In this document: positions 1 through 64,000 of the stretch, in pieces
How positions within the stretch are numbered: position 1 is the stretch's first letter
Layout of the letters: each line of letters opens with the position of its first letter
NCBI GenBank assembly: GCA_012295275.1
Contig: CM022665.1
Coordinates: 4,542,667-4,606,666 of the forward strand
DNA from: Chrysomallon squamiferum
Lineage: Eukaryota > Mollusca > Gastropoda > Neomphalida > Peltospiridae
Length of the DNA stretch: 64,000 nucleotides
Reading direction: 5' to 3'
Made by a program: the position numbers and the translations under genes
Notes under the pieces: model-generated
Told to the model about the DNA's origin: nothing
What the model saw: only the letters and a program-made list of their open reading frames with translations
Databases searched by the model: none

Positions 1-153
1 TCTCCAAAAAGATGTGAATCGTATATAAACTCTGCTGCAGTATTTTAAATAACAGATTTCAGCAAAGTAAAAGGAAATTAACTTGTCTTGAAATATCTCA
101 AGTAAGCTGAGCTAATCTTCTGGTTTTAAAATAAACTCCTGATTCTTCTTCAG

Positions 154-1518
154 ATGAGAATTGCTCTGCTTTTTGTTCTCGTTGCGGTGTTTGCTGTTCT
201 AAACCAGGGCGATGCTTGGGGTCGGTTTCGAGTCAGAATTCGATGGAGGCGAGTCAGAGATTGGGCAAAACGTGCAGCTGTAAACTGGGCTGCACAGAAA
301 GCTGCAACATGGGCATTAGCTGCTGCTGGAAAGCGAGGTGCGTATTCAGTCGATATTCCTATTCAAATTTTCTTTATTATTAAGTGTCCATCCTTGATTT
401 CTTCTGTAAACACATTGTCAGAGAAAATAATAAATATTCCGCTTCGAAAGATTGTTTGACAGTGATTTCTGTTTCCGCATGAAAAGGAAACTTTACCAGA
501 GACGTTAATTAAAAATGAAGAATATTTTGATTCTACTTAACAGCCGGTAGGATGCTCGTGTCCACTTTGTTCATGTACATGTTGGTTATTAAGGAAATCA
601 GATTTTAATGAAATTTATTTCAGATGTTTCTGATCTTGACACCAACATGGACGGATTCCTCGACAAAGAGGAACTTGAGAAAATAATGAGTGAACGAGAC
701 GTTGAGGATTTCATGGATCTTGTTGACGAACACGGTAAATTGTTTCTGTTTTGAAAGGAAAATAATCAGGATTTAATTTGTCATCAAAACCCTTTAATAA
801 AATAATTTAATATATCAGTAGGAAAATGAACCTTTAGTTTAGAAAACAAAGTAATTTAGAGAAAAATATTAGAGTCAAATTATTTATGAACATAGTAATT
901 TCATTCTGACCTGAACAATTTTTCCAAATGAAACACATAGGACTAAATGTCTATTGATGACAAGACCTGTTTCACTAAATTTACTTGGATTTTCAAAATA
1001 GTTACAGCTGAAAAAATAAATATGCCTATTTTAAAATCTTAGTGGAGACTGTCAACGTGCTCGACTGAAGATGAACAAATGTTTTACAAATAAATTGTCG
1101 ATAGTATTGTATTCAGTCTAAATGTAAGAACAATACACTGATAATTATTGTCATCATATCAAAGATGATTTTGTGAATTTAAATAGGTAATACGTAGAAC
1201 AAAGTCTTAAGTAAAATCTGTCCTATAAAGTTCGACAAAACTGTCACTGTTTGATGTGACTGGCTTGTGATGCTGATAAAATTCTCAAAGAAATGTGTAA
1301 CTGGCTGACAAATTTAAATTCAAATTTATGATTTAAAATGTAAATACCATTATAATTTCCTTATGTCATATTTATATTTAATATTTGATGACTTTAAGAA
1401 AAGGTTCGTGTTGTTGCTGTTATTGTTGTTGTTGTTATTGTTATTATTACTAGGAAACTCTCAGATTACAACTGACGACTTTCAGAGAGTTGTCAGAGAA
1501 CTGAACGATATGCAATAA
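154..1518 (+). CDS. A1: amidated cationic peptide precursor with EF-hand propeptide (coding exons 154-337, 624-734, 1454-1518)
   Basis: Three coding exons with GT-AG phase-1 introns give a 119-residue precursor. Residues 1-21 are a signal peptide (hydrophobic LLFVLVAVFAVL, cleavage after GDA). Residues 22-58 are a 37-residue cationic peptide starting WGRFRVRIRWRRVRDWAKR, followed by an Ala/Trp-rich half and GKR, the signal for dibasic cleavage and C-terminal amidation. Exon 2 supplies DTNMDGFLDKEE, a complete 12-residue EF-hand loop; exon 3 completes a weaker second loop (DEHGNSQITTDD) and ends in TAA. The start is chosen because exon 1 begins exactly at ATG after TTCTTCAG. The mature peptide is about +9 and the tail about -14. 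Exon 0 and the promoter lie left of the window: bases 1-150 match intron 0 of A2 and A3. The host-defence role is inferred; intron-exon structure is read directly and repeated in sister genes. Confidence 0.87.
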
Positions 1519-1570
1519 AAAGAAGAGGTTTGTTTGAAATTAGAAAAATGTGTCTTTTCAAAGTGTCTGT

Positions 1571-1670
1571 CTTCTTCTTCTTCTTCTTCTTCTTCTTCTT
1601 CTTCTTCTTGTTCTTCTTCTTCTTCTTGTTGTTCTATTTTTTGTTCTTGTCCTTGTTGTTGTTGTTGTTT

Positions 1671-1705
<35 letters not shown>

Positions 1706-1737
1706 CTTCTTCTTCTTCTTCTTCTTCTTTTTTATTA

Positions 1738-1790
<53 letters not shown>
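1571..1790. repeat. Compound microsatellite (TTC)n-(TTG)n-(TTC)n-(TTA)n
   Basis: About 220 bp of trinucleotide tract lies in the proposed 3'-UTR intron of A1. The unit changes stepwise from TTC to TTG, back to TTC, then TTA. Apparent ORFs here encode only Ser, Leu, Phe, Gln, Glu or Asn runs and are not genes. Shorter versions sit at the same place in A2, A3, C1, C2 and C3. Confidence 0.95.
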
Positions 1791-1791
<1 letters not shown>

Positions 1792-1960
1792 CTGTTTGTT
1801 AATATTTGAAAACATTCGGTCATTTTGAACTGTCTCACTTCTTCTTCTTCGTCCTTTTCTTAGTACCAGTGTTATTATTCTAAAATTCTTAATCATTTTT
1901 GAAACATTAAAATTCCTAAACATTTTATGATTTTATTTCTTGTTTTCTTTCTTTTATCAG

Positions 1961-2013
1961 ATTGGACTCGAATAGAGAAAGGAAGATTTATAAAAATAAA
2001 TTAAAACAATAAA
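1961..2013 (+). terminator. A1 non-coding 3' exon and poly(A) signals
   Basis: The A1 stop is followed by AAGAAGAG|GTTTGT, a likely donor near 1528. An acceptor (CTTTTATCAG) at 1951-1960 opens a short exon with AATAAA at 1995-2000 and 2008-2013. The same arrangement follows A2, A3, A4, C1 and C3, so a non-coding last exon is likely. Confidence 0.65.
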
Positions 2014-2019
2014 ATTAGA

Positions 2020-3060
2020 AATGTTTTTGTTTTTGTTGATTCATACTTAATTTAATATCTTTTATTCTCAGAAAAAATTGTAATTCCTAGAAGCAGGTTT
2101 CAATCAATGCTTTTGTACCAACATAAACGAGCGGAACAGATATCGTTTGTGTTAGTTGTAAAATGTCAATATGAGCTAATTTTCATGTAGACAATTTTTA
2201 ACAGCCAGGGACGAATCATTATTTAGGTAAGGGAAGGATTTCCGAAACAATGTGTAAATGTTTAGGTAAGGGGGGGATTTCCGAAACAATGTGTAAAAGT
2301 TTATAATTTGTAATTAAGATTTTGCACAATACTAAGAGAAAAAAGAGAAAATAAACTTTTACTTTGCTTTGATTCTTTGTAATGTAGTATCCTCAAAGAA
2401 TGCTGTTTCAGCATCTTGCTCGCCGGTTTGTGCTCATGATATCAAGGGAAGCTACTCCATCATAAGATATTTTAGCCAACGTATTTTTTTCGTACACAGC
2501 AAATCCATTAGGCAGGCTTTTTCTCAGTCGTTGTGAATGAAAGAGTAAACGAGAGGATACACAGACATGTGGACATCAGATTTGTTTTATTTTAATTTTT
2601 TACGTTTGCAAGACGTGCAAGCAGGAACCCCACTGATAGTCTGCGTCCTGCAAATGTAAAGAGAAGATACGTACAAGCAGGAAATGTAATTCTTCCTTCA
2701 ATTTGTTTAGTGAAAACAAATACACGTCTTCTTACTTATGTGCTATTTGCTCAGTATTTTGAAACCAGTTGTTATAGGTGGAAAGATAACACGATGTTTG
2801 TGTGATTGTACTGTTAACAAGATACGAAATAACACGTTCAGAAAGTTAGTTATTGTTAACTGATCTAACAATATCCTGTTTCGTATTATTCAACGAATCA
2901 CAAGTAATATAGACTTATAATTTAACAGACTAAAAGTTTACAAAAACGGTTTGTTAAATCGCAAAGTGTTATGAAATATCAATATTTTAATGCTGCAGCA
3001 TAGCAGTTTAAATAACATTTTATATTAAAAGATACAATATTTATTTCTTAAACATTCATT
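2020..3060. other. A1 downstream flank, non-coding, shared between gene copies
   Basis: No gene is visible. A roughly 36-bp unit containing GATTTCCGAAACAATGTGTA is repeated in tandem at about 2222-2298. The stretch from about 2380 to 3000 recurs after A3 (25600-26230) and C3 (38400-39010), so it was copied with the genes. Confidence 0.6.
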
Positions 3061-3540
3061 ACTGGAGGTAGGGATCGAGTATTGTGTCACGTATGGAAAA
3101 CATCCATTGTTCCAGTGATATTGAACAGCTTGCTGCCGACCTACAATAATTAGTCTACCAACGTCCACTGAAACTAAGTTGACATAAGCCGTAAAATAAT
3201 GGATTTATTAAGTGTCACTTAATTCACAGTTCTATGAATTCACCGTCAACACAGACAAGAAAAAACAGGTGGTGTGGTGTGATGTGTCACTGGAACCTTG
3301 CATATGTAAATCCAATGCTGCTAATTTATGATCAGGACTGTCCCATGATTTATCGCCAACAGAGGATCTTTGGGATTACCTTGGTCAACGCATCTCACGT
3401 CGTCCACAGATAAAAAAGCAGGAAAACATCAGGAGTGGAATGCTGGCTTGCAGAGGAGTATTAGCACTCACATTAAGTCGATGAGAAGACGATAATTAAG
3501 ATGGTGGTCATACGAGATATTAATTTTCTATGGTGTCTTT
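3060..3540 (+). mobile_element. Tc1/mariner-like transposase relic, copy 1
   Basis: A broken reading frame near 3335-3410 reads GLSHDLSPTEDLWDYLGQR, which resembles the SPDLNPIENLWDxLGRR block around the catalytic Glu of Tc1-type DD34E transposases. A preceding stretch resembles the VWxxISLEG region. Frame breaks are present and terminal inverted repeats were not identified. The relic recurs beside other genes in this window, so it was amplified with the cluster. Confidence 0.6.
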
Positions 3541-4092
3541 AATACGTAACGTATTAAAAATAATCACAGATTGTGCATCCTGTTTTATTTGTCATTATTA
3601 GACATCCGTCTATCGTTGTTTACAGAAACAAAATCTATTTCTCCAATATACTTTTCCAAAACAAACTCTTCTTGTTGATGCATTTTCACGCGCGCGTGTG
3701 TGTGTGTGTGCGCATGCGTGCGCGACAGGTGTTGTTTAGTTGAAACCAACAGAAGTAAGAAGAACGCATATTAGAGTAGGAAAAGTATTAATAAACACAT
3801 TTCTGCCTCAACAAAATCGCCATGTTTTGCTAAATTGAAACAAAATAATGAAATAATTATAGTACTCCTTAACGTTTGAACTAAACTGTAGATGATTTAT
3901 TTATGCACACACAGACACATGTACAGACAGTATGATGTATCTGATTTCTACAAAACATATTATTGACGAATGTCTTTAACTCTGTTCGTGGGTAAGTCTC
4001 ATTTAAACCATTCTCTTTAGGTTTCCATTGATCATAAAGCTACAGAGTAATAATAATAATGATGATGATGATGATGGTGATGACGACGATGA

Positions 4093-4440
4093 TGATGTTC
4101 ATGGAGCCAAAGTACGGGTTGGTTCCAGTCTCAGTGAGCCACACCCACTGGTTGTGAGAGCGAGAAGAGGAAGCTCAGTGGATTTAAGCGGGATTTTGAA
4201 CATAGAACGATCAAGATACGCCATGAATCAAGAACGTCTTACTCAGTTCATGCAGAATTTGTCACTAAGTAAAACCACCATTGACTAAGAGCGATGTTCT
4301 AATTAGTTGTATGTGTAAACAAAGGACGAGGTAGTTTGTTATCTTTTACGTTCCATTAGACGTTAATATTTTATAAATATACGCTGTGGAAGAACTGAGG
4401 ACTGCGACAAATACAGCTTTAAGATAAAGTAGCATTGTAC
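4093..4440 (+). other. ORF-like block duplicated at 13624-13975
   Basis: Placed directly after an (AAT/GAT)n tract. It reads as about 60 codons ending KTTID-stop, followed by UTR-like sequence. The copy near 13624 is nearly identical but carries a 1-nt indel and begins after a similar (GAT)n tract. I do not recognise the protein; it may be the 3' end of a captured gene or a retroposed fragment. Neither frame is clearly under selection. Confidence 0.35.
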
Positions 4441-4619
4441 GTTGATAAACATTTTAAACGAACACATCTTACTTTGCAAATTGTTAGCATGTTTCTCTGT
4501 ATTAAATCACTATCTCTGTTTTCTCTGTAAAATTGTAATAAGCTTTTATCAGGAATTTAAAGAAACAAAAACAAAAACATTCTTAATTATTTGTTGTGTT
4601 TTCTTTTCTGGTTACATTA

Positions 4620-4702
4620 TTATTCTTATCATCATCATCATCATCATCATCATTATTATCATCATAATCATCATCACTTATTATTATTATTATTATTATA
4701 TA
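4620..4702. repeat. (ATC)n/(ATT)n microsatellite
   Basis: Short trinucleotide tract between A1 and B1. The flanking sequence from 4741 continues the block that is also found at 14160-14400. Confidence 0.85.
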
Positions 4703-5306
4703 TTTTCAAAAATACATATATCATTCTGATATCCGGTATGTTTACATGCACTTGCTGACGTTCTTCACCAAAATGCACATGAAATTTATGAAATACATAG
4801 TACTACAAAAGAGGTCAGTCTATGATATATGTAAAATTATTAAATAAGTTAATGTAAAATATACCATAAACCAGTGTACACTTGAAACCTTATTGATTGT
4901 CTACAATCATGATCCTAGAGACTGTGTTTAAGTTCTTATTGTGTTCATTAGAAAAACGATTCTCAGCTAATGTTATTTATTGATAATAGACTTGTTGAAT
5001 TTCGATTTATTTTTGCTTATTCTAAATACACTTAATATTCCTTTAAGGAAAAAAAAAAAAAAAAGCACAGAAAACAATATTTATTCAAATAAAACATTTT
5101 CATTTCTTCTTCTTCATTTATTTATTTATTTCGATTTTTTTTTTTAAATTATTCATTTATTTTTTAAATATTTTATATTTATTTATTTTATTTATTTACA
5201 TATTTATTTATTTGTTTCTTTGTTTGTTTGTTTGAGTTTAAGTGTTTCACGACTGCTGTACTCACTAAATGAAAAAAAGAAATATACACGTTGAAAAATA
5301 AAAGCT

Positions 5307-5389
5307 TTTATTATCAGTTTATAAGATCATAATTTGATCGTTTCATTATTATTTTGATGACTCTTTTCATGATCATACTGTCGTAACTT
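5307..5389 (-). terminator. B1 non-coding 3' exon and poly(A) signal
   Basis: On the minus strand the B1 stop is followed by a GAG|GTTTGT donor (exon end 5659). CTTACAG|AAG opens an exon at 5389 and AATAAA lies at 5312-5307. The same exon is found in B2 and B3. Confidence 0.65.
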
Positions 5390-5669
5390 CTGTAAGAGAA
5401 AGAGTGTAAAAGGTAATTAAATGTAAAATCACAAAATAATAAGAACTTTTTAAAAAGTATACATTAAGACTACATTTCTGTTAGTTTTATATTTTCGAAG
5501 TACGTATACTTTTTTCCTTTCTTTCTTTTTATATTCTTACTCCATTTTTTTTTTGCTGTTTGAAAGATCTAAACAAAATAAATAGTACTACATTAAACAG
5601 TCTTTAATAAGAGTTATATATATATAAAAAATATATAAATCAGCAATCAAATACAAACCTCTTTTTTTA

Positions 5670-6620
5670 TTATTCCATTTCATTCAGTTCACGGAGCATT
5701 CGCTGGAAGTCATCAGTAGAGATCTCAGAGTTTCCTGAAAAAAAGAAAGAAAAAGAATACATACATATATATATATATATAACAACATGACTAACACTAG
5801 ATCATTTTGTACGAATTATATTAACTGTTCGTTACGCATTAAAGCTTTTACGAAAATAATTAAATATTCACCAAGTTTATCATTTTTACTTGTGTGTTAA
5901 ATAACTTCTGTGCAATCTGCTCTATCTTAAAAACCTTTCGATCCTACTGACACATTAGGGTTTTTTTTTAATTTAATTTTATTTTTCCTTAATGCTGCTA
6001 ATTGGAGAGTGAAAATGTTTCTAGTTTTTGATTACCTTCCTCGCCAATAAACTCCATGAAATCATCAGCGTCTCGTCGACTCATTATTTGTTCAAGTTCT
6101 TCATGGTTCAGGATTCCGTCCATGTTCGTGTCGATCTCCGAAATATCTGTAACAAATAGCTAAAGTCTCAAGTTTTATTTATATAATTTTATTAATAAAC
6201 GACGCTTTTATTACAAGAATTTGTCGAACCATAATCAAACAGAATATATTGAGACCATTTTAAATGTTGTAGAGAATACTTTGTATGCATACATTGTATC
6301 TCTCTAGTTTTCCACAAGCGCGCGCACGCACGCACACACACACACTCACAGACAAGCACACACACACATATGTAAATACTGAAGAATATTTATTTATTTT
6401 TAACAAGAACTAAAGCTAAAACTATTTTAGAAAACCAACCTCGTTTTCCTTGGCTTGCAAGCCAGTCCTTTGCCTTCCTCTTAGCCCAGTCTAAAGCTTG
6501 ACGTTTTGCCCAGTCCCTGACTCGCCTCCATCTGATTCGAATACGAAACCGACGCCAAGCATCGCTCTCGTTTAGAAAACAGAATGCCGCTACGAGTACA
6601 AGAAGCAGAGCAAGTTTCAT
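5670..6620 (-). CDS. B1: cationic peptide precursor with EF-hand propeptide (exons 6620-6440, 6146-6036, 5734-5670)
   Basis: Spliced length is 118 residues. Signal peptide is residues 1-21 (MKLALLLVLVAAFCFL, cleaved after ESDA). The mature peptide of 36 residues starts WRRFRIRIRWRRVRDWAKR and then repeats an octad, DWAKRQAL, DWAKRKAK, DWLASQ, before GKR. Exon 2 holds the EF-hand loop DTNMDGILNHEE. The second loop region, GEEGNSEISTDDF, has Gly at position 1, so calcium binding there is doubtful. The start is the ATG immediately after the acceptor TTTTCAG at 6621-6623. B1 lies tail-to-tail with A1 and head-to-head with A2. Its mature peptide is encoded identically in B2 and B3. Confidence 0.87.
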
Positions 6621-6981
6621 CTGAAAAACAAATAAATAAATTGAGAAGCAGCATACATCACTATCTTCGGTCTGTTGAATTGTTATTACAGTTGTGTTTT
6701 CATCGTCAGCTAAAAAAAATTAAAAAAAAATATAAAAAGAATTAGTGTTAATAACAAAATCTCAGTATTATGTAAAATTACTATACTATTTTTAGAGGTT
6801 TCTAAACCCTATTTTAAAGAAATTAGTATAAGCAAAACATATGAGTAAATATATTTCAGAGTAAATGAAATCCACCTCTTTTAAGTCGCATATCATCAGT
6901 AAAATAATTTGTATTGTAGCTGTAATATGAAAAAAAGATTTCAGTAAATGTTTTTCAGTTTAAATGAAAACTGCGCCTTAC

Positions 6982-7130
6982 CTTTCAGCCGTAGGTTGTC
7001 AGGGAAAGAGTGAATAAAACTGTTGTTGTACTTGGCTACTTTATACTAAATTGGTGTTGTTATTTCTTGTTTGATCAGTGACAAAGTGTGAGAAGTTTAA
7101 TGCAAAAATCCTGTTATTGCAATCTGTTGC
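6982..7130 (-). promoter_or_regulatory. B1 promoter and exon 0
   Basis: Minus strand: conserved GCAACAGATTG...AACAGGAT box (to 7130), then TTCTCACACTT, then CACCAATTTAGTATAAAG with the TATA element at 7050-7039. A short exon 0 ends CGGCTGAAAG|GTAAG at 6982. Joining exon 0 to exon 1 puts GAAAG directly before the ATG. Confidence 0.75.
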
Positions 7131-7514
7131 AAACACCAAATTAATTGATAAATTCATGTATGAACAACAACATTAATTAATAAGCATTTTGATAAATACA
7201 GGTACTTTTAAAAACAATTTGGTTCCGCTAATTATTGAAAAAAAAAAATAAATAAAGATAAATAAATAAAAAGTTTGAATATAATTGTTGTATGTTATAT
7301 AGTTTCTAAAATTTTCAATACAAGATATTACCTAACATATTTGCAGGTTTGTTTGAAATTGCATTTCTACTTAGTTTTTCATCAGAATTATAAAGGCTTA
7401 TTTATTAACAAGAGATTTGAGATGAAAAACGAATACACTTATGTGATGTAATGAAAGATAATCAGAAATGAGTTAAAGCATATCTACAGTGTGATAGACA
7501 TAATCGATACAACG

Positions 7515-7745
7515 AAGAAGATCAAAACACAGTCCAGTAGATTCTAAATACCTATTATTCATATTTTTGTTTAGTTCATTATCATTTTATTTAATTGGTA
7601 ACATAGTCCTCTCTTTTCAAGTTTTCTTTCCTTTATTTGTATATCTAGAGAGATATCTTTGCATTCACAGTTTGAATTTAAATAAAAAAAAGCAAAGAAA
7701 TACTTTGTCTTTTAATTGATGCAAAAGATAACGTATTCATGTTCT
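7515..7745. other. D-type intron-0 remnant
   Basis: GAAGAAGATCAAAACACAGT and the following bases match the sequence just upstream of exon 1 in D1-D4, and TCATTATCATTTTATTTAAT matches the D3 intron. No D-type coding exon remains on the low-coordinate side, so a deletion or recombination joined D-type and B-type DNA near 7515. Confidence 0.55.

Positions 7746-7837
<92 letters not shown>
7746..7837. repeat. (GA)n dinucleotide tract
   Basis: About 45 units. It reads (TC)n in the direction of the orphan D-type promoter next to it, as in intron 0 of D1, D3, D4 and E1. Confidence 0.95.
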
Positions 7838-7840
<3 letters not shown>

Positions 7841-7902
7841 GTCTCTATCTTAAACGCAGTATCATATAGTCAGAGTTAGAAGAGATAAAAGCTATATCTT
7901 AC

Positions 7903-8104
7903 CTTTAAGTCTGAAATCGGTTATTCAGATAAAGAATAAATAAAAATGTTATATGCTCGGTATATTTATATTAAATTGGTGTTGTTATATTTTCACATAG
8001 ACCAGAGAGAAAGAGTGTGAGAACATTTTACGGTGACCATCCTCTAAAACAGTTTTGTGAGAAAATTATTAATGTCAAGTTCCTGTTAAAACAATCTGTT
8101 GCGA
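7903..8104 (-). promoter_or_regulatory. Orphan D-type promoter and exon 0
   Basis: Minus strand sequence has the box GCAACAGA...TTAACAGGA (to about 8104), TTCTCACACTCTTTCTCTC, CACCAATTTAATATAAATA (TATA at 7975-7963) and exon 0 ending CAGACTTAAAG|GTAAGAT at 7903. It matches the promoters of D1, D3 and D4 closely. No D-type coding exon follows; the nearest downstream gene on this strand is B1. Confidence 0.65.
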
Positions 8105-8880
8105 CTGGTGAATTACTACGGTCACGTTACCGATGGAGATGTTTTATAAAAGATTTCCAGAATTATTAGAGTAAACATAAGTAAATATTTTCCTGGACCT
8201 AATAATAAATTAATTATCTCTAATATTAGAGGAACACATACAAAATATAATGTATTAGTCTTCTTCAGTTTTCCTTTCATTACTTTATTTTATTATCTTT
8301 TTCTTATTCTAATACAAATTACAGAATTTATAATGTAGAAACGGTGGTTAAAATACCTGTTTGCTTGGCTAAGAAACAACAGTATGTGCAGGATTATTTT
8401 TTCTTTGTTATTTCTTTTCTTTTTTTCATTCTTTTTTTCATTCTTTTGTCTTTGTTTCGGTGTTCCTTTTTTGTTTTTGTTTTTTGTCGTATATTAGATA
8501 TACAAGATAAGACATACATTTTTAGTAGCACGACTTCATACTGTATGATGGAGTAGTCTTGAAGAAAATTTTAAATCTAAACCAGAAAAATGATTATTTA
8601 GAAGAAAGAGAAAAAAATTAAGATAAAACTGTATTCATTTTCTAATAGATTAGTTTCTGTTATTCAAAGATTTATGTTTTCGGCTGGAACTATTTTGAAT
8701 ATCCAAATATATTAAAACCAATCAATGCAATTAGCAGGAACATAAAAATGGATGGATAAATAAATTATTAATAAATACATTTTTGATAATTATAAAAAAT
8801 CGTATGACAATTATTTAGAGATTTGTATAGAGAAAACCTGGTTCAGTAACGTGACAAATTTGCCTTAAACTATTAATTAG
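8105..8880. other. Head-to-head spacer between orphan D promoter and A2
   Basis: No gene. The sequence is shared with the D1-A3 spacer (22190-23070) and the D3 spacer (42740-43370), showing copied intergenic DNA. Confidence 0.55.
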
Positions 8881-9029
8881 CAACAGATTGTTTTAACAGG
8901 ATCTTTGTATTGATGTTTTCACACTTACTTCTTGATCAAAGCAGAAACAAAATCACCAATTTAGTATAAATGGATGGGCTGCTATAACTGTTTTATTAGC
9001 CTTTTATTTGTTCAGGAATCAGTTCAAAG
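8881..9029 (+). promoter_or_regulatory. A2 promoter and exon 0
   Basis: CAACAGATTGTTTTAACAGG box at 8881, TTTTCACACTTAC, then CACCAATTTAGTATAAATGG with TATA at 8960-8971. Exon 0 ends AGTTCAAAG|GTAAG at 9029. The start site should lie about 30 bp after the TATA. Confidence 0.75.
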
Positions 9030-9344
9030 GTAAGAACTATTTATATATTTTTTAATTTGTTCTGAAATAACTTTATTACGTTGGAAAATATAATCGGTTT
9101 TTCATTATGTTTGATCCATACGGATATTTCATGAATTTTGAATATTTGAATATATAACTAATGATGGGAAACTGTTAACATAAATTAAGTCAAAGTCATT
9201 TTCACGTGAGTCGTATATAAATTCTGCTGCAGCATTTTAAATAACAGATTTCAGCAAAGTAGAATGAAATTAACTTTTGTTGAAATATCTCAAGTAAGCT
9301 GAGCTAATCTTCTGGTTTTAAAATAAACCCTGATTCTTCTTCAG

Positions 9345-10725
9345 ATGAGAATTGCTCTGCTTTTTGTTCTCGTTGCGGTGTTTGCTGTTCTAAACCAGGG
9401 CGATGCTTGGGGTCGGTTTCGAGTTAGAATTCGATGGAGGCGAGTCAGAGATTGGGCAAAACGTGCAGCTGTAAACTGGGCTGCACAGAAAGCTGCAACA
9501 TGGGCATTAGCTGCTGCTGGAAAGCGAGGTGCGTATTCAGTCGATATTCCTATTCAAATTTTCTTTATTATTAAGTGTCCATCCTTGATTTCTTCTGTAA
9601 ACACATTGTCAGAGAAAATAATAAATATTCCGCTTCGAAAGATTGTTTGACAGTGATTTCTGTTTGCAAACTTATGAAAAGCAAACTTTAACAGAAACGT
9701 TAATTAAAAATGAAGACTATTTTGATTCTACTTAACAGCCGGTAGCATGGTCGTTTTCAATTTATTCATGTACATGTTGGTTATTAAGGAAATCAGATTT
9801 TAATGAAATTTATTTCAGATGTTTCGGATCTTGACACGAACATGGACGGATTCCTCGACAAAGAGGAACTTGAGAAAATAATGAGTGAACGAGACGTTGA
9901 GGATTTCATGGATCTTGTTGACGAACACGGTAAATTGTTTTTGTTTGAAAGGAAAATAATCAGAATTTGATTTGTCATCAAAACTATTTACTAAAACAAT
10001 TTAATATAGCAGTAGGAAAATGAACCTTTAGTTTAGAAATCAAAGGAACTGAGAGAAAAATGTTATAGGCAACTTATTTATGAATATAATAATTTCATTC
10101 TGACCTCAACAATTTTTCCATATGAAACGCATAGCTCTAAATGTCTATTGATGACAAAACCTGATTCACTAAACAAATGATTTGCTTGGATTTTCAAAAT
10201 AGTTACAGCTGAAAAATAAATATGCCTATTTTAAAATCTTAGTGGAGACTGTCAACGTGCTCGACTGAAGATGAACAAATGTTTTAAAAATACATTGTCG
10301 ATAATATTCTATTCAGTCTAAATGTAAGAACAATACACTGATAATGATTGTCATCTTATGAAAGGTAATTTTGTGAATTTAAATAGGTAATACGTAGAAC
10401 AAAGTCTTAAGTAAAATCTGTCCTATAAAGATCGATAAAACTGTCACTGTTTGAGGTGACTGGCTTGTGACTGCTGATAAAATTCTAGAAGAAATGTGTA
10501 ACAGGCTGAAAAAAATTAAATTCAAATTTATGATTTTAAATGTAAATACCATTACAATATCCTTTTGTCATATTTATATTTAATGTTGATGACTTTAAGA
10601 AAAGGTTCTTGTTATTTCTTTTGTTGTTGTTATTGATGTTGTTTTTATTATTATTACTAGGAAACTCTCAGATTACAACTGACGACTTTCAGAGAGTTGT
10701 CAGAGAACTGAACGATATGCAATAA
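9345..10725 (+). CDS. A2: cationic peptide precursor with EF-hand propeptide (exons 9345-9528, 9819-9929, 10661-10725)
   Basis: The 119-residue product is the same as A1 through the signal and mature peptide; a silent change (GTT for GTC) marks exon 1. Mature peptide: 37 residues starting WGRFRVRIRWRRVRDWAKR, ending Ala-Ala-Ala before GKR. EF-hand loop 1 is DTNMDGFLDKEE; loop 2 region DEHGNSQITTDD has His at position 3 and Asp at 12. Phase-1 introns flank exon 2. Unlike A1, the whole gene including promoter is in the window. Its 3' flank (from about 10800) resembles that of C1, not A1, suggesting recombination downstream of the coding region. Confidence 0.88.
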
Positions 10726-10984
10726 AAAGAAGAGGTTTGTTTAAAATTTGAAAAATGTATCTTTTTAAAGTTTCTGTCTTCTTCTTCTTCTTCTACTTCT
10801 TCTTCTTGTTTTTTTTTTATATTTAAAATCGAAAAAATCATATTGAACTGTTTACCTTCTTCTTCTTCGTCCTTTTATTATTATCAGTGTTGATTTACCA
10901 CCGTTGTTATTCTTAATCATTTTTAAAACATTAAAATTCCTGTACATTTTATGATCTAATAATTTGTTTTCTTTCTTTTGACAG

Positions 10985-11036
10985 ACTGGACTGGAATAGA
11001 GAAGGAAGTTATTTAAAAATAAATTAAAACAATAAA
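10985..11036 (+). terminator. A2 non-coding 3' exon and poly(A) signals
   Basis: Acceptor TTTTGACAG before 10985; AATAAA at 11018-11023 and 11031-11036. Confidence 0.65.
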
Positions 11037-11039
11037 ATT

Positions 11040-11960
11040 GAAATGTTTTATTTTTTTGTTGATTTATGTTTGATTTTATATCTTTTATTCTTAGACAAAT
11101 CGTAATTTCAAGAAGCTGGTTTCAGTGAATACTTTCATACCTATATGAATGATGAAAACATAAATCGTTTGCATTAGCTGTAAAAGCTCAACATGATTTA
11201 ATGTTCATGAAGACAATTTTTGATAGCCAGAGACCATTCATTATTTAGGTAAGGGGGTTTTGCTGAACAAAATAAAAATGTGTGCACGATAGTGAGAGAG
11301 TCACAAAGAAAATAAACTTTTAATTTGCTTTGTTTCTTTGTCATCTAGCATCCTCAAAGAATTCTGTTTCACCATTTTGCTTGCCGGTTTCCGCTCAAGA
11401 TATAAAGGGAAGCTACTCCATCATAACAGATTTTAGCCTCTGTGTTTTTTCTAACAAAGCGATTCCATCAGGAAAGGAAACAGTCATCTTTCAAAAAACA
11501 TTCATAGATCGAGGTAAACAGGCAGAATTTTTCTCAGTCTTTGCGAATGGGTGAACCATATGATACACACGAGGTGTGCAACTAGGAAACCCAAATAATC
11601 CGCCCCTGATAACCTCTGTGATGCATCGTACAAATGTGAAGAAACCATACGTCTACACATACAAACACGAAATGTAATTGTCACTTCAATTTATTTAGCG
11701 AAAACACAGAAACGTTTTGCTACTGATGTGCTATTTTGAGAAAGATAACATTATTGAGAACATCACAAATGATACAGACTAGCAGTTTAGCAGATTAAAA
11801 GTTGCGATTTATTAAATAACCTTATTTTAATATTGTAAGAGCGAAATCCAATTAACATTAATATTAAAAGTTGGAATATTTCATTGTTAAATAGAACAGT
11901 TACATAACTTTATGATAACAGATACACAGATTCGTAGTATGTTGTGTGTTGGTGTGAATC
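11040..11960. other. A2 downstream flank, shared block
   Basis: No gene supported. The segment 11330-11960 is nearly identical to 32030-32640 after C2, including GATTCCATCAGGAAAGGAAA. Short ORFs here are not conserved as proteins. Confidence 0.55.
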
Positions 11961-12505
11961 ATCCAATCACGCCATCCATTACTAGTGGTTCATTTCAAGT
12001 GTCGTATCATCTGTTGAAGACATCCATTATTCCAGTGATACTGAACAGCTTGCTTCAGACCAGGAAGAATTAGTCTGCCAAAGTCCATTGAAACTAGGTT
12101 CACATAAACCCGTAAAATTCTGGATTTATTCAGTGTCATTTAATTCACAGTTCCGTGTATTGATCGTCAACAGAGGAAAGAAAAGAAAATTGATGGTGTG
12201 GTCTAATGTGTCACTGGAACCTTGCATACATAAATCCATTGTTGATGTTAATTTATCATCATCCGGACTGTCCCATGATTTATCGCCAACAGTGGATCTT
12301 TTGGATTACCTTGGTCAACGCATCTCACGTTGTCCACAAATGAAGAAACTTATAAAACTGGAAAACGTACTGCAGCAGGAGTGGAATGCTTTGTTCCAGA
12401 ACACTGTTAGCAGTCCTATTAAGTTGAAGAGAAGAAGACGTTTCAGGTGGCGGTCATATGCGATATTCATTTGCCATTGTGTCTTTTATACGTACATGAA
12501 TTAAA
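11960..12505 (+). mobile_element. Tc1/mariner-like transposase relic, copy 2 (longest open stretch)
   Basis: The open frame 12088-12504 encodes 138 residues with KLMVWSNVSLEPCIHKS, then GLSHDLSPTVDLLDYLGQR, then LENVLQQEWNALFQNTV. In order these match the VMVWGGISLEG, SPDLNPIENLWDxLGRR and LxEEWxxIPQxxI blocks of Tc1-like transposases. The Glu expected in the third catalytic position is Val here (it is Glu in copy 1) and the segment with the second catalytic Asp appears deleted. It is a dead fragment; no terminal inverted repeats were found. Confidence 0.65.
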
Positions 12506-13256
12506 ACTAATCACTGGTTGTGCATTCTTTTTTGTTTATCATTAACAGACATCCATTTATCGCTGTTCACAGCATAAACATTTGTTGCTCCGGTATACTT
12601 TTCAGAAAGAAACTCTTCTTTGCGACGCATTTTCGTGTGTTTGTGCGTGTGTCTGTGCGTGCACAGGCATTGTTTAGCTGACACCAAAAGAAGTAGAAAG
12701 AACGCACATAAGAGTAGGAAAAGTATTAATAAAAATATTTTTTACGATTATACGATTATACGATTATACGACAATTATTAAATTCTATTAAACATCACCT
12801 TTGCATCACTGTTTTACCAGTTAATTGCTCAACAAAATGACCAAGTTTTGTTAAATTGAAACAGAATATGGAAATAATTAAAGTGCTGTTTAAGGTATGA
12901 TCTAAAATTTACTTTTACACACAAAAAAACACACACACACACACAGACAAATATATACACAGAAACATGTATCTGATTTCTGCAAAACCTTTTATTGACG
13001 AATATATTTCGCTGTGTTCATGGGTAAACCCCTCTTAAACATTTTATTTAGGTTTTCATAAATCATAAAGCTACAGAGCAAAAAATAAATAAAAATAAAA
13101 TAAAACACATTTTTTATTTTTACTTTTAAGTAAAAGAAAAGGAAAAAGAGAAAGACGAGTTTTCTGTAGTGAAGACACAACCATATTTCAACAAAACATT
13201 ATTATTATTATAATTTTTTCTTCAAATAGTTAAACATAATTTTCATCACTGTTAAT

Positions 13257-13290
13257 ACGGAAAAAAAAAAAAAAAAAAAAAAAAAACAAC
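13257..13290. repeat. Poly(A) tract
   Basis: A run of about 25 A followed by (ACA)n, within the non-coding A2-B2 spacer. Confidence 0.8.
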
Positions 13291-13402
13291 AACAACAAAG
13301 AAACATAAAAACTAAAAAAAAACTACCTTAAACCCCGATGAAATCAATGTAAAAGAAACACAAAAGGTATTTATTAAGCAATAAATAACTATGATTTTTT
13401 CA

Positions 13403-13563
13403 AATAATAATAATAATAATAAAGATAATAATAATAATAAGAAGAAGAAGAAGACGAAGAAGAAGAAGAAGAAGAAGAAGAAAAATAATAATGATGATAA
13501 TGATAATTATAATAATGGAGCCAGATCATATAAAAATAAAATAATATTATTTGACCAAAGTAC

Positions 13564-13598
<35 letters not shown>

Positions 13599-13623
13599 TG
13601 ATGATGATGATGATGATGATGAT
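13403..13623. repeat. Compound (AAT)n-(AAG)n-(AAT)n-(GAT)n microsatellite
   Basis: Two trinucleotide tracts separated by about 60 bp. The Asn, Lys, Ser and Tyr runs in the six frames are artefacts. It abuts the ORF-like block at 13624. Confidence 0.9.
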
Positions 13624-13975
13624 AGAGGGTTGGTTCCAGTCTCAATGAGCCGACATCCACTGGTTGTGAGAGCGAGAAGAGGAAGCTCAGTGGATTTAAG
13701 CGGGATTTTGAACATAGAACGATCAAGATACGCCATGAATCAAGAACGTCTTACTCAGTTCATGCAGAATTTGTCACTAAGTAAAACCACCATGGACTAA
13801 GAGCGATGTTCTAATTAGTTGTATGTGTATACAAAGGACGAGGTCGTTTGTTATCTTTTACGTTCCATTAGACGTTAATATTTTATAAATATACGCTGTG
13901 GAAGAACTGAGGACTGCGACAAATACAGCTTTAAGATAAAGTAGCATTGTACGTTGATAAACATTTTAAACGATT
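13624..13975 (+). other. Second copy of the ORF-like block at 4093-4440
   Basis: Nearly identical to the first copy over about 350 bp, including the UTR-like part. A 1-nt difference (GAGCCGACATCC versus GAGCCACACCC) shifts the upstream frame between copies. Origin unknown. Confidence 0.4.
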
Positions 13976-14399
13976 ACATCTTAGTATGCAAATTGTTAGC
14001 TTGTCTCTCTGTATTAAATAACTGTCTGTTTTTCTTCCATTGAATGTAAAATTGTAATAAGTTTTTATCTTGAATTTAAACAAGAAAAAATACACAAAAA
14101 AAAAAAAAACCCATTCTTAATTATTATTCTTATTATCATCATCATCATCATCATGGTCATCATGCTGACGTTCTTCACCAATATGCACATGAAATTTATG
14201 AAATACATAGTGCTACAAAAGAGGTCAATCTATGATATATCTAAAATTATTAAATAAGTTAATGTAAAATATACCATAAACCAGTGTACACTTCAAAGCT
14301 TATTGATTGTCTACAGTCATGATCCTAGAGGCAGAATTTCAATTCGTATTGTGTTTATTAGAAAAACAATACTCGGCTAATGTTATTTATTTATAACAG

Positions 14400-14590
14400 A
14401 CGTGTTGAATTTCGAAGGTTGAGCCACCATGTGATTGTTAAAGCACACATGATCATAAAGTCTTATGTAAAAACAAATGCGTTTTTCTGATACAGTACGT
14501 AGAAGTGAGGATATGATTATTTGTGAGCGAATTTGTGGTTATATTATCCACATAGCATACACATTTTACTGCCTTTTATTATTGCTTATT
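14400..14590. other. Segment present in the A2-B2 unit but absent from the A1-B1 unit
   Basis: Both spacers are collinear, but about 170 bp here (GAAGGTTGAGCCACCATGTG through TTATTATTGC) has no counterpart at about 5000. Its right part recurs at 33032-33080. It is either an insertion or a deletion in unit 1. Confidence 0.5.
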
Positions 14591-14807
14591 CTAAATACAT
14601 TTTAATTTTCCTCTAAGGAAAAAACAACACAAAAAAATCAAAATTTATTATTATAAACATTATTTTCATTCCTTCATTTATTTATTTATTCGTTTTATTT
14701 ATTTATTTATTTATTTGTTTCTTTGTTTGTTTGTTTAAGCTTAAGTGTTTCACGACTGCTGTACTCACCGAATGAAAAAGAAATATACACGTTGAAAAAT
14801 AAAAGCT

Positions 14808-14889
14808 TTTATTATCAGTTTATAAGATCATAATTTGATCGTTTCATTTATTTTTGATGACTCTTTTCTTGGTCAAACTGTTGTAACTG
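14808..14889 (-). terminator. B2 non-coding 3' exon and poly(A) signal
   Basis: CTTACAG|CAG acceptor at 14890, AATAAA at 14813-14808, as in B1. Confidence 0.65.
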
Positions 14890-15213
14890 CTGTAAGAGAA
14901 AGAGAAAAAAAAGGTAATTAAATGTAAAATCACAAAACAATAAGAACTTGTTTAAACGTATACATTAAGACTACATTTCTGTCAGTCTTATATTTTCGAG
15001 GTACGTATAATTTTATTATTATTATTTTTTTTTCTTTTATTATTCGTTCTTTTTTATATTCTAATCCTTTTTTATTTTGGTTTTTATTATCTTAAAATTT
15101 TCTGTTTGCTGTCAAAATAAATAATAAATAAATAATATTAAACAGTCTTTAATGAGAGTTATTGATATATAAAAATATATAAAAAAAGAATCAAATACAA
15201 ACCTCTTTTTTTA

Positions 15214-15832
15214 TTATTCCATTTCATTCAGTTCACGAAGCATTCGCTGGAAGTCATCAGTAGAGATCTCAGAGTTTCCTGAAAAAAAGAAAAAAAAAAT
15301 AATATATATATATATATATATATATATGAATAACAATATATTTCATCATTTTGTACTAATTATATTAGTTGTTCTTTACGCATTAAAGCTGAGACAAAAT
15401 TAAGTAAATATTTACCAAGTTTATCATTTTTACTTTAACACCCGTGTGATAAATAACTTCTGTGCAATGCGCTATATCTTAAAAACCTTTCCATCCTACT
15501 GACACATTTAATTTAATTTTTCCTTAATGCTGCTGATTGGAGAGTGAAAATGTTTCTAGTTTTTGTTTACCTTCCTCGCCAATAAATTCCATGAAATCAT
15601 CAGCGTCTCGTTGACTCATTATTTGTTCAAGTTCTTCATGGTTCAGGATTCCGTCCATGTTCGTGTCGATCTCCGAAATATCTGTAACAAATAGCTAAAG
15701 TCTCAAGTTTTATTTATAAAATTTTATTAATAAACGACGCTTTTATTACAAGAATTTGTCGAACCATAATCAAATAGAATGTATTGATACTTTGTATGCA
15801 TACATTGTTATGGAATCTCTCTGTTTTTACAA

Positions 15833-15863
<31 letters not shown>

Positions 15864-16135
15864 GACAAGCACACACACACACACATGTAAATACTGAAGA
15901 ATGTTTATTCATTTTTAACAAGAACTAAAACTAAAACTATTTTAGAAAACCAACCTCGTTTTCCTTGGCTTGCAAGCCAGTCCTTTGCCTTCCTCTTAGC
16001 CCAGTCTAAAGCTTGACGTTTTGCCCAGTCCCTGACTCGCCTCCATCTGATTCGAATACGAAACCGACGCCAAGCATCGCTCTCGTTTAGAAAACAGAAT
16101 GCCGCTACGAGTACAAGAAGCAGAGCAAGTTTCAT
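15214..16135 (-). CDS. B2: cationic peptide precursor with EF-hand propeptide (exons 16135-15955, 15681-15571, 15278-15214)
   Basis: The 118-residue precursor has the same signal and mature peptide as B1: 36-residue mature chain with the octad series DWAKRQAL, DWAKRKAK, DWLASQ and terminal GKR. Exon 2 has one difference from B1, Ser-Gln-Arg instead of Ser-Arg-Arg after the first EF-hand helix. EF loop 1 is DTNMDGILNHEE with all usual ligand positions plausible; loop 2 starts with Gly and is probably weak. The introns are phase 1. It is tail-to-tail with A2 and head-to-head with C1. Confidence 0.87.
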
Positions 16136-16445
16136 CTGAAAAACAAATAAATAAATTGAGAAGCAGCATACATCACTTTCTCCGGTCTGTTGAATTGTCT
16201 TTTTCCTCTAATTTTGGAAAAAAAAAAAGTATTATGTAAAATTATTATAGTATTTTTAGATGTTTCTAAAACCTGTTTTAAAGAAATTAGTCTACGCAAA
16301 ATGTATCAGTAAATATATTTCAGAGTAAATGAAATCAACCCATTTTAACTCGCAGATCATCAGAAAAAAAATGTGTATTGTAGCTGTAATATGAAAAACA
16401 AAATTCATTAAATGTATTTCCGTTTAAATCAAATCTGTGCCTTAC

Positions 16446-16592
16446 CTTTCAGCCGTAGGTTGTCAGGGAAAGAGTGAATAAAACTGTTGTTGTACTTGGC
16501 TACTTTATACTAAATTGGTGTTGTTATTTCTTGTTTGATCAGTGACAAAGTGTGAGAAGTTTAATGCAAAAATCCTGTTTTGCAATCTGTTG
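16446..16592 (-). promoter_or_regulatory. B2 promoter and exon 0
   Basis: Minus strand: GCAACAGATTGC...ACAGGATTTTTG (to 16592), TTCTCACACTTTGTCACTG, TATA element TTTAGTATAAAG at 16514-16503. Exon 0 ends GGCTGAAAG|GTAAG at 16446. Confidence 0.75.
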
Positions 16593-16599
16593 CAAACAC

Positions 16600-17900
16600 C
16601 AAATTAATTGATAAATTAATATATGAAGAACAACAATTAATTAATAAGCATTTTGATAAATACAGGTACTTTTAAAAACAATTTGGTTCCGCTAATTATT
16701 GAAAAAAATAAATAAATAAAGATAAATAAATAAAAAATTTGAATATAATTGTTGTATGTTATATAGTTTTTAAAATTTGTATTACATGATATTACCTGAC
16801 ATATTTGCAGGTTTGTTTGAAATTGCATTTTTACTGAGTTTTTCATCAGAATTATAAACTCTTCTATATAATTTATTTCCACAAAGTGTATGGGTTTCTT
16901 GTTATCAGTAAATACAACATTGCTTCATAGAAAATACATTAGACCGACCATCTAAGAGTCAAATCATAATAAAAATTTAAAGAAAAATAAGATAATCACA
17001 AATTTTTTTTTTATATGAACAATTAAAAAAATAATTAAGAAACGTTATAGGAATTTGATAAAAAATAACAGGATTTTAAAAAAAAATTTGATTCTGTGAA
17101 TTATTACCAAAATAAAATCAGAATAAATTTAAACTATTCCAAAACATAATCGATAAACGAAGAAAAACAAAATACGTAATTAAACGTGTTTAACCTTTGT
17201 AACATCCCTTGATCCCCCATTCATTCTTTTTTTTTTTTGTATCAATTTATTCTCAAGAATTTTCATGACTTAGGATCCAGAATGGAAAACAGATACAATC
17301 ATTATATACTGCGAGATTTTCAAATATTACTTCGAAAATACCAATATAATTATATTGTTAGTTCATAGTGCTGAAAAAGTGACAGTTGTAGTTTGTTTTA
17401 TACCCATACAAACACAAACACACACAGACACAGAGACGTACAGAGCCATTTAACTACTCAGATACATTCACGCCTGCACACATACACACACACACATCCA
17501 CCCACCCACCCACACACCCATCCACAGAAGCAGACATACGAATTACTCACACACATACATGGTACATACAAACACTTTTGTACAGATATGAATATGCAAA
17601 GATTATAACTATGCATATTAAAATATTCATTACTGACGGAAACCAATCAATTTAAATAAGAATACTAAAGCAAAAAATTAGAAAACATATTCTTTTCATG
17701 AAAGTATTGCGAACAGTATAATATATGTATGCGTATATGTGAACTAAAAACAACAGAGATAACAAGAACACAAACAAGAGTAAGAAAACTACTGATACAT
17801 TTCTGACAGTTGTTATAAAATGAAATGATGCGGCGACTGTTTTCAGATTTGTTTACAGAAAATCGCCTACAGCAAAATAACAGTTTTTACTGAGACTATT
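16600..17900. other. Head-to-head spacer B2-C1
   Basis: No gene supported. It contains CA/CCCA-rich repeats at about 17400-17530 that give a Thr/His-rich false ORF. The 17380-17640 stretch is related to 29320-29480 beside D2. Confidence 0.5.
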
Positions 17901-17905
17901 AATTA

Positions 17906-18061
17906 GCAACAGACTGGATTAACAGGACCTTTGTATTTATGTTTTCACACTTACTTGTTGATGAAATCAGATATGAAATCACCAGTTTAGTATAAATTCG
18001 TGGACAGCTATTAAAGTTACAGTCGCTTTTTTTCTCTCAGAAATCGATTTACACTTAAAAG
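17906..18061 (+). promoter_or_regulatory. C1 promoter and exon 0
   Basis: GCAACAGACTGGATTAACAG at 17906, TTTTCACACTTACTTGTTG, then CACCAGTTTAGTATAAATTC with TATA at 17986-17997. ACAGTCGC about 30 bp after the TATA is a plausible initiator. Exon 0 ends ACTTAAAAG|GTAAAA at 18061. Confidence 0.72.
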
Positions 18062-18497
18062 GTAAAAAACATATCTTTTTCATTTGCTCAGAAATTACTT
18101 AATTTGAAATCTGTTAGTGTTGCCATTTTGATTTATCTAATTTGAATAACTTAATCATTTATATAACGAGTAACAAAAATGAATGTTGTACTGAGGACTT
18201 CATATATCATTTGTCGTAGATACGACTTTCACCTAAATAGTACACACACTTTGCTGTTGCATTTTAGGTAACAAAGAATATACATTATTTGCCAGTGTCA
18301 GTAGCTATCGAACAGTTTTTATTTTTGAGCTTTGTAAATTAAGATTCTGTATTCTAGGAAATAACAAGTGTAGCACGCATCACATGTTCCTAAAATGTGT
18401 GTTTTTAGAGAAACCTGAACACATAGTTAAAGATGGGTTTGTCTGGGTAAGTCCGGCTATTTGTTTGGTTTTAAAATAAACGCTGATTCTTCTTCAG

Positions 18498-19501
18498 ATG
18501 AGAATAGCTTTCCTCTTTGTGCTCGTTGCGGTGTTTGCTCTTCTAAACCAGGGTGAAGCTTGGCGTCGGTTTCGTATTAGAATTCGATGGAGGCGAGTCA
18601 GGGATTGGGCAAAACGTGCAGCTGTAAACTGGGCTCTAAAGAAAGCAGCAACATTGGCAGTAGCGGCTGCTGGAAAGCGAGGTATGTGTGCTCAATTTAG
18701 ATTCTTATTAAAATTAAATACGTTTTCTTTATTATTATGCGTCCATACTAGGTATTTCTTGTATATATTTTGAAACAGAAAGGTTACCGTTGTCCCAAAA
18801 CTTGTTTTACAGTGATTTTTGTTCCTGCACCAAATTTAAATTGAACCGAATATCTAAAAGATTAATTTACGCTATCCTGTTTCTGCTTCACTATTAGTTG
18901 AGTCCTCTTATCCACTGTATTGTGTATATCTGATCATAATATAGGAAATATCATTTTTATGGAATTTATTTCAGATGTGTCTGGTCTTGACACGAACATG
19001 GATGGATTTCTCGACAAAGAGGAACTTGAGAAAATAATGAGTGAACGAGACGTTGAGGATTTCATGGATCTTGTTGACGAGAACGGTAAATTTATTCTTA
19101 ATTTATAAACAAACTAATCAGGATTTGATTGATCAACAACGGCGTTTAGCGAAATAATTTAATATATTAGTTCTTCTAAAGAAATGACCTTGCTGGAGTT
19201 TGAAAATAACTGCACAGAACTCATGATAATGATCATCATCATATCAAAGATGACTGCTGATAGATTGAGAGAAATTAAATTCAAGTAAAAAAACAAATTC
19301 TGTGATTTAAAATGTAAATACCATAACAACATCCATATGTCATGTTTATATTTAATATTTACTGACTTTAAGAAAAGGTTCGTGTTGTTGTTGTTATGGT
19401 TGTTGTTGATGTTTTTATTATTATTATTATTACTAGGAAACTCTCAGATTACAACTGACGACTTTCAGAGAGTTGTCAGAGAACTGAACGAGATGCAATA
19501 G
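18498..19501 (+). CDS. C1: cationic peptide precursor with EF-hand propeptide (exons 18498-18681, 18975-19085, 19437-19501)
   Basis: A 119-residue precursor. Signal peptide MRIAFLFVLVAVFALL..., cleaved after GEA. The mature 37-mer starts WRRFRIRIRWRRVRDWAKR like subfamily B, but its second half, AAVNWALKKAATLAVAAA, is Ala-rich like A and lacks the third Trp. GKR follows. Exon 2 encodes DVSGLDTNMDGFLDKEE with a canonical EF loop; loop 2 is DENGNSQITTDD, closer to consensus than A because position 3 is Asn. Stop is TAG. Exon 1 opens at ATG directly after CTTCTTCAG. It lies tail-to-tail with D1. Confidence 0.88.
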
Positions 19502-19783
19502 AAAGAAGAGGTTTGTTTAGAATTAGAAAAATGTGTCTTTTTAAAGTATCTGACTGCTTCTTCTTCTTCTTCTTGTTTTTTGTTAATATTTAAAAACCAA
19601 AAAAGTCATATTGAACTGTCTGCCTTCTTCTTCTTCGTCATTTTATTATTATCAGTGTTGATTTACCACCGTTGTTATTCTTATTATTGTTATCATCCAC
19701 AACTAAAATTCTTAATCAATTTTAAAACATTAAAATTCCTAAATATTTTATGATTTAATTATTTGTTTTATTTCTTTTAACAG

Positions 19784-19836
19784 ACTGGACTCGAATAGAG
19801 AAAGGAAGGTTTATAAAAATAAATTAAAACAATAAA
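19784..19836 (+). terminator. C1 non-coding 3' exon and poly(A) signals
   Basis: Acceptor TTTTAACAG before 19784; AATAAA at 19818-19823 and 19831-19836. Confidence 0.65.
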
Positions 19837-19839
19837 ATT

Positions 19840-20316
19840 GCAAATGTTTTAGTTTTTTGTTGATTTTTATTTTATTTTATATCTTTTATTTTTAGACAAA
19901 TCGTAATATCTAGAAGCAGGTTTCAATCTCTACTTTCATACACATATGAATCATGAAAACATAAATCGTTTGTGTTAGTTGTAAAAGCTCAACACTTAAA
20001 CGTTTTTCTTTTGGTTTCCACAAATTATAAAGCTGCAGATGAAAAAAAAAATAATAATAAAAAAATAATTAAAACAAAATTAAAGTAAGAGAAAAGGAAA
20101 AAAGAGAAAAACGACAAATCGTATGTTGTTGTTTTTTGTTGTTGTTTATTTTAAACAGACTAAAACAAAACAAAAAAGTATGCCTGTATATTTGTTTATT
20201 TTTATTCAGTTTGTGGGGTTTTTTTATTTTACAAAAGATCTTCATGTTGTTTCGAGAATAATCTGTCAAAGAAAAAAATATATGATTGATTGAAACACAT
20301 AAATACTTAAACAAAG

Positions 20317-20351
<35 letters not shown>

Positions 20352-20640
20352 CTTTTCAAATAAACATAGTTTTGATCAATGTCAATATGGAAAAAATATA
20401 AAATCATAACAAAATCGCACAAAAACAGCAGAAGCAAATACATTTTAAAAATAAGCAAAAACAAAACCTTTATGTACACCCCTCCAACAAAAACCCGATG
20501 AAATAAATATCAACGAAACATAAAAACTATTTATTAAGCAGTCAATAACTATTATTTTTTTAAATAGTACAACAACAGCAACAACAACAACAACAATCAC
20601 AGTACTAATAAGAAGAAGAACAACAATAATAACGATCACG
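19840..20640. other. C1-D1 tail-to-tail spacer
   Basis: Short compared with the A-B spacers: it jumps from C1 flank to D-type flank near 19995 with no Tc1 relic. It carries (ATT)n at 20320-20350 and (ACA)n at 20571-20600. TTTATT at 20530-20535 (AATAAA on the minus strand) recurs in other D flanks and may be the D1 poly(A) signal. Confidence 0.5.
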
Positions 20641-20757
20641 ATGATGATGGAGCCGAATAATATTTTAAAATATCGAATAAAATAGTAAGAATAGTAACGG
20701 GTATTTTAAATGAGACGTATCAATAAAAAAATCAAATCAAACGAACCTCTTCTGTTT

Positions 20758-21598
20758 CTACTCCATTTCACTTAGATCTCTGACCATTCTCTGAAATTCG
20801 TCAGTCGTAATGTGTGCATTGTCTAAAACAAACAAACATAAATAAATTTTAATTTCCATTAAATATCAAATTTGAAAGAAAAAGAAGAAAAAATCATTAC
20901 CCTTTATTATACATTTTAAATCACCTTAACCTTTATGGAAATAAAAATGCATATTTCAGATTGACACAGTTATTATTTTCTTTCATTTTCAGAACTTTTT
21001 CATTAAATAATTTACATTTGTAATATTGTTTATGATTAATGGTAGACTTCTATTTCACGTTAAAAATAGGTTTACCTTCGTCAACAAGAGCCAACAAATC
21101 CTCAGCATCTCGACGACTCATTATTTTCTCAAGTTCTTCTTGGTCTAAGAGTCCATCATTGTTGGTGTCGATCTCAGAAATATCTGAAACAAATATATAT
21201 TATACATAAATTATAACTGTATTTTCCATTGAAAATATCAACTGACTTGACAGTTAAGGTTTACCTCTGACATTAGATTGTTCTGGATTTTTATTTTTCC
21301 TCACTTCTGAAGCAAACGTGTACGACATAATTCTGTTCAGTAGCTAAAGATAAAAATTTAATACTTTTTCCAGACTTAAATTTTACGTAAACTAAATGGA
21401 ACTTCCTTTCCAGTGCATACCTCGCTTCCCATTAGCAATCCAGTCTTTTCCTTTTCTGTAAGCCCAGTCTAGAGCTTTACGTTTTGCCCAATCTCTGACC
21501 CTTCTCCATCGGATTCTGATACGGAAACGACCCCAGGCATCAGCCTCGTTCAGGACAGCGAATACCGCTACGAGTACAAGGAGCAGGGCAACTCTCAT
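20758..21598 (-). CDS. D1: cationic peptide precursor with EF-hand propeptide (exons 21598-21421, 21183-21076, 20822-20758)
   Basis: Spliced product is 116 residues. Signal MRVALLLVLVAVFAVL..., cleaved after EADA. The mature 35-mer starts WGRFRIRIRWRRVRDWAKR and continues with the octads RDWAKRKA, LDWAYRKG, KDWIAN before GKR. EF loop 1 is DTNNDGLLDQEE, canonical at positions 1, 3, 5, 6, 9 and 12. Exon 2 is 108 nt, one codon shorter than in A-C, which leaves the second loop one residue short (DEDNAHITTDE), so it is unlikely to bind calcium normally. A longer frame begins at an ATG in intron 0 (21634), but the TTCTTCAG acceptor supports the start at 21598. Confidence 0.87.
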
Positions 21599-21805
21599 CT
21601 GAAGAAGAACAAAATACGTTTTAGAACATCTCACAGTCCAGTAGGTTCTGAAGGTTAAAATTAAATACTATCTGAAGGTCAACAATATATTTGACCTACT
21701 GTTCATAGTTTTCTTAAATTTATGGTTATATAACTACATAGGTACAATCATGCCTGCGCGCACACACATCTGAAGAAGAACAAAATACATTTTTTTATTT
21801 CATTA

Positions 21806-21913
<108 letters not shown>

Positions 21914-21993
21914 AGTGGTAAAGAAGTAAATTTTTCTATTTTAAAAGTAGCATCATATATTTTGTGTTAAAGAAAATAAAAACTATGCCTTAC

Positions 21994-22190
21994 CTTTAAG
22001 TCTGAAATCGGTTATTCAGGTAAAGACTGAATAAAAATGTTATAGCTCGGTATATTTATATTAAATTGGTGTTGTTATTTTCACATAGACCAGAGAGAAA
22101 GAGTGTGAGAACATTTCACAGTGACCATCCTCTAAAACAGTTTTGTGAGAAAATTATTAATGTCAAGATCCTGTTAAAACAATCTGTTGC
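21994..22190 (-). promoter_or_regulatory. D1 promoter and exon 0
   Basis: GCAACAGATTG...TTAACAGGATCTTGAC (to 22190), TTCTCACACTCTTTCTCTC, CACCAATTTAATATAAATA with TATA at 22065-22053. TTATTCAGTC lies about 30 bp after the TATA and fits an initiator. Exon 0 ends GACTTAAAG|GTAAGG at 21994. The distance from box to TATA is about 125 bp, longer than in A-C. Confidence 0.73.
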
Positions 22191-23070
22191 GACTGTTGAA
22201 TTAATACGGTCACGTTACCGATGGCGATGTTCTGTAAACTAATTCCAGAATTATTAGAGTAGACAGATGTAAATATTTTTCTGGACATAATGCTAAATTA
22301 ATTATCTCTAATATTAGAGGGACACATATAAATATAACTTATTATTCTTGTTCTGTTTTCCTTTCATCGCTAGATGCCTTATTATTAATTTTTGTTTTCT
22401 TATTGTAATACAAATTACAGAATTTATAATGTAGAAAGGGTGGTTAAGGTACCTGTTTAATGGGCTAACAAACCAGATTATTTTGTTGCTGTTGTTGTTT
22501 TGGTGTTCCTTTTTACTTCTTCTTTTTTTTTTTTTTTTGTCGTATATTAAATGTATAGGATAAGACAGACATTTCTAGTACACGATTTCATACTGTTTAC
22601 TCGACTAGTCTTGAAGAATATTTTAAATCTAAACCAGAAAAATGATTATTTAGAAGAAAATGAAGAAAATAAAATAAAACTGTATTCATTTTGAAGTAGA
22701 TTAGTTTCTGTTATTCAAAGATTTATGTTTCGGCTGGAACCAATATGAATATCCAAATATATTAAAACAAGTCAATGGAATTCTGATAAGGAAAATAAAA
22801 AGAAAAAATGCTTTTCATGAAAGAATTTGAAGCTGTGTTCTACATTGTATGTTATATGTCTGTATCTATGTGTGTGTTTATAAATATTCTTCTGTGTAAT
22901 AATAAATAGGTTGACAATAGTAGAATTAACAAGAACATAAATATGGATAAGTAGATTATTAATAAATACAGTTTTGACAATTTAGAAACAAAATCGTATG
23001 ACGATTATTTAGAGATTTGTATACAGAAGGTCTTGTTCAGTAACGTGACAATTTTGCCTTAAACTATTAA
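22191..23070. other. Head-to-head spacer D1-A3
   Basis: No gene. Closely related to 8105-8880 and to 42740-43370. Confidence 0.5.
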
Positions 23071-23073
23071 CTA

Positions 23074-23230
23074 GCAACAGATTGTTTTAACAGGATCTCT
23101 GTATTGATGTTTTCACACTTACTTCTTCATGAAAGCAGAAACAAAATCACCAATTTAGTATAAATGGATGGGCTGCTATAACTGTTTTATTAGCCTTTTA
23201 TTTGTTCAGGAATCAGTTTACAGTTCAAAG
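23074..23230 (+). promoter_or_regulatory. A3 promoter and exon 0
   Basis: GCAACAGATTGTTTTAACAG at 23074, TTTTCACACTTAC, TATA element TTTAGTATAAAT at 23154-23165. Exon 0 ends AGTTCAAAG|GTAAG at 23230. Confidence 0.75.
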
Positions 23231-23567
23231 GTAAGAACTATTTATGTATTTTTCATTTGTTCTCCAGAAAATTTATTACGTTGGAAAATATGATACGTTT
23301 ATCATTATGTTTGATTCATACTCATGTTTCATGAATATTTGAATATTTGAAGGTAAATATAACTAATGAAGGGTCAGTTATAACGCGTACAGTACTATAA
23401 GATATAAATATATATATCATTTTGATGTGAGTCGTATATAAACTCTGCTGCAGCATTTTAAATAACAGATTTCAGCAAAGTAGAATGAAATTAACTTCTC
23501 TTTAATTATCTCCAGTAACTTAAGCTAATCTTCTGGTTTTTAAAATAAACTCCTGATTCTTCTTCAG

Positions 23568-24910
23568 ATGAGAATTGCTCTGCTTTTTGTTCTCGTTGCG
23601 GTGTTTGCTGTTCTAAACCAGGGCGATGCTTGGGGTCGGTTTCGAGTCAGAATTCGATGGAGGCGAGTCAGAGATTGGGCAAAACGTGCAGCTGTAAATT
23701 GGGCTGCAAAGAAAGCTGCAACATGGGCATTAGCTGCTGCTGGAAAGCGAGGTGCGTATTCAGTCGATATTCCTATTCAAATTTTCTTTATGATTAAGTG
23801 TCCATCCTTGATTTCTTCTGTAAATACATTGTCAGAGAAAATAATAAATATTCCGCTTCGAAAGATTGTTTGACAATGATTTCTATTTGCGTATGAAAAG
23901 CAAACTTTATCAGAAACGTTAATTAAAAATGAAGAGTATTTTGATTCTACTTAACAGCCGGTAGGATGCTCGTGTCCACTTTATTCATGTACATCTTGGT
24001 TATTAAGGAAATCAGATTTTAATTAAATTTATTTCAGATGTTTCGGATCTTGACACCAACATGGACGGATTCCTCGACAAAGAGGAACTTGAGAAAATAA
24101 TGAGTGAACGAGACGTTGAGGATTTCATGGATCTTGTTGACGAACACGGTAAATTGTTTCTGTTTTGAAAGGAAAATAATCAGCATTTGATTTGTCATCA
24201 AAACCCTTTAATAAAATAATTTAATATATCAGTAGGAGAATGAAACTTTAGAAAACAAAGTAATTTAGAGAAAAATATTAGAGTCAAGTTATTTATGAAC
24301 ATAGTAATTTCATTCTGACCTCAATATGTTTTACCAAGTGAAACGCATAGTACTAAATGTCTATTGATGAGAAGACCTGATTCACTAAACAAATGATTTG
24401 CTTGGATTTTCTAAATAGTTAAAGCTAAAAATATAAATATGCCTATTTGAATTTCTCAATAGAGACTGTCGATGTACTCTGACTGAAGATGAACAGATGT
24501 TTTGCTAATATATTGTCGATAATACTGTATTCAGTCTAAATGTACGAACACTTCACTGATAATTATTGTCTTCATATCAAAGATGATTTTGTGAATTTAT
24601 GTAGATAATACGTAGAACAAAGTCTTAAGTAAAATCTGTCGTATAAAGTTTGACAAAACTGTCACTGTTTGATGTGACTGCTGATAAAATTCTCAAAGAA
24701 ATTTAAATTCAAATTTATGATTTAAAATGTAAATATCATTACAATGTCCTTATGCGATATTTATATTTAATATTTGATTACTTTAAGAAAAGGTTCGTGT
24801 TGTTGTTGTTGTTGTTGATGTTGTTATTGTTATTATTACTACTAGGAAACTCTCAGATTACAACTGACGACTTTCAGAGAGTGGTCAGAGAACTGAACGA
24901 GATGCAATAA
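23568..24910 (+). CDS. A3: cationic peptide precursor with EF-hand propeptide (exons 23568-23751, 24038-24148, 24846-24910)
   Basis: A 119-residue precursor differing from A1 by Lys for Gln in the second octad (NWAAKKAA), which adds a positive charge to the mature 37-mer, and by Glu for Asp near the end (LNEMQ). Signal peptide, GKR amidation site and EF loop DTNMDGFLDKEE are unchanged. Loop 2 region is DEHGNSQITTDD. Exon 3 has GTGGTC where A1, A2 and C1 have GTTGTC, a marker shared only with C3. It lies head-to-head with D1 and tail-to-tail with D2. Confidence 0.88.
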
Positions 24911-24963
24911 AAAGAAGAGGTTTGTTTACAATTAGAAAAATGTGTCTTTTTAAAGTGTCCGTC

Positions 24964-25025
24964 TTCTTCTTCTTCTCCTCCTCCTCCTTCTTCTTCTTCT
25001 TCTTCTTCTTCTTATTATTATTATA
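24964..25025. repeat. (TTC)n/(TCC)n/(TTA)n microsatellite in A3 3'-UTR intron
   Basis: Same position as the much longer tract in A1 and C3. Confidence 0.85.
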
Positions 25026-25220
25026 CAGTTTGTTAATATTTGAGGAAAACCTTGGTTATTTTGAACTCTCTTCGTCGTTTTATTATTATCAATGTTGATT
25101 TGCTACCGTTGTTATTCTTTTTACTGTTTTTATTCACAACTAAAAATCTTGATCATTATTAAAACATTAAAATTCCTAAACATTTTATGATTTAATTATG
25201 TTTTTTCTTTCTTTTAATAG

Positions 25221-25258
25221 ATTGAGTCGAATAGAGGAAGACGATTTACAGAAATAAA
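25221..25258 (+). terminator. A3 non-coding 3' exon and poly(A) signal
   Basis: Acceptor CTTTTAATAG before 25221; AATAAA at 25253-25258. Confidence 0.62.
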
Positions 25259-26329
25259 ATAAAACAGTATAGTTACAAATGTTTTAGTATTTATATTTAA
25301 TTTAATATATTTTATTCTCAGAGAAAACGTAATTTCTAGAAGTAGGTTTCAATCAATACTTTCATAAAAAGGCAAACCAGTGAAACAGAAATCGTTTGTG
25401 TTAGCTGTTAAAGCTCAACATGAGATAATTTTCATGTAGACAGTTTTTTTCTTTTTTGGGGGGGGGGTTGTGTAGAAGGGACGAATCAAAATTAAGGTAA
25501 CGAAACAGTATGTAAATGTTTATAATTTGAAATCAAAATTTTACATGATACTGAGAGAGCCATAGAGAAAATAAACTTCAAAATTGCTTTGATTCTTTTT
25601 CATGCAGTATCCTCAAAGAATGCTGTTTCAGGATCTTGCTCGCCGGTTTGTGCTCATGATATCAAGGGAAGCTACTCCATCATAAGATAATTTAGCCTAC
25701 GTATTTTTTTTCGTACACAGCAAATTGATTAGGCAGGCTTTTTCTCAGTCGTTGTGAATGAAAGAGTAAACGAGAGGATACACACACACATGTGGACATC
25801 AGATTTGTTTTATTTTAATTTTTTACGTTTGTAAGACGTGCAAGTAGGAACCCCACTGATAGCCTGCGTCCTGCAAATGTAAACAGAAGATACGTACAAG
25901 CACGAAATGTACTTCTTCCTTCAATTTGTTTAGTGAAAACAAATACACGTCTTCTTACTTATGTGCTATTTGCTCAGTATTTTGAAACCACTTTTTATAG
26001 GTGGAAAGATAACACGATGTTTGTGTGATTGTACTGTTAACAAGATACGAAATAACACGTTCAGAAAATCAGTTATTCTTAACTGATCTCACAACATCCT
26101 GTTTCACATTATTCGACACAAATCATATAGACTAGTACGTTTAACAGACCAAATGTTTCGAAAAACTTGGTTAAATCGCCTATATCTTGAAATAACAATA
26201 TTTTAAAACTGCAGCAGAGCAGATTAATTAACATTAATATTAAAAAATACAATATTTAATTCTTAATGGTAACAGTTAGGTAATTTTCTGTTAAGAGATC
26301 TACAGATTCGCAGTCTATGGGTGTATCGG

Positions 26330-27270
26330 TGTGAATGTTCGAACCATGTCATTCATTACTGGAGGTACGGATCGAGTATTGTGTCACGTATGGAAGACAT
26401 CCATTATTCCAGTGATACTGAGCAGCTTGCTGCAGACCTGCAAGAATTAGTCTGCCAAAGTCCACTGAAGTCAACTTCACATAAGAAGCAAAATTCTGGA
26501 TTTATTCAGTGTCATTTAATTCACAGTCCTATATAACTGACAGTCAACATAGGAAAGAAAATAAAACAGGTGCTGGTCTGAGGTGCCAGTGGAACCTTGC
26601 ATATATAAATCCATTGCTGAAATTTTATCATGAGGACTTAGAGAAAATAAACTTTTAATTTTCTTTTATCCTTTGTCATCTAGCATCTTCAAAGAATTCT
26701 GTTTCACCATCTTGCTTGCCGGTTTCCGCTCAAGATATAAAGGGAAGCTACTCCATCATAACATATTCTAGCCTCCGTATTTTTTCCATACACAGTGATT
26801 CCATTAGGAAAGGAAACAGTCACCTTTCAAGAAACATTCGTGGCTCGAGGTAAACGGGCAGAATTTTTCTCAGTCTTTGTAAATGAGTGAACAAGATGAT
26901 ATACACGAGGTGTCCAAATAGGAAACCCAAATAATCCGCCCCTGATAACCTCTGTGATGCATCGTAATGCGAAATGCAATTAACATTAATATTAAAAGAT
27001 GGAATAGAAATGCGTTGCTGCTGCTAATTTATCATAATCCCATGATTTATCGCTAACACTGGATCTTTGGGAATACCTTGGTCATGCATCTCACGTCGTC
27101 CACAAATGAAAAAACTGAGAAAACTGGAAACACGTGCTGCAACAGGAGTGGAATGCTTTGTTCCAGAACACTGTTAGCAGTCCTATTACGTTGAAGAGAA
27201 GAAGATGTTTCAGGTGGCGGTCATATGCGATATTCATTTGCCATTGTGTCTTTTATACGTACATGAATTA
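26330..27270 (+). mobile_element. Tc1/mariner-like relic, copy 3, internally rearranged
   Basis: The left part (26330-26640) matches copy 5 at 39130. It is interrupted at about 26640-27000 by shared flank DNA of the kind seen at 11330-11600. The C-terminal block resumes at about 27010-27270 with CATGATTTATCGCTAACACT and GTGGAATGCTTTGTTCCAGA. The interruption looks like a recombination between two copies. No frame is intact. Confidence 0.55.
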
Positions 27271-27998
27271 AAACTAGTCACTGATTGTGCATTCTTTTAT
27301 GTTTGTCATTAACAGACATCCATTTATCGCTGTTCACAGCATAAACATTTGTTGCTCCGGTATACTTTTCAGAAACAGAAGTAACAAGAACGCATATAAA
27401 AGTATGAAAAGTATTAATAAATACATTTCTGACGATTATGCGACAATTATTGAATTGTGTTAAACATCACCTTTGCATCAATGTTTAAGAGTTACTTGCT
27501 CAACAAAATCACCAGGTTTTGGTAAATTCAAACAAAATATGGAAATAATTATAATGCTGCTTAACGTATGATCTAAAACGTGCATGATTTACTTTTACAC
27601 ACACAGAAACACACAAAGACAGACACACACACATACACACAGATATATCCATTTGATTTCAACGAAACCTTTTATTGGTGAATATGTTTCACTATGTTCA
27701 TGGGTAACTCACCCTTAAACGTTTCTCCTTCGGTTTCCACAAATCATAAAACTGCAGATGAAAATTAAAGAGGGAAATAAGAGAAAGACGAGTTTTCTAT
27801 GGTTAAGACACTTCCATGTAATCAAGTTGTATGTTGAATTTTTAATTTTTAAATTCTTTTAAACAAACTAAAACAAAACAAAAAAATATGCCTGTATATA
27901 TATATTTTTTTTTATTCAGAGTGTGGGTACGAGAATAATCTGTCAATGAAAGAAAATATATGATTGACTGAAACACATAAACAAAGCATAAACAAAGC

Positions 27999-28036
<38 letters not shown>

Positions 28037-28188
28037 TAAAAAAAAAGCAAAAACAAAACCTGTGTGTACACCCCTCGAACAAAAACCCGATGAAATAAAT
28101 ATGAAAGAAACACAAAGAGCACTTATTAAGCAGTCAATAACAAATATATTTTTAAAAGTAGAACAACAACAACAACAACAACAACAAC

Positions 28189-28233
<45 letters not shown>

Positions 28234-28369
28234 GATCATCATGACGATGATGATAATGGAGCCGAATAAGATTTTAAAAAAATCAAATAAAAATTAAGAA
28301 TAGTAACGGGTATTTTAAATGAGACGTGTCAATAATAAAAAAATCAAATCAGACGAACCTCTTCTGTTT
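27270..28369. other. A3-D2 spacer with CA repeats and AAT/ACA microsatellites
   Basis: No gene. (AAT)n at 28000-28037 and (ACA)n/(AAT)n at 28163-28232. The D-type flank begins near 27700. Confidence 0.55.
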
Positions 28370-29187
28370 CTACTCCATTTCACTTAGATCTCTGACCATT
28401 CTCTGAAATTCGTCAGTCGTAATGTGTGCATTGTCTAAAACAAACAAACAAACATAAATAAATTATAATATCCATTAAATATCAAATTTGAAAGAAAAAG
28501 AAGAAAAAAGTCATTACCCTTTATTATTCATTTTAATTCATCTTAATCTTTACGGAAATAAAAATGCATATTTCAGATTGACACAGTTATTATTTTCTTT
28601 CTTTTTCAGAAGTAATCTGAATATTTTTTCATTAAATAATTTACACTTGTAATATCGTTTATGATTAAAGGTACATTTCTATTTCACGTTAAAAATAGGT
28701 TTACCTTCGTCAACAAGAGCCAACAAATCCTCAGCATCTCGACGACTCATTATTTTCTCAAGTTCTTCTTGGTCTAAGAGTCCATCATTGTTGGTGTCGA
28801 TCTCAGAAATATCTGACACAAATATATATATTATATATAAATTAGAACTGTATTTTTACATAGAAAAGATCAACTGACCTGACAGTTTATGTTTAGTTCT
28901 GAGACTAAATTGTTCTTGATTGATATTTTTCATATCCTCAGTTCTTAAGCAAAAGTGTACGACGTAATTCTTTACAGTAGCTAAAGATAAAAATTTAATT
29001 ATTTTTTTCTGAACTTAAATTTAACGTAAACTAAGTGCGTACCTCGCTTGTCATTCGCAATCAATGACATTAGTTTTGCGCAACCCCAGTCTACAGCTTT
29101 TCTTTTCAACGAGTCTAGTAAGAATGCATCAGCCTCGATCAGTACAGCGAATACCACTACGAGTACAAGGAGCAGGGCAACTCTCAT
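28370..29187 (-). CDS. D2: divergent D-type precursor, cationic block lost (exons 29187-29043, 28812-28705, 28434-28370)
   Basis: The frame is open and spliceable, giving 105 residues. The signal peptide is D-type (MRVALLLVLVVVFAVLIEADA). The mature part is FLLDSLKRKAVDWGC..., so the Arg/aromatic N-terminal block of the family is absent and exon 1 is 33 nt shorter than in D1. A single Cys appears. The amidation Gly before KR is Asp (NDKR), so amidation is not expected. Charge falls to about +2. The EF-hand part (DTNNDGLLDQEE, then the short second loop) is the same as D1. No D-type promoter or exon 0 was found upstream to 30300. It may be neofunctionalised or dying; the intact frame argues against long decay. 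Confidence 0.68.
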
Positions 29188-29299
29188 CTGAAGAAGAACA
29201 AAATACGTTTTAGAACATCTCACAGTCCAGTAGATTCTGAAGGTAAAAATTAAATACTATCTGAAGGTCAAAAATATATTTTACCTATTGTTCATAGTC

Positions 29300-29564
29300 T
29301 TCTTAAATTTATGGTTATATAACTACATAGATACAATCACGCCTGCGCGCACCCACACAAACAATCCATACAAGCATGGATGCATACATACATGCATACA
29401 AAATACTAACACACATACATGGTATATGGAAACACTTTTGTACAGAGATGAACATGAAAAGATTAACCTTTGAAACATTTTCAGTTATGAATCATATTAT
29501 CTAAATATGTGAAAATAAAATGTATTAAATATTTAAAATGGAATAATAATAATAATAATAATAA

Positions 29565-29595
<31 letters not shown>

Positions 29596-29633
29596 AAGAA
29601 GAAAAAAGACAAATTAGTTGTCGAATCATCATC

Positions 29634-29664
<31 letters not shown>

Positions 29665-30310
29665 ATATACAAACACAATATCGAAATAATAATATACATT
29701 AACTTTCGATGTAAACTGGGTATGATTTATTTAATTTACACACACGCACACACACACACACACAAACACGCATGCGTTAGTTTTACAACATCGCTAATCA
29801 AGGAATCAAGGAAGAACTCAATACGGGCTCACTGGTTCCACAGAAACAGACACAGAACATTTCTTTGAATTCCTTTTCTTTTATCAATCTCTATAATCTA
29901 TTAGCAGAGGATATCTGTCATGGCAGTGATAACGAAGTGACGCGTTTCCATTATAAATCGTACAAAAAGAGCTTACTCTCCTTGATTTTGTTTCTGTAGA
30001 TTTTTAAGAAGGCAGATTCTATTTTATTTAATATAGATTTAAATATTTCGGTTAAAAAATTCACCATCATTCTTTTCATCATTCGTCACTTTATCCAAAC
30101 TTTTAGTAGGTTTATCATATGTCAAGCAATCATCTAGTAATTTAAATCTGTCAGAAATAAGTTATAACTAGATATATTAAAATATCCATTACTGACGGAC
30201 ATGTGTTGCTGTTTTGATGGGTTAAATCACTGATAAACTCGTTTCCTTATTAAGAAGGAGAAATAAGAAAAAGAGAAAATCTTTCTATAACCAACTGATT
30301 ACCAAACTAA
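29300..30310. other. D2-C2 spacer; no D-type promoter present
   Basis: The D1-like intron sequence runs to about 29350 (CACGCCTGCGCGCAC) and then becomes like the DNA upstream of C1 (17460-17600). (AAT)n-(AAG)n at 29538-29605, (CATA)/(TA) at 29635-29665 and (CA)n at 29740-29765. No gene seen. Confidence 0.55.
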
Positions 30311-30313
30311 CTC

Positions 30314-30469
30314 GCAAGGCACTGGATAAACAGGACCTTTGTATTCATGTTTTCACACTTACTTGTTGATGAAAACAGATATAAAATCACCAGTTTAGTA
30401 TAAATTCGTGGACAGCTATAATAGTTTCAGTCGCTTTTTTTCTCTCAGAAATCAATTTACACTTGAAAG
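30314..30469 (+). promoter_or_regulatory. C2 promoter and exon 0
   Basis: Box 1 is weaker (GCAAGGCACTGGATAAACAG), then TTTTCACACTTAC, TATA element TTTAGTATAAAT at 30394-30405, and TTTCAGTCGC about 30 bp on as initiator. Exon 0 ends ACTTGAAAG|GTAAG at 30469. Confidence 0.72.
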
Positions 30470-30704
30470 GTAAGAAACACATCTTTTTCATTTGCTCAGA
30501 AATTTCACTTTTGGAAATCTCCTATTAATCCCACTTTGATTTATCTAATTTGAATATCTTGAGACTTCCTGAATGATGTAAAACTTAATACATTTATTTT
30601 ACGAGTAATAAAAGTGAATGTTGTATTGAGCATAGTTAACTGGGTTTGTCTGGGTAAGTTTGGCTATTCGTCTGGTTTCAAAATAAACGCTGATTCTTCT
30701 TCAG

Positions 30705-31199
30705 ATGAGAATTGCTTTCCTCTTTGTTCTCGTTGCGGTGTTTGCTCTTCTAAACCAGGGTGAAGCTTGGCGTCGGTTTCGTATTAGAATTCGATGGAGG
30801 CGAGTCAGAGATTGGGCAAAACGTGCAGCTGTAAACTGGGCTCTAAAGAAAGCAGCAACATTGGCAGTAGCGGCTGCTGGAAAGCGAGGTATGTGTGCTC
30901 AATTTAGATTCTTATTAAAATTAAATACGTTTTCTTTATTATTATGCGTCCATACTAGCTATTTCTTGTATATATTTTGAAACAGAAAGTCTACTGCTGT
31001 CCCAAAACTTGTTTTACAGTGATTTATGTCAAAGACAGGAAATCTAATTTTTAAGGAATTTATTTCAGATGTATCTGGTCTTGACACGAACATGGACGGA
31101 TTTCTCGACAAAGAGGAACTTGAGAAAATAATGAGTGAACGAGACGTTGAGGATTTCATGGATCTTGTTGACGAGAACGGTAAATTTATTCTTAATTAA
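30705..31199 (+). pseudogene. C2: C-type precursor lacking exon 3 (exons 30705-30888, 31069-31179; retained-intron stop at 31197-31199)
   Basis: Exons 1 and 2 are intact and encode the same signal peptide, mature 37-mer and first EF loop as C1. Exon 3 and the family's usual 3' exon are missing: intron 2 matches C3 up to about 31433 (AAATCTGTCATATAA), then jumps to the sequence that normally lies after exon 3 (TCTTTTTAAAGTGTCTGTC). If intron 2 is simply retained, the frame adds Gly-Lys-Phe-Ile-Leu-Asn and stops at 31197, giving 104 residues with an intact secreted peptide but no second EF-hand. Promoter and exon 0 are intact, so it could still be expressed; I class it as a truncated copy. Confidence 0.75.
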
Positions 31200-32640
31200 T
31201 AAAGAAACTAATCATGATTTGATTCATCAACAACGGCATTTAGCGATATAATTTAAAATATGAGTTCTGATAAAATCTGTTCTTCTAAACAAATTACCTT
31301 GTTGGATTTTCAAAATAACAGCACAGAAAATACGATAATGTTTATCAGCATATCAAAGATGATTTTATTTAATTAAGGAGGGATTATGGAGAAGAAATTA
31401 AAGTAAAACAACAAAGTTAAATCTGTCATATAATGGATCTTTTTAAAGTGTCTGTCTTCTTCTTCCTCGACTTCTTCTTCTTCTTCTTCTTCTTCTTATG
31501 TTTGTTAGTATTTAAAAACCAAAAAAGTCATATTGAACTGTCTGCCTTCTTCTTCTTCTTCGTAATTTTATTATGATCAGTATTGATTTACCACCGTTGT
31601 TATTCTTATTATTGTTATTGTTATTATTTTTATTATTCACAACTAATATTCTTAATCATTTTTAAAACATTAAAATTTTTAAACATTTTATGATTTAATT
31701 ACTTATTTTCTTTCTTCTTCTTCTTCTTATTATTATTAGGCCGTTTATTAATGTTCTAAAACAAAACGCAATTCGTGCAAGCAGGTTTCAGTCAGTGCTT
31801 TGATGCCTATATGAATCAGGAAAACAGAAATCGTTTGTGTTAGTTGTAAGAAGTCAACATCAACTAATTTGCATGAAGACAATTTTTAATAGCCAGAGAC
31901 GATTCATTATTTAGGTAAGGGGGTATTGCGGAACAATATGTAAATGTTTATAATATCAAATTAAAAATGTGTACACAATAGTGAGAGAGACACAGAGAAC
32001 ATAACTTTTAATTTGCTTTGTCATCTAGCATTCTCAAAGAATGCTGTTTCAGCGTCTTGCTCGACGGTTTCCGCTCAATATATAAAGGGAAGCTACTCCA
32101 TCATAACAGATTTTAGCCTCTGGTTTTTTTTCTAACAAAGCGATTCCATCAGGAAAGGAAACAGTCATCTTTCAAAAAACATTCATAGATCGAGGTAAAC
32201 AGGCAGAATTTTTCTCAGTCTTTGTGAATGGGTGAACCATATGATACACACGAGGTGTGCAACTAGGAAACCCAAATAATCCGCCCCTGATAACCTTTGT
32301 GATGCATCGTACAAATGTGAAGAAACCATACGTCTACACATACAAACACGAAATGTAATTGTCACTTCAATTTATTTAGCGAAAACACAGAAACGTTTTG
32401 CTACTTAAATGCTATTTAAGACCGGTATTTTGAGAAAGATAATATTATTGAAAACATCACAAATGATACAGACTAGCAGTTTAGCAGATTAAAAGTTGCG
32501 ATTTATTAAATAACCTTATTTTAATATTGTAAGAGCGAAATCGAATTAACATTAATATTAAATGTTGGAATATTTCATTGTTAAATAGAACAGTTACATA
32601 ACTTTATGATAACAGATACAGAGGTTCGTAGTATGTAGTG
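31200..32640. other. C2 downstream flank
   Basis: Contains the deletion junction near 31433, (TTC)n at 31450-31497 and shared flank sequence. 32030-32640 is near-identical to the A2 flank. No gene. Confidence 0.5.
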
Positions 32641-32659
32641 TGTTGGTGTGAATCATCCA

Positions 32660-33030
32660 ATCACGCCATCCATTATTAGCGGTTCATTTCAAGTGTCGTG
32701 TCATCTGTTGAAGACATCCATTATTCCAGTGATACTGAACAGCTTGCTTCAGACCAGGAAGAATTAGTCTGCCAAAGTCCATTGAATTTAGGTTCACATA
32801 AACCCGTAAAATTCTGGTTTTATTCAGTGTCATTTAATTCACAGTTCCGTGTATTGACCGTCAACAGAGGAAAGAAAAGAAAATAGGTGGTGTGGTCTAA
32901 TGTGTCACTGGAACCTTCCATATATAAATCCATTGTTGCTGTTAATTTATCATCATCCGGACTGTCCCATGATTTATCGCCAACATTGGATCTTTTGGAT
33001 TACCTTGGTCAATGCATCTCACGTCGTCCT
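32660..33030 (+). mobile_element. Tc1/mariner-like relic, copy 4, truncated
   Basis: Matches copy 2 (GTGTCACTGGAACCTTCCAT, then GGACTGTCCCATGATTTATC) and stops abruptly at about 33030 (CACGTCGTCC|TCATGG), where B-type flank begins. An in-frame TAG at 32884-32886 splits the frame. Confidence 0.6.
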
Positions 33031-33319
33031 CATGGTTATATTATCCACATAGCAAACACATTTTACTGCTTTTTATTATTGCTTATTCTAAATACATTTT
33101 AATTTTCCTCTAAGGAAAAAACAACACAAAAATCAATATTTATTAAGATAAAAATTCCTTTCATTCCTTCATGTATTTATTTATTTCGTTTTATTTATTG
33201 TTTTATTTATTTATTTATTTATTTATATATTTGTTTGTTTCTTTATTTGATTTTAAGTGTTTCACGATTGCTATCCTCACCAAAAGAAAAAGAAATATAC
33301 ACGTTGAAAAATAAAAGCT

Positions 33320-33402
33320 TTTATTATCAGTATATAAGATCATAATTTGATCGTTTCATTTATATTTTGAGGACTCTTTTCTTGGTCAAACTGTTGTAAC
33401 TG
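33320..33402 (-). terminator. B3 non-coding 3' exon and poly(A) signal
   Basis: CTTACAG acceptor at 33403-33409 and AATAAA at 33325-33320. Confidence 0.63.
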
Positions 33403-33706
33403 CTGTAAGAGAAAGAGAAAAAAAAGATAATTAAATGTAAAATCACAAAATAATAAGAATTTTTTTACAAACGTATACATTAAGACTACATTTCTGTCAG
33501 TCTTATATTTTCGAGGTACGTATAATTTTATTATTATTATTTTTTTCTTCTTCCGTTCTTTTTATATTCTAACTTTTTATTTTGGTTTGCTGTCTGAAAG
33601 ATCTAAACAAAATAAATAATATTACATTCAACAGTGTTTAATGAGAGTTATTGATATATAAAAATATATATAAAAAAAAGAATCAAATACAAACCTCTTT
33701 TTTGTG

Positions 33707-34595
33707 TTATTCCATTTCATTCAGTTCACGGAGCATTCGCTGGAAGTCATCAGTAGAGATCTCAGAGTTTCCTGAAAAAAAGAAAAAAAAATACATACAT
33801 ATATATATATATAAAACAATATGAATAATAATATATTTCATCATTTTGTACTAATTATATTAGTTGTTCGTCACACATTAAAGTTGAGACGAAAATAAGT
33901 AAATATTCACCAAGTTTATCATTTTTACTTTAACACCCGTGTGATTTTATTTTTCCTTAATGCTACTAATTGGAGAGTGAAAATGTTTCTAGTTTTTGTT
34001 TACCTTCCTCGCCAATAAATTCCATGAAATCATCAGCGTCTCGTCGACTCATTATTTGTTCAAGTTCTTCATGGTTCAGGATTCCGTCCATGTTCGTGTC
34101 GATCTCCGAAATATCTGTAACAAATAGCTAAAGTCTAAAGTTTTTATTTATATAATTTTATTAATAAACGACGCTTTTATTGCAAGAATTTGTCGAACCA
34201 TAATCAAATAGAATATATTGAGACCATTTTAAATGTTGTAGAGAATACTTTGTATGCATACATTCTTACGGACTCTCTGTTTTTACACACACACACAAAC
34301 AAACACACACATACACACATACACTCACACACACACACACACATATGTAAATACTGAAGATTGTTTATTCATTTTTAACAAGAACTAAAGCTAAAACTAT
34401 TTTAGAAAACCAACCTCGTTTTCCTTGGCTTGCAAGCCAGTCCTTTGCCTTCCTCTTAGCCCAGTCTAAAGCTTGACGTTTTGCCCAGTCCCTGACTCGC
34501 CTCCATCTGATTCGAATACGAAACCGACGCCAAGCATCGCTCTCGTTTAGAAAACAGAATGCCGCTACGAGTACAAGAAGCAGAGCAAGTTTCAT
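33707..34595 (-). CDS. B3: cationic peptide precursor with EF-hand propeptide (exons 34595-34415, 34114-34004, 33771-33707)
   Basis: A 118-residue precursor with signal and mature peptide matching B1 and B2. Mature 36-mer: WRRFRIRIRWRRVRDWAKR followed by octads LDWAKRKA and KDWLASQ, then GKR. EF loop 1 DTNMDGILNHEE; second loop region begins Gly-Glu-Glu-Gly and is degenerate. A longer open frame starts at 34730 in intron 0, but the CAG|ATG acceptor at 34595 is conserved in all B genes and fixes the start. It lies tail-to-tail with truncated C2 and head-to-head with C3. Confidence 0.87.
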
Positions 34596-34954
34596 CTGAA
34601 AAACAAATAAATAAATTGAGAAGCAGCATACATCACTTTCTTCGGTCTGTTGAATTGTTATTACAGTTGTGTTTTCATCGTCAGCTAAAAAAAAAAAAAA
34701 AAAAATAAAAAAAATTAGTGTTAATAACAAAATCTCAGTATTATGTAAAATTACTATACTATTTTTAGAGGTTTCTAAACCCTATTTTAAAGAAATTAGT
34801 ATAAGCAAAACATATGAGTAAATATATTTCAGAGTAAATGAAATCCACCTCTTTTAAGTCGCATATCATCAGTAAAATAATTTGTATTGTAGCTGTCATA
34901 AGAAAAAAAGATTTCAGTAAATATATTTCAGTTTAAATGAAAACTGTGACTTAC

Positions 34955-35103
34955 CTTTCAGCCGTAGATTGTCAGGGAAAGAGTGAATAAAACTGTTGTT
35001 GTACTTGGCTACTTTATACTAAATTGGTGTTGTTATTTCTTGTTTGATCAGTGACAAAGTGTGAGAAGTTTAATGCAAATATCCTGTTATTGCAATCTGT
35101 TGC
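34955..35103 (-). promoter_or_regulatory. B3 promoter and exon 0
   Basis: GCAACAGATTGCAATAACAG (to 35103), TTCTCACACTTTG, TATA element TTTAGTATAAAG at 35023-35012. Exon 0 ends GGCTGAAAG|GTAAG at 34955. Confidence 0.75.
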
Positions 35104-35109
35104 AAACAC

Positions 35110-36090
35110 GAAAATAATTGATAATTCATGTATGAACAACGGAAATAATTAATAAGCATTTTGATAAATATTTGTATTTCTAAAAGTAATCTGATTCTAC
35201 TTTATTTTCAGTTTTTGACAGAAATTATTTTTGAAAATTCAGTATAATTTTTGTATGTAATATAGTTTTTCAAATTGTACATGATTTTACTTGACATAAT
35301 TGCCGCGTTTATTTGAAACTGTATTCTTACTCAGTTTTTGTCGTTTTACGCTCCAGAATTATAAAGACTTATTTAGGAATTTATTTCCACAAAGTGTACG
35401 GGGTTCTTGTTCTCAGTAAATATAGCATTGCTTTAAATAAATTTAAAGATTATTGTTAAAAAATTCGCGATTGTAATATGTTTTTATCATTAGTCATTTT
35501 TTTCCCCACTTTTAGTAGGTTTGGTATATGTCAAGCAAACATCTAGTAATTTAAATCTGTCAGAAATGAGTTATAACTAGACATATTAAAATATCCATTA
35601 CTGACGAATATGTGTTGTTGTTTTGATGGATTTAAGGAGGAACAAGAAAAGAAAAATTTTTCTGGAACCAACAGATTACTAATCATAATAAGAATATATA
35701 TTGTTTGCAAAACAAAACAAAACAAAGTATTTGTTCATTCACTATGTGGATTTTTATACTTTATTCCAGGATTCAAATACTAAAGACATATATACATGTT
35801 CTGCTGTTGTCATTGTACAGCAGAAACCATTCAATATAAATAAGAATACTAAAATAAAAAATTCAAAAACATATTCTTTTCATGAAAGTATTGCGAACAG
35901 GTATAATATATATATATGCGTATATGTGAACTAAAAACAACAGAGATAACAAGAACACAAACAAGAATAAGAAAACTACTGATACATTTCTGACAGTTGT
36001 AATAAAATGAAATGATGCGGCGACTGTTTTCAGATTTGTTTACAGAAAATCGCCTACAACAAAATAACAGTTTTTCCTGAGACTATTAAT
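35110..36090. other. Head-to-head spacer B3-C3
   Basis: No gene. 35820-36090 matches the DNA upstream of C1 (17640-17900) closely. Confidence 0.5.
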
Positions 36091-36092
36091 TA

Positions 36093-36247
36093 GCAACAGA
36101 CTGGATTAACAGGACCTTTGTATTTATGTTTTCACACTTACCTGTTGATGAAAACAGATATGAAATCACCAGTTTAGTATAAATTCGTGAACAGCTATAA
36201 TAGTTACAGTCGCTTTTTTCTCTCAGAAATCGATATACACTTAAAAG
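36093..36247 (+). promoter_or_regulatory. C3 promoter and exon 0
   Basis: GCAACAGACTGGATTAACAG at 36093, TTTTCACACTTACC, TATA element TTTAGTATAAAT at 36173-36184. Exon 0 ends ACTTAAAAG|GTAAAA at 36247. Confidence 0.73.
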
Positions 36248-36593
36248 GTAAAAAACATATTTTTTCATTTGCTCAGAAATTACAGTATTTGAAATCTGCT
36301 AGTGTTCCCATTTTGAAATATCTTGAGACTTCCTGAATAATATAAAACTTAATCATTTATATAACGAGTAATAAAAGTAAATGTTGATCATTTGTCGTAG
36401 ACATACATACATTATTTTGCCAGTATCAGTAGCTATCTAACAGTTTTTATTTTTAAGCTTTGTAAATTAAGATTCTATATGTAGAAAATAACAACTATTT
36501 TTACAGGAACCGGAACGCTTAGTTAAAAATGGGTTTGTCTGGGTAAGTTCAGTTATTCGTCTGGTTTCAAAATAAACGCTGATTCTTCTTCAG

Positions 36594-37659
36594 ATGAGAA
36601 TTGCTTTCCTCTTTGTGCTCGTTGCGGTGTTTGCTGTTCTAAACCAGGGTGAAGCTTGGCGTCGGTTTCGTATTAGAATTCGATGGAGGCGAGTCAGAGA
36701 TTGGGCAAAACGTGCAGCTGTAAACTGGGCTCTAAAGAAAGCAGCAACATTGGCAGTAGCGGCTGCTGGAAAGCGAGGTATGTGTTCTCAATTTAGATTC
36801 TTATTAAAATTAAATACGTTTTCTTTATTATTATGCGTCCATACTAGGTATTTCTTGTATATATTTTGAAACAGAAAGGTTACCGTTGTCCCAAAACTTG
36901 TTTTACAGTGATTTTTGTTCCAGCATCAAAGTTAAATTGAACCGAATTTCTAAAAGGTTAATTTACGCTATCCTGTTTCTGCTTCACTATTAGTTGAGTC
37001 CTCTTATCCACTGTATTGTGTATATATGATCATAATATAGGAAATATCATTTTTAAGGAATTTATTTCAGATGTGTCTGGTCTTGACACGAACATGGACG
37101 GATTTCTCGACAAAGAGGAACTTGAGAAAATAATGAGTGAACGAGACGTTGAGGATTTCATGGCTCTTGTTGACGAGAATGGTAAATTTATTCTTAATTT
37201 ATAAAAAAAAAAACCTAATCAGGATTTGATTGATCAACAACGGCGTTTAGCGAAATAATTTAATATATTAGTTCTTCTAAACAAATGACATTGCTGGAGT
37301 TTGAAAATAACAGAACAGAAAACATGATAATGATTTTCAGCATATCAAAAATGATTATATTTATTCAAAGAGGGATTATGGAGAAGAAATTAAAGTAAAA
37401 CAACCAAGTAAAATCTGTCATATAAAGTTCAACAACAGTCACTGTTTGAAATGATTGGCTTATGACTGCTGATAAAATTCTGAGACAGATTTCTTATCGC
37501 CTGAGAGAATTTAAATTCAAGTAAAAATACAAATTCTGTAATATTATATTTACTCACTACTACTACTACTACTTATTATTATTATTATTACTAGGAAACT
37601 CTCAGATTACAACTGACGACTTTCAGAGAGTGGTCAGAGAACTGAACGAGATGCAATAA
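36594..37659 (+). CDS. C3: cationic peptide precursor with EF-hand propeptide (exons 36594-36777, 37071-37181, 37595-37659)
   Basis: A 119-residue precursor with the C-type mature 37-mer (WRRFRIRIRWRRVRDWAKR, then AAVNWALKKAATLAVAAA) and GKR. EF loop 1 is DTNMDGFLDKEE; the linker reads FMALVDENG (Ala for Asp compared with C1). Exon 3 carries the GTGGTC marker of A3, and the DNA beyond it follows A3, so the gene looks mosaic: C-type to intron 2, A3-type from exon 3 on. It lies tail-to-tail with D3. Confidence 0.88.
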
Positions 37660-37709
37660 AAGAAGAGGTTTGTTTAAAATTAGAAAAATGTGTCTTTTTA
37701 AAGTGTCTG

Positions 37710-37771
37710 TCTTCTTCTTCTTCTTCCTCCTCCTGTTTCTTCTTCTTCTTCTTCTTCTTCTTCTTCTTCTT

Positions 37772-37802
<31 letters not shown>

Positions 37803-37820
37803 TTGTTATTATTATTATAC
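37710..37820. repeat. (TTC)n/(TTA)n microsatellite in C3 3'-UTR intron
   Basis: About 110 bp of mostly TTC units with a few TCC near the start. Confidence 0.92.
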
Positions 37821-38013
37821 AGTTTGTTAATATTTGAGGAAAACATTGGTTATTTTGAACTTTCTTCTTCGTTTTATCATTATCAATGTTGATTTGTCAC
37901 CGTTGTTATTCTTTTTACTGTTTTATTCACAACTAAAAATCTTGATCATTTTTAAAACATTAAAATTCCTAAACATTTTATCATTTAATTACGTTTTTTC
38001 TTTCTTTTAACAG

Positions 38014-38051
38014 ATTGACTCGAATAGAAAAAGACGATTTACAGAAATAAA
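38014..38051 (+). terminator. C3 non-coding 3' exon and poly(A) signal
   Basis: Acceptor TTTTAACAG before 38014; AATAAA at 38046-38051. Confidence 0.62.
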
Positions 38052-39119
38052 ATAAAACAATATAATTACAAATGTTTTAGTTCTTATTTATTTATATTTA
38101 ATTTAATATCTTATATTCTCAGAGAAAACGTAATTTCTAGAAGCAGGTTTCAATCAATACTTTCATAAAGAGATAAACCAGTGAAACAGAAATCGTTTGT
38201 GTTACCTGTTAAAGCTCAACATGAGATAATTTTCATGTAGGCAGTTTTGTTGTTGTTTTTTTTGTAGAAGGGACGAATCATTGTTTAGGTAATAGCGAGA
38301 GTTTCCGAAACAGTAGGTAAATGTTTATAATTTGAAATCAAAATTTTACACGATACTGAGAGAGCCATAGAGAAAATAAACTTCTAAATTGCTTTGATTC
38401 TTTGTCATGTAGTATCCTCAAAGAATGCTGTTTCAGCATCTTTCCCGCCGTTTGCGCTCATGATATCAAGGGAAGCTACTCCATCATAAGATATTTTAGC
38501 CTACGTATTTTTTTCGTATACAGCAAATCCATTAGGCAGGATTTTTTCTCAGTCGTTGTGAATGAAAGAGTAAACGAGAGGATACACAAACACGTGGACA
38601 TCATTTTTATTTTATTTTAATTTTTTACTTTTTTGAGACGTGCAAGTAGGAACCCCACTGATAGTCTGCGTCCTGCAGATGTAGAGAAGATACGTACAAG
38701 CACGAAATGTAATTCTTCCTTCAATTTGTTTAGTGAAAACAGATACACGTCTGCTTACTTATGTGCTGTTTGCTCAGAATTTTGAAACCACTTGTATAGG
38801 TGGAAAGATAACACGATGTTTGTGTGATTGTACTGTTAACAAGATACGAAATAACATGTTCAGAAAATCAGTTATTGTTAACTCATCTAACAACATCCTG
38901 TTTCACATTATTCGACACAAATCATATAGACTAGTACGTTTAACAGACCAAATGTTTCGAAAAACTTGGTTAAATCGCCTATATCTTGAAATAACAATAT
39001 TTGAAAACTGCAGCAGAGCAGATTAATTAACATTAATATTAAAAAATACAATATTTAATTCTTAATGGTAACAGTTAGGTAATTTTCTGTTAAGATATCT
39101 ACAGATTCGCAGTCTATGG

Positions 39120-39900
39120 GTGTATCGGTGTGAATGTTCGAACCATGTCATTCATTACTGGAGGTACGGATCGAGTATTGTGTCACGTATGGAAAACATC
39201 CATTATTCCGGTGATACTGAACAGCTTGCTGCAGACCTGCAAGAATTAGTCTGCCAAAGTCCACTGAAGTCAACTTCACATAAGAAGCAAAATTCTGGAT
39301 TTATTCAGTGTCATTTAATTCACAGTCCTATATAATTGACCGTCAACATAGGAAAGAAAATAAAACAGGTGCTGGTCTGAGGTGCCAGTGGAACCTTGCA
39401 TATATAAATCCATTGCTGAAATTTTATCATGAGGTCTTAGAGAAAATAAACTTTTAATTTTCATCCTTTGTCATCTAGCAAAAGAATTCTGTTTCAATCT
39501 TGAGAAATATATAAAGGGAAGCTAAACATCATAACATATTCTAGCCTCCGTATTTTTTCATACACAGTGATTCCATTAGGAAGGAAACAGTCACTTTGTT
39601 CCAGAAAACTCTTTCTAAATGTGAACAAGATGATACAGCAGTGTCCAAATTAAATAATCCGCCCCTGATAACCTCTGTGAAGATCGTAATGCGAAATGCT
39701 TCATTAATATTAAAAGATGGAATAGAAATGCGGTCATATGCTATTTATTCATTTGCCATTGGATCTTTTAATACCTTGGTCATGAATCTCACGTCGTCCA
39801 CAAATGAAGAAACAGAAAAACAGGAAAACGTGCGCATTCTTTTTGTTTATCATTTAACAGACATCCATTGTGTCTGTTATACGTACATGAATTAAAACTA
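39120..39900 (+). mobile_element. Tc1/mariner-like relic, copy 5, heavily deleted
   Basis: The left part matches copy 3 almost exactly (ACTGGAGGTACGGATCGAGT). After about 39440 many small deletions remove most of the transposase blocks; short remnants such as GAATCTCACGTCGTCCACAA near 39784 remain. Confidence 0.55.
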
Positions 39901-39904
39901 GTCA

Positions 39905-40324
39905 CTGATTGTGCATTCTTTTTTGTTTATCATTAACAGACATCCATTTATCGCTGTTCACTGCATAAACATTTGTTGCTCCGGTATACTTTTCAGAAAC
40001 GAACTCTTGTTTGTGACGCATTTTCGTGTGCGTGTGTCTGTGCATGTGTGTGTGCGTGTCTGTGTGTGTGTTCGTGCACAGGCATTGTTTCGCTGACACC
40101 AAAAGAAGTAGAAAGAACGCACATAAGAGTATGAAAAGTATTAATAAATAGATTTTTTACGATTATGCGACAATTATTAAATTCTATTAAACATCACCTT
40201 TGCATCACTGTTTTACGAGTTACTTGCTCAACAAAATCACCAAGTTTTGTTAAATTGAAACAGAATATGGAAATAATTATAGTGCTGTTGAATGTATGAT
40301 CTAAGATGTGCATGATTTACTTTT

Positions 40325-40365
<41 letters not shown>

Positions 40366-41006
40366 TATATGTATCTCATTTCTACAAAACTTTTATTGAC
40401 GAATATGTTTCACTGTGTTCATGAGTAAATCACACTTAAACGTTTCTCTTTCGGTTTTCACAGATGATAAAGCTGCAGAGGGAAACAAAAATTCAAAGTT
40501 AAAGAAAAGGAAAAAAGAGAAAGACAGTTCCATCTAATCAGGTTGTATGTTGTTTTCTAAACAAATTAAAACAAAACAAAAAATGTATGTCTGTATATTT
40601 ATTTTTATTCAGTACGTGGTTTATTTTTTTTATGTTACTAAAGATCTTCATGTTGTTTCGAGAATAATCTGTCAAAGAAAAAATATATGATTGATTGAAA
40701 CACACAAATACTTAAACAAAGCATTATTATTATTATTATTATTATCACTTTTCAAATAGTTAAATATAGTTTTCATCAATGTTAATATGGAACAAGTATA
40801 AAATCATAATGAAACCGCGCCAAAACAAAGGAAATAAATAAATTTAAAAAACAAAGAAAAAGAAAACCTTTATGTAAACCCCTCTAACAAAAACCCGATG
40901 AAAAAATACGAAAGAAACCCCAAAAACATCTGTTAAGCAGTCAATAATTATTATAGTTTTAAAAGTACAACAACAACAACAAACAATAACAACAACAACA
41001 ACAACA

Positions 41007-41055
<49 letters not shown>

Positions 41056-41280
41056 TAATAATAAAAAAATAATAATAATAATAAAAAAAAGCAAAAACAA
41101 AACCTGTATGTACACCCCTCGAACAAAAACCCGATGAAATAAATATGAAAGAAGCACAAAATAAATAATAATAATGATCATGATGATAATGATAATGGAG
41201 CGAAATAATAGAAACAAATCAAGTAAAATAGAAATAATAGTAATGGGTATTTATCAATAAAAACATCAAATCCAACGAAC
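39905..41280. other. C3-D3 spacer with TG/CA repeats and AAT tracts
   Basis: No gene. (TG)-rich at 40025-40075, (CA)n at 40328-40362, (ATT)n at 40722-40746 and a long (ACA)n/(AAT)n tract at 40968-41090. Confidence 0.6.
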
Positions 41281-41291
41281 CTCTTCTGTTT

Positions 41292-42134
41292 CTACTCCAT
41301 TTCACTTAGATCTCTGACCATTCTCTGAAATTCGTCAGTCGTAATGTGTGCATTGTCTAAAACGAACAAACAAACATAAATAAATTATAATGTCCATTAA
41401 ATATCAAATTTGAAAGGAAAAGAAGAAAACAGTCATTACTCTTTACTGTACTTTTTAAAGCACCTTAATCTTTACGGAAATAAAAATGCATATTTCAGAT
41501 AGACACAGTTATTATTTTCTTTCTTTTTCAGAAGTAATCTGAATATTTTTTCATTAAATAATTTACACTTGTAATATCGTTTATGATTAATGGTAGATTT
41601 CTATTTCACGTTAAAAATAGGTTTACCTTCGTCAACAAGAGCCAACAAATCCTCAGCATCTCGACGACTCATTATTTTCTCAAGTTCTTCTTGGTCTAAG
41701 AGTCCATCATTGTTGGTGTCGATCTCGGAAACATCTGAAACAAATATATATTATACATAAATTAGAACTGTATTTTTACATAGAAAATATCAACTGACCT
41801 GACAGTTAAAGTTTAGTTCTGACACTAAAATGATGTTGAGTTCTTAAGCAAAAGTGAACGACGTAATTCTGTTCAGAAGCTAAAGGTAATTTTTTAATAC
41901 TTTTTCCAGACTTAAATTTAACTTAAACTACATGGAACTTCCTTTCCAGTGCATACCTCGCTTCCCATTAGCAATCCAGTCTTTTCCTTTTCTGTAAGCC
42001 CAGTCTAGAGCTTTACGTTTTGCCCAATCTCTGACCCTTCTCCATCGGATTCTGATACGGAAACGACCCCAGGCATCAGCCTCGTTCAGGACAGCGAATA
42101 CCGCTACGAGTACAAGGAGCAGGGCAACTCTCAT
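41292..42134 (-). CDS. D3: cationic peptide precursor with EF-hand propeptide (exons 42134-41957, 41734-41627, 41356-41292)
   Basis: A 116-residue precursor with the same signal and mature 35-mer as D1 (WGRFRIRIRWRRVRDWAKR, then LDWAYRKG, KDWIAN, GKR). Exon 2 starts DVSEIDTNNDGLLDQEE (Val for Ile compared with D1) with a canonical first loop; the second loop is one residue short, as in D1. The start is after TTCTTCAG at 42135-42142. The 178-nt first exon and phase-1 introns match D1. It lies head-to-head with the gutted A-type copy at 43.4 kb. Confidence 0.87.
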
Positions 42135-42402
42135 CTGAAGAAGAACAAAATACGTTTTAGAACATCTCACAGTCCAGTAGGTTCTGAAGGTTAAAATTAA
42201 ATACTATCTGAAGGGTTTTTTTTCATTATTTCATTATCATTTTATCTAATTCATTATGCTTTTTTTTTTTTTTTTTTCACGTTTACTTCCCTTTCTTTAT
42301 ATATAGTGACAGATATCTTTACAGTCACAGTTTCAGATAAAGAATGATAAATAAGCAATGACTTTGTCTTTCGGCAGATCAATAATATACTGTATTCATT
42401 CC

Positions 42403-42404
<2 letters not shown>

Positions 42405-42496
<92 letters not shown>
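42405..42496. repeat. (GA)n tract in D3 intron 0
   Basis: About 46 units; (TC)n in gene sense. Confidence 0.95.
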
Positions 42497-42501
<5 letters not shown>

Positions 42502-42540
42502 TAAAATAATGAGTTAGAAGAGATAAAAGCTATGACTTAC

Positions 42541-42738
42541 CTTTAAGTCTGAAATCGGTTATTCAGGTAAAGAATGAATCAAAATGTTATATGCTCGGTA
42601 TATTTATATTAAATTGGTGTTGATATTTTCACATAGACCAGAGAGAAAGAGTGTGAGAACCTTTCACCGTGACCATCCTCTAAAACAATTTTGTGAGAAA
42701 ATTATTAATGTCAAGATCCTGTTAAAACAATCTGTTGC
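42541..42738 (-). promoter_or_regulatory. D3 promoter and exon 0
   Basis: GCAACAGATTG...TTAACAGGATCTTGAC (to 42738), TTCTCACACTCTTTCTCTC, TATA element TTTAATATAAATA at 42613-42601. Exon 0 ends GACTTAAAG|GTAAG at 42541. Confidence 0.73.
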
Positions 42739-43372
42739 GTCTGTTGAATTAATTAATACGGTCACGTTACCGATGGCGATGTTTTATAAACTAATTCCAG
42801 AATTATTAGAGCAGACAGACGCAAGTGTTTTTTCTGGATCTAATGCTAAATTAATTATCTCTAATATTAGATTGACATACAGAAAATATAACGTATTATT
42901 CTTTTTCTGTTTTCCTTTCACCACTAGTTCCCTTATTATTTAATTTTATTTTTTATTTCATTTTTGTTGCTGTTTTGGGTTGTTTGGTGTTTCTTTAGTT
43001 TCTGTTATTCATATATTTATGTTTTGGCTGCAATTATTTTGAAAGTCCGAACACATTAAAACCAATGAATAAAATTTTGATTATGAAAATCAAAAAAAAA
43101 AAAAAAATGTTTATGAAAGAATCAGAAACTCAGAAACCGTGTACTACATGGTATGTCTGTATGTATGTGTGTGTTTATAAGTATTCTTCTATGTAATAAT
43201 AAACTGCTTGACAACAGTAGAATTAACAAGAACACAAATATGGATAAGTAAATTACTAAATAAATACATTTTTTCAGAATTTAAAAAATATATAATAAGA
43301 CAATAATTTAGAGATTTGTATACAGAAAGTCTTGTTCAGTAACCTGACAATTTTGCCTTAAACTATTAACTA

Positions 43373-43849
43373 GCAACAGATTGTTTTAACAGGATCTCTG
43401 TATTGATGTTTTCACACTTACTTCTTCATCATAGCAGAAACAAAATCACAATTTAGTATAAATGGATGGACTGCTATAACTACTTTATTAGCCTTTTATT
43501 TGTATAGGGATCAGTTTACAGTTCAAAGGTAAGAACTATTTATATATTTTTTTTTTATTCTCAGATAACTTTATTAAGATGGAAAATATAATAAAGTTCA
43601 ACAAAACTGTCACTGTTTGATGTGACTGGCTTGTGACTGCTGATAAAATTCACAGAGAAATTTAAATTCAAATTTCTGATTTAAAATGTAAATAACATTA
43701 TATATCCTTATGTCATATTTGTTTGTAATACTGACATTAACAAAACATTCATATTACTATTGTTGTTGTTGCCATTATTATTATTATTATTATTATTATT
43801 ATGACAGAATGGATGCCAATAGTGAAAGAAATATTTACAAAAAAATAAA
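43373..43849 (+). pseudogene. Gutted A-type copy: promoter, exon 0 and 3' exon only
   Basis: A complete A-type promoter is present (GCAACAGATTGTTTTAACAG at 43373, TTTTCACACTTAC, TATA at 43452-43463) with exon 0 ending GTTCAAAG|GTAAG at 43528. About 60 bp on, the sequence joins intron-2 DNA of the A type (near 43595, AAGTTCAACAAAACTGTCAC, as at 24650), then an (ATT)n tract and an acceptor ATGACAG with a 3' exon from 43808 and AATAAA at 43844-43849. All three coding exons are gone. Transcription could still give a tiny spliced non-coding RNA. Confidence 0.7.
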
Positions 43850-44509
43850 ATAAAACCAGAAAATTGCAAATGTTTTTGTTTTTGTTGATTTATATTTAAT
43901 TTATTGTATATTATTCTTAGACAAAATTAAATTTTTCAGTCTAGATAAACGTCTGAATTGGTGCTTTCATACTTACATGGAACAGAACAAATTATTTTGA
44001 TATCGTTAGTGTTAGTTGTAAACTTTTAAAACGACATAGTTTGTATGGAGACAATTTCTAATAAGCTCTGTGGTAGGTCAAACACAAGTTAACAGACGAT
44101 ACGTTTACGCATGCGTGTAACTGATACTTCAATTTATCTAATTGAAAGTCAGTCACGTTTTGCCACATAGCTGTTGTTTTCACAGTATGTGGAAACCAGA
44201 TTTTATAAAAAGAAAGATAACATGTGTGATTGTACTGTTAACATGATACTGACTATCACGTTCTGAAGATTAGTTATTCTTAACTGTTCTAACAGCATCC
44301 TGTTTCACATTATTCAACAAATCATAAATACAGTAGACACGCAGTTTAACAGAAAAGTTTTACGGGAAAAGTTTTGAGATAAGAATATTTGAATACTGTA
44401 AGAGAACAGTTTAAATAACATAAATACCTAAACATGCAATATTTAATTGTTAGAGAGATAATTTTCTGTAAACTGATATACAGATTCGCAGTGTTTGGTG
44501 GGTGGGTGT

Positions 44510-44860
44510 GAATCATCCAATCACGCCATCCATTACTAGCGGTTCATTTCAAGTGTCGTATCATCTGTTGAAGACATCCATTATTCCAGTGATACTGAGC
44601 AGCTTGCTTCAGACCTGCAATAATTAGTCTGCCAAAGTCCACTTAAACTAAATTTCTGGATTTATTCAGTGTGATTTAATTCACACGCCTGTGTATTTGC
44701 CGTTTACAAAGAAAACAAATGAAAACTGGTGTGATGTGTCATGGTACCTTGTGTAGCTAAATACTTTGCAGCTGATTTATCATCAGCACTTTCCCGTGTT
44801 TTAGCACCAACCCAGGATCTTTGGGACTAGAATGGTCAACGCATTTCACTGATTGTGCAT
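44510..44860 (+). mobile_element. Tc1/mariner-like relic, copy 6
   Basis: ATCCAATCACGCCATCCATT and GTCTGCCAAAGTCCACTTAA match copies 2 and 4. The C-terminal block is reduced to CCCAGGATCTTTGGGACTAG, with a premature stop. Confidence 0.55.
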
Positions 44861-45633
44861 CTTTTTTTGTTTGTCAGTATCAGTCATCCGTCTGTTGCTG
44901 TTCACAGCATAAACATTTATTGCTCCGATATACTTTTCCAAAACAAACTGTTATTGGTCATGCATTGTGTGTGTGTGTGTATGTGTGTAAGTGTGTCTGT
45001 GCTTGCGCGTTCACCGGCATTGTTTTTCTGACACCATCAGAAGTAACAAGAACGCATGTTAGAGCATGCAAAGTATTAATAAATTTTTCTGACGATTATG
45101 TGATAATTATTAAATTCTATTAAACATCACCTTTGCATCAATATTTTAAGAGTTATTTCCTCTACAAAATCACCACGTTTTGGTGAACTCAAACAGAATA
45201 TGGAAATAATTATAGTACTCCTTAACGTTTGATCTAAAATGCTCATGATTTATTTTTGCACACACACACAGAGATAGATGTATATCTGATTTCTACAAAA
45301 CCTTTTACTAACGAATATATTTCATGGGTAAATCACTCTTAAACCTTTTCCTTTAGGTTTCAATAGATCATAAAGCTACAGAGCAAAATAAAAATAACAG
45401 AAAAGGAAAAAAGAGATAGACGAGTTTTCTATGGTTAAAACACATCTATGTAATCCAGCTATATGTTGCTTTCTAAACAAGCTACAACAACAAAAAAACT
45501 GTATGCGTTTATTTTTTTATTCAGTACGTGGGATCTTTTCTTTAATTTTACTAAAGATCTTCATGTTCTTTCCAGTATAATCTGTCAAAGGAAAAATATA
45601 TATTGATTCAAACAAATAAATATATTAACCGGA

Positions 45634-45669
<36 letters not shown>

Positions 45670-46109
45670 TTTTTCAATACTTAAACAAAGTGCTCATCAG
45701 TGTTAATATGGAAAAAATATAAAATGATAAGAAAACCGCATCAAAACATCGGACACAAATATGACCACAAAAAATAAATAAATTAATTAATAAATTAATT
45801 AATAAATAAATAAACAAAAAACCGATTGAATCAGATAAAAAGAAACATAAAAGCAATTTATTATGCAATGAATAACTATTATCTTTCGAAAGTATAATAA
45901 TAATAATAATAATGATAATAATAATAATAATAATAATGATGATGAAGAAGAAGAAGAAGAATGATGATGATGATGATGATAATTATAATAACTGAGCCAA
46001 ATAATATAAAAGTAAAAACAAAATAAAATAAAATAATAAGAATAGTAACACGTATTTTGAATGAGACGTATAAGTAAAAAATTTCCAGTCAGACGAACCT
46101 CTTCTGTTT
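44861..46109. other. Spacer before D4
   Basis: No gene. (TG)-rich at 44965-44995, (ATT)n at 45635-45668, (TAAA/TTAA)n at 45770-45815 and (AAT)/(GAT)/(AAG) tracts at 45892-45980. Confidence 0.55.
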
Positions 46110-46917
46110 CTATTCCATTTCACTCAGATCTCTGACCATTCTCTGAAATTCGTCAGTTGTAATGTGTGTATTGTCTAAAACAAACAAACATAAATAAATT
46201 ATAATGTCCTCTAAGTATGAGCTCTCAAAGAATAATAAAAAAAATATTATTTACCTATTTTAAATAGAAATATCTATTTTTGATAATAATAATAATAATA
46301 ATAATAATAATTAATAATAATAATAATAAAAATTATTATTATCTTATCCCTTTTAGAACAAATCTAAAGATTTTCCTTAAATATCTTACACTTGTAATAT
46401 TCTTTATCATTAATACTAAATGTTTATTTAAGAATATTTTCACCTCCGTCAACAAGAGCCAACAAATCCTCAGCATCTCGACGACTCATTATTTTCTCAA
46501 GTTCTTCTTGGTCTAACAGTCCATCATTGTTGGTGTCGATCTCGGAAATATCTGAAACAAATATATATTATACATAAATTAGAACTGTATTTAATTCTGA
46601 CATGAGATTGTGGTTGATTGTTATTTCTCACATACTCTCATTTCTTAAGCATGGTGACTGAACTTCAGTTTAAAAATCTGATGATTTTTCTCAACTTAAA
46701 TTTAACGTGAACTAAATGGATATCCCGTTCCAGTGCATACCTCGCTTCCCTCTCGCAATCCAGTCTTTTCCTCTTCTGTAAGCCCAGTCTAGAGCTTTAC
46801 GTTTTGCCCAATCTCTGACCTTTCTCCATCGGATTCTGATACGAAACGACGCCAGGCATCAGCCTCGTTCAGGACAGCGAATACCGCTACGAGTACAAGG
46901 AGCAGGGCAACTCTCAT
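46110..46917 (-). pseudogene. D4: frameshifted D-type copy (exons 46917-46741, 46551-46444, 46174-46110)
   Basis: Signal peptide as D1. Exon 1 is 177 nt instead of 178: one base is missing in the mature-peptide region just after Trp-Arg-Arg-Phe, so the frame shifts and stops at a TAG about 18 codons later. Exon 2 (108 nt) and exon 3 keep good splice sites (donor GAG|GTG is changed from GTA) and an otherwise open EF-hand frame. The promoter is present. An assembly error could mimic this lesion, since a single base is involved. Confidence 0.78.
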
Positions 46918-47133
46918 CTGAAGAAGAACAAAATACGTTTTAGAACATCTCACAGTCCATTAGGTTCTGAAGGTAAAAATTAAATACTATCTGAAGGTCA
47001 ACAATATATTTGACCTACTGTTCTCATCTGAAGAAGAACAAAATACGTTTTAGAACATCCTACAGTCCAGTAGATTCTGAAGGTTAAAATTAAATACTAT
47101 CTGAAGGTCAACAATATATTTCACCTATTGTTC
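46914..47133 (-). repeat. Tandem duplication of about 110 bp at the D4 exon 1 acceptor
   Basis: CTCATCTGAAGAAGAACAAA and the following bases occur at 46914 and again at 47024, each copy running to about TGACCTACTGTT / TCACCTATTGTT. The second copy duplicates the TTCTTCAG acceptor and a GAG remnant of the start, giving two competing acceptors. Confidence 0.8.
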
Positions 47134-47340
47134 ATAATACAGAGAATATTTATTTCATTGTAATTTGATTTAATCCATTAATTTTTTTTATTTCTTTTGT
47201 CCGTCTCTCTGTGTTCGCGTTTTCGTTCTTTTCACTCTACATATACAGAGATATATTGATATTCTCAGGTTGAAATAAAGAAGTAATAGATAAACAAACA
47301 TTTTGTCTTTAGACTGATGCAAAATTTTATCTATTCATAT

Positions 47341-47343
<3 letters not shown>

Positions 47344-47428
<85 letters not shown>

Positions 47429-47441
47429 TGTGTGTGTGTGT
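47344..47441. repeat. (GA)n-(GT)n tract in D4 intron 0
   Basis: About 41 GA units followed by about 8 GT units; (AC)n-(TC)n in gene sense. Confidence 0.93.
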
Positions 47442-47496
47442 TCAAAAACACGATATCGTATATTCAGAGTTAGAAGAGATAAAAGCTATGACTTAC

Positions 47497-47697
47497 CTTT
47501 AAGTCTGAAATCGGTTATTCAGATAAAGAATAAATAAAAATGTTACAATGCTCGGTATATTTATATTAAATTGGTGTTGTAATTTTCACATAGACCAGAG
47601 AGAAAGAGTGTGAGAACATTTCACAGTGACCATCCTGTTAAAACAGTTTTGTGATAATGTTTTTTTATTTCAAGATCCTGTTAAAACAATCTGTTGC
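47497..47697 (-). promoter_or_regulatory. D4 promoter and exon 0
   Basis: GCAACAGATTG...TTAACAGGATCTTG (to 47697), TTCTCACACTCTTTCTCTC, TATA element TTTAATATAAATA at 47570-47558. Exon 0 ends GACTTAAAG|GTAAG at 47497. Confidence 0.72.
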
Positions 47698-47699
47698 GA

Positions 47700-49365
47700 C
47701 TGTTGAATTAATTAATACGGTCACGTTACCGATGGCGATGTTCTGTAAACTAATTCTTGAGTACACAGAAGTCATTTTTATAATGTTAAATTTATTATAT
47801 CTCATTTTAAAGCGACACTTATGAAAAATAACTTTTATAATAATAAACTGGTTGACAACAGTAGAAGTAATAGTAGCACAAATATGGATAAGTAATTTAA
47901 TAATAAATACATTTCTGACAATTTTAAAAAACCTATATATTTCGAGATTTGTATACAGAAATTCTTCTTCAGTAAAATGACAGTTTCGCAAGGAAAAATG
48001 TCTGTGAGTTTAAGTACATATTTTGAAAGGTCGTCTGATAAAATGATATATATTAGCAGTAGCAATCGTGAATATACTCCGACTGAAGATGAACAAATGT
48101 TTTAAAAATACTAATATCTCTGATAGTATTGTATTCAGTCTAATTTTACTAATAAGTAAATGAAAATCACTGAATCTCGACTGTAAAGACCATTTATTTC
48201 TTTTTTATGTATGTTCGTAAGTGAAAGCTTTTTATAAACATTGCAAGTAGTTAGTGTTAAAGTAAACACTTTGTCAGAAATCATTGTCTTTGTTTTATCA
48301 TTTATCACTGGATATCCTATTTTGTTTTGTATGTTAGTAGAATATCGTGAGTATGTGTCTCTCTTCTTTTTTCCCTTTGTCCATTAAATGTATAAAAATA
48401 AATAAAGAAATAAGATATAAACTTTTTAATATTGTTAATTTAATTCGGTTTTAAGAATGTTTGAAATCTAAGCCATGGAAAAGATTCGGGAGAAATTTAT
48501 CAAAGTAACCAGAGTGACAAGGTTTTCTCCTCTTTAATATCTCTAAAATCTTCAGCATGACTTAAATACTTAATAATTATTAATATAAAAATATGGTGAG
48601 ATGCTGCATTATATTTTCGAATCATTTAGACGTTAATAATGATATCATTTTGAAATTTATATCAAAATTTAACAAAACTCCATCTTTTGAGAATAATGCC
48701 TATGACAATCTTTAATTTAGGTGAATCTGCAAAGAGTCTTAGTTAGAGAAAGCCTCTGTAAATTTCAGTTTCACTATTACACATCATTGTTCTCTGCTGA
48801 CTTATTTCAAACAGGGTTTCTAAAGATTTCTATAGTTTATGGCAACACAACATTTAATTAATCTAGCCGTGTCAGCATTACGATCTGAAATATAAATTAC
48901 AGATATGTAGTTACATTGATAAACCCCAGTCGTTCTATATATTCATACAGTTTTACAACGAAGGTGTAACTGGTAGAATGCTTGTCCATAAGGATATTTA
49001 CCACTCCAGTCACCGACCTACAGTAAATGTATCAAATACTTTGGCATGTATGTTATTGTGTATCTAATATTGATATATATGTTCTGTTGACGTCAAGTAA
49101 TAGGAAAAACATTTTTATGAAAGAATTACAGTTAGTATTACTATATACATATAATATGTATGTATGCATTTTTGTTTTCACACACAAGCATTATTCAGTA
49201 TAACAATACATTTGTTTACAACAAGAACACAAACAAGAGTAAGAAAACTAATGATAAATACATTTCTGACAGTTGTAATAAAAGTAAATTATGCGACGGC
49301 TGTTTCGAGATTTGTTTAGTAAAACTTGCCTACAGTAACAGGACAGTTTTGGCTCAAACTATTAA
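47700..49365. other. Head-to-head spacer D4-A4
   Basis: No gene seen. About 48060-48140 and 50460-50540 share short intron-like stretches (GAAGATGAACAAATGTTTTA), so older family DNA is present. The middle, 48180-49100, has no match that I noticed in the window. Confidence 0.5.
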
Positions 49366-49368
49366 TTC

Positions 49369-49530
49369 GCAACAGATTGGGATAACAGGATCTTTGCATT
49401 TATGCTTTCACACTTACTCGTCGATCAAAACATAAAAAAAAACAATCCCCAGTTTAATATAAATTCGTGGACTACTACAATAATTTCAATTGCTGTTTTT
49501 TCTCTCTTAGAACCGTTTTACGCTTGAAAG
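49369..49530 (+). promoter_or_regulatory. A4 promoter and exon 0, C-like
   Basis: GCAACAGATTGGGATAACAG at 49369, CTTTCACACTTACTCG, TATA element TTTAATATAAAT at 49453-49464. Exon 0 ends CGCTTGAAAG|GTAAAA at 49530. The sequence after the TATA (ATTCGTGGACTACTA...TTTTTTCTCTCTTAG) follows the C promoters, not A1-A3. Confidence 0.72.
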
Positions 49531-49734
49531 GTAAAAAACACATTTTATATTATTTTATTATTATTTTTTTTTTTCTCTGAAATTGCTTTATTAAATTCGG
49601 AATTATATTATTATTCATATTTTAATTTATCGAATTTTAATATTTTCAGAATTGTACAAAAGTTTATTAAATGTAAAATCATTTATTTAAAATAAATAAT
49701 CTGGTTTTAAAATAAACTCCTGATTCTTCTTCAG

Positions 49735-50957
49735 ATGAGAATTGCTCTGCTTTTTGTTCTCGTTGCGGTGTTTGCTGTTCTAAACCAGGGCGATGCTTGG
49801 CGTCGGTTTCGAGTCAGAATTCGATGGAGGCGAGTCAGAGATTGGGCAAAACGTGCAGCTGTAAACTGGGCTGCAAAGAAAGCTGCAGCATGGGCATTAG
49901 CTGCTGCTGGAAAGCGAGGTGCGTATTCAGTCGATATTCCTATTAAACTTTTCTTTATTATTAAGTGTTCATCCTTGATTTCTTCTGTAAATACATTGTC
50001 AGAGGAAATAATAAATATTCCGCTTCGAAAAATTGTTTGATAATGATTTCTATTTGCGCGTGAATCGCAAACTTTAACAGAAACGTTAATTAAAAATGAA
50101 GACTATTTTCATTCTACTTAACAGCCGGTAGGTTGGTCGTTTTCAATTTATTCATGTACATGTTGGTTATTAAGGAAATCAGATTTTAATGAAATTTATT
50201 TTAGATGTTTCTGATCTTGACACCAACATGGACGGATTCCTCGACAAAGAGGAACTTGAGAAAATAATGAGTGAACGAGACGTTGAGGATTTCATGGATC
50301 TTGTTGACGAACACGGTAAAAAATATTATTTCTTTTAAAAAGATTTTCAATAGTTGTCACCGAAAACACAAACCCATGAACATTTGAATTTCGCAAAGAG
50401 ATATAAAAATGTTTCTGTGTTTAAATGTATATTTCGAAAGGTCAACTGATAAACTGATATATGTTAGCAGTAGTAACTATCAATATGCTCTGCCGAAGAA
50501 CAAACATTTTACAAATACAAAAATCTCTGATAGTATTCTATTCAGTCTAATTTTAGGAATACTTCACTAATAATTATTGTCATCATATCAAAGATGATTT
50601 TGTGAATTTAAATAGGTAATACGTAGAACAAAGACTTAAATAAAATCTGTCCTATAAAGATCGATAAAACTGTCACTGTTTGAGGTGACTGGCTTGTGAC
50701 TGCTGATAAAATTCTAGAAGAAATGTGTAAATGGCTGACATACTTTAAATTCAAGTTTATGATCTAAAATGTAAAACCATTACAATGTCCTTATGTCATG
50801 TTTATATTTAATATTTGATGACTTTAAGAAAAGGTTCGTGTTGTTGCTGTTATTGTTGTTGTTGTTGATGTTGGTTTTATTATTACTACCAGGAAACTCT
50901 CAGATTACAACTGACGACTTTCAGAGAGTTGTCAGAGAACTGAACGAGATGCAATGA
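49735..50957 (+). CDS. A4: cationic peptide precursor with EF-hand propeptide (exons 49735-49918, 50205-50315, 50893-50957)
   Basis: A 119-residue precursor. Compared with A1 the mature peptide begins WRRFRVRIRW (Arg for Gly at position 2) and has Lys for Gln and Ala for Thr in the second half, making it the most basic A peptide. Signal, GKR site and EF loop DTNMDGFLDKEE are conserved. The exon 2 acceptor is TTTTAG rather than TTTCAG. Stop is TGA, unlike TAA in A1-A3. The promoter is C-like and intron 2 has diverged, while exon 1 stays almost identical to A1. Confidence 0.88.
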
Positions 50958-51267
50958 AAAGAAGAGGTTTGTTTAAAATTTGAATATGTTTTTAAAGTGT
51001 TTGGCCAACAGATGAAGTTATTGTTATTGTTGCTGTTGGTGTTGTTGTTGTTGTTATTATTAGTAGTAGTATTACATCATTAGGTTTTTTAATTATTAGT
51101 GTAAATTTTCATTTCGTGTCTTTCTAATCTGTCCCATGAATAATTTTGGTAATTATTTTATTGATATTACTATAGGTTAAGTTGTTACTATCATTGTTGT
51201 TGTTTTTATTATCATTAAAATTATATAATATTTTATGATTTAATTTCTTTTTTCCTTCTTTTAACAG

Positions 51268-51319
51268 ATGGACTCGAACAGAGAAAGGAATGTTTACAAA
51301 TATAAAATAAATCAATAAA
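51268..51319 (+). terminator. A4 non-coding 3' exon and poly(A) signals
   Basis: Acceptor TTTTAACAG before 51268; AATAAA at 51306-51311 and 51314-51319. Confidence 0.63.
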
Positions 51320-51989
51320 GTGCAAACATTTTCGTTTTTGTTGATTTATATTTTATTTAATGTCTTTTATTCTAAGAGAAAATGTAGTTTCTCAGTCTAC
51401 ATGAAAGGCTGAATCGGTGCTTTCATTCTTACATGGAACAGAAGAAAGTATTTTGATATCGTTAGTGTTAGTTGTAAACTTTTAAAACGAGCTAGTTTGT
51501 ATGGAGACAATTTTTAATAAGTTCTGTGGTAGGTCAAACACAAGTAAACAGACGATACGTTTACGCATGCGTGTAACTGCTACTTCAATGTATCTAATTA
51601 AAAGTCAGTCACGTTTTGCTACATAGCTGTTGTTTTCACAGTATTCTGAAACCAGCTTTTATAAAGAGAAAGATTACATTGTGTTTGTGTGATTGTACTG
51701 TTAACATGATACAGAATAACACGTCAAATAAAATTAGTTATTCTTAACTGATCTTAGGATATCCTGTTTTGCATTGTTCAAGGTATGTTAAATACACAAT
51801 ACTCCCAATTTAACAGATCAAAAATGATGAAACGCTATTTGTTTAATTGGTATTTCAGTATTATAAGTTCGTAATTTAAACAGTTATAACTTTATTATAT
51901 GGAAAGTTTATAATGAAGATAACTATTCGATACATATTTGAAAACAATAACCTAGACACCAGATGAACACGATGTTAATGATTCAGGCT

Positions 51990-52180
51990 AATATACCAAG
52001 TGAAGTGTCTGGCTGTATGGATGTGGATCTTCCACCCAAGTCATCTACTCCTATCGAGCACTGGGTGAACTGTTGAAGGCATCTACCATACAATTTCGGA
52101 TTCAGTAGCTTACTCAGGATGTAAAATATTTTCTGCAAAAGTCGGTTTAAGCTAGATTCACATAAAACTCTGCAGTTATA
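51990..52180 (+). mobile_element. Tc1/mariner-like relic, copy 7, very decayed
   Basis: Only the left block can be aligned by eye (GTTGAAGGCATCTACCATAC, then TTAAGCTAGATTCACATAAA against GTTGAAGACATCCATTATTC and AACTAGGTTCACATAAA). The minus-strand ORF across it is a shadow. Confidence 0.4.
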
Positions 52181-52569
52181 AACTGACATTTTCGCTGTGT
52201 TTTTACTGAAATTCTCAGCCATCGTCTGTATACCACATGAAAGAAAACATGTCTGTCTTTTTTCTGTGAATGAATCATGTCAACTGTTTACTGAGTGAAT
52301 ATGTTACACTGTTTTTGCTAAGAACTTTGATTGAAGAATGGTTTTCAAAACATGTCATGGGGTGGGGGTGATACATGTGGCTAGGTTGGGTTTTTTTATC
52401 CCTTCAGCATAAACATATTACAATATCTATGATTACTTACAAATGAACATTCATCATTACCAAAATTGATCATAGTATAATCTCTCTTTTAGTGATTCAA
52501 ATAAAATAAAACTGGGTAATTATCTTTGCTTTTTAAAGTTTCCAAGTGTTGTCATTACGCTCTTTACAT

Positions 52570-52674
52570 GATACATACATACATACATACATACATACAT
52601 ACATACATACATACATACATACATACATACATACATACATACATACATTCATACATGCATACAAACATACATAC
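52570..52674. repeat. (CATA)n tetranucleotide tract
   Basis: About 25 units; the Tyr-Ile-His-Thr ORF across it is an artefact. Confidence 0.95.
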
Positions 52675-52882
52675 AAATGTCTAACTCTTTTCACCTTATT
52701 TTTCAACGTTTATAACAAATACTGGTTTATTCCATTATTAGGTTCTTTCTAATATGTTGATTGAAGTTTAAATGTTTCCCGTAAACATATCTGTAATCCT
52801 ATTTATTTTAACGAAAGACTGAACTTTTAAATTAAATCCGATATTTCTGATAGAATTGATACGTGGCATGCAAACATAAACA

Positions 52883-52902
52883 GGCGCGCGCGCGCGCACA
52901 CA

Positions 52903-52941
<39 letters not shown>
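52883..52941. repeat. (GC)n-(CA)n tract
   Basis: Alternating purine-pyrimidine run of GCGCGC followed by CACACA, about 59 bp. Confidence 0.92.
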
Positions 52942-52943
<2 letters not shown>

Positions 52944-53779
52944 CCACGTATGTGCTTATATTTTACTGCATGAGATAACAGAACAGGATGTCTGTTAAAT
53001 GTGACTAATTTTCAGATAGTGTTATATTGTGTTATGTGAACAAACATTCACACATATATATTAACTGGTATCAAAAAACTTTTAATCTGTACATCTGCTA
53101 CGCAAAAGGTGAATGTTTTCATTAAACATAGAGTAGGTGATGTTCCATCTGGTTGATTGATTGTTGTTATTTTGTTTCATATTACCAAGAACAGACATTT
53201 ATTAAAAATAATTGGTCACATATTGTATAAACACACGCATATATGATATGTGTATGAGAAATGCACGAAGGTCTCTCTCGCTACAGACTATATTTTTCTT
53301 GGACTAGTATATATATATATATATAGATATATATATACCAGGTCCTGGCAAATACGCACGGCCATGGCTATGAAGAGCTTTATCATGAAATGTGCAATGA
53401 TTATTGAAAATAAAACAAACAGATTCAAAACTTGTTACAATAAGCTTTCGTATATTAAACATGGGAGATGGGTCAAATAAGATCACTTACACCCAGACAG
53501 ATATGTTTCCTAATTCCTGCCCACCACAGTAATCAATAAAAGTAACAGTTAAGGTTACATTAAAACGAAAAAAAAACAAAAAAATTAACACAAAGATCCA
53601 TTTAATGCAATGTACGAAATCCAAATGTGATAAAACTATGCGGATGATCAGATGAAGACAAATGGAGGTAATGCTATTATATTTGTTACGTTTGTATCTA
53701 CATGTTTTTGTTGGCTGTGTGAGTGTTTATATATATATATATATATACGGTTTATAGATAGATAGATAGATACAATAGA

Positions 53780-53820
<41 letters not shown>

Positions 53821-53966
53821 GAACATGAAGGTGGGTATATTAACAGTTACATTAACAGACAGATAAAGATACAACTGAACTCAGATATAACATATGTCTT
53901 TTTAAATTTTATTTGGGTATTTAATTAATTCTTTAGTTAAAATGTTTTCATTTATATCTGTTGTTT

Positions 53967-53968
<2 letters not shown>

Positions 53969-54027
<59 letters not shown>
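53969..54027. repeat. (AAT)n tract
   Basis: About 19 perfect units. Confidence 0.95.
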
Positions 54028-54029
<2 letters not shown>

Positions 54030-54639
54030 CCATCTAATGTGAGGCTAATGCGTATCTTAACTAATAAAATTTCAGGTGTAATCAAGAGGATCTCACCAAA
54101 CGCCAATGTTCACTAACCTTATTTCAGACTTGACAAATCAGGTAAAAAGAAAATGGACAGTGTGGAAATACCTGAGGGAAAAAAAAAAGGAAAAAAAAAA
54201 AAAAGGATCAAATGGATCTAAAAATTTGTAAAACTGTTTTAATGGATAGAATAACATACTTTAGTATATGTACAGTTTCGGTATCATGTAAGAATGCTAT
54301 GAGTGATAAAAAGTAGCAAGTATTTACCGTATTTTCAGTAATAAACACTGACACCTTGTCTTAACTTTTTTTAATGAAATATGCCGTACGTACGGTTTAT
54401 TAATTTTGGTAATAAAGGACACAAATACGTAGATACAAAATTAAACAGTTGTATTTAAGGTGTTAAAGCATTATCTAATTTTATATATTAAGAAGAAAAA
54501 AAAAAAAATGTCTTAATGTATATAACAATACTACCTTGGCATGAGTAAATTATTATGGATTCTGGAGCATGTCATTTTGGCTACCAGTTTTACAAAACAT
54601 TGCCTTCGGTAACATTAACGCATTAACAAACTTATCATC

Positions 54640-54836
54640 GCAGCAGATTGTTTTAACAGGAACTTGACAATGAAAATGTTCTTATTAAGTGCTTCAACAG
54701 ATGTCAGTATTAGTAAATTCTCACTTGCGCTTCCTGATGCAAGTGGAAATATCAGCACCAGTTTAGTATAAATATACCAACTACATTAACATTTTCATTT
54801 ATTCTTTAGCTGAATAACCGATTTCAAACTTAAAGG
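54640..54836 (+). promoter_or_regulatory. E1 promoter and exon 0
   Basis: GCAGCAGATTGTTTTAACAG at 54640, AATTCTCACTTGCG in the middle box position, CACCAGTTTAGTATAAATAT with TATA at 54762-54773. Exon 0 includes CTGAATAACCGATTTCAAAC, shared with D exon 0, and ends ACTTAAAG|GTAAG at 54836. Spacing resembles the D promoters. Confidence 0.72.
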
Positions 54837-54898
54837 TAAGATATCGCTTTATTTTATTCCGTTTAAAATAAGATTTGTTTCTTAACATAAACCAGTGT

Positions 54899-54902
<4 letters not shown>

Positions 54903-54992
<90 letters not shown>
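54903..54992. repeat. (CT)n tract in E1 intron 0
   Basis: About 45 units, the same gene-sense orientation as the tracts in D1, D3, D4 and the orphan promoter. Confidence 0.95.
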
Positions 54993-54995
<3 letters not shown>

Positions 54996-55222
54996 ATGTG
55001 TAAACGTTATCAACTGTTTTGAAAAATATATTTTGCCAGTTATAAAAAGATAAACGTATTGATGAGAACGAAGCCTGTAATGCCTTATGTTCGTATTAAA
55101 AAAAAATATATCTAAATAAGCCGAGAATGTGGTTTTACGATTAATAAGGCCAAAATATTTTTCTAAGTATCGTATATATTCTGGACTTATGTGTTGGTTT
55201 TAGAAAACATTTATTTTTTCAG

Positions 55223-55657
55223 ATGAGATTTGCTTTCCTCCTTGCATTCGTTGTGGTAGTCGTCGTGGTAAGTGAGGCGGACGCTTGGCCTAGGCATCAT
55301 CGTCGATGGAGGTTTTCCAGACCCTGGATTAAACCCTGGACTCACCGAAAAGTAAAAGATTGGATTGCGAAAGGGAAGCGAGGTTTGTACCGATATAATC
55401 CAAGACACTGGCAAGTATTAAAGTTAAAGTTTCATATGTCAGTCAATATATTAATATATATAAACTTATTTATAGTTTTTAAATTAATTTAATACCTATT
55501 AGATTTCACACTTTGTTTTGAAAATAAACATCAGTTTCCTGAAGTTGAATATCCTGAATATCAAACATCCTGATGTCTCATTATATAAAGACTAAAAACT
55601 AGGACCTATTATACACATCATTATTACTGCATTAAAATAAAAATACTAGAGTTAAAA

Positions 55658-55688
<31 letters not shown>

Positions 55689-55711
55689 CAGTAATAGCAG
55701 TAGTAGTAGTA

Positions 55712-55769
<58 letters not shown>

Positions 55770-56155
55770 TAGTAGTAGTAATAATAATAATAGCAGCAAC
55801 AAAAGAAACAACAATAATAATAAATAGAAATGCTCATTATACTGAACACGTTAATGACAGTCTAACTACACAATAACTTTTATGTTTGTTTGTTTTTTGT
55901 ATATAAAACTACGACTTATAATCTAGTTTACAAATATAATCTTACAAGGACATTTCAGAGCTCGACGCCATCTCAGATAGACTCGTAGGTCAAGAACTTG
56001 AGAACATAATGAGTCGTCGAAATGCTGAGGATTCGTTGGAAATGATGGACGAAGAAGGTAAATATATTTTGGATTTATGTAAATTTTAAAGAAATGCTTT
56101 AATCGTGAACAATTTAAGGGGAATTTGTAAAATATAAAATTATTAAATATATATA

Positions 56156-56191
<36 letters not shown>

Positions 56192-56434
56192 CATGCTTTT
56201 ACTTGTTGGCAATTTTTTTATTTTATAAAGGTTTGTAATATTTAATTTTTACGATTTTTTTTTTTCTTTTCTAAGTAAGATAATTTACTTTGACCTTTTT
56301 ACCCTGTCATAGATGTAGTATTTAAAAAATAGCTAAAAGAATATATTTTATTTATTTATTCCTTAGTTACTTTCCTACTTACCTATTTATTTACCTATTT
56401 ATGTTATTTATTCATTTATTTCATATTGTTATAT

Positions 56435-56465
<31 letters not shown>

Positions 56466-56556
56466 TTAGTTTATTAATTTATTTATTTTAGAAGGTGCCC
56501 ATATTTCAACTGATAACTTCGACAGAATGATCAGGGAACTAAATGAAATTGAATAG
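55223..56556 (+). CDS. E1: Trp/Pro/His-rich cationic peptide precursor, EF-hand eroded (exons 55223-55382, 55959-56057, 56492-56556)
   Basis: A 107-residue precursor. Signal peptide MRFAFLLAFVVVVVVVSEADA. The mature peptide of 29 residues begins WPRHHRRWRFSRPW and ends KVKDWIAK before GKR, so only the last octad of the family remains. It is rich in Trp, Pro, His and Arg. Exon 2 is 99 nt and reads ELDAISDRLVGQELENIM: the segment aligned with the EF loop lacks Asn/Asp at position 3, Gly at 6 and Glu at 12, so calcium binding is unlikely, yet the helix ELEnIMSRR and the acidic character persist. Exon 3 ends RELNEIE-stop. The start follows TTTTTTCAG. A second exon 3 lies downstream at 58180. Confidence 0.83.
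55655..55826. repeat. (AAAT)n-(AGT)n-(AAT)n tracts in E1 intron 1
   Basis: About 8 AAAT units, then more than 30 AGT units with a few variants, then AAT/ACA units. Confidence 0.92.
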
Positions 56557-57990
56557 AAAAAAAATAGGTTAGTTTGATTTGAAAATATTATTTTTTAAAA
56601 TCCCTGATTTATTACTATTACAATCCATTTGTTTTAATATTTAACATTTACTGACCTGTTTTTGTTTATACACAAACAGAAGCACATACATAAACTGTCA
56701 GAAACAAACACACTTATTTATTATTTGTTTATCTGTCTGTCTGTTTGTCTATTTTTCTATATGTCTGTTTCCTTTCTTTCTTTTTACATTTTGTTGAAAT
56801 GTTTATCTTGTTTTTTCTTTTTTTACTAAACAATTTTATTTTTTTATTTTTTTATTTTTTGTACAGATAGAAACTTAATGGATCAGAAGAGATTTACTCC
56901 GATATAAATAATCTCACTTACTGAATAAACAAATAAAAACTAATTTGTTGGCGTTGTTTTTTTGAATTACAGTTATGTATAAAATCTCAAACCATGATGC
57001 TTTTAATGATAATATTTTTATAATGTTTGAAAATATAACTAAATGTTTATTTTTATATAACTGTCTTAACGCAGTAATACAATAAAGCAGTCCTTTATGC
57101 TAACAAAAACAACAAGAGCAGCAACAATAACAATAATAATAATAACAATAACAACAACAACAACAACAATAATAATAATAGCAATGGCAATAATAATAAT
57201 AATGACGATAATAAATAAATGCATTTTAAAAATATATATATATATTAAAAGTAACTAACAGTGAAAAGCACTGGGCTGCAGCCCTTTGACTACAGATTAA
57301 CATTAGTCATCTGGATCTAAAAGAGGTTTTGCCGTTTCATCCTCAGAAGGAAAATGACTGATCACTATGAGTTATCTATCCTGTCTTTGCTTGGAGCTCT
57401 CATCATTGAATCACTGACAAAACGTTCAGTTTTCTTTTAAAGCATTCAAGCCAGGTTATTATAACAAGTGTTCATAGCCTGATAGCGAAACTGACGATTT
57501 TTTTTATTTATTTGTTCGTTTATTATTAGTGGTAATAGTGCCATAGGTAGTGGCAGTGGCAGGAGTAGTAGTAGTTGTAGCAGTAGTAGTAGTAGAAGTC
57601 GTAGTAAAGAAAGATCATTAAACACAAACAAAAAAATAATAATAATAAAATAAAATCAGTTAAAGACTGCCAATGTCTTATAATTTAATACATTCAAAAA
57701 GTATTTTTTGTTGGATTTTAGCCGTACACATGACAAACACAGTCGATAGGATAGGATAGCAAAAAAATTAATGTGCTAATCAGAGCAAGCTGTTGTGAAG
57801 GAAGCACTTTACACAGTCGATAAAACAGACTCCGTTTTATACCGCGATTTAGAAGAGAAGTAATTACAAATAATTATGACAGTTGTCTCCCTTAGATCAG
57901 AGAGCGAACGACAATACGTCTGATAGTCAACCGCTAAATAGTTTAACTGAGTATGATACTGAAGTGATCACTGTTTGCTTTATATATTAT
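56270..57990 (+). repeat. E1 3'-end tandem duplication, unit 1
   Basis: Runs from ACCTTTTTACCCTGTCATAG through exon 3, the 3' exon, (CAA/AAT)n and GTA-rich tracts to a tail at about 57880-57990 (TTGTCTCCCTTAGATCAGAG). Unit 2 repeats the same order at 58020-59440. Confidence 0.75.
56867..56937 (+). terminator. E1 first non-coding 3' exon and poly(A) signals
   Basis: Acceptor TTTTTGTACAG before 56867; AATAAA at 56924-56929 and 56932-56937. Confidence 0.62.
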
Positions 57991-58179
57991 TTTGTTATTA
58001 TTTTCTTAAGTTTACAAAATTTATTTTTACCTTTTTACCCTCTTTGAGATGTAGTATTTAAAGAATAGCTAAAAGAATATATTTTATTTATTTATCCCTT
58101 TGTTACTTACCTACTTACCTATTTGTGTTCATTAATAATTTGGTTCACATCGTTATATTTATTTATTTATTTATTTTAG

Positions 58180-58244
58180 AAGGCGCCCATATTTCTACTG
58201 TTAACTTCCACAGAATTATCAGGGAACTAAATGAAATTGAATAG
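58180..58244 (+). CDS. Duplicate E1 exon 3 (alternative terminal coding exon)
   Basis: Acceptor TTTATTTTAG|AAGGCGCCC, a 65-nt frame in the same phase as E1 exon 3, ending TAG. It encodes AHISTVNFHRIIRELNEIE against AHISTDNFDRMIRELNEIE in the first copy. All substitutions keep the frame. E1 exon 2 could splice to either. Its own 3' exon starts at 58513. Confidence 0.6.
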
Positions 58245-58512
58245 AAAAAGAAAAGGTTAGTTTGATTTAATCTTTAACTTTTACTTACCTATTTTTGTTT
58301 ATACACAAACAGAAGCACACACACATATTTATTAACTTATCTATCTAATGTATCTATCTATCTATCCGTCTATCCATCTACCTATATACCTGTCTATTTA
58401 TCTATCTGTTTATGTATCTATTTTTTCTTCTTCTTTTTTTACATTTTGTTGAAATATTTATCTTGTTTTTTCTTTTGTTTTTAGTAAATATATATATTTT
58501 TTCTTTTAACAG

Positions 58513-58575
58513 ATACAAACTTAATGAACCAGAGGTTTACTGCGATATAAATAATCTCACTGAATAAACAAATAA
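58513..58575 (+). terminator. Duplicate E1 3' exon and poly(A) signals
   Basis: Acceptor CTTTTAACAG before 58513; AATAAA at 58562-58567 and 58570-58575. Confidence 0.58.
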
Positions 58576-58743
58576 AAACTAATTTTTGGGCTTTGTTTTG
58601 TAAATTACAATTATGTACGAATTCTCAAACCATGATGCTTTTAATGATACAATTTTTCATAATGTTTGAAAATATAACTAAATGTTTATTTTTATATAAC
58701 TGTCTTAACGCAGTAATACCATAAAGCAGTCCTTTATGCTAAG

Positions 58744-58823
58744 AAAAACAACAACAACAGCATCTATAACAAAAACAACAACAACGATAACAATAATAAT
58801 AGTAATAATAACAACAACAACAA

Positions 58824-58854
<31 letters not shown>

Positions 58855-58910
58855 AAGAAGAAGAAGAAGAATAACAATAGCAATAACAATAATAATCACG
58901 ATAATAAATA
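58744..58910. repeat. (ACA)n-(AAT)n-(AAG)n microsatellite
   Basis: Trinucleotide tract downstream of the duplicate 3' exon; the hydrophobic ORF on the minus strand is an artefact. Confidence 0.9.
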
Positions 58911-59639
58911 AATAAATTTAAAAAAAAATATATATATATATAAAACGTTCAGTTTTCTTTTAAAGCATTCAACCCAGGTTATTATAACAAGTGTTCATAG
59001 CCTCATAGCGAAACTGACGATTTTTTTATTTATTTGTTCGTTTATTATTAGTGGTAATAGTGCCAAAGGTACGGGCAGTGGCAGGAGTAGTAGTAGTTGT
59101 AGCAGTAGTAGTAGAAGTCGTAGTAAAGAAAGATCGATAAACTCAAACACAACAAATTTTTTTTTTTTTTTTAAATCAGTTAAAGACTGCCAATGTCTTA
59201 TAATTTAATACATTTAAAAAGTATTTTAGCCGTACATATGACAAACACAGTCGATAAAACCGACTCCGTTTTATATCTCAAGAGAAGTAATTAAAAATAA
59301 TTATAGCAGTTGTCTCCCTTAGATCAGAGCGCGTACGACAATACGTCTGACATTCAAACGCTAAATAGTTTAATTGAGTTTGATATTCAAGTGAATATTT
59401 GTTATGTGGAATTCATCACTGTTTGCTTTATTTATTATTATGGTTATTATTATTTTTTTACTTTTAACTATTTTTATAAGCTCAGTTTTTATAATAAAGA
59501 AACCGGTAGTTTTTTTTTAAACATGAATTGCACTCATTAAAAAAAAATAATAATAATAATAAAAACACTTTCCTACACATTATACATACACAGAAGCACG
59601 GACGCACTACAACAGGGGCTTGTATTTTCGGACGTACAC

Positions 59640-59830
59640 ATAAAACTTTATTTTAAAATCGCTATTAACCTTAACTTGGTTCGCTTGGAAGCTACTCTTG
59701 TGCATTCTTTTTAGCCTGACGTTTTGCCCAATCCTTGACTCGTCTCCATCTGATTCAAAACGAAACCGAGGCCAAGCATCGCTCTCATTTACTGCAGCGA
59801 ATAGCGACCACTCCGAGCAAATTTTAACAG
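59640..59830 (-). pseudogene. F: decayed B-like exon 1
   Basis: Minus strand retains AAVNESDAWPRFRF, clearly the signal end and mature start of the B type (NESDAWRRFRIR). A 1-nt deletion in the Arg-rich block then shifts the frame (ESDGDESRIGQ), and the signal peptide start is not recognisable. No exon 2 or 3 was found nearby. The gene's promoter and exon 0 survive about 1.9 kb upstream at 61.8 kb, with two MITE-like elements in between. Confidence 0.72.
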
Positions 59831-60147
59831 AAAAGGAGAAGTGTATAACGTACAGGCCTGTACGCAAAAATTTATATCGGGAACGATACGTAATCGACGG
59901 CCCAAAGATCATGCTCCTCCGAATTCTTTTTTAAATCTGTAATGCAGCAAATACATTCTGAGAAATAAATTTGAATTTTTTTTCTAGCCTCACAATTTTA
60001 TACAAATAAATAATAAAGTTAGTTACTATCAGAACGGACCCGCGGAAGTATTAACGACATTGATTCCGTTATAGCACATTTTTCCGCGCATTACGACGTC
60101 GGACCCGCCATTATAATTCACGTAGTTGGAATATATATACATATATA

Positions 60148-60235
60148 CATGGCCGTAACTACATTGAGGCAAATGAGGCAAATGCTTCATAGCGGAATTT
60201 ACGATTTTTTTTTTTTTTGATTTTTTGTTGTTGTT

Positions 60236-60273
<38 letters not shown>

Positions 60274-60617
60274 CTAATATACAAAGATTTTATTTAAAGA
60301 ATATAAAATATAAATCTCTTTTCCGATAGAACCGATATCCACTGAATGAATTCGTTTATGTTTATGGTTATCGTTTGAAGTCTACCGACATGGTTGTGAT
60401 GAAAGATATAACTAACTTCAAAGTCGTCAGACATCAAACAGGTTTATCGAACAACTGATGATTTAAGGCATTCAGCATCCTTTTCAATTTCAATTTTGGC
60501 CTGGTACTTGTCCTGATACAATGTATATTGTCACTTAGCCCCCAGTCCTCTCACCCAAATTTTTTTGGCGATTAAGTGTTGTTACCTCGTTTAATAAAAA
60601 GTCTAGTTACGGCCATG
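60148..60617. mobile_element. MITE-like element with CATGGCCGTAACTA ends
   Basis: CATGGCCGTAACTA at 60148 and its inverse TAGTTACGGCCATG at 60604-60617 bound about 470 bp with a poly-T core. The flanks are ATATATAC and ATATATAT, so a target duplication is possible but masked by the TA-rich site. The ends resemble hAT-type termini; family assignment is tentative. Confidence 0.55.
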
Positions 60618-60889
60618 ATATATATATTCCCTTTTTACACGTCTACGGACGAACGTCGGCAGACTGTACGGACCTGCGTACGGGCCTAAAGTATTAGTAA
60701 TAATAAACAGAACTTTTGAAATTTCATTGGATAGTTATCGCTCGATGTTCCCTTTCTTATTTTCATTCGTTAGTCTATTTTTTTTCTTTTTTTTTTTATC
60801 TTCTTTCTTTTTTTCGGAATGATCTACATTCTTCGGATTTTGAACACACACACACACACACACACATACAGACATACAGACATACACAC

Positions 60890-60918
<29 letters not shown>

Positions 60919-60923
<5 letters not shown>

Positions 60924-61494
60924 TTGTGTATAAGTCGAAGTTTTGGGAGACTATATTAAGGTAATATTTTGGGGGTCGATTTATACATAGGTAATGCTTT
61001 TGTAGCTGTTGCTGAAGAGTCGCCATTTTGACTATTTTTTGCTACGGGATGCATCTAAAATAATCGCGGTCTTTCAGCTTTTCAAAAATATAATTTTATC
61101 GTATAAAAAAGTTTGAAAAATTAAATAACAAAACCAAATATGAATGTAAAACATGATATTCTTCCGTTTAATGACATAAAAATACATTTTAAAGCGAGAA
61201 AACGGTCAGTACGGCGTTATGCCTTACGGCGTCTTGCAATGATTTAGGCTATAGCTCGTGTAATACATGCATTTACGTTATTATGGTATGTTCGTGCAAG
61301 TTACAGCTCGTGCAAGTTATGTTACAGTAGGCGTACAATGTAGGCCTTCGTGGCACTGTCACACTGGTCTAAAAATAGTGACGGTGCCTGGAATCGACAG
61401 TCGACTTATACTCAAGTAATACCTAAAATGACGCAATTTTTGGTCTTAAAATACACATCGACTTATACATAAGGTCGCCTTGTACACAAGTATA
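60919..61494. mobile_element. MITE-like element with TATACTTGTGTA ends
   Basis: Left TATACTTGTGTATAAGTCGA at 60919 and right inverse ending TTGTACACAAGTATA at 61480-61494. Sub-terminal CGACTTATACAT is also repeated. About 575 bp with no ORF, hence non-autonomous. It is inserted beside a TA-rich site, and (CA)n and (TA)n tracts precede it at 60845-60918. Confidence 0.6.
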
Positions 61495-61739
61495 TACGGT
61501 ATATATATAATGGAAATGTTATTCTCTGGCAAAACTTACTTCACCTATATATATATAAATAACATTTTCAAATCGTAAGACTATAACATTTGAAAATAAC
61601 TGTAACTAATATATAACATTACGAAACGTATTACTCTTAGATATAACAATTCTGGCCTATATTATTATATTTAAGATATATCCGAATTTTGTAAAGCGTT
61701 AATAAAGAAAATTCGAAAATAAACAAAGGGTATGTTTAC

Positions 61740-61884
61740 CGTCCGGTCGTAATCTATATCTCGGAGAAAGAATGAATAAAAATGATTATAATCCATTCAT
61801 TTATACCAGTTTGTTATTATTTCTTCTTTGATCTGTCATTAAGTGTGAGAACAGAAATACAAATATCCTGTTCCATCTGGTACA
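61740..61884 (-). promoter_or_regulatory. Promoter and exon 0 of pseudogene F
   Basis: Minus strand: AGATGGAACAGGATATTTGT (to about 61884), GTTCTCACACTTAATGACAG, CTGGTATAAATG with TATA at 61806-61798, TTTATTCATTC as initiator. Exon 0 ends CGACCGGACG|GTAAAC at 61740. Confidence 0.62.
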
Positions 61885-61906
61885 GATGATGATGATGATG
61901 ATGATG

Positions 61907-61967
<61 letters not shown>

Positions 61968-61986
61968 CAACAACAACAACAACAAC
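61884..61986. repeat. (GAT)n-(AAT)n-(ACA)n microsatellite
   Basis: About 100 bp inside the upstream edge of the F promoter, where box 1 would begin. Confidence 0.93.
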
Positions 61987-61989
61987 TGA

Positions 61990-63623
61990 TTAAAATAAGG
62001 ATTGTACATGACACTAATGACTGGTACATCTAAAGAAAAATTAATCACCTCTGTTAGAATTTTGATTTTTTTTTTTTTTTCTTTTAGGTGTTTTTGGGGG
62101 GGAGGGGTTTTCTAGTATTTTTTATGGTTGTTGTTGTTGTCATTTAAGACTCTTATGGTTAATCTGATTATAATTATTTTCAGAATGTCAGTACGTATCA
62201 TACATTTTATAATTTTTATCTGTTTTTTTTTTTTTTTTTTTTTTTATCTCTTTTTATGTAATTAATATAATTTTAGAATTTTTATTCTTTTTCGAATTAT
62301 ACTGAATCTAAAGCTTCGACGTTTTTCCTGATGTATTTATGAGTCTTATTTCTTTGATTAAATTATTCAAAAAAAAAAAAAAAAAAAAGATTCTGGTGCG
62401 TATGTGTATGCGTGTACGTGTTTGTATATATATACATATATAGTTTTGTGAAAGTGATTCCAGACTGAAATGTATCAGTACTGAACAGAAGGGATAATGC
62501 AGACAGCTGATAAAAACAGGATGTTTGAGCAAGAAAGTGTCAAATACATTAATGCAATGACTGACGTATCACTGGGCTGGGGCAATATAACACATTTTTA
62601 CTTTGTTATCAGATGAAGTGTGAAAGAATACGTTTGAGAGCAAAAAGAGCAGATATAATTCATCTAACAACTGTTCAGAGTCGAAGTCCTCAAAAATGTC
62701 CTAATTTAGTTTATCTGCTAAATGGTAGTACGGTTCGTAGCGTTTAAAAATAGTCTTGCTTATCAAATTATTTAGTAGTAATTTGCCTCCACTATAAAGT
62801 TACAGCTTAGGAAATTTATATATAGGAAACAATCGTAAAGCCAGACTTCAAATTACAATACTTGCCAGTAAAATGGAGTTAGAAAGAATTTAGAAACCAT
62901 TTAAAGTTAGATGGGTTCTTATTCCGAGAATCAATTTTATTTATTTATTTAATTAGTTAGATACTTAGTTTACTAGTCAATTAATTCGTTATATAATTTA
63001 ATTGGTCGTGCATTTAAATATTTTCTATTTCATTCATCCATTTATTCGTCATATGCTAATTCATTAATGCATGTCCAGCTTTTATGCTCACTTTTTCGAT
63101 GCGATTTTGCAACTGAGATTGTCAGGGCAAAAAAAATTACCTTTCTGGTTTAAAAGAAATTGCAATAAATAAACATAAATACAGAAATGCATAAGTTCAC
63201 ATATTTAACATATAAACATAATACATCTTTTAAAATCAGTTTTTAATATTATTTATTTCTATCGTAAAGACTACTGTACACCCATGTTGGTAACGGTAAT
63301 CCAGTTAGCTCTCGTGAGATCAAAGTTTAAATTAAAATAATGACACGATGATATTTTGATTACTGCCCCCTGTTGTGCTTCCATCACTTATACAGTGCAC
63401 CTGACACTTCTATCTGTTTAACTGTTCACGAGTTTAGTTTTAATCAGTTTGTTTTATCTTCCAACTGATCAGTGTGTTTCTGGATGGTCAATGTTAAACA
63501 TCCTATTTTGATCAACTCTGTCTTCTCTCGTCAAAATTACAAGGATATTCAAGTGTCATATAAAAGTAAATATTTAAATAAATTAAAAATTCCTTTAAAA
63601 TTTGAATTAAAACACTATGTAAA

Positions 63624-63670
<47 letters not shown>

Positions 63671-63800
63671 ATTTTGAAAAATTATGTAATACATTTGTGA
63701 ATTAAGTTTGTGACTTCTGAAAATAAAATGCAAGCAAACATACCAATAACTACTTTAATCGCTAACTGTTTTTTACGTGAACGCTCTAATTAATTTAACG
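61990..63800. other. Spacer between F promoter and the last promoter
   Basis: No gene seen. Poly-T runs at 62069-62080 and 62225-62245, poly-A at 62370-62388, ATTT-rich at 62938-63030 and (AAT)n at 63628-63669. Confidence 0.5.
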
Positions 63801-63803
63801 CGA

Positions 63804-63943
63804 GCAGCAGATTGTATTAACAGGATCTTCACGGTAATGTTTTCACACCTTTGCAAAAACAGCAGCTCAAGTTTAGTATAAAATAATGGTCTTCGATAAC
63901 AAATTTATTTATTTTTTCTCTTGTAACGATTTACGACTGAAAG
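63804..63943 (+). promoter_or_regulatory. Promoter and exon 0 of a family gene continuing past the right edge
   Basis: GCAGCAGATTGTATTAACAG at 63804, TTTTCACACCTTTGC, TCAAGTTTAGTATAAAATAA with TATA at 63872-63883, and exon 0 ending CGACTGAAAG|GTAAG at 63943. No exon 1 fits in the remaining 57 bp. Confidence 0.7.
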
Positions 63944-64000
63944 GTAAGATATCGTTTTCATTGACTTTGAATTTTTTTATTAAAAGTCTGCACATTTTTT

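Follow-up and report, generated by a model that had tools for sequence, protein, structure and literature searches.

Candidate host-defense peptide precursors with an acidic EF-hand tail in the scaly-foot snail Chrysomallon squamiferum

INTRODUCTION

Antimicrobial peptides include Trp/Arg-rich and Pro/Arg-rich types. In the cathelicidins, one conserved prodomain, the cystatin-like cathelin domain, lies N-terminal to mature peptides of different classes. Among mollusks, the closest described systems are found in mussels. As set out in the available excerpt of PMC8004829, the mytimycin precursor consists of a signal peptide, a mature peptide, a dibasic site and an acidic EF-hand extension, and its gene begins with a non-coding first exon; in the same excerpt, the authors state that the significance of the EF-hand remains unknown. 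Mature mytimycin is a 54-residue antifungal peptide with 12 cysteines (10 invariant plus accessory cysteines), and its extension measures 75 residues. In the myticalins, exon 1 contains 5' UTR only, intron 1 (303 or 340 bp) ends directly before the ATG, and exon 2 encodes the signal, the peptide and the dibasic site before a phase-1 intron (PMC5577615); the extension is low-complexity and anionic in the excerpt of PMC12294457. The nicomicins are polychaete peptides with a BRICHOS proregion, listed before the peptide in the excerpt of PMC6265681.

Here, we analyze a 64-kb stretch of the C. squamiferum genome (the window), whose genes encode cationic peptides followed by an acidic EF-hand tail. 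The initial annotation knew of no named family with this layout; the mytimycins, which end in an EF-hand extension (excerpt of PMC8004829), contradict that statement, and with the myticalin exon plan they make the layout not unprecedented. Like the mytimycins, the snail precursors carry the EF-hand in a C-terminal extension after a dibasic site, and their genes have a predicted non-coding first exon. In contrast to the mytimycins, which are set apart here by description only, the snail peptides are linear and mostly bear an amidation Gly, and the complete tails in the family measure 50 to 58 residues. Membership in the mytimycins was rejected on the cysteines, which the mature peptides lack in all 11 intact window genes; a single Cys occurs in P0003 and in the defective gene D2. 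With the myticalins and modiocalins, the snail genes share linear, cationic, Arg-rich peptides encoded in clusters (PMC5577615 and the excerpt of PMC12294457). They also follow the myticalin gene plan, with a predicted 5' UTR exon, an intron abutting the ATG and a phase-1 intron past the dibasic site. They differ, in a comparison by description, in their third coding exon and their EF-hand region, no EF-hand being named in the myticalin excerpts. The family recalls the cathelicidins in that one prodomain serves many peptides, the snail prodomain being an EF-hand region and C-terminal, and the nicomicins in that a folded domain is part of an antimicrobial peptide's acidic proregion, BRICHOS in the latter and EF-hand in the snail. 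New are the linear and mostly amidated nature of the peptides, their occurrence in gastropods, and the use of one prodomain for many peptides.

RESULTS

Precursor genes in the window

A search of the window with the exons of gene A1 found 16 places, on both strands, that hold either a first coding exon or what remains of one; 14 of them were modeled. Types A and C are encoded on the plus strand, types B and D on the minus strand.

154..1518, plus strand: gene A1; exons 154-337, 624-734 and 1454-1518, from exon joins and Pfam; 5' exon beyond the window edge
5670..6620, minus strand: gene B1; exons 6620-6440, 6146-6036 and 5734-5670; Pfam slightly under the EF-hand_1 cut-off
9345..10725, plus strand: gene A2; exons 9345-9528, 9819-9929 and 10661-10725
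15214..16135, minus strand: gene B2; exons 16135-15955, 15681-15571 and 15278-15214
18498..19501, plus strand: gene C1; exons 18498-18681, 18975-19085 and 19437-19501
20758..21598, minus strand: gene D1; exons 21598-21421, 21183-21076 and 20822-20758; Pfam match
23568..24910, plus strand: gene A3; exons 23568-23751, 24038-24148 and 24846-24910
28370..29187, minus strand: gene D2, defective; frame open, cationic core deleted, DKR in place of GKR
30705..31179, plus strand: gene C2, partial; exons 30705-30888 and 31069-31179, exon 3 not found
33707..34595, minus strand: gene B3; exons 34595-34415, 34114-34004 and 33771-33707
36594..37659, plus strand: gene C3; exons 36594-36777, 37071-37181 and 37595-37659
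41292..42134, minus strand: gene D3; exons 42134-41957, 41734-41627 and 41356-41292
46110..46917, minus strand: D4, pseudogene; first coding exon frameshifted
49735..50957, plus strand: gene A4; exons 49735-49918, 50205-50315 and 50893-50957
55223..56556, plus strand: E1, diverged copy, probably a pseudogene; exon-2 acceptor shifted, loop 1 shortened
59713..59807, minus strand: F, remnant of a first coding exon, from the search with the A1 exons

Eleven genes are intact (A1 to A4, B1 to B3, C1, C3, D1 and D3). The layout that the initial annotation had proposed for types A to D, namely, a signal peptide, an Arg/Trp-rich peptide, GKR, an EF-hand loop and a weaker second loop, is preserved in all of them, and GKR, in which a Gly precedes the basic cleavage site as an amidation signal, is present in 11 of 11. 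The A1 precursor has 119 residues, with phase 1 at both exon joins: a 21-residue signal peptide (signal peptides were called by eye), a 37-residue peptide with an N-terminal Trp, GKR, and a 58-residue acidic tail. In the intact genes, the peptide has 35 to 37 residues and a charge of +9 to +11, and the tail has a charge of -12 to -16.

The coding exons of the window genes join in phase 1. In the 14 models, GT is found at 28 of 28 donors and AG at 27 of 27 acceptors; the joins were derived from these splice sites and from homologues, which may be gene predictions themselves. The predicted structure of a single first coding exon is one long helix across the signal and the peptide (pLDDT 76.3, pTM 0.33); exon 2 alone gives a helix at low confidence (pLDDT 64.6), and neither single-exon model was usable. 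Rfam and tRNA scans of the window gave no matches.

Two further observations concern the surroundings of the genes. The E1 region 55949-56059 is followed, about 1.7 kb further on, by an extra exon-3-like piece at 58185-58244. Between the peptide genes lie decayed transposase-like stretches (3060-3480, 11986-12504, 26273-26536 and 39072-39335), which look Tc1/mariner-like and were apparently duplicated along with the peptide genes.

A probable 5' non-coding exon

The coding plan of the earlier gene reading stands, but that reading overlooked a 5' non-coding exon and the wider family described below. In all 14 models, AG stands immediately 5' of the ATG. A conserved block and a TATA box are common to 11 aligned upstream regions of types A to E, and a donor, AAAG/GTAA, follows the TATA box in all 7 upstream regions long enough to reach it. 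A donor in this context lies approximately 200 to 580 bases 5' of the ATG in 12 of 14 models; in D2 no such donor was found, and in A1 the 5' exon is cut off by the window edge. Two examples, in the second of which the conserved block begins at about position 8880, are as follows.

6982..7045, minus strand: TATA box of B1 (7045-7040) and predicted 5' non-coding exon ending at 6982 (donor gtaagg), from the alignment of 11 upstream regions
8965..9029, plus strand: TATA box of A2 (8965-8970) and predicted 5' non-coding exon ending at 9029 (donor gtaaga), from the upstream alignment

Because an AG directly precedes the ATG and the upstream block, TATA box and donor are conserved, a non-coding first exon probably precedes the ATG exon.

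Charge balance and constraint on the peptide

The summed charge of peptide, GKR and tail ranges from -3 to +1 in all 11 intact window genes, and from -5 to 0 in all four proteins from other snails; in D2, which lacks the cationic core, it is -10. Exact neutrality as a family rule was rejected, since eight models of other subfamilies (three of them without exon 3) are less balanced, at -10 to +1 for peptide plus tail without the basic site.

The most constrained part of the precursor is a 19-residue Arg core of the peptide. Among types A, B, C and D, its dN is 0.00 to 0.05 versus a dS of 0.26 to 1.33, one of six pairs being saturated. In the second half of the peptide, dN is 0.14 to 0.79. It is larger than dS for the pairs A-D and C-D; A-C, B-C and B-D show no such excess, and for B-D this half also looks constrained (dN 0.31, dS 2.12). 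Fisher tests of core against second half gave P values of 0.001 (A-D) and 0.0002 (C-D), for two pairs tested and with small counts rounded to integers. The tail has a dN of 0.02 to 0.21 among the window types. Among 11 representatives, signals, peptides and tails have mean identities of 44.0%, 34.6% and 44.4%, respectively, a modest gap between peptide and tail; in 38 of 52 pairs, the peptides differ more than the tails do, the three pairs among A1, B1 and D1 being omitted. In copies of the same type, exons are 0 to 3% apart (D2 and D4 set aside) and introns 3 to 28%; the near-identical exons fit purifying selection or exon-biased gene conversion.

In shuffling tests, the Arg core has a beta-like moment at 160 degrees (P 0.02 to 0.04), and the second half is clearly amphipathic in D only (P 0.025, versus 0.33 in A and 0.12 in B). 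None of P0001, P0002 and P0004 fell under 0.05 in these tests.

The EF-hand region of the tail

The EF-hand assignment of the tail, made from sequence alone in the initial annotation, is supported by profile search. Pfam EF-hand_1 matches A1 with an E value of 7e-7 and 28.8 bits (cut-off, 25.4) and B1 with 23.4 bits, and an EF-hand cut-off is reached by 7 of the 12 full precursors scanned (A1, D1, P0001, P0002, PR, C6 and L021), the other five (B1, P0003, P0004, L009 and C14) staying under every EF-hand cut-off. Without its last exon, the PR precursor has no Pfam match at an E value of 0.01. The reading of a cationic peptide with an amidation signal, whose acidic C-terminal propeptide consists of an EF-hand region, is supported. 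The A1 match begins at position 8 of the 29 profile positions because five residues lie between the cut site and loop 1. This spacer has five residues in 11 of 11 representatives, a set that omits L013, the IR type and P0003; it has two residues in the IR type, and L013 has no loop.

Loop 1 conforms to the EF-hand pattern (ligands at positions 1, 3, 5 and 12 plus Gly6), L013 and the IR genes being the exceptions. In the window, Asp1, Asn3, Asp5, Gly6 and Glu12 are present in 13 of 14 models, the remaining one being the frameshifted D4. Across window types A to D, loop 2 is weakened and falls outside the EF-hand loop pattern: it has His3 and Asp12 in A, Asp12 in C, and Gly1, Glu3 and Asp12 in B, and it is shorter by one residue in D. 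In P0001, P0002, PR, C6, L021 and L022, loop 2 has D or N at positions 1, 3 and 5 and Glu12, without Gly6; in L022, two genes further along the window's own cluster, the loop-2 ligand set is whole. From this comparison, we infer that the EF-hand pair is ancestral.

The tail could instead be nothing more than an acidic spacer, like that of other mussel peptide precursors, its EF-hand the leftover of a recruited domain and calcium binding irrelevant. The weakening of loop 2 in every window type fits such a spacer, as do the low-complexity, anionic myticalin extension (excerpt of PMC12294457) and two subfamilies in which loop 1 was lost or altered and the acidity was retained. Indeed, the L013 tail has lost its loop-1 ligands and in the IR genes Glu replaces Gly6, but both tails remain acidic; calcium binding is thus not required in every subfamily. 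The five precursors under every EF-hand cut-off and the missing Gly6 of loop 2 outside the window also weigh slightly toward the spacer. The pattern of conservation points the other way. All 11 intact window genes and all four proteins from other snails have the loop-1 ligands, with Asn3 and Gly6; other acidic positions drift, and the six precursors named above retain the loop-2 ligands. An alignment of eight precursors has 58 tail columns, 8 of them invariant; these 8 include all five loop-1 landmarks (P 1.2e-5), versus 1 of 14 other mostly acidic tail columns. In 15 tails, the 5 invariant of 38 columns are four ligand columns and one Arg (P 6.8e-5); these P values assume independent columns and unselected rows, neither of which holds, and the 15 rows were picked by tail similarity, which favors conserved loops, with L013 and duplicate or later loci omitted. 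Neither Asn3 nor Gly6 contributes charge, yet both are retained as other acidic positions change, a pattern that speaks for calcium binding rather than for acidity alone. We consider a mere spacer rather unlikely for the family.

At L013 itself (5763-5647, minus strand), the EF-hand loop has turned into a run of Asp, which is acidic and has no calcium ligands left.

A superfamily within the genome

Across the genome (404,604,130 bases in 22 contigs), the A1 query gave 83 matches. The first coding exon is found at 30 places in contig C1:4,535,283-4,726,608, 13 of them in the window by a hand count. At least 56 tail-exon matches, a count that takes in broken copies, are distributed over seven places: the main cluster on contig C1 (31), contig C1 at 4.46-4.48 Mb (3), 5.39-5.43 Mb (4) and 39.28-39.31 Mb (5), and contigs C6 (1), C7 (8) and C14 (4). 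Running tblastn on the fetched loci added three more tail exons beyond these 56. In the 13 first exons listed, AG stands immediately 5' of the ATG in 12, and in L010 the match begins inside the exon.

Very unlike peptides precede similar tails at the fetched loci, with lengths of 21 to 44 residues over the family by the cuts used here. At 4.46 Mb, a Trp/Arg peptide closes in KK or KR without an amidation Gly; at 5.41 Mb, a 44-residue peptide contains 13 Pro and 12 Arg; at 39.3 Mb, a Trp/Arg head is joined to an Ala/Val-rich end. Contig C7 has four variants, whose exons were left unjoined; the peptide has 21 residues on contig C6 and a charge of +2 on contig C14.

The Pro/Arg-rich gene is L015, from position 4076 of its locus (contig C1, approximately 5.413 Mb), and has an EF-hand tail of the same kind; related pieces are a first exon (L016) and a tail exon (L017), both with in-frame stops. 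On contig C14, locus L018 (4792-4679 and 4415-4311, minus strand) has two tandem EF-hand exon copies in one gene region.

Relatives in other snails

A single-sequence search of 5.8 billion proteins gave eight candidates and no match, and the relatives emerged with an 8-row profile built from eight window proteins. Among NCBI proteins, this profile found seven at an E value of 10 or better: three from Gigantopelta aegis (6e-31, 3e-19 and 4e-16) and one from Haliotis asinina (3e-9), all named uncharacterized, and three EF-hand proteins without the precursor layout. The joined architecture, which the initial annotation had proposed looking for in other invertebrates, is thus present in four proteins of two other snails, each ordered as signal peptide, cationic peptide, GKR and DTNxDG, with the loop-1 ligands retained. 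A profile of the first coding exon yielded none confirmed among 94 candidates, and in viral contigs 0 of 171 pattern matches were confirmed. In the PDB, a search without the profile gave two weak EF-hand matches and the profile gave 209, the best 60 of which are EF-hand proteins by name.

Among the matches listed in our literature searches, with subscription literature mostly uncovered, no publication treats the snail family, judged by title or abstract start. By the same measure, the literature on Chrysomallon squamiferum or Gigantopelta aegis with antimicrobial peptides holds nothing on this family, and the peptide-core strings were not found in the literature searched.

Biomineralization commonly involves EF-hand proteins, and the tail itself could be the functional product, such as a calcium buffer secreted for shell or sclerite formation, the cationic stretch then being an anchor or a second, non-defensive peptide. 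We regard this as very improbable: the tails of the window genes fall short of 60 residues and have a single full loop, constraint is strongest on the Arg core, the peptides are Trp/Arg- or Pro/Arg-rich as in antimicrobial peptides, and Haliotis asinina has the precursor too. In its favor, the snail host builds mineralized scales (excerpt of PMC7142155); in the main text of that scaly-foot genome paper, EF-hand and antimicrobial each occur zero times, which carries little weight either way.

DISCUSSION

The order of the parts, the processing signals, the charge and the conserved calcium ligands of these precursors can be read from the sequence. In our preferred interpretation, which we think likely, they are snail precursors of host-defense (antimicrobial) peptides, linear and mostly amidated, in which a calcium-loaded tail would shield the peptide until cleavage. 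In the calcium-rich secretory pathway, the tail would load calcium and fold, and the folded tail would hold or neutralize the cationic peptide. A proprotein convertase may then cleave after GKR, a carboxypeptidase and an amidating enzyme may process its new C-terminus into an amide, after which the released peptide would attack microbial membranes. The tail would thereby serve as a conserved carrier, with tandem duplication diversifying the peptide. Several observations count against this interpretation: five of the 12 precursors scanned fall under every EF-hand cut-off, charge is less well balanced in other subfamilies, L013 and the IR genes have an altered or lost loop 1, the contig C14 peptide carries just +2, and the amphipathicity tests are mostly negative outside the Arg core.

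A membrane-active peptide could also belong to a venom or cytolytic secretion and not to immunity. Peltospirids are not known as venomous hunters, and we hold this reading to be the least probable of all. Peltospirid hosts house nutritional endosymbionts (excerpt of PMC7895826), which further disfavors it; spider cytolytic peptides, the cupiennins, use a similar precursor logic (excerpt of PMC7889660).

Returning to host defense, calcium might have a more specific role. Calmodulin clamps melittin-like helices, and by analogy the tail, as half a calmodulin, may clamp the adjoining Trp/Arg-rich peptide. The basic cut site fixed five residues before loop 1 and the short profile match suggest that the peptide's own C-terminal stretch could be the entering helix of the loop-1 EF-hand; the convertase cut would then break the EF-hand and open the latch in one step. 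The family would in that case be a gastropod counterpart of the cathelicidins, with one EF-hand prodomain and a hypervariable arsenal, working as a calcium latch. We offer this reading tentatively and think it possible but rather doubtful.

If expressed as read, these genes would constitute a large unnamed gastropod family of host-defense peptides, present in dozens of copies in a snail that very probably harbors bacterial endosymbionts. They would represent a second molluscan lineage with the EF-hand as a propeptide, here with linear peptides of several classes, and would make the role of the EF-hand in antimicrobial precursors testable.
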